The notes under the pieces are model-generated. The model had not been told where the DNA came from and searched no databases. It saw nothing but the letters and a program-made list of their open reading frames with translations. A DNA stretch of 64,000 nucleotides from Lineus longissimus (Eukaryota > Nemertea > Pilidiophora > Heteronemertea > Lineidae): contig NC_088313.1 of assembly GCF_910592395.1 (NCBI RefSeq), positions 4,588,501-4,652,500 of the forward strand, written 5' to 3'. The translations under genes were made by a program, and so were the position numbers. This document shows, piece after piece, positions 1-64,000 of this stretch (position 1 is its first letter; each line of letters starts with the position of its first letter).

Positions 1-683
1 ATGTAAAGTCAAGGACTTGGTGAGCCCCCCTTTAGGTCGGGGGAGCACCCCGAACCCTCCTACGATAGCGTAACGTTTTTACCCAGTACAATGGAGGGGA
101 AGCCCCCCAAAACCCCCCATGTTGGGACCATCCATAGTTCCTTCCGACACATTTTTGTTTTGGTAATGTAATACATTGTGATTGTCCTTATTCACGGGAA
201 TCGGGCGTTTCCAGTGATATACGACACAAATGGGTTGTCCTCATGCATTCACTTTGGAAACGCATTTTAAAATAGATGTTACGTCCTGTTAATGGGGCAC
301 GTCATCATCGCGTACATTGGGAAAAACTCCCTAACGAGACCGGAGCAGCCGGCTGAAAGTAGTTTACTTATTGGCCGCTAGGGTGCAGTATGTCGCTCAC
401 CCGAATTTTTCACGCAACTTTTGCTAAATAGAGCTAGTTCTAGTTTGTTATTCATTTTGATACTTCAGATTTGGGTAGTAGACCAATATAACTTAGTCGT
501 CAGTGTGGTTTTAAGCTGGAAAAACGTATTTGTTTTTCTTAAAGTGCCTTTTTTGGACGGTATTTGCGATTGTTTTGTTTATGTCACGTGATCTCGTCGA
601 CCATGCCGACACAAAATTGAAATAAACCACCCTTTTCTGTCATTATTTAGGACGGATATTTCTCTAATAAAAATAATATTTAA
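1..683 (+). repeat. Unit R copy 1 (truncated repeat)
   Basis: First copy of a ~1-kb repeat met again and again up to 30.9 kb and once inverted near 53 kb. It begins with GTAAAGTCAAGGACTTGG followed by C-rich and G-rich runs, and breaks off after the 'ctctaataaaaat' block, before the usual right end. No ORF is conserved between copies, so I read it as a non-autonomous transposon or satellite-like unit. Confidence 0.75.
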
Positions 684-2936
684 AGTCAAGGACTTGGTGA
701 GCCCCCAGTGGCCTAATTAGCAGGCATACAGGCACCTGCAAGCACATAGAATTAAGGATAAGCAAGGAATAATGTTATAGTAGAGTGATAAACTCAAGGA
801 ATGGCACTGGGCCACACCAAACATTCACTTAAATAGGTATAAGTATATATATTATGTAATGATTAAAGGTATTAAAGAGCATTAAAACTAGTGTATTGAA
901 AAAGGCAAGACCAGCTTGTGCTGCCATCTGGAATGGGCAGCACAACTATTAAAGACATTAACCCATTCTCCCACAATCCATCCATAGTTCCTTCCGACAC
1001 ATTTTTGTTTTGGTAATGTAATACATTGTGATTGTCCTTATTCACGGGAATCGGGCGTTTCCAGTGATATACGACACAAATGGGTTGTCCTCATGCATTC
1101 ACTTTGGAAACGCATTTTAAAATAGATGTTACGTCCTGTTAATGGGGCACGTCATCATCGCGTACATTTGGGAAAAACTCCCTAAAGCTGAGCGCACACG
1201 GGCAACAAAATGACACCGAAACTGAAAACATTTGTTTTCAGTTGTTTTCGAAATGTTTTGCGTCTTTGTCGTGTTTGTTTCAATCACCCGCACACGGGAG
1301 ACAAAATGACACGGTCACGTCACAGGTCACGTCAAAAACAAGGGGTAACCATGGTTGTGCCATACGTCACACCCCCGGTCACACCCGCGTATTCCAAGAT
1401 GGCGGCCGCCATGCATAACAACCGCCTGAGACAAGACCACTAATGAATATTCAAGGCCGAGGTCGAGGCCTATCAATTAGACGAGTGCATGTTTTTTACT
1501 CTCAAGTACATATTTGGAGAGGTATTGAAAAAATATTTGCTGTGGCAAGTCTACAGATATAAAGAAATTATTTGATGAAAAAATTAGTTTCGAATTTTGC
1601 TAATTGGGTAATAGGGGGCGTGTTTTGAGTTTTTTCTGCCAGTTGGCTGAAAACAGTGGAAATATCAAAGTCTGTCTAATTTGTCGATTATAAAAAAAAT
1701 TCCGTGGTCAATCACCAATTTCCATCGCACCAGTTACTCGCAAGACTAACCCGTATATCATATCCGAATTTCAGTTTCACTACTTGACGCGTTCTTTGAT
1801 GCGTCGCGGTCAAACATTGACAATTTAACTGCTAAAAGGCTTAAAAAATCAATTGTGGTCTTGTCTCGCCTCACAATTTTAGCATTTCTGCTCGTTCTTC
1901 GTAACCGCCGACGCCGACGGAAAGATAGAACGATATTAATTCATGCAATTCCGATTCTTCATCCACAATTCCGATTCTTCATCCACAATCAACTCCATTT
2001 CGTTTAAAATTGGCGTTGCCATTTTGACCTGCTTGGTTGGTATCACATGACGTTGAACGTCATCGTGATTGGTTAATGACGATGATGACGAAAAAATGTT
2101 TCGTTTCGTTGCAGTCACCCGCAAACGGGCGACGTTTTGACGAAAAACATTTTGACCAGGTCAAAAATATATTGCATGTTTAATATTCGAAAACTGTTTC
2201 AAAAACAAATGTTTTCGAAAAACATTTGCTTTTGTCGCCCGCAGACGGGCAACAAATTGTGAAAAAATATTTGAAAACAAATGTTTTCAATTTTTTTTGT
2301 CATTTTGTCGCCCGTGTGCGCTTAGCTTAACGAGACCGGAGCAGACGCCTGAAAGTAGTTTACTTATTGGCCACTAGGGTGCAGTATGTCGCTCACCCGA
2401 ATTTTTCACGCAACTTTTGCTAAATAGAGCTAGTTCTAGTTTGTGATTCATTTGATACTTCAGATTTGGGTAGTAGACCAATATAACTTAGTCGTCAGTG
2501 TGGTTTTAAGCTGGAAAAACGTATTTGTTTTTCTTAAAGTGCCTTTTTTGGACGGGTGTGTGCGATTGTTTTGTTTATGTCACGTGACCTCGACCATGTC
2601 GACACAAAATTGAAATAAACCACCCTTTTCTATCATTATTTAGGACGGATATTTCTCTAATAAAAATATTAATATAATTGGCCAATTTCTTAGGCATATG
2701 TAGCGAATTCCCATGAAGATTTAAATTAGATGTTCTCGTAACCTGTTACAACTGGTCTGATTTATTAATTCAGCGCTACAACTGGTCTGATTTATTAATT
2801 GAGCGCCATTTTGAAAAACCAAAAAAAATTGTTTGTAGGATATACAATAGTTACTCTCTTTATTTCTCATCATCATTCATTATATACTCCCGCACACACG
2901 TGTATCTTAAGAGCCCCTCCTAAGAGGGGGGCTTAT
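684..2936 (+). repeat. Unit R copy 2, interrupted
   Basis: A second head-to-tail unit. Its left 25 bases are followed by about 275 bases of unrelated sequence (706-980) replacing the G/C-rich part. It resumes at about 984 and is then split by the TIR element at 1186-2327. It ends with the family's right end (CCCCTCCTAA, then GGGGGG and CTTA). No gene is visible in the unrelated stretch. Confidence 0.7.
1186..2327. mobile_element. Non-autonomous TIR transposon, TAA target duplication
   Basis: The ends are inverted: AGCTGAGCGCACACGGGC on the left and the complement of GCGCTTAGCT on the right. The element splits a copy of unit R, whose uninterrupted sequence elsewhere shows that TAA (1183-1185 and 2328-2330) was duplicated. 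Inside, variants of CCGCACACGGGCGACAAAA recur near both ends. A TWA duplication fits PIF/Harbinger, but no transposase ORF is present, so the superfamily is a guess. The short ORFs inside match nothing I know. Confidence 0.75.
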
Positions 2937-3202
2937 TAATATAATTGGCCAATTTCTTAGGCATATGTAGCGAATTCCCATGAAGATTTAAATTAGATGC
3001 TCTCGTAACCTGTTACAACTGGTCTGATTTATTAATTCAGCGCTACAACTGGTCTGATTTATTAATTGAGCGCCATTTTGAAAAACCAAAAAAAATTGTT
3101 TGTAGGATATACAATAGTTACTCTCTTTATTTCTCACCATCATTCATTATATACTCCCGCACACACGTGTATCTTAAGAGCCCCTCCTAAAGGGGGGCTT
3201 AA
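2937..3202 (+). repeat. Unit R copy 3, right end only
   Basis: About 265 bases repeating 2671-2936 almost exactly (tandem duplication of the unit's right end, including the twice-repeated ACAACTGGTCTGATTTATTA block). It ends in the TTAA (3199-3202) used as target by the Kolobok-like element. Confidence 0.75.
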
Positions 3203-3502
3203 AGGCCATAACTCCAGGTTTTTTGCCATTTTCTGCTGTAAGACGATTTCAAAAGTGTACCTAACACTTTATACAATACAGAAAACCAAATGCAATTAGC
3301 TCCATCCATTTTGAAGATATAGCCAATTATGTGTTTGACAACTTGATTACCTAATCAGGCTAGCAACTGGCTTGTTAGAGCCAGGCGGCGGGTTCAGCAA
3401 AAGTTGTGATGTAGATCAGGTCATCTGTACATGTCATGCAATCATAAAAGCAGGAGGGCCTTAATTAATTATGCACACCTGGAAGTAATGTGTTTCATTC
3501 AC

Positions 3503-3536
3503 TATGGTGTATTGTGTGGCTCCGAATTGTGTCAAG
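3503..3536 (+). pseudogene. THAP-domain ORF, first 11 codons
   Basis: Start codon and first residues (MVYCVAPNCVK) of a THAP C2CH zinc finger, including the first two zinc cysteines. The reading frame is cut here by the LTR element and resumes at 17220 beyond it. The same protein is uninterrupted on the minus strand at 26878-27183. Confidence 0.8.
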
Positions 3537-4211
3537 TGTTCCCAGCGTCCCTGAGGTTAACGAACATCCCTCAAGAGACCTGGTGCCGTAGACCGATGCT
3601 GAACTTGCAGACATACTAACTTAGCAGAGAATGAACTCGGAAGGCAGGAGTAATCATATAATAGTTTATTTGTACTTACTTGATATAGGAGTTTCTGATC
3701 TAGCTAGACACTATTGGATGCAAGCTGGGCCGCCCAAGAGAGGTAAGAGAGAGAGAGAGCCGGCGTGCCCAGTACTTAAATACCCAGATGCCAAGTCACG
3801 AGCTCAGAGTCCAGGATTACGGAAGACGAATACTAATTAAAGGAGCAACCCGGTCCAGGATACGAGGCCGTCCAGAGAGAGACCTAACAATGTCAAGTGC
3901 CTCCCCCTGGTAGCTGAAGACCATTGGGAAGCTATGATTGGACGCCTCGTACCAGGTGACTATGATCGGAACGTTAACTGTGCCAAGATCACCGGCCATC
4001 CCTTTAAGGACTTACTGCTGTCACCGCAATCCTCCGACTTGGAACCGCGTGACTCGAACCCCTGGACTCACTGCTTATATTGTATAATAATATTAATCAA
4101 GGCTAAGAACAATGACGAATAGCCTGATAAGGCACGTTCGGTAGACTTCAAACGAATTCAGTTAACCCTATGAACACCGTGAAGCCTACCTTTTAAGGGC
4201 TTCACGGTACA
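3537..4211 (-). repeat. 3' LTR of the 13.7-kb retroelement
   Basis: 675 bases, starting TG and ending CA, apparently identical to 16545-17219. Since the genes are on the minus strand, this is the 3' LTR. On that strand it starts with an 11-bp-stem hairpin (4176-4186 pairing with 4198-4208), has a TATA-like stretch near 4080 and an AATAAA at 3665-3670. The left flank ends CAAG (3533-3536), and CAAG also follows the other LTR. The short ORFs inside are LTR sequence, not genes. Confidence 0.95.
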
Positions 4212-4226
4212 TGCCCCCCTCGAAAA
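4212..4226 (-). promoter_or_regulatory. Polypurine tract
   Basis: On the minus strand the sequence before the 3' LTR is a purine run of six G ending CA, directly against the LTR's TG. This is the expected plus-strand primer site. A small perfect hairpin (CAGTCTG/CAGACTG) lies next to it at about 4230-4247. Confidence 0.75.
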
Positions 4227-7200
4227 AGACCAGTCTGTCCCCAGACTGAGAAAGTTTTGCCCGATAATGAAAATATTGTGAGTGGCAGATCGCCAGTGAC
4301 CCCAATGACAAACGGTGTTACAGTGTGACCCGTAGTAAATAAAAAGAGATAAGGTACATTGATAATCAGTTGTGATAAAAACCCGAACGACCTTCCAACG
4401 CCGCTCACGCCTCGCCATGTTCTTTCTCCATTTTTACCCAGCAATTATATATGGTAAGTACAATTTTCTGATTCTCTATGTACTGCATCCTTGTTAAAAT
4501 TAATCACTTATACCGAAAATGTTGCGTTCACCCCTGATAAATTCATAATATATATACATGTAAGTGACAACTCACGAGAAAGGAAACAAACAAATCTCGG
4601 CTCACATTCGGCCTGTGCAAGACACTGAAACGTCGAAAAAAAAATTATTGGTTGAACTCAATGTTACTTGCCGTACCCAGGCCTATCACTTTCAGGTAAC
4701 CGTCCTTCAACCCGGCATTATTATTAAAATATGCTTATCATTTCTATCCTTTTCACCGTAATGAAGCGGACCCTTAACACATGACAGCGTAACCTCACCA
4801 ACACTGGGTAAAGTAACCCAAAGTACTCAATCAACTGGAGTTTGACAAGAAAAACTACCAAAAAACCAAAAAAAACTAATAAATATTGTGCTACTATTCC
4901 GTAATTCTTTTTACCCCAAATCTAACCCGAATCAGGTCCATTACCCTAGACAAACCGGTCTATGAAAAATATAAAACGCCGTAAATATTCTTCGGTTTGC
5001 CCATTGTATGGAATATCCAGGACCATGACTCAGCTGTGTCATAACTAAGCCAGTGCAATCACGCAATCTGCACTAATGGTCCGGTTACTTCTTGCCTGAA
5101 ACCTACTCCGTTCCCTTGAACGAGAGTAAAAATATCCTCTAGAGTCTGCCTTCTAGAACTTTGCTTTCATACTCCTAGAGGATATCGCTACAATAGCGCG
5201 TAGCCCATGCTATGAACACTCTTAAAGACAAACCACTGATTTTACAACTATATATTAAAAAAAACAAACTCCGATGAGGCCCCGAATCAGGTGTTAAGGA
5301 CGAAACAGACACAATTCTTGCCTTGGCTATCCCCATGAATAGCCAAGAAACCAGTGCGTAGATATCAGGAAACGGTCAGGTGGAACAACCGCCCGACCTC
5401 CTCCTGTAGGGTCCAGCATACATTCCCTAGCTGGTTTCTTCCTCTACACCCAAAAAAACTATCCTGCTAATAGGTACTCGCTTGACCCCAATGGCCACAA
5501 CAATCCAATTAAATAAAAGTAATGGTGACACAATGATTCACCAGCCTGTGCTGAAAGCAAGGATGCACCCTGAGTAGCGACATATGAAAAAACATTATCA
5601 ACGACCAAGGCCTATAAAAGATATTAGTTGTCTTTGCTTCAACCATTAGGAGGCAACGTAAGCGACAATCAATAATAAACGATAATGCCGTGCCTCCACG
5701 CAAATTAACAACAAACCACTACATTGACTACTTAATCAACACGAGACATGCAATTGCCCCGAACATCCCTACGCCCCTTGGCTTGCAAAATAAACCACAG
5801 GTAAATCTGCCCCGAGAGTTGTTACCATAAAGATTTGAATACGATATATCAATGCATATAGCATATACTAAAGATAACTTCAAACTTAATGCATAGCCTA
5901 CAAGTATCAAGGCTCTGAGTTAATCTGACCTAGAAGGCACAAATTTAGTGAACCTTACGCAAGATGTCTTTATATGTCCCTATATGGTTATCAGTATGAC
6001 ACAATAGTGTGTTATATTTACAAATTCGATTAAACTAGCAAACCACCAAACATATAGTACTATCAAAAGTCATAAGTTACTCTCGAAAGATATCTTTCAT
6101 TCAAAAAAAATATTTATCAACACGGTCACCGTCATCAGTGTCTTGTAATGCACAAACAAAACAAAAACCTCCGGCATGCTTAATCCGCGACAATCTATGC
6201 TGAAAAAACCCAAAACAATTATAATTACCTTCAGTTTCATTAAGATCTAACTACTATACACCTTACAGGGATCAGAAACCATAATTTTGCATGCACCCTC
6301 CGCAAGTCGGAAAAGGATGACTTTGGTCCAAACAAAATAATCTGAGTTGCATCCTCCGCAAGTCGGAAAAGATGACTTTGGTCCTGACAATCATTTGCTT
6401 CCATCACAGGAAATATAAATGTTTATATAATCAAAGTACAGTGTCTATTTCTGAAGAATGTTCGGTAATCCAAACCCACCGTAGTCGTCATATTCCGTTT
6501 GACAATCCGCACGTACCCGTATGACGATGCATCCGTAACAGACAAGAGCTTTCCAACGTAGAGTATAACAGCTTCCCAACGTAGTGTATAAGACTTATAA
6601 CGAGTAATTCGTTGCAGCAGCGACTGAATGTTGAAGATGGATCCTCCTCGCCGTGACCAAGATGAACCCTGGATATTGGACGCTCCCCGCTTTCAGATTC
6701 GGAAGGAGCATTTGATTGAGAAAAAGACGAAAAGGACCGACCGGTGAGCCAGGAATGACCAAGTAAGAGAAACGGTGCCGTGGTGTCCGAAAATATTTAC
6801 TTTAAAACGGGTTGAAATTTTGGTTACATTTTTGGTGTAGGTTTGACAGCAAAAAAAAAATTAGAAAATTGTTATTTTTAAAACGAAGATGACGCCCAGC
6901 CCGTGAACACCCTTGTTTACCACTGTTACCATTATTACGATATTTCCCAAAAACAATTACGACGCGGCGAACCCGCTTGCTATGTTAATCCAGACCAAAA
7001 TAACTATCACCCTTCCATCTCACCACGTAGCCATCACACAGTGATGATAATATAACAGGCTTTGGTTCCTCAGCGACCAAATGACCAGCCGTCGCTAGTC
7101 ACCAGGAGCTGTTCCCCATATTTGCCTTTAAAATTTGATACGCTGGTCAATGCATAACTGTGGCCTCATTTTGCTTTGGACCGAGGCTGAAGCTTTCACT

Positions 7201-7351
7201 CAGGAAAAACAGTCCAGCTGTTTCCCAATCTTATGCTTCGCCACTTGTCCTTATTTACCGCTCGATGCCCAGTATGTATAATATATATATGATATATGGT
7301 GTGACGCTAAACGTATCCTAGGAATGTGGAGAATGGACAGAGCGTACTGCT
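4227..7351 (-). other. Long 3' non-coding region of the retroelement
   Basis: About 3.1 kb between the RING ORF and the polypurine tract with no convincing minus-strand ORF. It holds an inverted repeat (ATATCCTCTAGAG at about 5132 with CTCCTAGAGGATATC at about 5175), a near-perfect ~60-base direct repeat (about 6292-6387, core CTCCGCAAGTCGGAAAA), a shorter repeat near 6550-6585 (TTCC[C]AACGTAG), and a possible plus-strand exon at 6637-6743. Such length suggests regulatory RNA structure or a lost gene. Confidence 0.6.
6637..6747 (+). other. Possible antisense exon/small ORF (36 aa)
   Basis: On the strand opposite to all the element's genes, an ATG opens 36 charged codons (MDPPRRDQDEPW... rich in K, R, D, E). 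It closes at a TGA that is part of a good splice donor (CCG|GTGAGC at 6743/6744). A TATAA-like stretch (TATAAGACTTATAACG, about 6587-6602) lies 35-50 bases upstream. An acceptor-like tract ending GTGTAG occurs near 6840. It could be the first exon of an antisense transcript, or chance. I recognise no homologue. Confidence 0.25.
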
Positions 7352-8434
7352 CTAAAAGTCGACATCATCGATGTCGACCAGAGGAGGCATTTCCTCCTCC
7401 TCTGTGGGAGTAAAGTGATCTAGCAAGCTGGCAAGCCACGTGTATGGTCGAAAATTTAAATGTTTGATAAATGCCCTAGGTGGGGCGGGACAATTTTTTT
7501 TAATTTCCTCGCGCTTTGCAAGGACCTGGGGGTCCGACCTCCCCGCTATCACAGCGAGAGGACCATGCCTTCTATAACCGAAATGGGTACCACAGGCCGG
7601 ACACAATAGCTTTGTGACAGTGTTAAACATGTGCCAAACTAATACGATCACGCATCTGACATGCATTACGTGATGGCAACATGGCATAAAATATACCGAG
7701 GGCTGAGGATGGTAAAACGACTCCAACTCCGTATACGATTTGTCGCACCGTGCGCAGGTCTTTCCATATAAAAATTTTTGAAATAGATGAGCTCGGTGTC
7801 TAGTACGCCGGCGAAGCTCTTTGTTTAGAGAAGTTGCCACGAAAGGGCCTTTACCCACTCTCGAACGATCTACTAACCCAAAAATATGAGAGCGAGACAT
7901 CCCCCCTTTTTCTGAAATGTATTTTACAATAGCTGGTGTAAACGAGTTGTGAACCCCGAACAAATTTAGTAGACGGGTCAAAATGGACGCCGCCGTTTGT
8001 AAGGTCAGATGCTGCTGCACGGCTTGCCGAATCATGTCAAAATGTTGACATTGGAGTTGGGTGTACGGCCACTCCGAAACCCTACGGTAACAAACGTTGA
8101 TGCTACCCTCTATATATTGCCGGAAGACAGTCTGCTGTAATGAGGGGCTGTCTAATATGAACGCCGCCTCAAAATAGTCATATAGAGGATAGCGGCCAAA
8201 GTCTGTGGGAAGATGTAGCAAATACTTCAACAGTTGTATAAAAACGACACCGGACACCACCGCCGGCCAATCGTGATGGGTTAGGTCCCCCACGGACTGG
8301 CCCTGCAAACCCCTAAAACGATAGACCGCGCTTACATAGCCGGAAGCGCGGCAAAGAGTTTCTTGCTGCTTTTTCGTTAGCTCGGGTAGGCTCACCCGTG
8401 GTCCTCTTGCCGTCGTGGAGCCATTAGTCGCCAT
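7352..8434 (-). CDS. RING-H2 finger accessory protein of the retroelement
   Basis: 360 residues. A RING-H2 finger lies at residues 227-281: C227-x2-C230, C253-x-H255-x2-H258-x2-C261, then C278-P-A-C281. The spacing fits zinc-binding E3 ubiquitin ligases. The ~225 residues before it look helical and match no family I know, a basic patch (RRRTRHRAH, about 208-216) precedes the finger, and the C-terminus is acidic (EEEE, DIDDVDF). The ATG directly follows a strong 3' splice site on the minus strand (CTTTCTTTTCTTCCTCAG, AG at 8436-8435), so it is probably made from its own spliced mRNA, downstream of env as in complex retroviruses. Function inferred: ubiquitin ligation acting on host factors or on viral proteins. 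A captured host gene is possible. Confidence 0.8.
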   Translation of the reverse strand: MATNGSTTARGPRVSLPELTKKQQETLCRASGYVSAVYRFRGLQGQSVGDLTHHDWPAVVSGVVFIQLLKYLLHLPTDFGRYPLYDYFEAAFILDSPSLQQTVFRQYIEGSINVCYRRVSEWPYTQLQCQHFDMIRQAVQQHLTLQTAASILTRLLNLFGVHNSFTPAIVKYISEKGGMSRSHIFGLVDRSRVGKGPFVATSLNKELRRRTRHRAHLFQKFLYGKTCARCDKSYTELESFYHPQPSVYFMPCCHHVMHVRCVIVLVWHMFNTVTKLLCPACGTHFGYRRHGPLAVIAGRSDPQVLAKREEIKKNCPAPPRAFIKHLNFRPYTWLASLLDHFTPTEEEEMPPLVDIDDVDF

Positions 8435-8532
8435 CTGAGGAAGAAAAGAAAGCTGTTATACACTTGGTCTTATTTAACGATAAACGAAGCCCCCTGACGA
8501 AATGAAGCTTGTCGGCACCCATATTTGTTTTA

Positions 8533-11181
8533 TCAGTCAGCGAGAGGAAGAGATGGGTACAACGGAGCCGTGGGGCCGACCCCTCTGTCATGTATTTTTG
8601 GTTCAGGTTGCCTAAGATTGGACATGCTGGTTGCCCTATCCACTAAGATGGCATTTACAAAACTGGTTGGACCCAAGAGGTCATTTTTCTCGCAGAACAT
8701 AACTAGGAATTTGGAGTTAACGCGGTAGTACAAACGGACTTGACACGTGCTCCGTATTATGTGTCGTATTTTCCACTGGAAAACGCCAAGCTCCATTTCG
8801 GTGGGCAACCTACATTGACTAGAACATTCCCAGTCCAACGCTAGTTTCAAAGAGAGGCACGTTGGATGCACGGTAATCCCAACATCTTTAATTGAAGAAA
8901 TTGTCTTATTTGTCAACCGGGAAGTCTGAGGCACTTCTAGGAACTTTGACATGTGACCGGAACTAAATTCGATCACCAAACAGTTTGGACTTATGCCCAA
9001 CAAATAAGAGATAAGCACTTCTGCATATTTAAGAAAAAGGATTAGTAAGATTACACCTGTTATCGCCACGAGAGACGACAAAAGTTTTATCTCAATGTTT
9101 ACTGCCCCAATGGCCTGTTCAACCTGTTGAGTAAAATTTCCTATATTTTCAGAATCGAGGTGAAATTGGTTAAGAGCTTGAACTTGGGTTTCTTCAGACC
9201 CCGCTTGTAAACTCCAGAAAGTAGCATTTATTGGACCTGCATCAGCCGTCGGTACCTGGGCAAAGGTAGCAACCGTGAAAATAGCTGGCGCCCGCACACC
9301 ACACGTTTTACACAGAAGGTAGGTAGCCACTACGGCGGCATATACCGCTAAAACCGAGTTAACTACCTGAAACGAGATACCAAACCCTGGTATCACACTA
9401 CCCCCGCCTACCGTTGCATGAGACTGAGTGGCCAGAAAATCTGCCTTAGTAGCAAATGTGCTGGCCCGTTCGGTACCACTGTCCAGGGTGGCTTTTAAAG
9501 AAGCCTGAAACTGTTGATCTTTGGCGGCAATATTTGTCCAATTCATCTCGTTCAGGTTAATGGGCGGTATCTCGATGGAAGGTGGAGTTTTCAAGGGCAC
9601 CGAGTTTACGGCATATTTCATAACATCCTCAAGTGGATATGCATGATAAAGCAAGGGCAAATTTATGGGATGTTCATAAACCATCTTACCCTGGCTGGCT
9701 GCATCACACGTAGAAACCTGTGCGGGTATATGAAACTTTTTGGACGACAATCCGCATGCACAACCAAGGGTCACGATCGCAAACTTGCTCGCTGGCACTG
9801 GAACGGTTGGTTTGCCCGCACAATTTTTCTGCCAAACGGGTTCGTCTCCCGAGGCCAAGTATTTTCCAGGGGCTAATTGTATGGCGCCATTTAAAAGACC
9901 ACCTTCCTTTTGGTACCGGATATCACAAAACTTAATGGTGTCCGGGACATTTGAAAAATAAATTGCCGACACACAAGAAGGTAGTGTCTTGCTTCGCAGT
10001 GCTACCGCCATATTACATCGAGTTTGATCGCCATCCTGCTCACAGGACGCCGTATATTCGTCATACCATTCATTAACAAATTCACCATCCAGAGTTACCC
10101 CAAAATACCTGGGTAAATTCATCACCTTCGATGTTGCGGTGGAAGAATGATTAAGAGGAACCGGTAACGAGATTACCGAATACAGTTGCACCAATGATTC
10201 AGATGACGCTAGCGGCACCTTTACCGAAACAAATATGTTGTTATCATCCCTGCTAAAAAGGATGTTTTTGATATCATAATAATACAAAGGATCAGGGTGA
10301 ACCACATGAAACCGAGGGTATTGCGCGGCTAATCCCTGACTTATGGTCGTCAAAACGGTCTGTAAACTGTCTCTGGGGACAAAAGCTAATGGTAAATAAC
10401 CTTGGACCAAGGTCCTTACCGCTAACACCCAGTTATATAATTCGGATTCCACATCGGCTAGATAACCCAGAGTGACCACCGATTCTGTTATCAAGGCGCC
10501 TAAGGCCGAAATTGCTGCCTCAACATCTCTAAGTTTAATTGCCATGGTGTTTAACTGCATATTTAATATTTTAATTTGGTTATGATTATCCAATACACCG
10601 TCCATAGCATTTGTCAATCTTGCTGAAACCACTTTCATTACGGAATGCATTTCCTTTTCAAAAGATTTTATCTCATTTGTATTTAGATCAACTTGCTGTG
10701 TTACGAGTGCCACATGGTTTTTGAATTTATTGAAATCTGCTTCCGTTACTAGGCCGAAAATGGAAGATGCTACTTGACCTAAACCGCCAAGAATAGCCCT
10801 TTTCGATCGCGGTTGCGGTTTACCCCATTTGACGGGCATGAGCTCCTGGGCTTCATTCACCCACTTTTGTACCCGTTGTACCATTTCCGTACGCCTTGTT
10901 CTCAAATTTTGGGCTGCTTCCCGAATTCGCTTGCACATTAAACCGGACGTAGTAGCGTCCGTGACACAATCATAAAATTTAATCTCCGAAACCAGGTTAG
11001 ATAGGTTTGGGATAGGAATTTGAAAAGTCTGAAACCATGTGGACTCGGCCACGTTGATCATAGATTTCTTTTTGAACACCACCCCAAAGGAAGCGCGAAG
11101 GACGACATCGTCCTCCAGAACTACCAGTGGTGGCAGCCCTAGTACTAGGCCCAAAAATAAAAGAAAACACCGAGCCTTCAT
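8533..11181 (-). CDS. env: Envelope fusion glycoprotein, baculovirus-F/errantivirus type
   Basis: 882 residues from the first ATG (11181); the frame is open upstream to 11238 but without another ATG. Numbering from that ATG: signal peptide about 1-22; furin site RSKR at 125-128, followed at once by a glycine-rich fusion peptide (AILGGLGQVASSIFG); then a long heptad-rich region to about 230; TM segment about 601-624; a second TM about 700-728; and a ~150-residue cysteine-containing tail. Several N-x-S/T sites are present. The cleavage site plus fusion-peptide pattern is that of class I F proteins of baculoviruses and errantiviruses. Two good 3' splice sites lie 65-95 bases upstream (TTTTCCTTTCAG at about 11275, CTTATCGTTTCAG at about 11247), fitting a spliced subgenomic env mRNA. 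The second TM and long tail are odd. No frame breaks are seen. Confidence 0.85.
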   Translation of the reverse strand: MKARCFLLFLGLVLGLPPLVVLEDDVVLRASFGVVFKKKSMINVAESTWFQTFQIPIPNLSNLVSEIKFYDCVTDATTSGLMCKRIREAAQNLRTRRTEMVQRVQKWVNEAQELMPVKWGKPQPRSKRAILGGLGQVASSIFGLVTEADFNKFKNHVALVTQQVDLNTNEIKSFEKEMHSVMKVVSARLTNAMDGVLDNHNQIKILNMQLNTMAIKLRDVEAAISALGALITESVVTLGYLADVESELYNWVLAVRTLVQGYLPLAFVPRDSLQTVLTTISQGLAAQYPRFHVVHPDPLYYYDIKNILFSRDDNNIFVSVKVPLASSESLVQLYSVISLPVPLNHSSTATSKVMNLPRYFGVTLDGEFVNEWYDEYTASCEQDGDQTRCNMAVALRSKTLPSCVSAIYFSNVPDTIKFCDIRYQKEGGLLNGAIQLAPGKYLASGDEPVWQKNCAGKPTVPVPASKFAIVTLGCACGLSSKKFHIPAQVSTCDAASQGKMVYEHPINLPLLYHAYPLEDVMKYAVNSVPLKTPPSIEIPPINLNEMNWTNIAAKDQQFQASLKATLDSGTERASTFATKADFLATQSHATVGGGSVIPGFGISFQVVNSVLAVYAAVVATYLLCKTCGVRAPAIFTVATFAQVPTADAGPINATFWSLQAGSEETQVQALNQFHLDSENIGNFTQQVEQAIGAVNIEIKLLSSLVAITGVILLILFLKYAEVLISYLLGISPNCLVIEFSSGHMSKFLEVPQTSRLTNKTISSIKDVGITVHPTCLSLKLALDWECSSQCRLPTEMELGVFQWKIRHIIRSTCQVRLYYRVNSKFLVMFCEKNDLLGPTSFVNAILVDRATSMSNLRQPEPKIHDRGVGPTAPLYPSLPLAD

Positions 11182-11245
11182 ACCTTTAAGAAACTGGTCA
11201 GGAGTGCGTTTAAGAATTGACTTCAGCAAAACCGACAAATGGTAA

Positions 11246-11290
11246 TCTGAAACGATAAGGAAGAGTTAAAGTTTCTGAAAGGAAAACAGC
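11246..11290 (-). promoter_or_regulatory. Tandem 3' splice sites for env mRNA
   Basis: Read on the minus strand, two pyrimidine-rich tracts each end in TTTCAG (exon starts near 11274 and 11246) in the gap between the pol stop and the env ATG. A candidate donor is GTAAGT at 16687-16682 inside the 5' LTR. This is inferred from sequence only. Confidence 0.5.
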
Positions 11291-11308
11291 GTGCCGCGTT
11301 TGGAAACT

Positions 11309-14300
11309 CTACCAGTTCCCCTTTTTCCCCTTTTTAATCTTCCTAGGTTGATCTAGGAACGATTGAACCAAACCTGGGGTAACAACGGCCGATTGGTCTA
11401 CCCAAGAGTTATGTTTGGGCCCATAATCTTTCCATTTCACCAGGAACTGTAATTTCCCCTTTCGTTCTCTCTTTTTGACGATTCCATCAATTTCATATAT
11501 GTCATCAGTTTCAGACTCACTACTCGCAGCCTTGCTGCCAGCTTCCCCTTGTACGGAAGAAGAAGCCTGCTTACCCACCTCGTCTGCCTGGAGTTCAGTT
11601 TGGTGACCCCCGTCCGTCTCTGCATGAAGAGGCGCAGGTTCCCGATGGTTGAAAGGAATGTCTTCCTCAGCAAGAGGTTCACCCTCACAGGGAATGTCAG
11701 AAGGTTCAAAGGTACGCATATCATCCCAGAAATAACGCTTCATCCTATCCGGATGCATAAGATTTTTCAGGGTTGTATTTTGCATAGTTTTTAAACGAAA
11801 GGCCTTCGGGCGCACCTCTTCCATAACATAATATGGACCCACCCACTTTGAAGAAAGACATTTCGAGAGCCCTTTTGACGCCTTCTGACGAGGGGTCAGC
11901 AGTAAACACAAATCGCCCGGTTTCCAACCCGGTTCAACAGCCTTCTGATCGAAGCGCTGTTTCATGTATTTACGTGACTGCTGTAGCCTCAACCGTGCCT
12001 CCTCTTGTGCAACTTCCAAACCTTTCAGGAGGGTTTTGATATAACTGTCAACGCTTTTTACCGCCGAGAGCTCAGGAGATAAGGCTATATCTAGGGGAGT
12101 TACTGGCATCCGTCCAAACATTAAGAAATAGGGGATCTGATTCGTGGCGTTGGTTATACTCGTATTGTATGCGAATGCAAGTGGAGCTAGGAAAAGAGGC
12201 CAGTCACGTTGGTCAGGGGAAACATATTTGGCTAACGCCGCAGCAATCCATTTGTTGGAAACCTCAGCTAACCCTTGCACCTGGGGCATGTAACTGCATC
12301 CTACTGATTTAACAATGTTGCACAATTGACAAAACTGAGTCATATTCTTACCAGTGAAATAGGCAGCGCCATCAGTGAGTATTTTCTTGGGTGGAAAAAA
12401 CTTACAGACAATTTCATTAAACAATATATCTACAATTTCCTCCGATTGAACTGACTTCAAGGGGAAAAGCCAACAGTATTTTGAAAAATGATCCATGATA
12501 ACCAGACAGTGAAGGTATCCTTGGGATGATTTCGTGAGAGGTCCTTTTACATCAATCACTAAAACCTCCCCTAATTGCGATGTTTGCATGGGAAGCAATG
12601 GGGCCTTAGGATGTTTAATCGGAAAGGACCGAGCTTGACACGGGAGGCAAGTTTTACACCATTCTTGTATAGTTTCTTTCATATTTTTCCAGAAATACTT
12701 GTACCGAATGCGGTCATACGTTTTTGCTGCCCCCATGTGCGCCGCCATCGGCTGATCATGAGAAAATTCGAGAATCTGCGGAACCAGTTTCGAAGGGACA
12801 ACCGTAAGATGCAAGATTTTCGGACCGTGTTTAGTGGGAAGCTGTACAATTCGTTTTAATACCTGCTCCACTAGGGCATATTTATCAGCTTCTTTCTCTA
12901 CCCTTGATGCAATGGACCTATCTTGAGGCAACGTGCCGTGTTCCAAATACTGGATTATGTGTCTCAATTCAGGATCTTCGTGTTGTGCCGCCTGTAACGA
13001 ATCTAAGGAAACTGGATATTTACTGCTGTCAGGAGTTTCCAAACTATTTACCCCCGGCTCATTTGGCCTGGACAACAGGTCGGCCAAAGGGATGGTAGTG
13101 CCTTCTGCATGGAGTATATCAAATGAATATTGCTGTATGGCTAGACTCATTCGCATTAATTTTGGTGAGTCTGTTCTTTTTTGTAGCAGATAGGTAAGAG
13201 CTTTGTGATCCGTTTTTACTAAAAAATGAGTTCCTGCTAGGAACATTTTGAAATGGCGAAGTCCCTGTACCAACGCAAACATTTCCTTTTCTGTAATACA
13301 CCAATGTGACTGAGTTTTAGTAAGAGTTTGACTATAATAGCCCAACGGGTGTCGTTTGTTTTCTTTGACCTGATAGAGAACGGCCCCAATGGCAAAATCA
13401 CTGCTGTCGGAGATAAGCAGGAAAGGCAACGACTCGTCCGGGTGATTCAATAGAATAGGCTCAGTGGTTAAAGCTGTTTTCAACGTCTCGAAGGCCCGCT
13501 CACAGCGCTCATCCCAAACAAACTCCACATCCTTACGCAATAGTGCCGTCATAGGGTATGCAATTTTAGAAAAGTCTTTAATGTATGACCTATAGAACGA
13601 CGCAGCTCCCAGGAAGCGTTTGATATCTTTTACCGTTTTAGGCTTTGCAAAGTTGAGAATTTTCTCTACGTTTTGCGGATTTGGTTTTGTGCCCTCGGCA
13701 GATAGTATCTTACCTAGGAATTTAACTGACCCCTTGGCGAATACGCACTTAACTGGGTGCATCTTGAGATTAGCCTCACGAAACCTTTGAAAGACACGGT
13801 CCAAATGAGCCATATGCTCGTCAAACGTCGCAGAGTGAATTAAAATGTCATCCAGATAAGCATTTGCAAAACTGGAAAGACCTGATAAGACTAAGGACAT
13901 TACTTTCTGAAATTGGTGAGGAGCTGATTTGATGCCAAAAGGCAACCTACTATACGAAAATTGACCAAACGGACAAATTGCCGTCGCAACGTCTGAACTT
14001 CTGGGCGTAAGCCCGAGTTGATGGTAGCCCGCTTTCAAATCTAGCGTTGTGAAGTACTTGGGATTTCCCGCATTCCCTAACTGCGTTAAATGCGAGGCGA
14101 TGGGGAGGGGGAATCGTAGGAAGGGTAATTTTTTGTTTAACTCTCTAAAATCACATACGACCCTATAAGTCCCATCGGGTTTGGCTACCAGGATCATAGG
14201 CGAACCAAATTCTGAGTTAGTTGGATGGAGGAGGCCTGCTTTTACAAGTTTGCCGACTTCTTGTTCTAAAATCTGACGACGTTTCGGTGATAACTGATAA

Positions 14301-15565
14301 GGCTTGGAAATAACTGGTTCCGTTCCCTTAAATCCCAAGTCTACTAACCCTTTTGTGCAGAGGCCTAAGTCCGACAAGTCCACGGCAAATAAATCTTGAT
14401 TAGCGGTTAGGAATTCATGTAATTGTTTCTTTTGGTCTTCCGTCACCTCAGATTTTGATAAGTCAATTAGATCAATCGCTTTAGGCTTTTGAGTCGGTGC
14501 TTCTGGTCGTTGAAAAGGATGAAAAGAATCAGTCGCATTTAACAAGTCGTCTTCCTCCATTATTAAATCCACTGAAGCTACGGCCGGCAATGGCGACAAA
14601 ATGGCCACCTCAGTGCCTGCCCGCAAATGTATTGGTTGCGATAGGACATTGATAAGTTTTAACGGCACGCGGTCATCAGTGACCTTTACTACGCTGTTTG
14701 GTATATAGATGTGAGAACTGCTAAATAAGTTTGGTTTTTCCTGCAATACACCTTCATAGCCCTCTGGCTTATCGTGACTAAGTGGAACAAAGATTACCGT
14801 ATCTGACCTCGGAGCTAGAGTATATGACTGATCTAACAAGATAGTTGTGGAATTATCCAAAGATATACTGCCTATGAATGGAACAGCTGGTTCGTTTGGC
14901 ATTCTTAAGGTGGCATTTCCAAAATCTAAAGTAACCTGGAACCCATTTAGAAAATTTCGGCCTAAGATAATCTGTTGCGTAGCTAACTGGCTTGGCAAAA
15001 TGTAAAAAGGTACCTCGATGCGGGTTCGGCCTACTAACAGCGGAATTTTAATCAACCCTTTTAGTTTTAGGGAAGTACCATTTACTGCCGCTGCTTGGGA
15101 GAACAGCCCTTTAGTCACTGGTAACCGTTGTAAGATTGGATCAGATTGTATAACAGTTTCACTAATTATGCTGATGGCAGCGCCACTGTCAACCAATGCT
15201 AAATGAGATTTTGATCCAACCTGGGCTTGAATCAATGAGGTTACCGAAGCCAAAACAGGAGGGTTGCCACTAGCAAGATCCCAATCACATTCCGGTGCAG
15301 TTGGAAGTACTTGGAAATCTTCCTCAGACAGAGCATTACCCCCCGAGTCAAGTGCATTTTTCACCACCCGCGCTTTTATTTCCGATGAACTAGTACTAGA
15401 AACAGTTTGAGACTTTTCCTCTTCTAACGTCACGGCTTTCTGTAACTCGTCCTTTTGAGTTGGCATTTTTAGTTCCACCAAACCATTATCCCCTGTAATC
15501 GAACCATTGAGAACAGCGTCATCTTTTACTGTTGAACTTAACTTCAGTGTACTAGAGTCTGACAT
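11309..15565 (-). CDS. pol: Pol polyprotein: protease, RT, RNase H, integrase, chromodomain
   Basis: 1418 residues. Aspartic protease with DSGA at 126-129. Reverse transcriptase about 425-640 with LPFG (541-544) and YLDD (570-573). RNase H about 715-830 (acidic sites D720, E759, D786 region, TDHK at 785-788). Integrase: H936, H943, C970, C973 zinc knuckle, then D1005, D1065, E1101 (D-59-D-35-E), then a GPY/F motif at 1243-1245. Chromodomain 1356-1405 with cage residues Y1357, W1378, W1388 and core FLVKWKDYG. All catalytic residues are present. Chromodomains in this position are thought to steer integration to histone-marked chromatin. The ATG lies 5 bases beyond the upstream ORF's stop, in the -1 frame, across a run of five G, so translation may be by reinitiation or frameshift. 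Confidence 0.95.
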   Translation of the reverse strand: MSDSSTLKLSSTVKDDAVLNGSITGDNGLVELKMPTQKDELQKAVTLEEEKSQTVSSTSSSEIKARVVKNALDSGGNALSEEDFQVLPTAPECDWDLASGNPPVLASVTSLIQAQVGSKSHLALVDSGAAISIISETVIQSDPILQRLPVTKGLFSQAAAVNGTSLKLKGLIKIPLLVGRTRIEVPFYILPSQLATQQIILGRNFLNGFQVTLDFGNATLRMPNEPAVPFIGSISLDNSTTILLDQSYTLAPRSDTVIFVPLSHDKPEGYEGVLQEKPNLFSSSHIYIPNSVVKVTDDRVPLKLINVLSQPIHLRAGTEVAILSPLPAVASVDLIMEEDDLLNATDSFHPFQRPEAPTQKPKAIDLIDLSKSEVTEDQKKQLHEFLTANQDLFAVDLSDLGLCTKGLVDLGFKGTEPVISKPYQLSPKRRQILEQEVGKLVKAGLLHPTNSEFGSPMILVAKPDGTYRVVCDFRELNKKLPFLRFPLPIASHLTQLGNAGNPKYFTTLDLKAGYHQLGLTPRSSDVATAICPFGQFSYSRLPFGIKSAPHQFQKVMSLVLSGLSSFANAYLDDILIHSATFDEHMAHLDRVFQRFREANLKMHPVKCVFAKGSVKFLGKILSAEGTKPNPQNVEKILNFAKPKTVKDIKRFLGAASFYRSYIKDFSKIAYPMTALLRKDVEFVWDERCERAFETLKTALTTEPILLNHPDESLPFLLISDSSDFAIGAVLYQVKENKRHPLGYYSQTLTKTQSHWCITEKEMFALVQGLRHFKMFLAGTHFLVKTDHKALTYLLQKRTDSPKLMRMSLAIQQYSFDILHAEGTTIPLADLLSRPNEPGVNSLETPDSSKYPVSLDSLQAAQHEDPELRHIIQYLEHGTLPQDRSIASRVEKEADKYALVEQVLKRIVQLPTKHGPKILHLTVVPSKLVPQILEFSHDQPMAAHMGAAKTYDRIRYKYFWKNMKETIQEWCKTCLPCQARSFPIKHPKAPLLPMQTSQLGEVLVIDVKGPLTKSSQGYLHCLVIMDHFSKYCWLFPLKSVQSEEIVDILFNEIVCKFFPPKKILTDGAAYFTGKNMTQFCQLCNIVKSVGCSYMPQVQGLAEVSNKWIAAALAKYVSPDQRDWPLFLAPLAFAYNTSITNATNQIPYFLMFGRMPVTPLDIALSPELSAVKSVDSYIKTLLKGLEVAQEEARLRLQQSRKYMKQRFDQKAVEPGWKPGDLCLLLTPRQKASKGLSKCLSSKWVGPYYVMEEVRPKAFRLKTMQNTTLKNLMHPDRMKRYFWDDMRTFEPSDIPCEGEPLAEEDIPFNHREPAPLHAETDGGHQTELQADEVGKQASSSVQGEAGSKAASSESETDDIYEIDGIVKKRERKGKLQFLVKWKDYGPKHNSWVDQSAVVTPGLVQSFLDQPRKIKKGKKGNW

Positions 15566-15570
15566 TCCCC

Positions 15571-16314
15571 CTATTGCAACCGTTTCTTCAAGCTGATCTG
15601 TTTGCGAACCCTCTTTTGAAACCCTACTATACTGCGCTTTGACCCCAGGACCGTCCTTCGGAGGGTCCTTAATCTCTTGGATGTTGGGTTCGTCGGGTAG
15701 GTCGTTGTTTGCACGCTGTCCTTCATGCCTAACCAGGGTTCAAGTTTAAGCTCAGAAAGTTTTACGCTACTGCCAGTAAATTCGCGGAATGACTCTCTAA
15801 TATCCTCCCACATTGAGCGGGAGCTTGGTACCTTCCCCCCATTGCCGTTTGAACTTTCCGTAAAGGAGTTAGAGGCCATTTTGTCGATGCTTTGATTGAC
15901 TTTAGGAGTGGACGTTACGAAATCAACGTCAGTTTGAGTTTGGAAATTTTTTGATGGGATTTTTAAATCCGTTTGAGTGTGAACTGGTACTTTTTGGATT
16001 GGACTGTCCGGAAACGTTAAGTGTAAATGCTCATTAATATTGGAACCCGCCCAACCGTCGTCAAAATACTCGTCTGCTTCCTCAAATTTTACGTGCTTAG
16101 TTTGTGTGCCTTCTTCAGGCTGAGAGTCTTCTAGAATGGAACCAAAAGATGGAAACTTTTCGTCGTCGATACCGCTTTCCGTTCTAAAATGCTTAAATAT
16201 GCGATCAAGCTGACGGGACGTTGCTTGTGGGGTCCAACGTTGTTGGCCTAAAGGTTCTGGATTGTCTGGCTCGTATACGATGCGGTTTCTCAAATTATGA
16301 CGTATCTGCGGCAT
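15571..16314 (-). CDS. gag: Gag-position protein, no recognisable capsid or zinc knuckle
   Basis: 247 residues, first ORF after the 5' LTR. The N-terminal half is acidic and low in hydrophobic residues. The last ~45 residues are strongly basic (KRLRTLRRTVLGSKRS... QKRVRKQISLKKRLQ), which could bind RNA. I see neither a capsid major homology region nor CCHC knuckles, and it is much shorter than typical Ty3/gypsy Gag (about 300-500). It could be a divergent Gag with a basic nucleocapsid tail, or an internally deleted one. Position is the main argument for calling it Gag. Confidence 0.6.
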   Translation of the reverse strand: MPQIRHNLRNRIVYEPDNPEPLGQQRWTPQATSRQLDRIFKHFRTESGIDDEKFPSFGSILEDSQPEEGTQTKHVKFEEADEYFDDGWAGSNINEHLHLTFPDSPIQKVPVHTQTDLKIPSKNFQTQTDVDFVTSTPKVNQSIDKMASNSFTESSNGNGGKVPSSRSMWEDIRESFREFTGSSVKLSELKLEPWLGMKDSVQTTTYPTNPTSKRLRTLRRTVLGSKRSIVGFQKRVRKQISLKKRLQ

Positions 16315-16526
16315 ACTAATGCTTGCACATATTAGATTATCTTATTACAACTTAATAGCCCTATTGCTGATTGCCGACATAAATTTGTATCGGTTAATCG
16401 TGATAAAAGGCTCCCGTAAATGAATTGAAACTTAAAACGCTAGGCTCTGTAATGCACCCCTGAATCATTCGGGCAAGGTAGACTTCATCCGCTACTTTAT
16501 GAAAGTCTGTCCACAAGGTTCAGCAG

Positions 16527-16544
16527 AACAAGCTCTGACTACCA
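16527..16544 (-). promoter_or_regulatory. Primer binding site
   Basis: Immediately inside the 5' LTR, the minus strand reads TGGTAGTCAGAGCTTGTT. Starting with TGG (complement of tRNA CCA) is as expected. I could not match the rest to a particular tRNA. Confidence 0.6.
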
Positions 16545-17219
16545 TGTTCCCAGCGTCCCTGAGGTTAACGAACATCCCTCAAGAGACCTGGTGCCGTAGA
16601 CCGATGCTGAACTTGCAGACATACTAACTTAGCAGAGAATGAACTCGGAAGGCAGGAGTAATCATATAATAGTTTATTTGTACTTACTTGATATAGGAGT
16701 TTCTGATCTAGCTAGACACTATTGGATGCAAGCTGGGCCGCCCAAGAGAGGTAAGAGAGAGAGAGAGCCGGCGTGCCCAGTACTTAAATACCCAGATGCC
16801 AAGTCACGAGCTCAGAGTCCAGGATTACGGAAGACGAATACTAATTAAAGGAGCAACCCGGTCCAGGATACGAGGCCGTCCAGAGAGAGACCTAACAATG
16901 TCAAGTGCCTCCCCCTGGTAGCTGAAGACCATTGGGAAGCTATGATTGGACGCCTCGTACCAGGTGACTATGATCGGAACGTTAACTGTGCCAAGATCAC
17001 CGGCCATCCCTTTAAGGACTTACTGCTGTCACCGCAATCCTCCGACTTGGAACCGCGTGACTCGAACCCCTGGACTCACTGCTTATATTGTATAATAATA
17101 TTAATCAAGGCTAAGAACAATGACGAATAGCCTGATAAGGCACGTTCGGTAGACTTCAAACGAATTCAGTTAACCCTATGAACACCGTGAAGCCTACCTT
17201 TTAAGGGCTTCACGGTACA
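16545..17219 (-). repeat. 5' LTR of the 13.7-kb retroelement
   Basis: Identical by eye to 3537-4211. It contains the element's promoter side: on the minus strand a TATAAG stretch near 17088, AATAAA at 16673-16678, and a consensus donor GTAAGT at 16687-16682. The CAAG duplication follows at 17220-17223. Confidence 0.95.
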
Positions 17220-17526
17220 CAAGGATAGTACAAAGAACAATCGAATAACGGATGGGACCCATTTTCATGAATTTCCAAAGCCAGTTGAACAAGAGAGGAG
17301 GAAGCTGTGGATTCGGAAGTGCAAACGTTTGGAGTGTTGGAAGCCTGGGCCTTCGGCCAAACTTTGCAGTGATCACTTTATCGATACGGATTATCACATG
17401 AAGCCGGATATCTGCATCCAACTGAATATTAAATGCCACTTGTTAAAAACAGCTGTTCCATCTGTATTCGATTTGACCAACCCCACTTACATGCGACAGC
17501 CTCCAAAGCCAAGGAACGTTCGTTAG
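17220..17526 (+). pseudogene. THAP-domain ORF, remainder beyond the LTR element
   Basis: Continues the ORF opened at 3503. It contains the conserved W, the C-x2-H pair (CSDHF) and the AVP motif that close a THAP C2CH finger, then about 25 residues and a stop at 17524-17526. In this copy the protein is split by 13.7 kb, so it is dead. Copy 2 encodes the finger intact. Confidence 0.75.
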
Positions 17527-18127
17527 CCAAAAAACGTAAACATCAAGAAGTGAGTTGAACACTATTTAATGATTTATACACTGCTGATGCACACAACACT
17601 CATACTACCCAAATGGCACATGTCATCCACTGTACAGTGGCTACACAACCATGTCAATTGCATTTAATGCCCGAGGCTGCTGAGGTCGGTTGTTATACAT
17701 AATGTGTAGGCCCTATTGGGGCCTGTGATACCGCATAGTGTCTTCTTGTGTTCCAGCCATAGCAAGGTGATTATGATCTAGTGATATTAATGGCTCGAAC
17801 ATGTACGGCTCAACGTTTAAATATCCTTCTGTATCGACCAAAACATCCTCAAATTCACTGCTCTCACTCTCTGAACTGTATGCGGAAGCCATCTTGCTTT
17901 GTTCTGACTGGCCTGATCTACGTCATCAAAAAATCCCTAGCGGCCACATGTGGAACTAATCTAAAGTTGTGTGTGGTGGGAAATTCAAATAGTTTAAAAT
18001 TGAAAATTGAAATAACTAAATAATGACTTTATTATTAGAATTTTTTTAATGTCTGGGATCTTGTTTTTTTAACCCTCAACATATTTCATGAGTATCAAGC
18101 ATGTTTTCAAACCTAGATATATGGCCT
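17527..18127. other. Right part of Kolobok-like copy 1
   Basis: Non-coding apart from a truncated minus-strand ORF start (ATG near 17893, reading MASAYSSESESSEFED... and PYMFEP). It is the counterpart of the small ORF at 26331-26483 in copy 2 and is cut short here by an internal deletion near 17768. Confidence 0.6.
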
Positions 18128-18130
18128 TTA

Positions 18131-18507
18131 ATATGTAAAGTCAAGGACTTGGTGAGCCCCCCTTTAGGTCGGGGGAGCTTTTACCCAGTACAATGGAGGG
18201 GACCCCCCCCCAAACCCCCATGTTGGGACCATTCATAGTTCCTTCCGACACATTTTTGTTTTGGTAATGTAATACATTGTGATTGTCCTTATTCACGGGA
18301 ATCGGGCGTTTCCAGTGATATACGACACAAATGGGTTGCCCTCATGCATTCACTTTGGAAACGCATTTTAAAATAGATGTTACGTCCTGTTAATGGGGCA
18401 CGTCATCATCGCGTACATTTGGGAAAAACTCCCTAACGAGACCGGAGCAGACGGCTGAAAGTAGTTTAATTATTGGCCGCTAGGGTTCAGAATGTCGCTC
18501 ACCCGAA
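18131..18507 (+). repeat. Unit R copy 4, left end
   Basis: Starts with the family's GTAAAGTCAAGGACTTGG right after the Kolobok-like TTAA, and breaks off after CGCTCACCCGAAT. The last ~134 bases recur at 22087-22219 on the far side of the next insertions. Confidence 0.75.
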
Positions 18508-18539
18508 TGTAGGTCCAAGCAATTACAATTTCCCCAAAA

Positions 18540-19445
18540 TGGCCAATTTACAGTACATTCGACCTCTGTGACCTTGAAAAGTAGGTCAAATCAAAGAAGA
18601 CCCGGGTGACACATTGAATGGTTGTTAGAATTAGATGTACCTATGATATAAAATTGGTGCCAATCGGGCAAGTCATTACTAGGAATAATGGCATTTTGAA
18701 GAATTTAGGATTTGGCCCCCTCCCTGGAGGCCAAACGGCAAATCAGATCGCACCAAACTTCGGCACCTGAGATCACCTGACCAAGGGGTACATGTGTACT
18801 TAATTTGTGATCAATAGTCATTGCAGTTTAGAAACGTGCCATAGTTACGGCCTGACGGCGAATTTATGCCATTTGACCTCTGTGACCTTGACAAGAAGGT
18901 CAAATTAAAAACATGTGTGACATATACTGTATGGTGGTTAGATGTACCCATGATATCAAATTGGTGGCAATCGGGCAAGAAGTTAAGGAATAATCACATT
19001 TTTAAGGTTTTTGGATTTTGCCCCCTGGTGGTCAAGTGGTGAATCATATTGGACCAAACTTTGGTCCCTGAGATCACCTGACTAAGGGGTAAATGTGTAC
19101 CAAATTTGGTATCAATAGTCATTGCAGTTTAGAAACGTGCCATCGTTACATCCTAACGGCCAATTTACACCATTTGACCTCTGTGACCTTGAAAAGGAGG
19201 TCAAATCAAAAACCCGGAGGCTATATGATGCACCTTTGCTAGAAGTACCTACCATATTTTTATCAAAATTTCCCGACTACTATTAAGGGAGATATTGCAT
19301 ATTTTCACTTTTAACGTTTGGCCCCCTGGTGGCCAAACCGTGAAACGAATCGGACCGAAACTTGGTCTCCAAGGTGTCATTACATAAGGGTACATGTGTA
19401 CTAAGTTTCAACTCAATAGCTTTAACAGTTACGAAACGTGCCCTG
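18540..19445 (+). repeat. Three tandem ~300-bp repeats with nuclear-receptor-like half-sites
   Basis: Three diverged units start near 18560, 18874 and 19175 (spacing 314 and 301). Each opens with TGACCTCTGTGACCT followed by a reversed AGGTCA half-site about 8 bases on, and contains 'ccccctggtggcc' and 'gagatcacctgac' blocks. An (ACG)n-like tract follows (19446-19492). No coding potential. Confidence 0.75.
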
Positions 19446-22085
19446 CTAACGGACGACGGACGACGACGGACGACGACGACGACGACGACGCAGTCAGTTG
19501 GCCGCGGCCCCATTTCCGCGTAATTCTCTCTGCGCTATGACGTCACTGCATATCATTACGAGCTCATTATCGCGTACATTTAGGCGTGAAAAATATGAAG
19601 TCGGAAATCGATCCTAAACTTGCCAAAATCTTTCTGAATGACATGTAAACGGAACATATTATTCTAGATGAAACATTAATTAGTAGTTTCATTAAGAATA
19701 AAGTGTAAAAAGTCCTGAGGTTTGCTGTTTACGTGACTTTGAACAGCGGTCGTCGCCCGAAAATTTGCAATTTTTTCACGTAATTTTGTTGAATAAATGC
19801 ACCTAACTCATCAAAAACATCGCGCGTGCTCAGAAGTAATGACTGATATTTATTGTTATATGTATCTTTGACTGAATAACACGGTAGTAAAAATGATTAT
19901 TTCTGCCGCACGGCTAGAAAATACGTTTAAGTTGCCTCTGATTTTTGTCAGAAAATGTTGCAGCCGGATTTAGGTTCCGACCACACCCGAAGTTGAGCCG
20001 AAGAGGCCCGAACACTAGGATCGCCACCATCGCTACAAAACGTGTTCTAGAATACCGATTATGAAAACTTGTCCAATAGCCCATCCCTCCTTTCATGAGA
20101 CCACCATTGCCCAAATTTAATGACAAAATGATGCAAAGAAGAAACTTAACATTAAAGATAACTAATCCTCTCTTCTGCATCTTGAAACTCTTTAACAGTG
20201 AAACGCTAACATTGAAACAAGAACACCAATAACAAACAGACAGTCAATTGTTGAAGGGTGTAAAACACAATGCCAAATTCAAATTCTTGCAAGTGGTGCT
20301 GTTGAACTTTTCAAGTGGAAGGAATCAAACTTATTTTCATTTGTGACGTTATTTGCTAATGATTGTTTACACCATTCAACAGCTTGACATGTTCATCAAA
20401 CCCGATTGACTGGAGAAGTGAAAGTATTAGCTGAAAGATAAAGCAGATTTTTCCTGAATGACAACAGCCTGGATGTACAATTACAACAGTCAAATTGATG
20501 ACAAACTTCAAGTTAAACCAATCACAATCTTGCAGGAAGATGTCCTGTAATAGGTTAAGTTTACACCTTTAACACTGGCATTGGTCATGCTGCTCAAATT
20601 ACATACTTTATCAGCTTTTTGGTATTATCTTTTACTGATACAGCAACTCTAAAAATGAGATGATGGCAAGTTCTGTGCGCGATGTCTGGCACAAAATAAC
20701 ACTTGTGGGGGTACTGATGAGGCTATTCCCGGCTTTATAAGCATCATTGATGGCTTGGAAGCCCGTTCAGACCCAGGCCAGGGTCAGGGAAAATAAACTA
20801 TCCATCCAAAGGTCGTCCAAAATTACCAGACAATGCCTATTATTGAGCCATGTCACCTAGTAGGCCCTGGTGTTTTGGACCGTGAAAATCCACATTGTAA
20901 CGTGTATATGATTTCTTTTCCTGAACTATGGCAGCCTTTTACAGGCAAATCTGGCAAAAAAGTGCCTAAACATAGGCAACTAAAATTACCAAACAAACAA
21001 AAGATATATAATTATGAGAAAGTTTATTTTCACAGAGGATATACAGAGAAATTTCTGAAGAATCAGCCGGATTGCCCAACAGTAGTAGTAGACATCTCAG
21101 TCACCTGGATCTTTTCGGAAGTGAAGCATCATGGCTCATGCTTTACTGTTTGAGCACATCCACACAAATCGATAGTATTCCTGGTCAATACCAATGACGA
21201 TATGGTGGAACACATGACATACCTCCAGTCTCATAACATAACAATAACATAACACTCACTCAGTCACTGTCGCTCTGACATTTCTGACGACTATTCTACC
21301 AGTAGCTTTATCAAAAGGCTCAAAATCATCTGGTCATTTGGCCACAAGTTGTAGAAATTATAGTCAGACTAAGCATATTCATCAACAGAACTCAAGCAGG
21401 CTACCATCATGCCATTCTCACTTTTAACCACAATTTTTTTGAGACACGCTGTGCATTAAAATATTTTTACAATATCGCGTCGTGCACGCAATTGCCGCGA
21501 AAAACGGCTTGATTAACATCACGTGATCCAAAACGTCATAAATATTAATGAGATTTCTTCGAAAAATCACCAAATTAAGTGCCAAAAAAGAAATATTTAG
21601 GAAACCGGGTGCTCAAATGTTTTAAAAGATATGAATTCATTTAGGATTGGTCAACCACTTCGCAAAAAATCAATTTACCAAATATCGCCGCAAAGCTGGA
21701 AAATATCTTTGAGTGAGGTATGTTCAGCGAAGATTGCGAAAATATCATATTTCGAAAAATTGATCAAACTCGGTTGATTTTGCTTGGAATTTGATGAAAT
21801 AAACACCAATTTTTTCTTTCAATAACTAACAATTTCGCCATCTTTGATCAATCGCTCTCCCCGAACAGTCGTGCATGCTACAGAGGTTTTAGTCTCTGCC
21901 ACAAATATGGCGCGAATTAGTATCAAATTTTTACCGATAGGTGACAGTAGCAGCGCAACGCAGAGAGAAACGCTCTTTTGGCGCTGCGAACGGCGGCGCG
22001 GCCAACTGACTGGACGACGACGACGACGACGGACGACGGACGCCACGGTATGGGATAAGCTCACCTCTGCTAAGAGGTGAGCTAA
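19446..22085. mobile_element. Putative hairpin-ended/inverted-ended element, ~2.6 kb
   Basis: The ends are related in inverted orientation: CAGTCAGTTGGCCGCGGCC at about 19490-19508 against GCGCGGCCAACTGACTGG at about 21996-22013, both next to ACG-rich tracts. The right end finishes with a hairpin AGCTCACCTCT/AGAGGTGAGCT (about 22058-22084). Such hairpin ends recur in marine invertebrate repeats and resemble Helitron termini, but no Rep/helicase gene is present. The interior is AT-rich. The longest ORF (20833-21153, 106 residues) matches nothing I know. Confidence 0.45.
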
Positions 22086-22086
22086 A

Positions 22087-22757
22087 AAGATGTTACGTCC
22101 TGTTGATGGGGCACGTCATCATCGCGTACATTTGGGAAAAACTCCCTAACGAGACCGGAGCAGACGGCTGAAAGTAGTTTACTTATTGGCCGCTAGGGTG
22201 CAGTATGTCGCTCACCCGAATTTTTCACGCAACTTTTGCTAAATAGAGCTAGTTCTAGTTTGTGATTCATTTTGATACTTCAAATTTGGGCAGTAGACCA
22301 ATATAACTTAGTCGTCAGTGTGGTTTTAAGCTGGAAAAACGTATTTGTTTTTCTTAAAGTGCCTTTTTTGGACGGGTGTGTGCGATTGTTTTGTTTATGT
22401 CACGTGACCTCGACCATGTCGACACAAAATTGAAATAAACCACCCTTTTCTGTCATTATTAAGGACGAATATTTCTCTAATAAAAATATTAATATAATTG
22501 GCCAATTTCTTAGGCAGCGAATTCCCATGAAGATTTAAATTAATTTTAATTTAATTTAAATTCATTTCAACCAATGGGATAGCAACCACCACCGGAAGAT
22601 CGCGGAGAAATCGTAAACTCAACGGATTTAATTCAGAAAAAAACAAAAAAAAATTGTTTGTAGGATATACAATAGTTACTCTCTTTATTTCTCATCATCA
22701 TTCATTATATACTCCCGCACACACGTGTATCTAAAGAGCCCCTCCTAAAGGGGGGCT
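22087..22757 (+). repeat. Unit R copy 5
   Basis: Unit lacking the left ~370 bases but with an intact right end (CCCCTCCTAA, GGGGGG, CTTAA). It joins head to tail with the next unit at 22758. Confidence 0.75.
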
Positions 22758-23303
22758 TAACATGTAAAGTCAAGGACTTGGTGAGCCCCCCTTTAGGTCG
22801 GGGGAGCACCCCCGAACCCCCCTACGATAGCGTAACGTTTTTACCCAGTACAATGCCAATGGAGGGGAACCCCCCCCCCCCCCCCCAAAACCCCCATGTT
22901 GTGACCATCCATTGTTCCTTCCGACACATTTTTGTTTTGGTAATGTAATACATTGTGATTGTCCTTATTCACGGGAATCGGGCGTTTCCAGTGATATACG
23001 ACACAAATGGGTTGTCCTCATGCATTCACTTTGGAAGCGCATTTTAAAATAGATGTTACGTCCTGTTGATGGGTCACGTCATCATCGCGTACATTTGGGA
23101 AAAACTCCCTAACGAGACCGGAGCAGACGGCTGAAAGTAGTTTAATTATTGGCCGCTAGGGTGCAGTATGTCGCTCACCCTTGTCGCTCACCCGAATTTT
23201 TCATGCAACTTTTGCTAAATAGAGCTAGTTCTAGTTTTTGATTCATTTTGATACTTCAGATTTGGGCAGTAGACCAATATAACGTAGTCGTCAGTGTGGT
23301 TTT

Positions 23304-23414
23304 TGTTGTGATATGCGTCACGTGAGGACGCTGGGAGTTAGCCAAGATGGCCGACACAATAAAGTTTACAGTAAGAATATCCATCGTTACCTTCACTATA
23401 CCACTATTACAACA
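23304..23414 (+). repeat. 5' LTR (111 bp) of the Mag-like element
   Basis: Matches 29787-29902 except for a 5-base indel (GTTCC). Contains CACGTG and AATAAA. The primer site TGGTGGCAGCGG starts at 23415. Confidence 0.9.
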
Positions 23415-23633
23415 TGGTGGCAGCGGTAAAGTTATCAATAACGGATTGTAGAACACAATAGTCAAGCCTCATACGAAGTTATTAGCACAGAACTACCGGT
23501 ATAAGTCATCGGAAAGGCACGCACGGCCGCACGTCATAACGCCAATATACTGCACACTGTGCATCAACACTACACAGGGAAGGCTCATCGTAATCACCAG
23601 AACATTGAAACGTAGAACTTTGTCTTTGAAAAC

Positions 23634-24386
23634 ATGCCCGGTAAAATTCCACAAATGGACTGGTCCAAACCGGACCAGTCAGAATCATTTAAGTTGTTTA
23701 AACAGAATATGGAAATATTCTGTGAAGATGAAGGAATAACGGACAAGCCAAAGAAAGCGCTGAAGATTTTGCGGGGCATAGGTGACGAAGGCTTACGACG
23801 CCTAAATGCTAGTGGGTTGTCTGATCCAGATAAGAAAGATCCAGATAAACTCTGGGCGCTTTTTCAAGATCAACTACGCATAGCTGTCAACCCACGAGTG
23901 AAAAGGCTGCAATTACGCAACTACCTGCAGAAGAAAGATGAAACTCTTGATGACTTTGTGAATAGAACACGAACCTTAGCAAATGAATGTGGTTTTGAGA
24001 CCACAGGTGAATTAGAGGAGAGGGTAATTGAGCTAATCACTGCAAGCACCCCAATCCTTGATTATCAGAACTTTCTTTTGAGTAAACCTATCAGTGGTAT
24101 CACCTTAGCTGCTGCTGTTGCTGAAGGCCGCAAACACGAGGCCATAGTTGCTGGCCACAAGAGCATAACGTCAGCACTCACGCAAGAATCTGGCGCAGCT
24201 GCAAGGATGGATGTTGATGCTGTCAAGTCGAGGCCGAGTCGCCAGCCATGCGGCAACTGCCTGCTTCATCACAAACCACGCCAGTGCCCTGCCTATAATG
24301 ATGAATGTAAGGCCTGTGGGACTTGGCCACTGGGAAAAATGTTGCAGAAAATCGAAAAATGGACGGAAGCCCTATCGAAATGCTGA
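23634..24386 (+). pseudogene. gag: Gag of the Mag-like element, frameshifted
   Basis: 250 residues of a typical Ty3/gypsy Gag capsid (DWSKPDQSESFKLFKQNMEIF start; LRNYLQKKDETLDDFVNRTR). It ends in zinc knuckles: CGNC...H...C, then C-K-A-C-G, after which the frame is lost. The +1 frame carries on exactly as the second knuckle should (GLGHWEKCCRK). So a single-base change near 24320 breaks it. Beyond that, the other frame runs through a basic linker to the 97-bp repeats. Confidence 0.85.
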
Positions 24387-24481
24387 GCGACGTGGTAGAC
24401 GTGGTAGTGGTACTGGTAGTAGAGGTAACAGGAGGCCTGTTCACGAAATTGGCTACACAGATGAACGAGATTCCGACCAGA

Positions 24482-24772
24482 GTGACCCAGAAACACTTGG
24501 TCTACAGCAGTTCAGCTCCATCAAAATATCAAGTGCGTGTTTAGATGCACTTCGTACTGGGGTCAAGCCTGAAACAGAGTGACCCAGAAACACTTGGTCT
24601 ACAGCAGTTCAGCTCCATGAAAATATCAAGTGCGTGTTTAGATGCACTTCGTACTGGGGTCAAGCCTGAAACAGAGTGACCCAGAAACACTTGGTCTACA
24701 GCAGTTCAGCTCCATCAAAATATCAAGTGCGTGTTTAGATGCACTTCGTATTGGGGTCAAGCCTGAAACAGA
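24482..24772 (+). repeat. 97-bp tandem triplication at the gag-pol border
   Basis: Three copies starting at 24482, 24579 and 24676, differing at only two or three positions (e.g. CATCAAAA/CATGAAAA). Two extra 97-base copies add 194 bases, shifting the frame by two. Removing them in thought would put the post-frameshift gag frame and pol in one frame, as expected of Mag-type elements. Confidence 0.9.
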
Positions 24773-26091
24773 AGCCTACGTCAACTTGGATGTGAGGATC
24801 CCAGACATAAAAGGAACGCATCTTTTGGAGCTGAAGATAGATACTGGCGCATCAGGAAACACCCTGCCTGTCCGCACATACAAACAAATGTATGGGAAAA
24901 CAGCTACCAAGCAGAGACTGAAACCACTTGTCAACACTGTACTCACAGCCTACAATGGTCAGCGTATACCCTGCTGGGGAACAATAATCATAAAATGCAG
25001 GTACAAGGACCAGCCATTTCAGGATGTTACCTTCTATGTCGTTGATGTTCCAGGGCCAGCTGTCCTAGGCCTGCCGTCATGCCGCTCTATGAAGCTTGTT
25101 ACGATCCACTGTGATGCACAGAATATTTCAACCCCAGAGACCAAACAGGCTAAACCCATAAAGTCTGTTGCGGATTTGATGAGGGCATACCCAAACCAGT
25201 TTGATACCATTGGTAATCTCGGGAAACCAGTCAAGCTACACCTGAAAGAAGATGCTGTGCCATTCCAAGACCCCCCACGAAAGTATGCCATCCACATGAA
25301 GCCAAGACTCAAAACCGAGCTGGATCGCATAGAAAAGATGGGTGTAATCAGGAAAGTAACAGAGCACACAGATTGGTGTTCCAGCCTAGCATTTGCAGAA
25401 AAATCAGATGGCTCACTTAGAATTTGCCTTGATCCCCAAAAGCTCAACAAAGCACTCAAGAGATGCCCGCACAAGATACCCACCATTGAAGAAATCAACC
25501 CTGCACTAGCCAGATGTACCGTATTCAGCAAACTTGATGCAAAAGCAGGATACTGGGCCATACCCCTGGAAGAAGAAAGCCAGCTTCTCACCACCTTCAG
25601 GACTCCATTCGGACGGTATTGCTGGACCCGTCTACCGTTTGGCTTGGCAGTGAGCCAAGATATCTTCCAGAGCAGGATGGACGATGTCTTAGAAGGCCTG
25701 ACATGCACCGTAGGCATAGCAGACGACGTAATCGTAGGAGGTGAAGGTGATGCGCACCATGATAGCAACCTGGTAGCCCTGATGGAAAAGTCTGGACCAG
25801 CTGGTGTCGTCTTCAACAGTACAAAGTGTCTCATTCGAAAGCCGTCGGTACCATTCTTTGGTAATTTGTACAGTAGTAGAGGCGTGCGACCTGATCCCGG
25901 GAAGGTGAAAGATATCGCTGAGATGCCCGTACCTCAGGACAAGGACGATCTCCATCGATTCCTTGGCATGATGACATACCTGAGTCCGCACATACCAAAC
26001 TACAGTGCCGAGGCATGTATTCTCCGTGGCCTACTGAAGAAAGACATTCCGTTTGAGTGGTCTGAAGACCATCAGAAACAGTTTGAGCACC
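24642..26091 (+). pseudogene. pol: Pol N-terminal part: protease and reverse transcriptase
   Basis: Protease motif DTGA at residues 67-70 of the open frame; RT from about 200 with LPFG (331-334) and the catalytic IADD (359-362). The frame's apparent start lies in the last tandem repeat and is not a genuine start. The RT/RNase H linker is cut at 26091 (…QFEHLK) by the TTAA transposon and resumes at 27489. Confidence 0.9.
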
Positions 26092-26330
26092 TTAAAGGCC
26101 ATATATCAAGGTTTGAAAACATGCTTGATACTCATGAAATATGTTGAGGGTTAAAAAAACAAGATCCCAGACATTAAAAAAATTCTAATAATAAAGTCAT
26201 TATTTAGTTATTTCAATTTTCAATTTTAAACTATTTGAATTTCCCACCACACACAACTTTAGATTAGTTCCACATGTGGCCGCTAGGGATTTTTTGATGA
26301 CGTAGATCAGGTCAGTCAGAACAAAGCAAG

Positions 26331-26483
26331 ATGGCTTCCGCATACAGTTCAGAGAGTGAGAGCAGTGAATTTGAGGATGTTTTGGTCGATACAGAAGGAT
26401 ATTTAACCGTTGAGCTGTACATGTTCGAGCCATTAATATCACTAGATCGTAATGAGAGTGATCATTCGGACGAAAGTGATTAG
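26331..26483 (+). CDS. Small acidic ORF of the Kolobok-like element (50 aa)
   Basis: MASAYSSESESSEFED..., then YMFEP and an acidic end. Short acidic N-termini with a [PL]YMFEP-like motif occur in transposon-encoded proteins, but I cannot name the family. In copy 1 the same ORF is truncated and reads PYMFEP, so L here is probably the change. It is likely the first exon or remnant of a second transposon protein. Confidence 0.4.
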   Translation: MASAYSSESESSEFEDVLVDTEGYLTVELYMFEPLISLDRNESDHSDESD

Positions 26484-26877
26484 AATTTGTGGTTAATCAA
26501 TTTGCATGGCAGACCTGCCGATATAGCAAAGAAGACATTGATAGACGGTTGCAGATGCATAACATGTATGATTTTTGAACAGACTAATGTTGCACAATAT
26601 TGTTTCGCCTCGTCAGTGTTGTATCGCCAGTTATGTCATGACGCTGAACTACTATTGAAAAGTGACGGTATTATGCACAATCATCTTGACGTGACGATAT
26701 AATGCCGTGCAACGTTAGATAGGCCTAGATGTCAGATGACAATAATCTGTCATTGACAGTGGCTGTCACTGACACTGACCTGTGTCGCTGTCACCTTGCT
26801 ATGGCTGGAACACAAGAAGACACTATGCGGTATCACAGGCCCCAATGGGGCCTACACATTATGTATAACAACCGACC

Positions 26878-27183
26878 TCAGCAGCCTCGGGCATTAAATG
26901 CAATTGACATGGTTGGAACAGCTGTTTTTAACAAGTGGCATTTAATATTCAGTTGGATGCAGATATCCGGCTTCATGTGATAATCCGTATCGATAAAGTG
27001 ATCACTGCAAAGTTTGGCCGAAGGCCCAGGCTTCCAACACTCCAAACGTTTGCACTTCCGAATCCACAGCTTCCTCCTCTCTCGTTCAACTGGCTTTGGA
27101 AATTCATGAAAATGGGTCCCATCCGTCATTCGATTGTTCTTTGTGCTAGCCTTGACACAATTCGGAGCCACACAATACACCAT
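26878..27183 (-). CDS. THAP-domain protein fragment (101 aa)
   Basis: Complete THAP zinc finger, residues 1-90: C4-x4-C9, invariant P30, W40, C59-x2-H62, F63 and AVP at 88-90. THAP fingers bind DNA and form the N-terminal DNA-binding part of P-element, Kolobok and related transposases. After residue 90 the frame leaves the homologous copy because of a ~195-base deletion and soon stops, so only the DNA-binding domain could be made. Confidence 0.75.
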   Translation of the reverse strand: MVYCVAPNCVKASTKNNRMTDGTHFHEFPKPVERERRKLWIRKCKRLECWKPGPSAKLCSDHFIDTDYHMKPDICIQLNIKCHLLKTAVPTMSIAFNARGC

Positions 27184-27488
27184 AGTGAATGAAACACATT
27201 ACTTCCAGGTGTGCATAATTAATTAAGGCCCTCCTGCTTTTATGATTGCATGACATGTACAGATGACCTGATCTACATCACAACTTTTGCTGAACCCGCC
27301 GCCTGGCTCTAACAAGCCAGTTGCTAGCCTGATCAGGTAATCAAGTTGTCAAACACATAATTGGCTATATCTTCAAAATGGATGGAGCTAATTGCATTTG
27401 GTTTTCTGTATTGTATAAAGTGTTAGGTACACTTTTGAAATCGTCTTACAGCAGAAAATGGCAAAAAACCTTGATATATGACCTTTAA

Positions 27489-29433
27489 AACCCTCATCTC
27501 TAGTGACTCCACCCTGGCTTACTATGACCCAAAGCAGCCAGTGACCCTCGAGGTTGATGCATCCCAGAAAGGACTCGGTGAAGCTCTACTCCAGCATGGT
27601 CGGCCTGTTGCTTTTGCATCCAAAGCCCTATCAGACACTCAGTCAAGATACTCGAACATAGAGCGTGAAGCACTTGGTCTCGTCCATGGCATTGAGCGGT
27701 TTCACACATACCTTTACGGCCGATTTTTTACCGCTATCACGGACCACAAGCCCCTTGTGATGCTAAAAGAGAAGCCTCTCTACCGACTACCAGGCCGCCT
27801 AGATCGAATGTTCCAGAAAATTGGAGGATACAACTTTGAACTAGTTTATCGCCCCGGCTCCGAGATGATTCTCTCTGATGTGCTAAGTCGCCTGCCCAAC
27901 CCGTCCAATAATACTGAAGTAAAACTAGCTACCAGAGTCCATTCTGTCGCAGCTGATGTAGTGCCAGAAACTTACCAGGATCAGGAGATAGAGGGTGACA
28001 CGATCAACCAAGACCTTGTCCACTGTGGAATCTACAAACCACAGCAACTCCGTGACCTCACAAGCAGCGATCCAGTCCTGCAGCAATTAAGCGAGTACAT
28101 CTGGAGAGGCTGGCCAGCAAAACAGCATGATCTTCCAGCACCATTAAGACAGTTCTGGTCATACAGAGATGAGCTAGCTATTGAGGATGGTATACTGTTC
28201 AAGGGAAAGCAAGTCGTTATTCCAGAGACACTTCGAAAAAACATCCTCGAACAGCTCCACGATGCTCACCAGGGCATTGAGAAAACAAGAAGGCTGGCGA
28301 GGGAATTGGTATACTGGCCCAACATTAACAAAGATGTGGAAGATCTTGTCTCGAAATACAGTACTTGCCAGGAGTACCGACCTCAAGACAAGAAGGAGCC
28401 CCTTATCCCGCATGAGATTGCCAAAGGACCATGGATGAAATTGGCCTCAGATCTATTTGAGGTCAACGGTCGTATGTATCTTGTCTTAGCGGACTACTTC
28501 ACCAAGTACCCGATTGTTGCAGAGATGCCGCCACCCGTTACTTGCAAGAAAGTCACGAAAGAAATCCGCAGTGCCTGCAGCTTCTTCGGCCGACCAGACG
28601 AGATCATCAGTGACAATGGAGGACACTACACAGGAGCCGAGATGAAGACGTTCTGCAGTGAGTGGTCCATTACGCACACAACCTCATCGCCACGATACCC
28701 GCAGAGTAATGGTTTCAGCGAAGCCATGGTGGATCTTGTAAAGCGTACTATCAAGAAATGTACGAAGACGGGCAAATCCTTGGATGTAGCCATGATGAAC
28801 CTTAGAGCCACACCTATTGGGCCGGGGTTACCATCGCCTGCCGAGATGATGTTTGGCCGTCGTCTGAACACGCTGATTCCGTCGCATCACACTACTACCA
28901 GCGCTACAGCCCAGCAGAGACAACAACTAGAAAAGAAAAGTCAAACCATGAAGGAACAATACGATCAAACCGCCCTTCCTGAAGACCTGCCACCGTTGCT
29001 CACGGGCCAGATTATCCGCTATTACGACAAGCTGAGTGAGACATGGAAACCAGGCAAAGTGATTAAACAGTTGGAGTACCTACCAAGATCGTACATCATT
29101 GAGACGAGCCAAGGTGTACGACTGCGTAGAAACCGGTGTCACGTCCATGCGGTACCACAGGCTGCCAACCCCGCTATACAGCCTGTCGCTACACGTATCA
29201 ACCCAGGTCATCATCATGTGCCGGTAATTCCACCCCCCAGTGACCAGGTGGCATTTCAGACTGATGCCAGCCAGGGAAATGATACTACGTGTCCGGGACC
29301 ACCAAGCATGCCGAACGGAGAACTCCGCAATGCGAGCCCAGGAAAGGTCCCAGCTACTAGTAATCCGAAGCAGGTTGTCTCTACTCGTTCAGGTCGCGCA
29401 GTCGTAAAACCAATCAGGTACCGCGACGACTAG
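27489..29433 (+). pseudogene. pol: Pol C-terminal part: RNase H and integrase
   Basis: Continues pol after the transposon (TLISSDSTLAYYDPKQ...). RNase H sites D27, E62, D89 (frame counted from 27478). Integrase zinc knuckle H261, H264 and C297, but the expected first cysteine is Y294. The catalytic triad D325, D379, E415 is intact (D-53-D-35-E). It ends in a proline-rich tail with no chromodomain. The lost zinc ligand is a further sign of decay. Confidence 0.9.
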
Positions 29434-29786
29434 CAAATACGTTAGGAAGGTTAAGAACAATAATCATCAGTTTGCGCAAACCATAAACAATGTTCAGAGT
29501 AAGCGCACGCGACAATATTATTCGTTTGGACTAGAGTTGTAGATATGTTTTGTTGTTTTCAGTTTTGACAGTTCTTATATTCGGTGTTCTCTCCAAGGTG
29601 TCGCGCGCGCCATACTATTAGTTCTGCTGTCTTTACTAGTACAAGTAATTCGTAATCACGCCCAGGATAGTAGTAACGAACTGACTCTGGTATATATTCG
29701 GACTTAAGGTTCTCAGATATCGTACCTTGCTAAGATGGACTTTTAGAAGTTGTCATGTTCACTATGGACTGTTATGAGAAGGGGGA

Positions 29787-29902
29787 TGTTGTGATATGCG
29801 TCACGTGAGGACGCTGGGAGTTAGCCAAGATGGCCGTTCCGACACAATAAAGTTTACAGTAAGAATATCCATCGTTACCTTCACTATACCACTATTACAA
29901 CA
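29787..29902 (+). repeat. 3' LTR (116 bp) of the Mag-like element
   Basis: Preceded by the purine tract at 29776-29786. Followed by the GTTT duplication and the right half of unit R copy 6. The stretch 29434-29786 between the pol stop and the LTR is non-coding. Confidence 0.9.
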
Positions 29903-30347
29903 GTTTTAAGCTGGAAAAACGTATTTATTTTTCTTAAAGTGCCTTTTTTGGACGGTTGTGTGCGATTGTTTTGTTTATGGCACGTGACCTCGACCATGTC
30001 GACACAAAATTGAAATAAACCACCCTTTTCTGTCATTATTTAGGACGGATATTGCTCTAATAAAAATATTAATATAATTGGCCAATTTCTTAGGCATATG
30101 TAGCGAATTCCCATGAAGATTTAAATTAATTTAAATTTAATTGAAATTAATTTTAACCAATGGGATAGCAACCACCACCGGAAGATCGCGGAGAAATCGT
30201 AAACTCAACGGAGTTAATTCAGCGCCATTTTGAAAAACCAAAAAAAATTGTTTGTTGGATATACAATAGTTACTCTCATTATTTCTCATCATTATACTCC
30301 CGCACACGCGTGTATCTTAAGAGCCCCTCCTAAGAAGAAGGGCTTAT

Positions 30348-30945
30348 TAATATGTAAAGTCAAGGACTTGGTGAGCCCCCTTTAGGTCGGGGGAGCACTC
30401 CCGAACCCCCCCTCTACGATAGCGTAACGATTTTACCCAGTGCAATGGAGGGGCAACCCCCAAAACCCCCCCCCAAACCCCCATGTTGGGACAATCCATA
30501 GTTCCTTCCGACACATTTTTGTTTTGGTAATGCAATACATTGTGATTGTCCTTATTCACGGGAATCGGGCGTTTCCAGTGATATACGACACAAATGGGTT
30601 GTCCTCATGCAATCACTTTGGAAACGCATTTTAAAATAGATGTTACGTCCTGTCATTATTTAGGACGGATATTTCTCTTAATAAAAATATTAATATAATT
30701 GGCCAATTTCTTAGGCATATGTAGCGAATTCCCATGAAGATTTAAATTAATTTCAACCAATGGGATAGCAACCACCACCGGAAGATCGCGGAGAAATCAT
30801 AAACTAAACGGAGTTAATTCAGCGCCATTTTGAAAAACAAAAAAAATTGTTTGTAGGTATACAATAGTTACTCTCGTTATTTCTCATCATTATACTCCCG
30901 CACACGCGTGTATCTTAAGAGCCCCTCCTAAGAAGGGGGGCTTAA
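30348..30945 (+). repeat. Unit R copy 7, internally deleted
   Basis: Left end and right end joined: GTTACGTCCTGT runs straight into CATTATTTAGGACGG, removing about 450 bases. Its right ~125 bases (from 30821) also start duplicated block B at 55754. Confidence 0.75.
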
Positions 30946-32703
30946 TAATAGATTGACGTGGTAACTTTGGATGTTCGTATCAACGTATGGCACTTGTATT
31001 TTTATATCAGTGTATAGTAAGCCGGCTTACGAATAAAACTTGTCTTAGTTTGTTGTATAAAATATGGCTGACCGGAAGTTGAAAGACTGATCATAAACAT
31101 GGCGGTCAATACGATTATTATTATTATGGCATGTATGGTGGCGAAAGTCAGGTGAGCAAAATCGGCCAAATTCGAACTCACCGACACCGGAACGTTAACA
31201 CAGCCCTATAGTGGTTCCCCTGGCTTTATGCCGGCCTTCCCGGCTGCGCTGGGGCGTCAAAACTGTTATTTTCTTCAAGAGCGGTTCCACTCGATGTTCA
31301 TCCTCGTAGATCTCTGGTAAGAAGGGCCGTGTTGGTGCTTCTCGCCGAAAAAAGACCCTACTTGATATGATCGAACTTCGTTATTCAGCGTAGATCGCCA
31401 CGCCACCGCCTCGTCTACGACGTGTCTCATAAGAAAGGCCCGAACGGGAAAAATGGCGGACTACTTATCGCCAAAACATTCTCCCCCGTGACCGAACTAT
31501 CGTTCACAAGTCTACACGGCTGTCTATACTCCTCTACTCCACTGGGTTGATACCAAGCGGTACCAACTTCGTGATGGGACGGGTGTAAATATTTCCTTGT
31601 ACCTTCACCTTCACTTTTCGGACATGGCCGTACTGACCCGGAAGATCAGTCTCCCGGCTGTTTTCTTTAGACTTCGGGCTCTCTCAAAGCCTTTGTAACA
31701 GGATGATCAGTCTCCAATCCGGTCATTTATCTATACTTACCCTAATTTATTTCATACCTTCTAAGTTTTATGGCCAGCTGTCTGTGACTTGTGTGATGTC
31801 TCATAAAGTAATCGTCTTTCCTCTTCTGGAGTTATATCGCAGCCGATGCACCAAAGCGGCGCAAGTTAGCTGTGCATATCGTCAGCCCCAACTAACGAGT
31901 CTGAGGCAGCAAAGACCGAGAATGACGAGGAGTTTAAAAAAATGTCCTAGGATAGAATGCCCGGGAAACAAAGGCTTCTATTATGCGCTTCAATCTCTGA
32001 GCTATTGAATCAGGGTCTCTATAGAACAATATTACAGAATACAATAGGGCCGGACACTTTTTCTAGGGGAGCATTTGTTACTGTTACAACGGCAATAATC
32101 TTTACCCTGTACCAACACAAAGGAGGTAAGAATAGCACTTAGCCAGTGCTTTGTATGGTCTATCATCGAGTTCGGACTTGCCCTCTGCCAGGTTACTGAA
32201 TGGACTAATGGCGGGCCATTATGTGATGTATGAGAAAACGATTTATTGAATATAATATTTCAGAAAAGTGCAATGTGCAAAAAAATTTCTTTGGAGTACT
32301 GGGCAATATAAATGGTGCCATTTACAGCCTGCGATCTTATTTCAAGATCCAGTGATTCTACATTGTTTTATTTGCGTTTTCATGAGATGTGTCAGAATTT
32401 GAGATACGCGACCAAGTTTACTGCCTGTGCACATGTGAGAGTATATCTTTCCGCCCCTGAAAAACCTAGAAATCGATGTGAGTTCCTATACTATATTATA
32501 TATATATATATTATATATTATATTCGATCCAAGAATGACCTAAATTCTGTGAGTTGATATTATTCAAAATGAAAAAGTCCAAAGTAATGTTTGCAAATCA
32601 AATAACTAACATTCCTGGCGGTATCTTGGCTCGGCGGGCTTTTTCCATCCAATTAGCGATTGTTTTCGTTCAACTTCGGATTGCCGCAGCATTCACCGAT
32701 TTC

Positions 32704-34230
32704 CTACTCCATGAGGTATCTTTCGAGTTCTTCCTTTATCAGAGATAGATACTTTTCGGCCAGTTCATCGGACACAAACATCTTACTGTATGAGAGTTCC
32801 CAGTGAAACAGAGACGAAGAATTGAGACGATGAATGTCGTGAATAAACATAGTGGATCCCGTGGTACCAGTTATCAACTCTACCTCGTCTAAACTAACTT
32901 TTCCTTTTCCGGGAGAATTGGGCAATTTCCCGAAATTTGATATGTAGAATAGATCCTGTGCTGGGTAACCATCGTCACGATAATACGCTTGCCGGTCCGA
33001 CATAAATTTCTTATGGAACTCGTTGTATCCCTTAATACTTCCCAGAGTCGGTTCGGGATCGGCTGTAAGTTCCCGAGTTTCTTTATGGATGGAGGCTGCG
33101 AGCTTCCAGAGTGCCTCTTTACTATTACAACTCGCCATTTTTGCCGGAATTATTATGTGGTTAGTGAATTCAGCTACCCAGACACCGGCGTGGGACCCAG
33201 GGAGTTTCGGTTTCGCATAAGGCCGCATGTCTGCCGCGAAGGGGGATTGCAGTGACCACCCCTGGTCAGAGAGGAGCCCTAAATCAATTTGCAACCTGTA
33301 CAATGCCATTGCATGTGCAGCAACGCAAACACTGTTCAATGAAACATTATGTTGGGCCACCTCGTGCAGCAGTTGTGAATTCTGCTCCTTGTCCAAAACG
33401 AAACCTGTTATTCCCGAACAGGGTTGTGGGTGACTCGGCTTATGCATCTCAAGAAGTTTAATCAAAAGGTCTTTGTGAGTATTCCAGTCATTAGGCTTTA
33501 GATTGTTAGATCTGCTATCTGGATACTGATCTAAAAGGTCTTCGCGAACAGGAAGCATAGGCAGACTTTCTATGTTATCATCTCCGTCTTGAAGCAAGGC
33601 CTTTTCTAGAAAGTAAGCTAGATCAGTGAGCACATTCGCTTTCAGTGTCTTTCCGTCAAACGCACATGTTTGAGCGGCGATAATGACCGGATAGAGAAAT
33701 CCACGGTCAGAAGTTTCAGGCGTAAGGACTTTAAATCGCATAAGCAGTTGCCCGTACGTAAATCTGTTTTGTTCCGCTCTTGCGATAACGGCTCTCCGAT
33801 CCGAGGTCTGGAGAATCTCATAGTTAGGTGCATCGGCAACTTCGGCGAAATAGTTCTCACCATCCTTCAAGGTAACAACCAGGCGAAAGACTGCGTGTCG
33901 TTTCTGTAAGTTCTCAAACGCTTTCTTCATCTGTTCCGGAGTCAACTCCATCTCCGATCTAAAGACGGCACAACAACAGAAAGTGGACCATCCGTTCTCG
34001 CGTCCAGTTTCAAAAAGGAAATTTTCATAATTCCCGAGTTTCCGCCCGATTTTTGGTTCCAGACTGTCGTTACGTCGGTTGTTATTGGCTGTGGAACTCG
34101 CTAATAGACGAGCGGGAACGACTTGAGGTCTACGAGTTATATGCTGTCTCATGTTAACCTTAAACCCTAGCGGAGCCCATCTTGTGAAAGAGGTGGACGT
34201 CTTTGCCATCTTGGACATTGAACGAAACAT
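32704..34230 (-). CDS. Condensation/alcohol-acetyltransferase-fold protein, copy A
   Basis: 508 residues starting MFRSMSK. The frame is open further upstream, but a strong 3' splice site (TTATATTTTCTTTTCAG|GACC) lies 13 bases before this ATG, so upstream codons are intron. The first ~55 residues hold no D/E and many R/K/S/T, like a mitochondrial presequence. Then family marks: LQKRHAVFR (108-116), the active-site position QTCAFDG (187-193), DMRPY (334-338) and YISNFG (429-434). This fits the AATase/PapA/NRPS condensation superfamily, which transfers acyl groups with HHxxxDG. Here both histidines are replaced (Q,T), so the usual chemistry is doubtful. A likely poly(A) signal on the minus strand is at 32367-32372. 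Confidence 0.75.
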   Translation of the reverse strand: MFRSMSKMAKTSTSFTRWAPLGFKVNMRQHITRRPQVVPARLLASSTANNNRRNDSLEPKIGRKLGNYENFLFETGRENGWSTFCCCAVFRSEMELTPEQMKKAFENLQKRHAVFRLVVTLKDGENYFAEVADAPNYEILQTSDRRAVIARAEQNRFTYGQLLMRFKVLTPETSDRGFLYPVIIAAQTCAFDGKTLKANVLTDLAYFLEKALLQDGDDNIESLPMLPVREDLLDQYPDSRSNNLKPNDWNTHKDLLIKLLEMHKPSHPQPCSGITGFVLDKEQNSQLLHEVAQHNVSLNSVCVAAHAMALYRLQIDLGLLSDQGWSLQSPFAADMRPYAKPKLPGSHAGVWVAEFTNHIIIPAKMASCNSKEALWKLAASIHKETRELTADPEPTLGSIKGYNEFHKKFMSDRQAYYRDDGYPAQDLFYISNFGKLPNSPGKGKVSLDEVELITGTTGSTMFIHDIHRLNSSSLFHWELSYSKMFVSDELAEKYLSLIKEELERYLME

Positions 34231-34250
34231 TGCGGCAGGGTCCTGAAAAG
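34231..34250 (-). promoter_or_regulatory. 3' splice site before copy A start
   Basis: On the minus strand a T-rich tract ends TTTTCTTTTCAG and is followed by GACCCTGCCGCA and the ATG. The same site occurs in copy B at about 59184. It implies a non-coding or short 5' exon upstream. Confidence 0.65.
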
Positions 34251-34789
34251 AAAATATAACAAAATACAAGCCGATCGGCGTCAGGTTCACAATGGGATTG
34301 GTTTATAGGGCCCAGGCCACTGAAACTCGGCCTGAGTAAAGAAAAAAGGACAACAACAGAGCAACTCCCTTCTCAAACCCAAATGTCATAAAGTTTTCAG
34401 GAAATGTGTTATGGTGTACTTATTTCGTTTATGGCTACTGAATTATATGGTGAACGGTTAGTTAGACACTGGTAATTTAGACAACGGTAATTTAGACAAA
34501 GTGAATTAGACAACGGTATTCTAGACAATGATTATTTTAGATAATGGTAAATTAGGCAATGGTAATCTAGACAATGGTCGTTTTAGACAATGGTAAACTA
34601 GACACAGCGATAGTTAAATTAGACAATCCAATATCAAAGATTAGGGAAGATCTTCATTTTGGGAGTTGCATGATCTAAGGCCTATCATCACAAATTTGAT
34701 TAATTGACTAATTTTTTATTGACTGTTATTTCTCAGGTAATTAAATTTAACACCTTCATAACAAGTTTTGCTTGGGTAATTGTGAAATT

Positions 34790-35461
34790 TTGCTTGGTGC
34801 AATTAAACTGCAATTGTAATCCCTATGGTTTTAGAGATGTATGGGAAAACCAGGGTGTAGCGAACGAGAAAGTGTTCTTGAGTGCCTTTAAACAGAGAGT
34901 GTATGATTGTTACCAATAATCATGGGAGATGGAAAGTCGAGGAATGAGTAGATTGAATTTGTTAGTAGAAACGAAAACTAGCTATGTTCTCTCAAATTAT
35001 CTGAATGTTGTAAAAGACGAGAAACTTAGAATAGCTTTAACAAGGCTTAGATGCTCTGCACATAAGTTATATATTGAGAGTGGTAGGTGGCATAAGCCAA
35101 GACCTATACCTAGAGAAGCAAGAATATGTAAATTCTGCGACCTAAATGATCTCGAGGATGAATATCATGCTTGTCTTAGGTGTCCTTTGTATAATGATCT
35201 AAGAACCAAATGGATCCCGAGATTCTATAGAACTAGACCCAGTGTGTGTAAGTTTATTGAATTACTTAATTCGGACAATAAGAAAGTTTGCACTAATCTG
35301 GGAAACTTTGTATATCATTTGTTTAGAAGACGAGATAGCCTAAATTGATGGTGTATGTATCCTCACGCTGCCAAAATGATGTAACACACTTAATTACCTT
35401 GTACTCCTGTACTTTAGGCCGACAGGCCTTATAGTGTAATGAATAAATAAAATAAATAATA
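34790..35461 (+). pseudogene. LINE (non-LTR retrotransposon) 3' end remnant
   Basis: One frame, broken by a TAA at 34917, reads GFRDVWENQGVANEKVFLSAFKQR and then LRIALTRLRCSAHKLYIESGRW, with CKFC...DEYHACLRCPLY. This is the C-terminal zinc-binding (zf-RVT-like) end common in invertebrate LINEs. The stop at 35346 is followed by ~110 bases and an A-rich AATAAATAA tail (35440-35460). Truncated at the 5' end and dead. Confidence 0.7.
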
Positions 35462-35464
35462 ATC

Positions 35465-35700
35465 AGGGCCTACTATGTCCCCTTAGTCGAGAAGGGTGCT
35501 GATGCTTTGGGATACTCGCCATCTCCACGCATCACCATTATTGACTTTGAAGCTGCCGATCTGTCAGCTCTGCGAAATGTGCTTGGAGAAGACACTCAGG
35601 TCCGTCGGTGTTTCTACCATCTTTTACCCGAGTACATGGCGAAAAATACAAGCCTGACGATCATGCCAGCTCCAAAAATGAACATCTTTCCTAATCTTTG
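35465..35700 (+). pseudogene. MULE transposase domain fragment
   Basis: The frame reads AYYVPLVEKGADALGYSP...ITIIDFEAADLSALRNV, then VRRCFYHL. The pattern 'DFE-A...AL.....C.YH' is the second part of the MULE/Mutator transposase core. Only about 70 residues remain. It lies within the TIR pair at 34457-35851, so this element was probably a MULE. Confidence 0.55.
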
Positions 35701-35851
35701 ATATATTGGATTTGAACCTCTTCAAATTGTCAAATTTACCTATCCTTGTGTCTAGATTACCATTGTCTAATTAACTGTTGTCGAGAATAACCATTGTCTA
35801 ATTTACTTTGTCTAAATTACTGTTGTCTAATTTACCGGTGTCTACTTAAAC

Positions 35852-36352
35852 ATTAACCTGGATTCGAATTACACATGCATATGTGACGCTGGTGGGCGCT
35901 GTTTAGGAGGACTGATAACGGAAAAAACAAAGGTAGATCCGCGGCATACTCATAGAAGTATTACGAAAATCAATGACGCGATTCAAAGAATTAATTTTTC
36001 GACGTCGAAATTATCCTCAAAAATAAGAAATGACTATACAAAACGTGCACACATGAATTAATCCTTGCGGCGCCGAATTTCCCAATTTGATGTCATCCCC
36101 AGTACAAATTCAATACATACCCTTTGTACAATTAAAATAGGGAGGGCGATATTTGCTCCAAGTTCAGCAAGTACGCTATCGTTTCAATAATCGAGTGTTC
36201 CAGTGTAATGTCACTACGTCCTTTTAAATGCAGTAATAAAGGACGCATATGTTTCATTATACTTGAAATATGCAGACAATAAATATCCAATGAATATAAT
36301 CAAAATACTTGATATAACACTAACAGCAGATGGCGTCAACTATGCCATGTAT
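35852..36352. other. Spacer
   Basis: About 500 bases of AT-rich DNA. I see no gene, repeat or signal here. Confidence 0.5.
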
Positions 36353-36877
36353 TTTGAAAATGATGACTTGACTTATAAATTGTTGAAGTATATTTTTCAA
36401 TGTTGAGATAAATTTGACAGAGTTGCAAGATTTTTTGCGTGTTGAAATAATTCCTAGGTCATGTGACTTTGTTTGGTCACGTGAATGTTGTTAGATTTTT
36501 CAGTGTTGAACAAAAAAAATGTTGCGAGATATTTTTGAAAGATGTTGGATGATTTTTTTGAAATTGTTGAACCATAATTTTGAAATTGTTGATATGTATT
36601 TTTGAAAAATGTTGCATGAATTTTTGAAATGTTGGATCATAATTTGAAATTGTTGAGATGTATTTTTGAAATTGTTGAACCATAATTTTGAAATTGTTGA
36701 GATGTAATTTTTTTAAGTGTTGCACGAATTTTTTTAAATTGTTGAACAATAGTTTTGAAATTGTTGCCACGTATTTGAAAATGATGACTTGACTTATAAA
36801 TTGTTGAAGTATATTTTTCAATGTTGACATAAATTTGACAGAGTTGCACGATATTTTTGCGTGTTGAATTAATTCCG
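36353..36877 (+). repeat. ~100-bp direct repeats flanking TTGTTGA-rich array
   Basis: The block TTTGAAAATGATGACTTGAC...TTGCGTGTTGAA occurs at 36353-36452 and again at 36774-36877. Between them are about 15 degenerate repeats of 'TTTTGAAATTGTTGA'. The opposite-strand ORFs (asparagine/glutamine-rich) are products of this repeat. Confidence 0.7.
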
Positions 36878-36939
36878 GTTTGGCTTGCCCGAGTCAACAG
36901 CTGTGATTGTGATTTCATTGCTATGATGATTTTTAGGTA

Positions 36940-37500
36940 CAGTACAACCTCTCTATTGCGGACACCAATTGGACTTGGCGTTGGTGTCCATAATGCAGTG
37001 GTGTCCTTATCACATTGGGTGCTGAGCGTTTTTTCGCATTTTCGTCCGTTTGCTGAGGTTACACCCTTTTTTACTGTTTTTCAAAGAATTGATAAAAATA
37101 ATAAAGATTTCTTCCTGGAACTTACTGTGTTGTTTCATGATGGAGATCTTCGTCATTCAGTACCCTAGCGTATATGTCATGGAGTGGCGGATATCTCCAT
37201 TATTCAGCACCCAAGGTGTTTATAGGGAGATTATGCCATTATTGTCCGAAAAGTGGATTCATGTGTATTAACATGTTAGCCATGAACCCTGCATATTTAC
37301 ATATTCCATTTAAGTGCAAATATTAACGACATTTTGAATTCAAATTATTTAAGATTACTTTATTGTAGTACCTTATGGTATTTCTAGTCCAGCTAGGTCA
37401 TATTAATTTGCCGACATTGATTAATGCAGGTTGTGTTCACACGCTACATACTGCATAGACAACGTACATCCTTAATTAGTTGTATAAAAGCATTTTATCC
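36940..37500. repeat. Pogo-like MITE remnant plus dispersed repeat
   Basis: 36940-37010 resembles a broken pogo-like MITE (CAGTACAACCTCTCTATTGCGGACACC). From about 37215 to 37490 the sequence matches 62118-62395 (GGTTATGCCATTATTGTCC ... CAGGTTGTGTTCACACGCTACATA). No gene. Confidence 0.55.
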
Positions 37501-37708
37501 ACCGACATATGTATTTTGAAATGTGCCGAAAGTGACTGTCGAAAACATGGCGAAACACCCAGGCTTCTACATATTAAGTACTTAACTGAAATTTAGCCCC
37601 ATCTGATCCCCTCCCACCCATGGCCATGTTGGTTCCTGGTATGGATTACCAAGCCAAACCATTGTCCTCACAAGAGCGATAACACAAGATCGGGTAATGC
37701 ACACAGTA

Positions 37709-37886
37709 CAGTAGAACCTCCCTTAGTCGACACCTCTCTAATAAGGACACCCTCTCTATTAAGGACACTGGTTTTAGTTCCGAATTGGTTGTTACCATTC
37801 AATTTTACCTCTCTGATCAGGACACCTCTCTATTGAGGACAGTACTTTTCAGTCCCAAGGGTGTCCTTAATAGAGAGGTTCTACTG
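37709..37886. mobile_element. Pogo/Tigger-like MITE 1
   Basis: 178 bases with inverted ends CAGTAGAACCTC flanked by TA. The inner half also repeats 'CTCTCTATTAAGGACAC'. TA duplication and CAGT ends are typical of Tc1/mariner-pogo MITEs. No coding capacity. Confidence 0.8.
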
Positions 37887-39496
37887 TATTTATCAAGATG
37901 CGAGAGATACAGATATTGCTATTGTGTTGTGTTGTTTTATAATATTATCAAATTCTCTTTCGCGTTAGTATACTATAGCTGCCCATAGCCCATTGATGTA
38001 CAATGAAGCCCCCCTCCATCACTGCTATAATGGGCGTAGAGGTGTTTCTTATACTAGAATTTTAAAGACAGACCTTCTCCAGATACCACTTGGTGGAAGG
38101 CACTCGAGATGTCCGCTGTATGCAGTGATGCATTTCACCACTCGACCCAGATAACTCTCTGAATGTCATACTTTCAGAATCTGCTCCAGTGTATAAATTG
38201 ACATGGTTTATTTTTCTTTGCAGCCTGTTCAGATAGAGAATGTACCAGCCTTCAAGCGTACTCTTGGATTGTTTCCCCTCCCCAAGCCACACATGGTTAT
38301 AGGCGAGTCCTTCTGTAAGGCAAAGCTCTGAGAAGAACATGGAGCGTTTTTCGGTCAGGAAACAAATTCAGACACAAAGTGAAAATCGAAAGAGAAACCT
38401 GAAATAGATGACTAGGGCGGCCTTATGTCCCAAAATATCTTATTTCTGGCAGGGTTGGCGCTGGGATTTAATAGGCTAGCCACAGGCAATAATTGAGGAA
38501 ATAAGTGAAATTGACACCAACATTTGTCTCTGTGGCTAAATGAAAAATTGAAAAAGAGAAGAATTTGACACATTTCTTTCACATTTCCAGTATCGGTGGC
38601 AAATTAGAATTTTGACCTGGCGCATGCCCTGTCTAGTATGGACATGTGGCAGTTTTGACCACTGTTTTTCCAGAATTTTGATAACTTTACATAGTTATAA
38701 CTTTACACTGAAGTTTTGAATGTCTGTAGTTACTTGAAAGTTAATGGATAGCCTATTAGTTTGTGTGTGATTACAAAAAAAATAGGCTTGGTTGATGTAT
38801 AATGAATGGTAGTTGTTCGGTAATTGTAACCCTGAAAATGTTGGTGGCAGTTGATGAAGCCAATGGCCTTCATCTGCTAAATAATGGAGCCTGAAATTGT
38901 CGGTGTGGGTCGGGAGTCTTGAATGCCACACTTTATACACCTTTCCAGAAATGGGGCGCCGAGTGTCCAAAATAGTGATGTCATAAGGTGAAACTAGGCC
39001 TTATGGTGGAGGGACAAACGAGATAGTCATGGTTGACCAACACACTGGAATGCCTTTAATGACGGACAAGGAGGAAAAAGTTAGTTCCAATGCAAGCCAC
39101 CAATTGGGAAGCATGTATATGTGCAGGGCATTGTTCAATGCATTTACTATAGCGGGGCCTGGTTGGTCAAGTTTTGTCGCTGATACTGGTATTTTCTCTT
39201 AACTTATATAAAGTCTATTGACCTGGCACCAAGTAAAATTGGTGCCAGCCTTTGTTACAAAACCAACGCTGGCACCAAACAACTGAGCCCTGAACTGTCT
39301 ATAAATCTTTTTTTCTGGATAGCTTTGTCTCGTTTTTTGTTATGGTTTCTGTCAAATGTATCTGAGGGTTCATGGCTTTGTATTTCTCAGTTTTGGGCGG
39401 AAATAATTAAGGGGCTTTCAAGGTGTTCTTCATGAGGTTGATCTCCTGCACATGATTCTGTTAGCAAAAATATATAAGGCGAGCTTGTACATTTTT
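37887..39496. other. Spacer
   Basis: 1.6 kb without a recognisable gene. Small ORFs on both strands (e.g. 38062-38340, 38695-38970) show no family motif. Confidence 0.45.
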
Positions 39497-39557
39497 AGCT
39501 CAGCTGACTAAGTCAGCCGAGCTTGTCAAATAAGTTGTTCAGTGGCGTCCGTCTGTC

Positions 39558-39691
39558 CATCCATCCATCCGTCCGTCCGTCCGTCCGTCCGTCCGTCCGT
39601 CCGTCCGTCCGTCCGTCCGTCCGTCCGTCCGTCCGTCCGTCCGTCCGTCCGTCCGTCCGTCCGTCCGTCCGTCCGTCCGTCCGTCCGTCCG
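39558..39691 (+). repeat. (CCGT)n microsatellite
   Basis: About 32 near-perfect CCGT units after three CCAT units. Long uninterrupted tetranucleotide tract, probably length-variable. The ORFs across it are repeat translations. Confidence 0.97.
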
Positions 39692-40272
39692 TTAAACACA
39701 TGGTGCACATTTTGTAACCGTAAGACCTAGAGACTTCAATTTTGCATTTCTGGATACTTCTGGTAAAACTCTACTTTCAAAACAAAATTTGTCGCCATTC
39801 GACCTACTTCCTGCGAGCGAGAGTGCATGAAGGAAACTGGCCTATATCGGCCTAGGAGCAGCAGAATTAGTCGAAATATGCTCTAATATTATGATAAAAT
39901 TCTTGAAAATCTATTTTATTGAGAAAAAGTTCAAAATTTTAACAGGAGAGGGCGCTACCTGCCTTTTAATTATTTCTGCCGATTCAAATTCCCGCCCGAT
40001 GACGTCAGCCATCAATGAAGTCTCCTATTTGCCAGTTCTCAAAACATGGCAGCTACACAACAAAAGCAGTAGCTCCAGGAATAAATCACTGTTCACTTCA
40101 GCTTCGTAATCGATTGTACCCCCACTTTATTGTGTTTTGTGTGGTGTTCCTATTCAATCAACGATGTAAGGCCTTATTATGTTGGTTTTAATTGAGAAGG
40201 TGCATTATAAGCGGCGTACGAAATACCGAAGCGGAGACAAAATGGCGGCATGTTGTTTACGCCATGTGCAAT

Positions 40273-40516
40273 AATCTTATTTGGAACTCAATGACACTCA
40301 AGTACCCAATTTTCTGCTTAAAAAGGAGTCTGGTAGGCGATATGATCACTAGTTCGTTTCAGTGGTAGTCATAAGGTCTTTAGGGACTACTTTCAATCTT
40401 ATTTGGAACTCAATGACACTCAAGTACCCAATTTTCTGCTTAAAAAGGAGTCTGGTAGGCGATATTATCACTAGTTCGTTTCAGTGGTAGTCATAAGGTC
40501 TTTAGGGACTACTTTC
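40273..40516 (+). repeat. 122-bp tandem duplication
   Basis: AATCTTATTTGGAACTC... to TTTAGGGACTACTTTC occurs twice back to back with one or two differences (GATATGATC/GATATTATC). Confidence 0.9.
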
Positions 40517-41621
40517 AGAAATTAGTTCTTGAAAATTTGGCCACATTTCTGTGAAAACGATATCGGAAGTGCATGCTCTGTTCGCGATGACATCGCCGAT
40601 GTATTTTGAAGTGGAGAATTCCCACAGTATGTGCAGTGAATCGGCATGATTCTGTTCGCCTATTAAGTTTTAGTTCTACGATTCTTTCATGAGTAAAAAG
40701 TAGACATTCTAAGCAATACAATAATGTCACTCCCATAAAAATTGATTGGAAATTGAGGGAGCTACGGCATTCTGTTCGGCAACTGGCAGCGCTGAAAAAA
40801 TATATTGCATACTGTACAATACCAAATGGCACATTTTAAAAAGCGCTCATTGGACAACGTAGGGAATCACCAGAAATGACGTCATCGCTGGTCTAAATAG
40901 AAAACTACGGTGGCGCAGTAGAGCACAAGAAAAGGTTTAGCATTAACTTCGTCATGCAAGCTTCAGCAACAAAACGATTTCTCATGAATGATTTATTTGA
41001 TCATCATCAGCTTGTTTCCCCTGATAGAAAAAAAAATGATTTACAATTTCAATCAAAGTTTTCTATTTTGTGTATAGTCACATGTTATTTAACTGGCAAG
41101 GAGCCAAGCAGTTTTGAATATTCGCGGGAAAATACTTCGTACTTGTAAACGAGGCTATGACAATGAGTATCCTCATTCATGGCATAAACTTCATGTTTCG
41201 GTAAATATTTTCATACGATGATTTCACCCGAATTATGGTCAGGATTGAGGAATGAACAGTGGCATAATTATGTCAACCAAAAACATTGGTACCGTAGTGA
41301 ACGCAAACGGATATCAAATACCATGGAGCATGCCATTTTCATGCATAATGAACTAAACACCGGGAAGCTATTAATGATATTAACTCAGCTGAGCGCCAGG
41401 CCCTTGGGCCTCTTGTTGCTATTAGTATCAGTCATGTTATATCAACCTGCCTAACACCAATTGTGTAAAGTGCTGCAGCGTCCAATAAAGATCAAGTCTG
41501 TTTGATTTTAACCACAGCTGTCTGCAGACAAGTGGGCCTTTTATCACTCATTGCAGTAGTAATCATAATTTAGATACAAACTGATCTTCTCTGGAGCACG
41601 TCAGGCGGTGACCGTCAGTTA

Positions 41622-42052
41622 TGTCACAGGTCATATGGGCTGTGTAGTATGTCATATGGGCTGTGTCATAGGTCATATGGGCTGTGTCACAGGTCATAAT
41701 GGGCTGTGTCACAGGTCATATGGGCTGTGTCACAGGTCATATGGGCTGTGTCACAGGTCATAATGGGCTGTGTCACAGGTCATATTGGCTGTGTCACAGG
41801 TCATATGGGCTGTGTCACAGGTCATATGGGCTGTGTCACAGGTCATAATGGGCTGTGTCACAGGTCATAATGGGCTGTGCCACAGGTCATATGGGCTGTG
41901 TCACAGGTCATATGGGCTGTGTCACAGGTCATATGGGCTGTGTCACAGGTCATATGGGCTGTGTCACAGGTCATAATGGGCTGTGTCACAGGTCAATGGG
42001 CTGTGTCACAGGCCATATGGGCTGTGTCATAGGTCATATGGGCTGTGTCACA
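41622..42052 (+). repeat. 21-22-bp minisatellite
   Basis: About 20 copies of GGTCATATGGGCTGTGTCACA, with a 22-bp variant (CATAATGGG). Open in more than one frame, but only as repeat peptides. No start context suggests a gene. Confidence 0.95.
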
Positions 42053-42677
42053 TCCCTAAACTCATGAAGCTTGACTTGTTAAACAGGACAAAGTGTCTTC
42101 TACGTATATGTTACTCTGTTCTCATATTGATTATCATGTAAAATATTGGAAGTATATCAACTTCAGTCCTACCCAGACTCGACCATGTAAGAAAAATTGT
42201 TATAATCTTTTATTTACAATTATTCTGTTATTTGATTTTAGTTGATTGTACAGTTCTGTTTTCTTTTGTGAATCTATTGGCGGGTCTAGAAATGTTAGAT
42301 TGACTATATGATGTCAATAAGGGTAATGTTCCGTGACACATTGACCTGGATTTGTCCGTTATTGGCTCGATGTCAAGTGTAAACTATAAGTCGTGGTTTA
42401 CATATGATTCATGTTGTTATTTCTCACGATTCACGAGTCACAAGGCACTTGTCACACACACGTTTGTTATATTGGCTTGAACACATGATGTGACAGAAGG
42501 ATAACGACGACGAAAAGTGACATCATAAATCCCATTCAGCCTACTCTTTGGACATGTAGCATGTGACAATGTGAACTATAGTCGTATTTCCACCCATCAA
42601 ATCCCCCATGTCTTTTGCGCTTACACCTATGAATTGCCGTGTCTAAATAGACCCGTGTGTCAAATCCCCGTGTCTAT
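42053..42677. other. Spacer
   Basis: About 620 bases of AT-rich DNA without recognisable features. Confidence 0.45.
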
Positions 42678-42993
42678 TAGGCACCTATTCCATAGAGCTA
42701 TACCCTATACTATACTATACGCGAACAATAGTTTCATGGTCATGCACCCTTTGTGAAGCCATTGTTCGCGTATAGTGTAGTATACCGTATACCTCTATGG
42801 GGAACCATGAAACTATTGTTCGCGTATAGTATAGTATAGGGTATAGCTCTATGGAATAGGTGCCTTAGGCACCTTCCCCATAGAGGTATACGGTATACTA
42901 CATTATACGCGAACAATGGCTTCACAAAGGGTGCATGACCATAAAACTATTGTTCGCGTATAGTATGGTATAGGGTATAGCTCTATGGAATAG
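42678..42993. mobile_element. Nested inverted hairpin MITEs
   Basis: At least two ~130-190-bp units with ends GGCACCTATTCCATAGAG / GGCACCTTCCCCATAGAG and internal TATACGCGAACAAT arms lie head to head, producing several overlapping palindromes. No coding capacity. The AT-alternating arms could form cruciforms. Confidence 0.8.
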
Positions 42994-44079
42994 GTGCCTT
43001 AGCCCCATCGAGCTCGATGGGGCTAATCAGGGGCTAATTTAGACGGGCGACAGATGGCGCGGTGGAACTACGACTTTAATGTAAATCAAGGGTTTACACT
43101 GGATTTACATATGATTCACATTATTACTCATTGTGATTCTACATGTAACAACGTGAGCTCTACGTGTATTCAGCCTAATTCAACCATGTACAGACCTTGA
43201 CATCTCTTGATTACAACCAAATTCCCCATGAACCTGGGAAGCTATTAAGTAGCTCCAATTGCCTCCTAAAATTGTCATGGCTGGACCTTAATATTACTTT
43301 AGTCTGGTGTACTGATAACTCTATGTTCTGTCTCTGTCTTAGGTGGGTAATTTTACACTCGCTGTCATTAGCGAGGTTAAGATCGACCCGGACTCCGAGA
43401 ATGTGGTGATTGCATTCAGTCTCCGACATCATCAGTTCAATGAGGTTACTCAATTTAAGACCAATGGAATGCGGGTCTTCAAATCGTAAGTGTCTTCTGA
43501 CTATGATTTACTTGTACTTCCCACAGCAGTGAATATATATGCAACTGCAAATGTTCTTTGTGACTTCCGAGACTGACTTGGCATTCTTCTCCATTCTGGT
43601 TCTCGGAGTCAGGGCTGATCTTAACCTCCCAGTATTATGCTTGTCTTGTCAAAAATAAGAACAAAGGAATCAAATTAGTTCAAGGTTCATTATGTTCTAT
43701 TTAGCTGTCTTATCTTATATGAAATAACAGTAGAATCTGATGAGGTGGTTAGGTTAGAAAGGTAATGGAGTATTTCTGTTTGCCTCCTAAACTGCAGTGA
43801 TTGGGTGTAACTCTGCAGTCATGCGGAAGTGTTCTGTCTTTGTCTTGGGTGGTTTTCTTTCCGTTAACGTTACATAAGAGAGGTTGCACACCGTCCCAAC
43901 TCCCATTGCTGACTCCAATTTCAAGTTGGAGTGGTTAAGGGAGTCAAAGAGCAGGTTGCGTTCATCCCATGAGAAGCGACTTGGAATGGCAAACTTTTGT
44001 CAACGTAATTGCATTTGTCCATGCCGCCACGTGTCAACAAAAGATGAGTTGCATAAAAACTTCCAAAATGAGGCAAATG
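42994..44079. other. Dispersed-repeat region
   Basis: 43250-43480 and 43780-43980 contain blocks seen again at 63350-63560 (TTGCCTCCTAAAATTG, TAGGTGG, GAGAGG..GTTGCACA, CCATGAGAAGCG). Otherwise no gene visible. Confidence 0.5.
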
Positions 44080-44322
44080 GGAAGCGGTAGCGCAGTGGAA
44101 GAGAGTTGGCCTCATGATCAGGAGGTCGTGGATTCGACTCCAGGCCGAGTCACTGCTTGGTTCCCCTACTGGTCGAGTTCAAGTGAGCGCCTTGTGGTCA
44201 TTGGGAAACCCCTGATTGATTTCTGTGGAGACTGGCGTAATAATGTGATATCCCACAGCGCTTTAACAGTTTCATTACCGAGGAGTTTATAAAAATCCGG
44301 GACATTATTATGATTATTATAT
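44080..44322 (+). mobile_element. tRNA-derived SINE
   Basis: An RNA polymerase III A box (TAGCGCAGTGGA, 44088-44099) and B box (GGATTCGACTCC, 44130-44141) lie 30 bases apart in a tRNA-like head that resembles tRNA-Met. The anticodon stem is poorly paired, so it is not a functional tRNA. A ~160-base body follows, ending in an ATTATTATG-type short-repeat tail. Confidence 0.75.
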
Positions 44323-44787
44323 GACGCATCAGGCAATGGGTTGGAGTCGGAAATCGCTTCAATGCTCAAGCTGTTTTCACAGGAAGTCTTGTCAACTGAT
44401 GACAGAATATGCGAAAAGGGAGCCGCCTCAGAGTGGGAGGGTGTACAACCTCTGTATTATAATTGTCTTGACAAATAAGAAAATAACAACTCAATCAAAT
44501 TATCAACTAGTTTTGCACAACTTCTTCCCGATTTCTCATATCTGCATGCATAATTCTCGAATACTGTATCTAGATTTCAGTTGTTCTCCATCTTGAAGTC
44601 CATGTCAGTAGACAGTGGACTGTATTTTAAATAACCTTTAACTTCTATAGTGTTATGTCTTATATTTGCATTCTACATGTATATCAAAATAACAGAGAAT
44701 CTCATCTCCTGTTTAGAACATATCCAACTTGAATTTAATCGGTTTTTTTCTTGCCTATCAAAATGAAGTAAAACAATATAAATATAC
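44323..44787. other. Spacer
   Basis: About 460 bases with no recognisable gene or repeat. Confidence 0.45.
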
Positions 44788-44946
44788 AGTAGAACCTCTC
44801 TTAGCGGACACCTCTCAATTAAGGACACTAGTTTTGGTCCCAAATTGATTGTTTCCATTCAATTTGACCTCTCTAATCAGGACACCTCTCTATTAAGGAC
44901 AGCACTTGTCAGTCCAGTGGGTATTCTTAATAGAGAGGTTCTACTG
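44788..44946. mobile_element. Pogo/Tigger-like MITE 2
   Basis: 159 bases, ends CAGTAGAACCTC inverted, TA on both sides; clearly related to 37709-37886 (CTCTCTTAGCGGACACCTC ... TTAATAGAGAGG). Confidence 0.82.
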
Positions 44947-45778
44947 TATATGGGTTAATACCTCTGCCACATTTCACCTTTTCCGTCCTAAATCATCAAT
45001 CAATTGCGGCAATTTTAAACAAAATGAGTCCTGAGGAAAAGCTGACTTTGCTCATTATTGGCTCTTTAGACAATATGTTTGCGAGTTTTACTGAAGGAGG
45101 AAACCAGGCAAACCGTAGGAAACCTATGCTGTCGAAGAGACGCTTTGTCCATCATATGAGTACTTGGGAATCAAATTGAGGGTGCCAATGTTTTCATTGC
45201 GCGACTTCGACAGCCCTTAAAAAACGCCAATTGATTGGTCAGTGAACGGGCATTTAAAATTGATTACCAAATCGACGAAAAAACTTTTATTGCTTGTCCT
45301 ATTCCTCAAAAGCGTTCTTGTTCATTGCCTCTTGATTGAGCGCTTCAGGTTGTAAAATGAAATCACCCGATACGATGTTCATGTGGCGACTTGTCGACGC
45401 TGAGTTGAGTGGATGTCATTGTGGGTGTGAAGAAAATGTGAAAGGAAACAAAAGAATATAATAATAAAAAATGTGTGAAAAAATAATGCCTTTTTTCATT
45501 TCTGTCATCTCGGGATATAATGTTGCTATGTCGAACAATGGACTTCTGGTGAGACTAGAGTATGGATGTAAACACTGATGGTAAGCCTGAATCAAATGCC
45601 TTTTTGCCTCAATTTTTGATCAGGAAAAGCGCTGGGATGTCCAATACATCTTCACGTGATCCTGGTTTGACCACCCCGGAGAATCGAAACTCTGAACTTG
45701 GAGCGTGCTAAATCCAGGTCCGGAATCATCTCGTATTCCTGAAGGCCGAGTGCCTTGATGGTGTGTCTAGGAACACAA
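44947..45778. other. Spacer
   Basis: About 830 bases, no recognised gene. A short pair of inverted segments near 45100-45250 was not convincing. Confidence 0.4.
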
Positions 45779-46624
45779 TGGGTGATTTCAAATCAGTTTT
45801 TAGATTTAGTTTTAAAACTAAATGGAACACTAAAACCCTTGATTAAGCCAGCATTGAAATGAAGTGGGTTTTATTTTCATCCTATTTTAAAGTCGGTGTT
45901 TGTTGGTGTTAGCATTATGCCCGGTTTTAGCTTAAAACTAAGGGATGGTTTTAGTGTCAAAAACTAACACCGGGACTAAAACTAAAACTCTTTACAACAC
46001 CAGAAATGAAATCAGTTCTGGTGTTAGTTTTGACACTCAGATTTAGCATTATCCTATTTCAAATTAGGTTTTAGCTTCACACTGAAACCAATTGGAACAC
46101 CGAGGTCTGATCTTAATCCCAGCTCGGTGTTATATTTGGTAGATTTGTAGTGCATTTTGTATTACCAATAAAACTATCACCTTAGGCATTAACACCGAGT
46201 GGATTTCAAAGTTGGTGTTGGTGTTAAGGAAAAAAAAGTCATGTTGTTCGTACCATTTCAAGAAGTAGTTGCTAGTATTTTGAACGCTGATGGGAATGAT
46301 GATGGACGTGAAAGAAGATGACCAAATTTATATAGATCGGAAGCGGTTACAATAGGGAAACAACAGTAACAACGACAACAACATGCATGTTTGGTTTTTC
46401 CAAGGTTTTATCTCTGTACATTTTGGTGTTAGTTTTACCTGCAGAATAAAACTTATTCTTAGTTTCAGCCCAGGTTTTAGGTGTTTAGATAAAACCAGGT
46501 GTTGGTGTTAAACTAAAACCTCGAATTTGTCTTATCCAGACATAGGTTTTTAGGGGTAGCAATTAAGAATAAAACTGACACTAACACCCAACACTAAAAC
46601 CAAAACCAACTTTGAAATCACCCA
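45779..46624. mobile_element. TIR element rich in GTGTTAGTTTTA motifs
   Basis: 846 bases with 14-bp inverted ends TGGGTGATTTCAAA. Throughout, both orientations of 'AAACTAA(C/A)ACC' and 'GGTGTTAGTTTTA' recur about 20 times, a foldback-like composition. No ORF and no clear target duplication. Confidence 0.7.
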
Positions 46625-46851
46625 ATGCCCCTCCCTTCAAAGAGACCCAATAAAATTCTGATTTAACGTGTGCAGTCAGATCTGGAGGGAATAATATGAT
46701 AGTTGAAGTTTCACAATTAAGGCTCCAATAAGTGCTGTCCATGCTTGTTTTACAATCGTTTTCTTCCTCTCGCCGCCTTAGCAGAGATATGGTGCTTGAA
46801 ATCAGTCCATAGTAGGCCCAGTATCTTTAGATCCAAATGTATATGTAATAG

Positions 46852-47730
46852 GCGTTATCGACCGATTTGCGCTATCGATTGATCGCGCAGCGCCATCTCT
46901 GGATCTGTCGTTTGTGCAAGCATCGGTCGATGGCTCAGCGCGATCTACCGATGGGTTGTATAATGGATACTGGGATTGGACAGGAGTGCGTGATGAGGGC
47001 CGTGCGTGGGTCTGCATGCGAGATGTGCTCGAGGGGCGGGGTAGGGGGTTAAAGTAGCGCCGCTGATTACTGAACACAGCATTCATTATGTGAGTGAGAA
47101 GATATCACTTTAATCAAAGGAGCGCCGCTGATTACTGAACACAGAATTCATTATGTGAGTGAGAAGATATCACTTTAATCAAAGGAGCGCCGCTGATTAC
47201 TGAACACAGAATTCATTATGTGAGTGAGAAGATATCACTTTAAACAAAGGGGTGCCACAGCTGACTGATTACTTAACAAAGCAAAGATATCACGTTAAAA
47301 AAGCTAAAAACGACCTTGCAACTTGCAGTTATCTTCTTCTTTATTCTTGAAATTACCTTTTTTAATTTTTTTTTAAAATGCAGCAATTTATATTCATTTC
47401 ATAAGAGTTGCCACGGGCACACAATCAGAATCTTGACTGAAAAGACCTCACATACAATGTAGAATAGGAAGCATGCCATGCAGTTCCGTCTTGTCTCATT
47501 TGCATCGGGGAAGGTATGCCATATCAATACCTCCATCCATGCCGTAGGGGGTAAAGTTGGGGCCAAAATACTCGTGCAATGTCAATACTCGTCAGGAGGA
47601 CCATTCGTCGTTCGCGCAGCTCCATCGATCGATGCTTGCGCTATCTATCGATGCCCGCGCTAATTACCGATCCGTAGAAAGCGCAGCGCTATCGCTCGAT
47701 GGCGCAGATCCACTGACAGCGCATAACATA
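46852..47730. repeat. GCGC/ATCGATCGA-rich repeat pair
   Basis: 46852-46965 and 47590-47730 share permuted blocks such as GCGCTATCGAT and GCAAGCATCG in both orientations. They may be two diverged copies of one palindromic repeat. Between them lie a 65-bp tandem repeat and AT-rich spacer. Confidence 0.35.
47056..47250 (+). repeat. 65-bp tandem repeat, three copies
   Basis: AGCGCCGCTGATTACTGAAC ... CTTTAATCAAAGG starts at 47056, 47121 and 47186, nearly identical; a degraded fourth piece follows. Confidence 0.92.
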
Positions 47731-47934
47731 TACATGTACACATCAATTAAATACATGTACAGTACTCCCATATTGTGGTATGCCATGGGAGAGTCATTTT
47801 CCGGTATGCGAGGACACTTTTGTGAGACTCGGAATTCAGGAATATGAGAAAACTCGGAACATGGATTTGCTGTGTTACGCCCATCGTTCAAGAATTTCAT
47901 GCCGACTTAATATCGGTGGTGAATATCAGTCCTG

Positions 47935-48677
47935 AAAGGCCTGAACTCACTGTCGCCTTTTTTACGCGGCGTTCGACGTTGCGTTAAAACGCCGCGATTA
48001 GCGCCACAAATGGTATCCCTTGAATTCCATAGATGTGTTACCACTTGGGCGAAGCGACAAAATACCTTGTTTCGACGCGGCGTTCCACGCGCTCGGGCAA
48101 AAGTACGTTGCAAAATTAGCAACCGAAGCGTATAATCGCCGCGAATTATAACATCACCGTGGGGTCTCGTGATATAAATTGTAAGGTTGACAGAGGTTTA
48201 AATTGTGGTACTAAGATAGGCATTTGTCACTGCAGTGCCGCGCCGGTACATGTGTGCAGTTAGGAATTGTCTCCCAAACCCATTGGCACCATGTCTTCAG
48301 ACCTGATAGAGAGATTGATAATTCAAATCGAAAAACATCCTTCGATTTATGACAAATCCTTGTCAGAATATAAAGATGTTGACAAGAAGGAAGGTATCTG
48401 AAGAAAAACATTGCCTACGCTTTCTTTTTCTTTTCGCATACAGGTATGACACCATGATTTCGGCAAAATCCGAATCAGAGTCAGACATTGTTGCAACACG
48501 TCTGTGCCAGCTGTTTGGTATGGAAAGTCTACACCCTTGTCTGCACCCTTTCACCGCCAGCGATTATACGCTTCAGTGAGAACAGGTTACGAAATCTCTG
48601 TCGCAACGTTTTCCCGTCGCGTGAAATCGCAGCGTTTTTTCCAAGGCGTCAAAACGCGACAGTGAGTTCAAGCCTTT
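47935..48677. mobile_element. TIR transposon, non-autonomous
   Basis: About 740 bases with inverted ends AAAGGC[CT]TGAACTCACTGTCGC. Near each end are GCGGCGTT/AACGCCGC-type blocks. No transposase and no certain target duplication. Confidence 0.72.
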
Positions 48678-49544
48678 AGTGTTGTCGCGACATGGACGTG
48701 TGGGAAAGGAAGGGGATGCATGGAGACTACCGCTAAGTAACAACCCTTCCGACGGCCGATCAGGGGGAGTTATCGGCGGTGAAGGATGGATATACGCACA
48801 ACGACGGTGGATCGTCATTATATAAATATTGCCCGCCACGGAGTGTAACATGCCGAATGTCGTCACGCCGGGAGACAGGGCAAAATGTCTACCGGCTGGA
48901 TCGGGCAACATTGCGAATACCACACTGTCACGTGTGTCAGCCAATCATATTCACTGAATCTCACTTGAGGTATGAGATCTGTAATTGTTTCTCCAAGGTG
49001 TTAACATTCATGATGAATATTTAGTGGTTTGAAGACCCTGCACTCAGCACACAGCATCGCTCCTGGAAAGAACAGACAGTTTCATCTTGCAAGACACTCC
49101 TAGCCCTCACTACGGATATTTCAAAAGACCGACGCTGTAACACCCTGCTGAGATAACTGGTTTTATCTGCAGACAAGTAATCTATTTGTCACTCATCGCA
49201 GTGATAATTGTTGCAGCGACAAAAGTCATCATTTTGCGGAGCACATTGGCCTCTGGACCAGGCCGCCTCTTACTGTTTTCGAAAGGTGTGCGATAATGTT
49301 GTACCACAATGTTGTCCTTGAAATGACATAAAACTGACAACAGAAGGTTGTATTATAGAAGCTTTATTAGTATAACAAGATATTCTTGATGATTCAGAAT
49401 TAATTTTGCATCCTATGCGTACCATACTTAATATCGCATCGGTTCACTCTTCTTTAAGGTTCAAAAACGTCGATAACGAGAGTATTAAAAGTATGTATTT
49501 GGGTAAAAGCACTATACACATGGATAATGAATGGGCAATCTAAG
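48678..49544. other. Spacer
   Basis: About 870 bases. ORFs here have no family signature. 49140-49250 resembles 41520-41620 weakly (GCAGACAAGT...ATCACTCAT.GCAGT). Confidence 0.4.
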
Positions 49545-49955
49545 TTGAGTTGAAGCTAAATATCTTTTTCCCAAATTATAGAACATGAATGGATTTCATT
49601 TTAAATTTCTTCAGTGCTCCTTTTAGGATTTTGGAGCTGCGCCGCGGTTTCCAGGAGCTTGTATCTGCTGCAACACCTATGTACCCATGACAACATGAAG
49701 ATTCTGATTGGAAAGTGACCGTCGAGTGGTTAAATCTGAATCACCCGACACGTTGTCACAGCTATGTCGCAGGTCGTCGTCATTAAAATTGGTAGTTTGC
49801 GGACGACATTTGCCTCTACGACTTGCAAATACTTTTGAAACACTCCTTTACCAACAGCAGATACAATGTATGTCAATATGTATAGAGAATATACCAAAAA
49901 AGCATATTTGTGTTATATGTTCATATGTGTAATCCATATTTACAAACCTCAATCA
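49545..49955 (+). repeat. Dispersed repeat, copy 1
   Basis: About 400 bases (GTTGAGTTGAAGCTAAATAT ... CATATTTACAAACCTC) matching 63563-64000 closely. The last ~85 bases also occur at about 51470-51556. Confidence 0.85.
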
Positions 49956-52474
49956 CTACAATAATGGACGTAGAGCTGAAATAGTTTGTCACACATCTCC
50001 GTCAGTTCAGATCGGATGACCTCGAAACTTTTCCGGAAAGTCGTGGTTGATATGGAGATGGTCCTCGCCGGGTTAAATGGGTAAACTTTGCAGTGATCTC
50101 GGAGAAATAGCATTTTTGTTCTTTCTTTATATGGGCATACTTATTAACTTAAGGGGCCATTTCAGCAGGTTTGATTTTCATATGGGGCCATCTATTGAAT
50201 CAAAAGTGTGGAATTATACAAAAATAAGCCGGGAAAGTATTGGGGCCACTATATGTTTTAAGCATTCATACATCACCGCAATTTTCCCCCTTTATTTTGG
50301 TCGTACTCTTTCACCTTACGTTGTTAATCGCTCTTAATTTTTCGAAGTACCGTATGGGAATTCATCACGTGATACACGTCACATAATAACAAACCCGCCT
50401 CACCCGACCCAAGCACTGGGCGCAAAGTAGCGCACAGCTCCCTATATGAATACACGTGACAAATATAAAATATAATATAAAATCCCGATTAACATTTCTT
50501 TACTGCGATAAAAACAGGCTAACCACTGCAGATTAACAAGTAAGTGAGTGTTCCGCAACGAGTGGAGTCCGTGCGGAAGATGTCGAAAAAACCCTAGGCG
50601 AACTACTTCCTCCGTCTGGTGCTGCCACCAACTGTGCTCGCGGCATTTGTTGTACTAAGTTCGTAACTTTTTCCGGTCACAACCCCTCAGACCAATCAAC
50701 CCATATCACCCAGATTGTCCCAATCATCAAAATCAAGACAACATCACAACCCCCAGACATATCGTTTCATTTCACCCAAATTGCCCCAACCCCACAGTAA
50801 GCCAACACCATAAAACAACCCGCGCCACGGGTATTATGCTAGTAGCCTTAATAAACAGCTTGCATTGACAGCAATGACTATTCACAAAAACTTCTGCCTC
50901 GTCTCTTTCGAGACGTTCTTCACCCTGGAGAATGAATTCCCCTGATTACCGAGCATCTTATCAGGTCTTCCAACTCACAGAGCAGACTCCCCTTGATAGT
51001 GCTTGTTGAGGCCTGGGAGAATGGCTGCCTCATCAGAAAAACATCCAAAATGTGCACTCCTTAGTCAATTTTCTAAAATAAACTGTGTCCATCCGGTGAC
51101 ATGGACAATACGTCATCAATTTCACTAAATTTCGAGGTATAAAATTAACCAGCGGGTCTGCACTGTAGTGCACGCACAAAATCCATCCATGCATATACAT
51201 GTACATGTATTTCACAATTTGTTCGCTTGCCATAGGTCAAACCAGCAGTGCATTTTTCTCTTTATGCAAATCATGCCTAAAGAAGCTTACCGCCAGGTGA
51301 ACACAAAAATATTTTGTTGAAAGACCCAACAACGCAGTTTTTCTAACTTGATTAAATAAATTGTCCTTTACCAGGACAGGCAAGCTCGGGCAACTGGAAG
51401 GCCTGATAAGATGCTCGGCAATTTGGGGAATTGATTGTCCAGGGCTGCCGACAGCAGATATAAGTAAAAGAAGCAGAACATGCCAATGCAGAGAATATAC
51501 CAAAAAATCACACATGTGTAATATTATATGTGTAATCCACATTTACAAATCTCAAAAGCCTTAATAAACAGCTTCACATTAATATCTTGCATTGACAACT
51601 AATGACTCGAATTCTTGAACAGCTGAAGAAGTTTTCTACACAACTTGCCAAATAATCAGAGCAAGACAACTTTAATAGGGGTGAGCATTCATCTGATTCT
51701 TCTTGTTTGAGTGGTTTATATGAAATGAAGTTGGGATACAAAAGTAAGCTGTATAGAGTGTAATTATTCTGAAGAACTTCAGAATCATGAAAAAGTTAAT
51801 GTATGCCCGTGTTATTTCAAATGACGTCGAGGTAGAACATCTTCGAACTCTCACAAAGGTTGATGTTATGAAGTTCTATAAGGTGAGTAGGTTCCTGACA
51901 TCTTTGTCAAGAATCACTTATTCATTAAAGAAACTACATGGACTACATTATCAGGACATTGGTCATTGAAAGTGTCTTTACACTTAAGGCTCTATCATGG
52001 CACTTGTAAAAGGGTGATCAGTTTCCAGGCTGTGGTCTTTAGACTTCGGGCTCTATCATGGCGTTTTGGATCACTGTAGGGGAGTCTATGCAACACGCTG
52101 TGTCCGTCGTCGTCGTCGTCATTGTCTGTATCCTGTTTAAAAAACAGTGGCACGATTCTTAACCGCTAGAGCTCTAAACTTAACTTTATACACTGGACCC
52201 CTCAGGTCAGGTGACCTCAGACAATGAAGTTTGGTCTGATCTGATTCTCGATGTTTCGGCGGACGAAAAGCCGAACGAAAAATATAATTTTATGATAAGT
52301 ATAAATACCTTGAACGAATACTTGTTGCCAGCTCTACACGTCACTTGACATGATGACGTACCATCAAGGAATGGATTTTTTTCTCTTGCGATTAGGCGAA
52401 CCACCAAACCAAACAAGGGCAATAATTATATAAGATTGTTTATGATGTTTAAATTTTGGTTCGAAGAACCGTTT
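49956..52474. other. Spacer with small repeats
   Basis: About 2.5 kb without a recognised gene. Notable pieces: CCTTAATAAACAGCTT plus CTTGCATTGACA at 50845-50880 and again, split, at 51557-51600; a GTCGTC tract at about 52108; TTTAGACTTCGGGCTCT at about 52040, also found in duplicated blocks A-C. Confidence 0.45.
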
Positions 52475-53538
52475 ATTATAAGCCCCCCTTTAGGAGGGGC
52501 TCTTTAGATACACGTGTGTGCGGGAGTATATAATGTAAATGAAGTGAAATAAAGAGAGTAACTATTGTATATCCAACAAACAATTTTTTTTGGTTTTTCA
52601 AAATGGCGCTGAATAAATAAATCAGACCAGTCGTAGCGCTGAATTATAAATCAGACCAGTTGTAACAGGTTACGAGAACATCTAATTTAAATCTTCATGG
52701 GAATTCGCTACATATGCCTAAGAAATTGGCCAATTATATTTTTTTTTTATTAGAGAAATATCCGTCCTAAATAATGACAGAAAAGGGTGGTTTATTTCAA
52801 TTTTGTGTGGACATGGTCGAGGTCACGTGACATAAACAAAACAATCGCACACACACCCGTCCAAAAAAGGCACTTTAAGAAAAACAAATACGTTTTTCCT
52901 GCTTAAAACCACACTGACGACTAAGTTATTTTAGTCTACTACCCAAATCTGAAGTATCAAAATGAATTACAAACTAGAACTAGCTCTATTTAGCAAAAGT
53001 TGCGTGAGCCACATTCTGAACCCTAGCGGCCAATAATTAAACTACTTTCAGCCGTCTGCTCCGGTCTCGTTAGGGAGTTTTTCCCAAATGTACGCGATGA
53101 TGACGTGCCCCATTAACAGGACGTAACATCTATTTTAAAATGCGTTTCCAAAGTGAATGCATGAGGACAATCCATTTAAGTGTCGTATATCACTGGAAAC
53201 GCCCGATTCCCGTGAATAAGGACAATCACAACGTATTACATTACCAAAACAAAAATGTGTCGGAAGGAACTATATGGATGGTCCCATCGCACCCCCCCCC
53301 CCCTCCAGCAGTATGACACAGAAGGGCTAGTTGACTGTCCACCGGGGGGGGTTTGGGGGGAGCTTCCCCCCAACGCACTGGTAAAAACCTATGTCGACGG
53401 AGGGGGGTTTGGGGGGTGTCCCCCCATTGTAACAGATGTAGTTGTTAGAGCTTGCACTTAACATATGCTCGTAGGGGGGTTCGGGGGAGCTCCCCCGACC
53501 TAAAGGGGGGCTCACTAAGTCCTTGACTTTACATATTA
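52475..53538 (-). repeat. Unit R copy 8, inverted and near full length
   Basis: About 1.06 kb, the only near-complete copy outside the 1-30.9 kb array, in reverse. Left end TAAGCCCCCCTTTAGGAGGG, right end with several G-runs and AAGTCCTTGACTTTAC. Both ends are G/C runs of similar make-up (foldback-like), and no ORF is shared with other copies. Confidence 0.8.
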
Positions 53539-53927
53539 TGGCACTATAGTGTTGTAAAATGAACGAACTTTAACTTTAGACAAGTGCAAGCAATCATAAA
53601 CTCGATTGCCGAACTATAACTAACGTGATGTAACGAGATACCAACATAATTCTTTTTGGCTTTTTACTTTTGGAATATTAATGATATATATTGGATTAAC
53701 CAAAATGGCTTCTAATACTAAGTAATATGCAAGGCCAACTAGCAATTGTCTACCACAGAGAAGGGCGTCCTGGAACGGACAGACTGCGTTGCTCACGCTC
53801 AACCATCTGGGATGCAATTCACGGAGACAGTGCACTACCTGCGTCTTCTTTTGAACCGACGGATCAACTATTGACTATTGAGATTGACGAAAACCTCTCT
53901 GGCTGCAAGCAGCTAATGATTTAATAA
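53539..53927. other. Spacer
   Basis: About 390 bases between unit R copy 8 and block C. The 65-codon frame at 53727-53924 is not recognised. Confidence 0.4.
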
Positions 53928-55749
53928 TAGATTGACGTGGTAACTTTGGATGTTCGTATCAATGTATGGCACTTGTATTTTTATATCAGTGTATAGTAAG
54001 CCGGCTTACGAATAAAACTTGTCTTAGTTTGTTGTATAAAATATGGCTGACCGGAAGTTGAAAGACTGATCATAAACATGGCGGTCAATACGATTATTAT
54101 TATTATGGCATGTATGGTGGCGAAAGTCAGGTGAGCAAAATCGGCCAAATTCGGTCTCACCGACACCGGAACGTTAACACAGCCCTATAGTGGTTCGCCT
54201 TGTCTTTATGCCGGCCTTCCGAACTTCCCGGCTGCGCTGGGGCGTCAAAACTGTTCTTTTCTTCAAGAGCGGTTCCACTCGATGTTCACCCTCGTAGATC
54301 TCTGGTAAGAAGGGCCGTGTTGGTGCTTCTCGCCGAAAAATGACCCTACTTTCGGTCATCTGATCGAACTTCGTTATTCAGCGTAGTTCGCCACGCCACC
54401 GCCTCGTCTACGGCGTGTCTCATAAGAAAGGCCCGAACGGGAAAAATGGCGGACTACTTATCGCCAATATATTCTCCCCGTGACCGAACTACACGGCTGA
54501 CTATACTCCTCTACTCCACTGGGTTGATACCAAGCGGTACCAACTTCGTGATGGGACGGGTGTAAATATTTCCTTGTACCTTCACCGTCACTTTTCGGAC
54601 ATGGCCGTCCTGACCCGGAAGATCAGTCTCCCGGCTGTTTTCTTTAGACTCCGGGCTCTATCATGGCGTCTGTGACTTGTGTGATGTCTTATAAAGTAAT
54701 CGTCTTTCCTCTTCTAGAGTTATGTCGCAGCCGATGCACCAAAGCGGCGCAAGTTAGATGTGCATATCGAATCGTCAGCCCCAGCTGACGAGTCTGAGGC
54801 AGCAAAGACCGAGAATGACGAGGAGGATCCTGCCAAGGACGGTGTTTAAAATGTCCTAGGATAGAATGCCCGGGAAACAAAGGATTCTATTATGCGCTTC
54901 AATCTCTGAGCTATTGACGGTCAGGGTCAGGGTCACAATATTGCAGAATACAATAGGGCCGGACACTTTTTCTAGGGGGGCATTTGTTACTGTTACAACG
55001 GCAATAATCTTTTATCCTGTACCAAACACTAAAGGGGGTTAGAATAGCACTTAGCCAGTGCTTTGTATGGTCTTTCATCGAGTTCGGACTTGCCCTCTAC
55101 CAGGTTTCTGAATGGAATAATGGCGGGCCATTATGAGATGTATGAGAAAACGATTTATTGAATATAATATTTCAGAAAAGTGCAATGTGCAAAAAAAATT
55201 TCTCTCTTTGGAGTACTGGGCAATATAAATGGTGCCATTTACAGCCTGCGATCTTATTTCAAGATCCAGTGATTCTACATTGTTTTATTTGCGTTTTCAT
55301 GAGATTTGTCAGAATTTGAGACACGCGACCAAGTTTACGTGAGAGTATATCTTTCCGCCCCTGAAAAACCTAGAAATCGATGTGAGTTCCTATACTATAT
55401 TACATATACATATATATATTATGTATTATATTCGATCCAAGAATGACCTAAATTCTGTGAGTTGATATTATTCAAAATGAAAAAGTCCAAAGTAATGTTT
55501 GCAAATCAAATAACTAACATTCCTGGCGGTATCTTGGCTCGGCGGGCTTTTTCCATCCAATTGGTGATTGTTTTCGTTTAACTTCGGATTGCCGCAGCAT
55601 CCACCGATTTCCTACTCCATGAGGTATCTTTCCAGTTCTTCCTTTATCAGAGATAGATACTTTTCGGCCAGTTCATCTGACACAAACATCTTACTGTATG
55701 AGAGTTCCCAGTGAAACAGAGACGAAGAATTGAGACGATGAATGTCGAC
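53928..55749. repeat. Segmental duplication block C (partial, more diverged)
   Basis: Matches 30945-32830 and 55876-57771 with indels and more substitutions (for example ~100 bases missing near 54670). Contains the palindrome GTAAGCCGGCTTAC and ends inside the acyltransferase-like gene, where it joins block B. Confidence 0.85.
55612..55745 (-). pseudogene. 3' remnant of the acyltransferase-like gene, copy C
   Basis: The last ~42 codons (DIHRLNSSSLFHWELSYSK ... to the stop) are kept unchanged relative to copies A and B. Upstream the frame runs into the right end of unit R at about 55750, so the rest of the gene is missing. Confidence 0.88.
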
Positions 55750-55753
55750 GTGA

Positions 55754-58700
55754 AGCGCCATTTTGAAAAACAAAAAAAATTGTTTGTAGGTATACAATAG
55801 TTACTCTCGTTATTTCTCATCATTATACTCCCGCACACGCGTGTATCTTAAGAGCCCCTCCTAAGAAGGGGGGCTTAATAATAGATTGACGTGGTAACTT
55901 TGGATGTTCGTATCAACGTATGGCACTTGTATTTTTATATCAGTGTATAGTAAGCCGGCTTACGAATAAAACTTGTCTTAGTTTGTTGTATAAAATATGG
56001 CTGACCGGAAGTTGAAAGACTGATCATAAACATGGCGGTCAATACGATTATTATTATTATGGCATGTATGGTGGCGAAAGTCAGGTGAGCAAAATCGGCC
56101 AAATTCGAACTCACCGACACCGGAACGTTAACACAGCCCTATAGTGGTTCGCCTGGCTTTATGCCGGCCTTCCGAACTTCCCGGCTGCGCTGGGGCGTCA
56201 AAACTGTTATTTTCTTCAAGAGCGGTTCCACTCGATGTTCATCCTCGTAGATCTCTGGTAAGAAGGGCCGTGTTGGTGCTTCTCGCCGAAAAAAGACCCT
56301 ACTTGATATGATCGAACTTCGTTATTCAGCGTAGATCGCCACGCCACCGCCTCGTCTACGACGTGTCTCATAAGAAAGGCCCGAACGGGAAAAATGGCGG
56401 ACTACTTATCGCCAAAACATTCTCCCCCGTGACCGAACTATCGTTCACAAGTCTACACGGCTGTCTATACTCCTCTACTCCACTGGGTTGATACCAAGCG
56501 GTACCAACTTCGTGATGGGACGGGTGTAAATATTTCCTTGTACCTTCACCTTCACTTTTCGGACATGGCCGTGCTGACCCGGAAGATCAGTCTCCCGGCT
56601 GTTTTCTTTAGACTTCGGGCTCTCTCAAAGCCTTTGTAACAGGATGATCAGTCTCCAATCCGGTCATTTATCTATACTTACCCTAATTTATTTCATACCT
56701 TCTAAGTTTTATGGCCAGCTGTCTGTGACTTGTGTGATGTCTCATAAAGTAATCGTCTTTCCTCTTCTGGAGTTATATCGCAGCCGATGCACCAAAGCGG
56801 CGCAAGTTAGCTGTGCATATCGTCAGCCCCAACTAACGACTCTGAGGCAGCAAAGACCGAGAATGACGAGGAGTTTAAAAAAATGTCCTAGGATAGAATG
56901 CCCGGGAAACAAAGGCTTCTATTATGCGCTTCAATCTCTGAGCTATTGAATCAGGGTCTCTATGGAACAATATTACAGAATACAATAGGGCCGGACACTT
57001 TTTCTAGGGGAGCATTTGTTACTGTTACCACGGCAATAATCTTTACCCTGTACCAACACAAAGGAGGTAAGAATAGCACTTAGCCAGTGCTTTGTATGGT
57101 CTATCATCGAGTTCGGACTTGCCCTCTGCCAGGTTACTGAATGGACTAATGGCGGGCCATTATGAGATGTATGAGAAAACGATTTATTGAATATAATATT
57201 TCAGAAAAGTGCAATGTGCAAAAAAATTTCTTTGGAGTACTGGGCAATATAAATGGTGCCATTTACAGCCTGCGATCTTATTTCAAGATCCAGTGATTCT
57301 ACATTGTTTTATTTGCGTTTTCATGAGATGTGTCAGAATTTGAGATACGCGACCAAGTTTACTGCCTGTGCACATGTGAGAGTATATCTTTCCGCCCCTG
57401 AAAAACCTAGAAATCGATGTGAGTTCCTATACTATATTATATATATATATATTATATATTATATTCGATCCAAGAATGACCTAAATTCTGTGAGTTGATA
57501 TTATTCAAAATGAAAAAGTCCAAAGTAATGTTTGCAAATCAAATAACTAACATTCCTGGCGGTATCTTGGCTCGGCGGGCTTTTTCCATCCAATTAGCGA
57601 TTGTTTTCGTTCAACTTCGGATTGCCGCAGCATTCACCGATTTCCTACTCCATGAGGTATCTTTCGAGTTCTTCCTTTATCAGAGATAGATACTTTTCGG
57701 CCAGTTCATCTGACACAAACATCTTACTGTATGAGAGTTCCCAGTGAAACAGAGACGAAGAATTGAGACGATGAATGTCGTGAATAAACATAGTGGATCC
57801 CGTGGTACCAGTTATCAACTCTACCTCGTCTAAACTAACTTTTCCTTTTCCGGGAGAATTTGGCATTTTCCCGAAATTTGATATGTAGAACAGGTCCTGT
57901 GCTGGGTAACCAACGTCACGGTAATGCGCTTGCCGGTCCGACATAAATTTATTATAGAACTCGTTGTTTTCTTTTATACTCCCCAGAATTGTTTCGGGAT
58001 CGACTGTAAGTTCCCGGGTTTCTTTCTGGATGGAGGCTGCGAGCTTCCAGAGAGCCTCTTTACTATTACAACTCGCCATTTTTGCCGGAATTATTATGTT
58101 GTTAGTGAACTCAGCTACCCAGACACCGCAGTGGGACTCCGGGAGTTTAGGTTTCGCATAAGGCCGCATGTCTGCCGCGTAGGGGGATTGCAGAGACCAC
58201 CCCTGGTCAGAGAGGAGCCCTAAATCAATTTGCAACCTGTACAATGCCATTGCATGTGCAGCAACGCATACACTGTTCAATGAAACATTATGTTGGGCCA
58301 CCTCGTGCAGAAGTTGTGAATTCTGCTCCTTGTCCAAAACGAAACCTGTTATTCCCGAACAGGGTTGTGGGTGACTCGGCTTATGCATCTCAAGAAGTTT
58401 AATCATAAGATCTTTGTTAGTATTCCAGTCGCTAGGCTTTAGATTGTTAGAACTGCTATCTGGATACTGATCTAAAATGTCTTCACGAACAGGAAGCATA
58501 GGCAGACTTTCTATGTTATCATCTCCGTCTTGAAGCAAGGCCTTTTCTAGAAAGTAAGCTAGATCAGCGAGCACATTCGCTTTCAGTGTCTTTCCGTCAA
58601 ACGCGCATGTTTGAATACTGATAATGACCGGATAGAGAAATCCCCGGTCAGAAGTTTCAGGCGTAAGGAGTTTAGCTCGCATAAGCAGCTGCCCGTACGT

Positions 58701-59290
58701 AAATCTGTTTTGTTCCGCTCTTGCTATAACGGCTCTCCGATCCGAGGTCTGGAGAATCTCATAGTTAGGTGCATCGGCAACTTCGGTTAAATAGTTCTCA
58801 CCATCCTTCAAGGTGACAACCAGGCGCAAGGCTGCGTGTCGTTTCTGTAAGTTCTCAAACGCTTTCCTTATCTGTTCCGGCGTCAACTCCATCTCCGATC
58901 TAAAGACGGCACAACAACTGAAAGTGGACCATCCGTTCTCGCGTCCAGTTTCAAAAAGGTAATTTTCGTAATTCCCGAGTTTCCGCACGATTTTTGGTTC
59001 CAGCCTGTTGTTACGTCGGTTGTTATTGGCTACGGAATTCGCTAATAGACGAGCGGGAACGGCTTGAGGTCTACGAGTTATATGCTGTCTCATGTTAACC
59101 TGAAACCCTAGCGGAGCCCATCTTGTGAAAGAGGTGGACGTCTTTGCTATCTTGGACATTAAACGAAACATTGCGGCAGTGTCCTGAAAAGAAAATATAA
59201 CAAAATACAAGCCGATCGACGTCAGGTTCACAATGGGATTGGTTTTTAGGCCACAGGCCACTGAAACTCGGCCTGAGTCAAGACAAAAGG
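55754..59290. repeat. Segmental duplication block B
   Basis: Begins with ~120 bases of the right end of unit R exactly as block A does, then follows block A to beyond the acyltransferase-like gene. The match ends near 59290 (AAAGGACAACAA), where block B carries the hairpin end GAGGCCCAAGGGCCTGG. Confidence 0.9.
57645..59171 (-). CDS. Condensation/alcohol-acetyltransferase-fold protein, copy B
   Basis: 508 residues starting MFRLMSK, same length and layout as copy A, including the 3' splice site just upstream (TTTTCTTTTCAG at about 59184), the presequence-like N-terminus, LQKRHAALR, QTCAFDG (187-193), DMRPY and YISNFG. It again lacks both histidines of HHxxxDG. By eye 42 residues differ from copy A, all before about residue 437. 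Upstream, beyond the duplicated block, lies a CRE-rich stretch (59464-59557). A likely poly(A) signal on the minus strand is at 57308-57313. Both copies are open, so both may be expressed. Confidence 0.75.
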   Translation of the reverse strand: MFRLMSKIAKTSTSFTRWAPLGFQVNMRQHITRRPQAVPARLLANSVANNNRRNNRLEPKIVRKLGNYENYLFETGRENGWSTFSCCAVFRSEMELTPEQIRKAFENLQKRHAALRLVVTLKDGENYLTEVADAPNYEILQTSDRRAVIARAEQNRFTYGQLLMRAKLLTPETSDRGFLYPVIISIQTCAFDGKTLKANVLADLAYFLEKALLQDGDDNIESLPMLPVREDILDQYPDSSSNNLKPSDWNTNKDLMIKLLEMHKPSHPQPCSGITGFVLDKEQNSQLLHEVAQHNVSLNSVCVAAHAMALYRLQIDLGLLSDQGWSLQSPYAADMRPYAKPKLPESHCGVWVAEFTNNIIIPAKMASCNSKEALWKLAASIQKETRELTVDPETILGSIKENNEFYNKFMSDRQAHYRDVGYPAQDLFYISNFGKMPNSPGKGKVSLDEVELITGTTGSTMFIHDIHRLNSSSLFHWELSYSKMFVSDELAEKYLSLIKEELERYLME

Positions 59291-59463
59291 ACAACAAGAG
59301 GCCCAAGGGCCTGGCGCTCAGCTGAAATGGATAGGTGAAGGCAAGGGCCAAGTGTGTGTCGGTACCGTTATTATGAGGCAACGTGAAGCTATAACGTCTA
59401 GCACGCAGAAGTGCTGATGCAAAAGACCTTCTTGCTATATCAGTGCATGCTGAAGTACTGAGT

Positions 59464-59557
59464 TGACGTCACCCTGGTATTATGACGTAAAGTCATTTCT
59501 ATTGCCGTTGCAGTAGTGGGGTGTGTGATGACGTCAAGGAGTTGTGTGGTGACGTCA
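59464..59557 (-). promoter_or_regulatory. CRE cluster upstream of copy B
   Basis: Three perfect TGACGTCA palindromes (59464-59471, 59529-59536, 59550-59557) and one TGACGTAA (59483-59490) within 94 bases, about 300-400 bases upstream of the copy B ATG. TGACGTCA binds CREB/ATF factors. Copy A has nothing like it, as its upstream DNA is unrelated. Confidence 0.55.
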
Positions 59558-61896
59558 AAGAGTGGAGTCCTTGTCTTCATGCAGCGTAGGTGGAACTAAT
59601 AACATGCACATGGACACAAGGTACATAATTATTACAGTGTATTTTGTGAGGTGGGGCCTGGTGCTTTACAATGGTCAAATGAACCGACTGTTGTCTGGAC
59701 ATTTATGAAGTGGATGCAGCCAAATGTTTGGGACGGTCTTTTTTGTATGTGAAGAAAAGAAGATAAAGAGTTGGTTAACAAAATGAACTTTATTGGTACG
59801 GCAGATATTTGATGCCTTTCGGCAGATATTTGAAGCGCCTTGCGGCAGATATTTGATAACGCTCTCCGGGAATGGAAAGCAGTAAAACGAGTAAGCACAC
59901 CTTACTCTGAATGTGGGAACAGCAAGTGCTTTCCTGGACTTGAAATGTGCCAACGACTCCTCTTGCAATAACCAACAACAGTTGATCTGTAAAAAAGAGA
60001 AGAGAAATTAACACTGACTGAATAAAAAAGGGTGACATAGACGGGGAAATGTACACCACCGGATACAGTCTGTGCTTGATCAGGCATCGGTCAGATGATA
60101 TCCTGAACAGGGCATCTATGGAAGCAAATCCAGAAAGAGACTTAACCTTCGAAGGGCACACTTATTACTCAGTGAAAAGTCATCCTGTGGGCTGTTTTCC
60201 AATTCAAAATAAAAGTGTAACCTCTTTAAATTAGTCTCACAGACTGAACCATAACACTCAACAGCCAACCGTGCCCACATGATGTGAGCCGAGAGCTGGG
60301 CTTAAAGATGAGCGAGTGGTGTACTACATTTTGAAAATTGTCTATCGTCTACGACATGTGACAGAACAGGATCTAGTGGACTTAATGATGAGGTACTATC
60401 AAATAAGGTGTCCATCAAATGAATCATGAGGGCCTGTTGAGTTATACTCTAAGCCTGTCCTATAGGGCTTGGCTATGGTTTTTGTCTTTTTTACAGCTAC
60501 AGTACAGCCATGCACAGCGCAGTGTACAGACAGTACAGGATTGCAAACCAAAAACATGAGCATTGCTGCGTAACGAAACTGCAGTGGGATTCATACTACG
60601 ATGTCATAATGTGACTTTCAAAATAATTGTAAACAAACGTAAATGGCGAAATTTGTTGCAAAATTGCCAGGACCGTAGCCAAAATGGCCGACGGCGAATT
60701 CTCCGGTCGCTAGCGCAGTCCATAAACAAGCATCAATTTTACCAACTTTGGGCGCAAGCTTGGTCATCAAAGTTACAGAACTGTTAGAAATACATCCAAA
60801 CAACATATATATACAGTTAAAAGTGCATAAAAATCCCGTTTCAACCTCCGGGCGCTACCTTTTTTTCTCCGCCAGACGCCGGGCCCTACCGGTCGTTATT
60901 TAGTGCGACCGCCACCAGAGTGTTTATCACGATCTTTCGCCGTTTTAATTGCGCGTTTTAGGCAGATTAATCAATTATTACATGCATGCATTATATATCA
61001 CCGAAATGATAATTGCGTAGGCTATTTGAAACTAAGTTCAGATATTATTTTTGATCTTTGAATTGAATTTAGGCGAGTGATTTTTGACACCCGGTCGACA
61101 TATCAGGACTTGCAAAATTCACGCGAGATCGCTTGCTTCATCGGCACGTTTGAAAACCGAATTTCACAAATTCTACAAATATTTATCACATACCATATGT
61201 ATCACCACAAAGGTAACTCTCTAGACTATTTGAAACCAAGTTCAGATACTTATTTTCACAAAAATTCGAAGCTATGCAAGCGATTTTTCAGCAGACTTCC
61301 CTCGCTTGAGTTTCGGAAGAATGTTCCATATCGCGCTAAGCTGACGACTGCTGACCATGACAGGCGTGCATTGGACTGGTACAGGTTGGAACTGAACATT
61401 GAATATGCTGGTGGTGACGCTTTCTGATGAGAAGTTGGTCGTGACTGATGCAGTATCCTTGGACTTGTCCACAGCATCGTTCAATCATTGCTCTCTGAGC
61501 TGCCTTGATTCTGTACTTACCCAAATACTAAGACCAAATGCCTCTTGACTGTGCTTTAAGAGAGACTGGCGCCATGCCTAGAGATATGACTGACCCCTAT
61601 TGGCAAATTTGTATGACTTTATCTTGCCTACCTCGCTGCTGCCTATAGTCTCCCTTTAACTGCGGAACACTTCAAAGTCGATAAAATGCCATGTTCCACC
61701 TTTTAATGTGTTCAGACCGCCATTTTCAAAATAATCAAGTCAGGACACTGCCTTCTAGTCTCATAATAAATTTTGCTTTCCTCAATGATAACATTTCTTC
61801 TTCTTCAATGCTTTCATCATTCCAAACTTCTCCTCCTCTGACTTTTACAGGGGTACAGTCATGGCAATCAAAACCCAAATACTGAGACCAAATGCC
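59558..61896. other. Spacer with short repeats
   Basis: 2.3 kb without a recognised gene. GGCAGATATTTGA occurs three times (59800, 59821, 59844). A ~35-base block (CTATTTGAAACTAAGTTCAG) repeats at 61021 and 61225. A ~60-base block (CCAAATGCCTCTTGACTGTG ... GGCGCCATGCCTAG) at 61530-61580 recurs at 61888-61936. The 116-codon frame at 61077-61427 is not recognised. Confidence 0.45.
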
Positions 61897-61958
61897 TGTT
61901 GACTGTGCTTTAAGAGAGACTGGCGCCATGCCTAGTCTCTCTTAAAGCACAGTCAACA
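61897..61958. repeat. Perfect hairpin, 25-bp stem and 12-nt loop
   Basis: TGTTGACTGTGCTTTAAGAG... (61897-61921) pairs perfectly with 61934-61958 around the loop GGCGCCATGCCT. The left arm and loop are the second copy of the ~60-base block at 61530-61580, and the right arm adds its inverse. It could be a MITE remnant or a small-RNA precursor. Confidence 0.85.
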
Positions 61959-63562
61959 GACACCAACCCCCTCAGACTCAGAAACCACAAACGCCCAACC
62001 CTTCCTGCTACCTTAATACTTCTGGATTACCATTGTCTAAAATAACCATTGTCTAGATTATCGTTAATATACAAACTTCACACCTGCTACGTCTAATCGT
62101 TGATGTCCGTAATGTAGAGGCGTCCTTAATAGGGAGGTTATGCCATTATTGTCCAAAACGTGGATTCATGTGTATGAACACGGGGTCGTGAAGCCTACGT
62201 ATTACACATTCCATTTTAATTTTGATTATCTATTTCAAATAATTTGGTGCCATTTATATGCGAACTTGAAATTACTTTATCGTAATACCTTATGGCATTT
62301 CTGGTGGCGGTCATATTAATTAGCCAACAATGATATATGCAGGTTGTGTTCGTACGCTACATACTCATAGACAGCGTACATCTTTAATTAGTTGTAGTTA
62401 ACACTACACATCAAGCTTTATTCTTTGCAATTAGAGCACAAGGGGACAAACCACTCAATGAGCTGCAATTAATGTTAGAATATACAGTAGCTTGGCAATG
62501 TGATGCACAGTGAAGATAATTAATCGAAACATTCGGTTTTAATGAGGAGAGCAACGGACATCCAGTTCACTCCATCCTGTAATTAACTGAACACAGTGTC
62601 TAATTATGTTCATCAAATACGCAAACTTCACACTGTAAGGTCTAATCGACTAATGATTTCCATCTGCTGCGAGACTCGCTGCACCTTTGCAGATATGGTA
62701 GCCTTCTACCGAAGCAGCCCGTTACCAAATGACGACCATCACTCGTCAAATTTCATCGCCTCATGGCCAGCCACGAATGACTTCCATGTGATGCGAAACT
62801 CGCTACAACACCAAAGCACAGTGTAGCGCCTGTAAAGTGTACAGGAAGGTATACACAAATACGGCGATACTTACTAACAGCTCTGCACAAGCTCTGCACA
62901 CCTCGGCGAACACACAATGAATGAAAAATGATCACTCGCTCGAGGGGTTTAAATACACTCAGGGTGTGGCAAAGTACATGTCATGCCAGCAGTGCTACAG
63001 AGTGAGCTAAACTGAACAGTTCGGAAAGATTGCGTCTAGGTAATAATTTTGACCAATGGAAATAAATTAGGTTCGCTTTTCGTCACACTTGAATACCCTC
63101 GATAAAACTGTCTGAGGCCGACAATTCTATTGAAATTCCCGATTGTTGGGATATACGTATCATAATTGGCATTATCATATAGCTCAATAAAAATGCTTTG
63201 CTTGATGAAGCCAGTTTTGCGAATAACGTTCTTTAAGACGAGTATGAAGGACAAATGCAACCAAAAAAACTTATCAAAGTGATTTTTGTCCGTCGTTGCT
63301 TGAAAGTTTGGTCCCTGCCAACGTACTGCCGAAGGTCTCTTGGAGTTTTCCTGGTTGCCTCCTAAAATTGCAGTGGTTGGGTGCAAATTTGCAGTCATAC
63401 AGATGTGTTCTGTCTCTGTCCTAGGTGGTTTTCTTTCCGTTATCATTACATGAGAGGGGTTGCACAGCGCCTCAGCTCCCATTCCGACTCCTAGTTCAAG
63501 TGGGAGTGGTTAAAGGTAGTCGAAGAGCAGATTGCACTCTTCCCCATGAGAAGCGGTTTGGA
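61959..63562. other. Spacer with repeat remnants
   Basis: 62029-62063 carries TACCATTGTCTA repeats like the MULE TIRs. 62118-62395 matches 37215-37490. 63350-63560 matches parts of 43250-43980. The 148-codon minus-strand frame at 63036-63482 overlaps that repeat and shows no family motif. Confidence 0.5.
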
Positions 63563-64000
63563 AGTTGAGTTGAAGCTAAATATTTTTTTTCCCCAAATTA
63601 TAGAACATGAATGGATTTCATTTTAAATTTCTTCAGTGCTCCTTTTAGGATTTTGGAGCTTCGCCGCGGTTACCAGGAGCTTGTATCTGCTGCAATACCG
63701 ATGTACCCATGACAACATGAAGATTCTGATTTGAAAGTGACCGCCGAGTGGTTAAATCATAATCACTCGTCACGTTGTCACAGCTATGTCGCAGGTCGTC
63801 GTAATTAAAATTGGCCGGTCGTTTGCGGACGACATTTGCCTCTCCGACTTGCAAATGCTTTTGGAACACTCCTCTACCAACAGCAGATACAGCAGATACA
63901 ATGTACAAGAAACTTAACATGTCAATATGTATAGAGAACATACCAAAAAAAACACATTTGTGTTATATGTTCATATATGTAATCCACATTTACAAACCTC
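63563..64000 (+). repeat. Dispersed repeat, copy 2 (runs off the window)
   Basis: Closely matches 49545-49955, with a duplicated CAGATACAG and a short insertion (ACAAGAAACTTAAC) near 63890-63920. Confidence 0.85.

What the first reader, a model, noticed from the sequence alone, without database searches (positions are those of the whole stretch)
3537..17219. Intact env-bearing chromodomain retroelement with an accessory gene
Identical-looking 675-bp LTRs, a clean CAAG duplication, primer site, polypurine tract and four open ORFs make this a recent, possibly active endogenous retrovirus-like element. Chromodomain Ty3/gypsy elements usually lack env, and env-bearing errantivirus-type elements usually lack a chromodomain. 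Having both, plus a RING gene and a 3.1-kb 3' non-coding region, is a combination I do not know as a described group.
Basis: partly seen in the sequence, partly recalled or inferred. Interest (0 to 1): 0.88.

Follow-up and report, generated by a model that had tools for sequence, protein, structure and literature searches.

The report
Gag-deleted ribbon-worm endogenous retrovirus with chromodomain
A young virus-like jumping element in a ribbon worm combines a chromatin-reading integrase, a baculovirus-type envelope protein and a RING-like gene, and although this copy has lost the capsid part of its gag gene, related elements in the same genome show that the combination is a real lineage.

Summary
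The element is real: identical 675-bp LTRs, a CAAG duplication, and a near-identical unoccupied site about 10 kb away. The host matches Lineus longissimus chromosome 6. Pol ends in a chromodomain. Env has a furin site and fusion-peptide motif; 7 of 10 relatives' env ORFs, one 42% identical, exceed the Baculo_F cut-off. A RING-like ORF follows env.

"Intact" is wrong. A junction at 15713/15714 marks a deletion of about 2.7 kb that removes nearly all of the capsid domain. Among nine genomic matches to a junction probe only this copy spans it.

"Chance composite" fails. Seven Lineus elements (six families) with chromodomain and homologous env form a 100/100 clade; four of the six families have RING-like ORFs after env. 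Kinship with classical chromoviruses is unresolved (AU p 0.176). The best predicted splice acceptor abuts the RING start. Within 17 env ORFs or pieces, late-domain motifs occur only at C-termini (6 of 6), suggesting that Env helps budding; this is inferred. The closest survey (Chary and Hayashi 2025) could not be read.

The parts
3533..3536 (.). target-site duplication CAAG, left copy
   Evidence: single copy at the paralogous empty site
17220..17223 (.). target-site duplication CAAG, right copy
16545..17219 (-). 5' LTR, 675 bp, TATAA at LTR position 133, AATAAA at 542
3537..4211 (-). 3' LTR, identical to the 5' LTR
16532..16544 (-). primer-binding-site-like TGGTAGTCAGAGC directly after the 5' LTR (resembles an initiator-tRNA-Met complement with one extra base; recalled, tRNA not tested)
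4212..4222 (-). polypurine tract ending GAGGGGGGCA
16688..16688 (-). best splice-donor-like site between the 5' LTR start and 15500 (CAA/GTAAGT), inside the LTR just before AATAAA
   Evidence: own consensus weights
15571..16314 (-). ORF1, 247 aa: about 200 residues of Gag N-terminus plus an out-of-frame tail after the deletion junction; no capsid or zinc-knuckle match
15713..15714 (-). deletion junction (2-bp overlap of the two matches); about 2.7 kb of gag and upstream pol frame missing
11309..15565 (-). pol ORF, 1418 aa
14927..15235 (-). aspartyl protease domain (pol 111-213)
13709..14185 (-). reverse transcriptase domain (pol 461-619)
   Evidence: Ty3 match E 7.8e-102
13127..13435 (-). RNase H domain (pol 711-813)
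12284..12799 (-). integrase zinc-binding and core domains (pol 923-1094)
11351..11497 (-). chromodomain (pol 1357-1405)
11246..11248 (-). predicted splice acceptor for env mRNA (second-best acceptor score on the sense strand; score not above the antisense maximum)
8533..11238 (-). env ORF, 901 aa; likely start ATG at 11181 followed by a signal-peptide-like stretch
   Evidence: relatives hit Baculo_F
10744..10809 (-). furin site RSKR and fusion-peptide-like AILGGLGQVASSIFGLVT
9310..9366 (-). hydrophobic segment 1 (env 625-643)
8989..9090 (-). hydrophobic segment 2 (env 717-750), in the C-terminal part that most distant env matches do not align with
8548..8574 (-). Env C-terminal late-domain motifs PTAP and LYPSL
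8434..8436 (-). predicted splice acceptor whose first exon base is the A of the RING ATG; best acceptor score in the element
7352..8434 (-). accessory ORF, 360 aa, RING-like Cys/His cluster in its C-terminal half
7592..7756 (-). RING-like Cys/His cluster (residues 227-281)
4212..7351 (-). 3.1-kb 3' region without a long open frame
3199..3536 (.). left part of the repeat into which the element inserted
17220..18131 (.). right part of that repeat; THAP domain at 17239-17469 (residues 17-93 of the frame 17191-17523, E 1.4e-11)
26092..27488 (-). second copy of that repeat without the insertion (empty site)

Best explanation
This is a recently inserted but Gag-deleted copy of an endogenous Ty3/gypsy-type retrovirus of the ribbon worm Lineus longissimus. 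It belongs to a lineage that combines a chromodomain integrase with a baculovirus-F-type envelope and, in several families, a RING-like accessory gene. Proposed working of the lineage: (1) the 5' LTR drives a genomic RNA translated into Gag and Pol; (2) splicing from a donor near the 5' end to acceptors before env and at the RING start makes the Env and RING messages; (3) Env passes the secretory pathway, is cut by a furin-like protease and exposes a fusion peptide; (4) late-domain motifs on the Env tail recruit ESCRT and help budding, perhaps with ubiquitin supplied by the RING protein; (5) after entry and reverse transcription the chromodomain guides integration to methylated-histone chromatin. 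Domains, insertion, gene order, deletion and clade are shown; steps 1 to 5 are inferred from anatomy. The window copy has lost nearly all of its capsid domain, so it should not be able to make particles by itself. It probably either arose by a reverse-transcription deletion and was packaged by Gag of other copies, or lost gag after inserting.
For: Insertion and boundaries. Pol domains and chromodomain, with aromatic residues at the expected places (Y, W, Y; one search read against HP1 as recalled). Env type: 7 of 10 relatives' env ORFs scanned exceed the Baculo_F cut-off, including the 42%-identical L013. R-x-[KR]-R followed by [LI]FG in 9 of 17 env ORFs or pieces. Same gene order in a second family. 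Clade of seven elements at 100/100. RING-like ORFs after env in the window family, family B (L013, by tblastn), L023 and L027; a Cys/His pattern search found 3 sense ORFs in 2 of 20 loci and 0 antisense. The splice acceptor ranked first of all positions abuts the RING ATG, score 15.1 against an antisense maximum of 11.6; family B has a pyrimidine tract and AG two bases before the matching RING ATG (by eye). Late motifs: 6 in 17 env ORFs or pieces, all 6 in the last 30 residues, in 5 ORFs; 0 of 2000 whole-protein shuffles and 0 of 2000 tail-only shuffles reach 5. Deletion.
Against: The window Env itself has no Baculo_F hit; its type rests on relatives, and 3 of 10 env ORFs scanned (L026, L036, L037) had none. 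The RING match is below the Pfam cut-off in every protein scanned, L013's ORF fails the pattern used, and its identity is only 22%. Late motifs are absent in 12 of 17 env ORFs or pieces, family B included; two of the 12 pieces (L022a, L023a) lack the C-terminus, and L023 and L027 are sister elements, so the five are not independent. Late motifs are not confined to Env: PTAP also stands upstream of the protease in pol, and PSAP in family-B Gag and in L027's upstream ORF. The env acceptor (11.3) does not exceed the best antisense score. Window pol alone was placed differently in different trees, with a long-branch warning. Both structure models were poor (mean pLDDT 38 and 44). No RNA or protein data.
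Confidence: 0.78

Rival explanations
1. An intact, self-sufficient, currently active endogenous retrovirus.
For: Identical LTRs, clean TSD, long open pol, env and RING frames.
Against: Gag ends at the start of the capsid domain; another family copy keeps the missing stretch, and its Gag has capsid and zinc-knuckle matches.
Confidence: 0.04
2. A chance composite in which env and RING sit next to a chromodomain element by nested insertion.
For: The region is rich in nested repeats.
Against: All genes lie between one LTR pair. A copy on contig C14 (TSD ATTG, read from flanks) has the same pol end, env and RING order, and a 42%-identical family repeats it.
Confidence: 0.02
3. A true chromovirus that captured an F-type env, so that chromodomain and pol descend together with the classical plant-fungal-vertebrate chromoviruses.
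For: Chromodomain follows a GPY-like module as in chromoviruses. Holding the Lineus clade with classical chromovirus-like rows is not rejected: p 0.176; window pol alone p 0.119.
Against: The best trees place them apart, and chromodomain labels need 5 changes on the 105-row tree.
Confidence: 0.35
4. An ancient errantivirus-type env lineage in which some branches gained the chromodomain, or kept it while others lost it.
For: Env of the Baculo_F kind is shared by elements with a Chromo match and by L032 without one; passages report env-carrying gypsy as pre-bilaterian.
Against: No named errantivirus pol was in the tree, so direct kinship was not tested.
Confidence: 0.5
5. The short ORF1 is a novel capsid-less Gag and the lineage does without a capsid.
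For: ORF1 has no Pfam or PDB match.
Against: Another copy of the family and family B carry capsid domains; ORF1 is a truncation product.
Confidence: 0.01

Closest known systems
Errantivirus-type env-carrying gypsy elements (Chary and Hayashi 2025; seen only through passages of PMC13172572 and PMC12859917)
   Same: Ty3/gypsy pol plus baculovirus-F-type env; LTR provirus in an animal; reported as widespread in metazoans.
   Different: Chromodomain on integrase, RING-like accessory ORF, Env late-domain tail and a long 3' region. Whether that survey already includes such members could not be checked.
Chromoviruses (chromodomain Ty3/gypsy; passages of PMC2774666)
   Same: Chromodomain at the C-terminus of integrase.
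   Different: F-type env and RING-like ORF; tree position outside the classical clade, though not significantly.
Bdelloid rotifer Juno/Vesta/TelKA elements (passages of PMC5408684)
   Same: Extra ORF3, including env-like ORFs, in LTR elements of an invertebrate.
   Different: The passage states that no chromodomain was found after GPY/F in any lineage.
Spumaretroviruses (foamy viruses; recalled, listings of PMC7828637 and PMC3705263 only)
   Same: As an analogy: Env takes part in particle release and accessory genes follow env.
   Different: No kinship of pol, env or accessory genes was tested; late domains there lie in Gag (recalled).
Troyka (part 1 of 5 of PMC12440569)
   Same: Animal LTR retroelements, also reported from nemerteans.
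   Different: Troyka has CG...CG termini and 3-bp TSDs; this has TG...CA and 4 bp.

Membership tests
Metaviridae (Ty3/gypsy) | TG...CA LTRs with 4-6 bp TSD | tested here: met
   675-bp LTRs, CAAG
Metaviridae (Ty3/gypsy) | pol order PR-RT-RH-IN | tested here: met
Metaviridae (Ty3/gypsy) | Gag with capsid domain | tested here: not met
   window copy lacks it; met by another copy of the family, Ty3_capsid E 1e-7 and zf-CCHC E 4.4e-5
Chromoviruses | chromodomain at integrase C-terminus | tested here: met
   E 1.1e-10, above cut-off
Chromoviruses | pol inside the chromovirus clade | tested here: inconclusive
   ML trees place it outside; AU p 0.119 and 0.176; the reference rows are mostly unnamed proteins with Chromo domains plus one plant protein
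Errantivirus-type elements | baculovirus-F-type env | tested here: met
   through relatives only: 7 of 10 env ORFs above the Baculo_F cut-off, one 42% identical to this Env
Errantivirus-type elements | pol inside the errantivirus clade | not tested
Errantivirus-type elements | usual absence of a chromodomain (recalled) | tested here: not met
Troyka | CG...CG termini and 3-bp TSD | tested here: not met
RING E3 ligases (accessory ORF) | cross-brace Cys/His pattern and Pfam RING score | tested here: inconclusive
   pattern present and roughly kept in family B; Pfam scores below cut-off

The most novel reading that the evidence does not exclude
A diverse lineage of animal retroviruses in ribbon worms that unites chromodomain-guided integration with an F-type envelope, carries spliced RING-like accessory genes, and in several branches bears an ESCRT late domain at the extreme C-terminus of Env, so that Env helps drive particle release; Gag-deleted copies such as this one spread by using the Gag of relatives.
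Probability: 0.3. Interest if true: 0.75.

Novelty: new variant of a known kind. Interest (0 to 1): 0.57.

Why it matters
Chromodomain targeting and envelope-based infectivity are usually described for separate branches of Ty3/gypsy (recalled; in line with the passages). A clade with both, diverse within one genome, lets one ask whether infectious elements need or keep chromatin targeting, and in which order the two were gained. The placing of late-domain motifs at Env C-termini makes a concrete prediction: that budding in these elements depends in part on Env. The RING-like genes are a candidate parallel to retroviral accessory genes outside vertebrates. The copy also warns that identical LTRs and long open frames do not mean an intact element.

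Tried and rejected
Protein database searches with env and the RING ORF found no homologue at E 1e-3 (in one search only the 7996 candidates sharing most words were scored); relatives appeared only in the host genome. Three scans of viral contigs found none. PDB searches with env, RING and ORF1 gave nothing useful. Structure models of RING and ORF1 without alignments were poor and no fold search was made. I first took ORF1 as a capsid-less Gag with a basic RNA-binding tail; this was rejected when the deletion was found, as that tail is out-of-frame reading. A three-fold TQT motif in the retained Gag N-terminus (8 of 50000 shuffles have three; also in the copy on C14) suggests dynein-light-chain binding (motif recalled) but was not pursued. 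An independent chromodomain origin was considered and not claimed, because the AU tests do not reject kinship with chromoviruses. The second gypsy-like element of the window (pol parts between 24.6 and 29.4 kb) is only 24-29% identical to this pol and is not another copy. The Rfam searches found nothing. The count of gag copies in the genome was not obtained.
Full report
What was checked. The element lies on the minus strand between two LTRs that are identical over all 675 bases, with TGT...ACA ends and a CAAG duplication on both sides. A primer-site-like TGGTAGTCAGAGC follows the 5' LTR directly, and GAGGGGGGCA precedes the 3' LTR. The best proof of insertion comes from the window itself. The flanks are two parts of a repeat that encodes a THAP domain (E 1.4e-11), and another copy of that repeat, on the opposite strand at 26092-27488, lacks the element. 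The joined flanks match that copy over 532 of 537 bases with a single CAAG.

Host. The search of the window's own genome answered only after many unanswered tries. It gave 391,118,348 bases in 30 contigs, with the window at contig C6 4588501-4652500. I take the host to be this ribbon worm, perhaps in another assembly version. Contig numbers do not follow chromosome numbers to the end (C19 has the length of chr18).

Genes. Pol has protease, reverse transcriptase, RNase H, integrase and a chromodomain above the Pfam cut-off; Ty3 is the best solved relative. The env ORF has a signal-peptide-like stretch after an internal ATG, a furin site RSKR, a fusion-peptide-like stretch, a weak coiled-coil-type match and two hydrophobic segments. 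The last ORF has a RING-like C-x2-C ... C-x2-C cluster that scores below cut-off.

Not intact. ORF1 has no capsid or zinc-knuckle match and no cysteine. Another family copy on contig C14 (0 differences between its two LTRs, 2 differences from the window LTR, TSD ATTG read from the flanks) matches the window on both sides of 15713/15714 at 99.9%, but has about 2.7 kb more between. There its Gag has Ty3_capsid and Retrotrans_gag matches above cut-off, and its next frame has one zinc knuckle above cut-off and a second by pattern. A 300-base probe across the junction gave 9 rows: the window alone in full, and 8 half-matches elsewhere. Within those matches the deletion, with a 2-base overlap, is private to this copy. 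ORF1 is about 200 residues of Gag, including about 11 of the 150 residues of the capsid match, with an out-of-frame tail. A copy with 0 of 675 LTR differences but no capsid either lost gag after insertion or was carried by Gag from elsewhere; the sequence does not decide.

A lineage, not a composite. In the host genome the RING ORF gave 21 matching rows, env 54 (50 of 119 candidates scored) and the LTR 64 (40 of 91 candidates scored), of which 14 rows cover the whole LTR at 96% or more; the env and LTR counts are lower bounds. A divergent family B (L013/L045) has pol 42-48%, env 42% and RING 22% identical in the same order. I fetched 19 further env neighbourhoods and one RING neighbourhood. 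Of 15 pol-side ORFs scanned, one (L039) had no pol domain. Of the other 14, 11 have a Chromo match above cut-off (L013 and L022 among them are both family B), L037 has one below it, and L031 and L032 have none; the end of L031's pol lies in another frame and was not scanned. Seven elements with chromodomain and homologous env form a clade at 100/100; L022 and L045 are near-identical, so these are six families. RING-like ORFs follow env in four of the six: the window family, family B, L023 and L027, the last with two. All scores are below Pfam cut-offs. None was found within about 1.9 kb after env in L026 and L029 by the pattern used, which also misses family B's own ORF.

Env type. Pfam Baculo_F is above cut-off in 7 of 10 relatives' env ORFs scanned, including the 42%-identical one, and absent in L026, L036 and L037. 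The furin site followed by [LI]FG is present in 9 of 17 env ORFs or pieces. Most of the more distant env matches end before residue 670 (two reach 730-737), so residues 665-901 align mostly with near relatives, although the distant env ORFs are of similar total length.

Expression and budding. With consensus weights that I wrote from general knowledge, the best splice acceptor in the whole element has the A of the RING ATG as its first exon base (score 15.1; antisense maximum 11.6). The second best precedes env (11.3, not above the antisense maximum), and a good donor lies in the LTR just before AATAAA. Family B shows a pyrimidine tract and AG before env and two bases before the matching RING ATG (by eye). 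The Env tail ends in PTAP-LYPSL. Across 17 env ORFs or pieces from 16 elements (L021, L028, L034, L035, L038 and the C14 copy not included), late-domain patterns occur 6 times, all within the last 30 residues, in 5 ORFs. None of 2000 shuffles of whole proteins, nor of 2000 of tails alone, reaches 5. Against this, L023 and L027 are sisters, 12 of 17 ORFs or pieces have none (two of them lack the C-terminus), and such motifs also occur once in this pol upstream of the protease, in family-B Gag and in L027's upstream ORF. The motif meanings (Tsg101, ALIX) are recalled knowledge. I infer that Env helps recruit ESCRT.

Phylogenetic place. The 105-row tree and two careful trees put the element outside the clade of classical chromodomain proteins, with different neighbours for the window pol until its Lineus relatives were added. 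Holding them together is not rejected (p 0.119; p 0.176). The rows are mostly unnamed database proteins and no named errantivirus was available. So I claim a chromodomain element with an errantivirus-type env, and leave open which part was acquired.

Literature. Listings showed no paper describing chromodomain plus F-type env plus RING. Passages state that env-carrying gypsy elements are widespread and ancient in metazoans and that no chromodomain was found in the bdelloid rotifer LTR elements, some with env-like ORFs. The central survey is not held, so novelty is provisional.

Noticed in passing
L028:3023-7054 (+): A 1344-aa open frame that joins a Gag capsid region (Retrotrans_gag, Ty3_capsid) directly to an F-type Env, with no pol match in the 9-kb stretch, and ending near LYPDL: a Gag-Env fusion, probably a pol-deleted derivative.
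   Followed up: partly
L046:1-4788 (-): The pol frame of another family copy has two aspartyl-protease-like stretches (302-410 and 735-837); the first, scanned alone, is just below cut-off and lies in the part missing from the window copy.
   Followed up: partly
L026:4690-9501 (-): A DUF4326 domain (E 5.8e-17) upstream of the protease in a relative's polyprotein.
   Followed up: no
L003, L006, L010, L040 (contig C8 about 9.00 Mb): RING ORFs about 91% identical to the accessory gene with no env match in the stretches held around them.
   Followed up: partly
window 15931-16107: Three TQT motifs in the retained Gag N-terminus, a dynein-light-chain-type anchor motif as recalled.
   Followed up: partly
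window 22323-30893: A second, broken gypsy-like element with direct repeats at both ends, interrupted by the THAP repeat at 26092-27488.
   Followed up: partly
window 32707-34302 and 57648-59468: Two long open frames with a weak, below-cut-off Condensation-domain match.
   Followed up: no
P0005: A database protein 35% identical over 97% of the queried pol part, with a chromodomain; it groups weakly with the Lineus env-bearing element L032, which lacks a Chromo match (94/54), inside a supported three-row set (98/96).
   Followed up: partly
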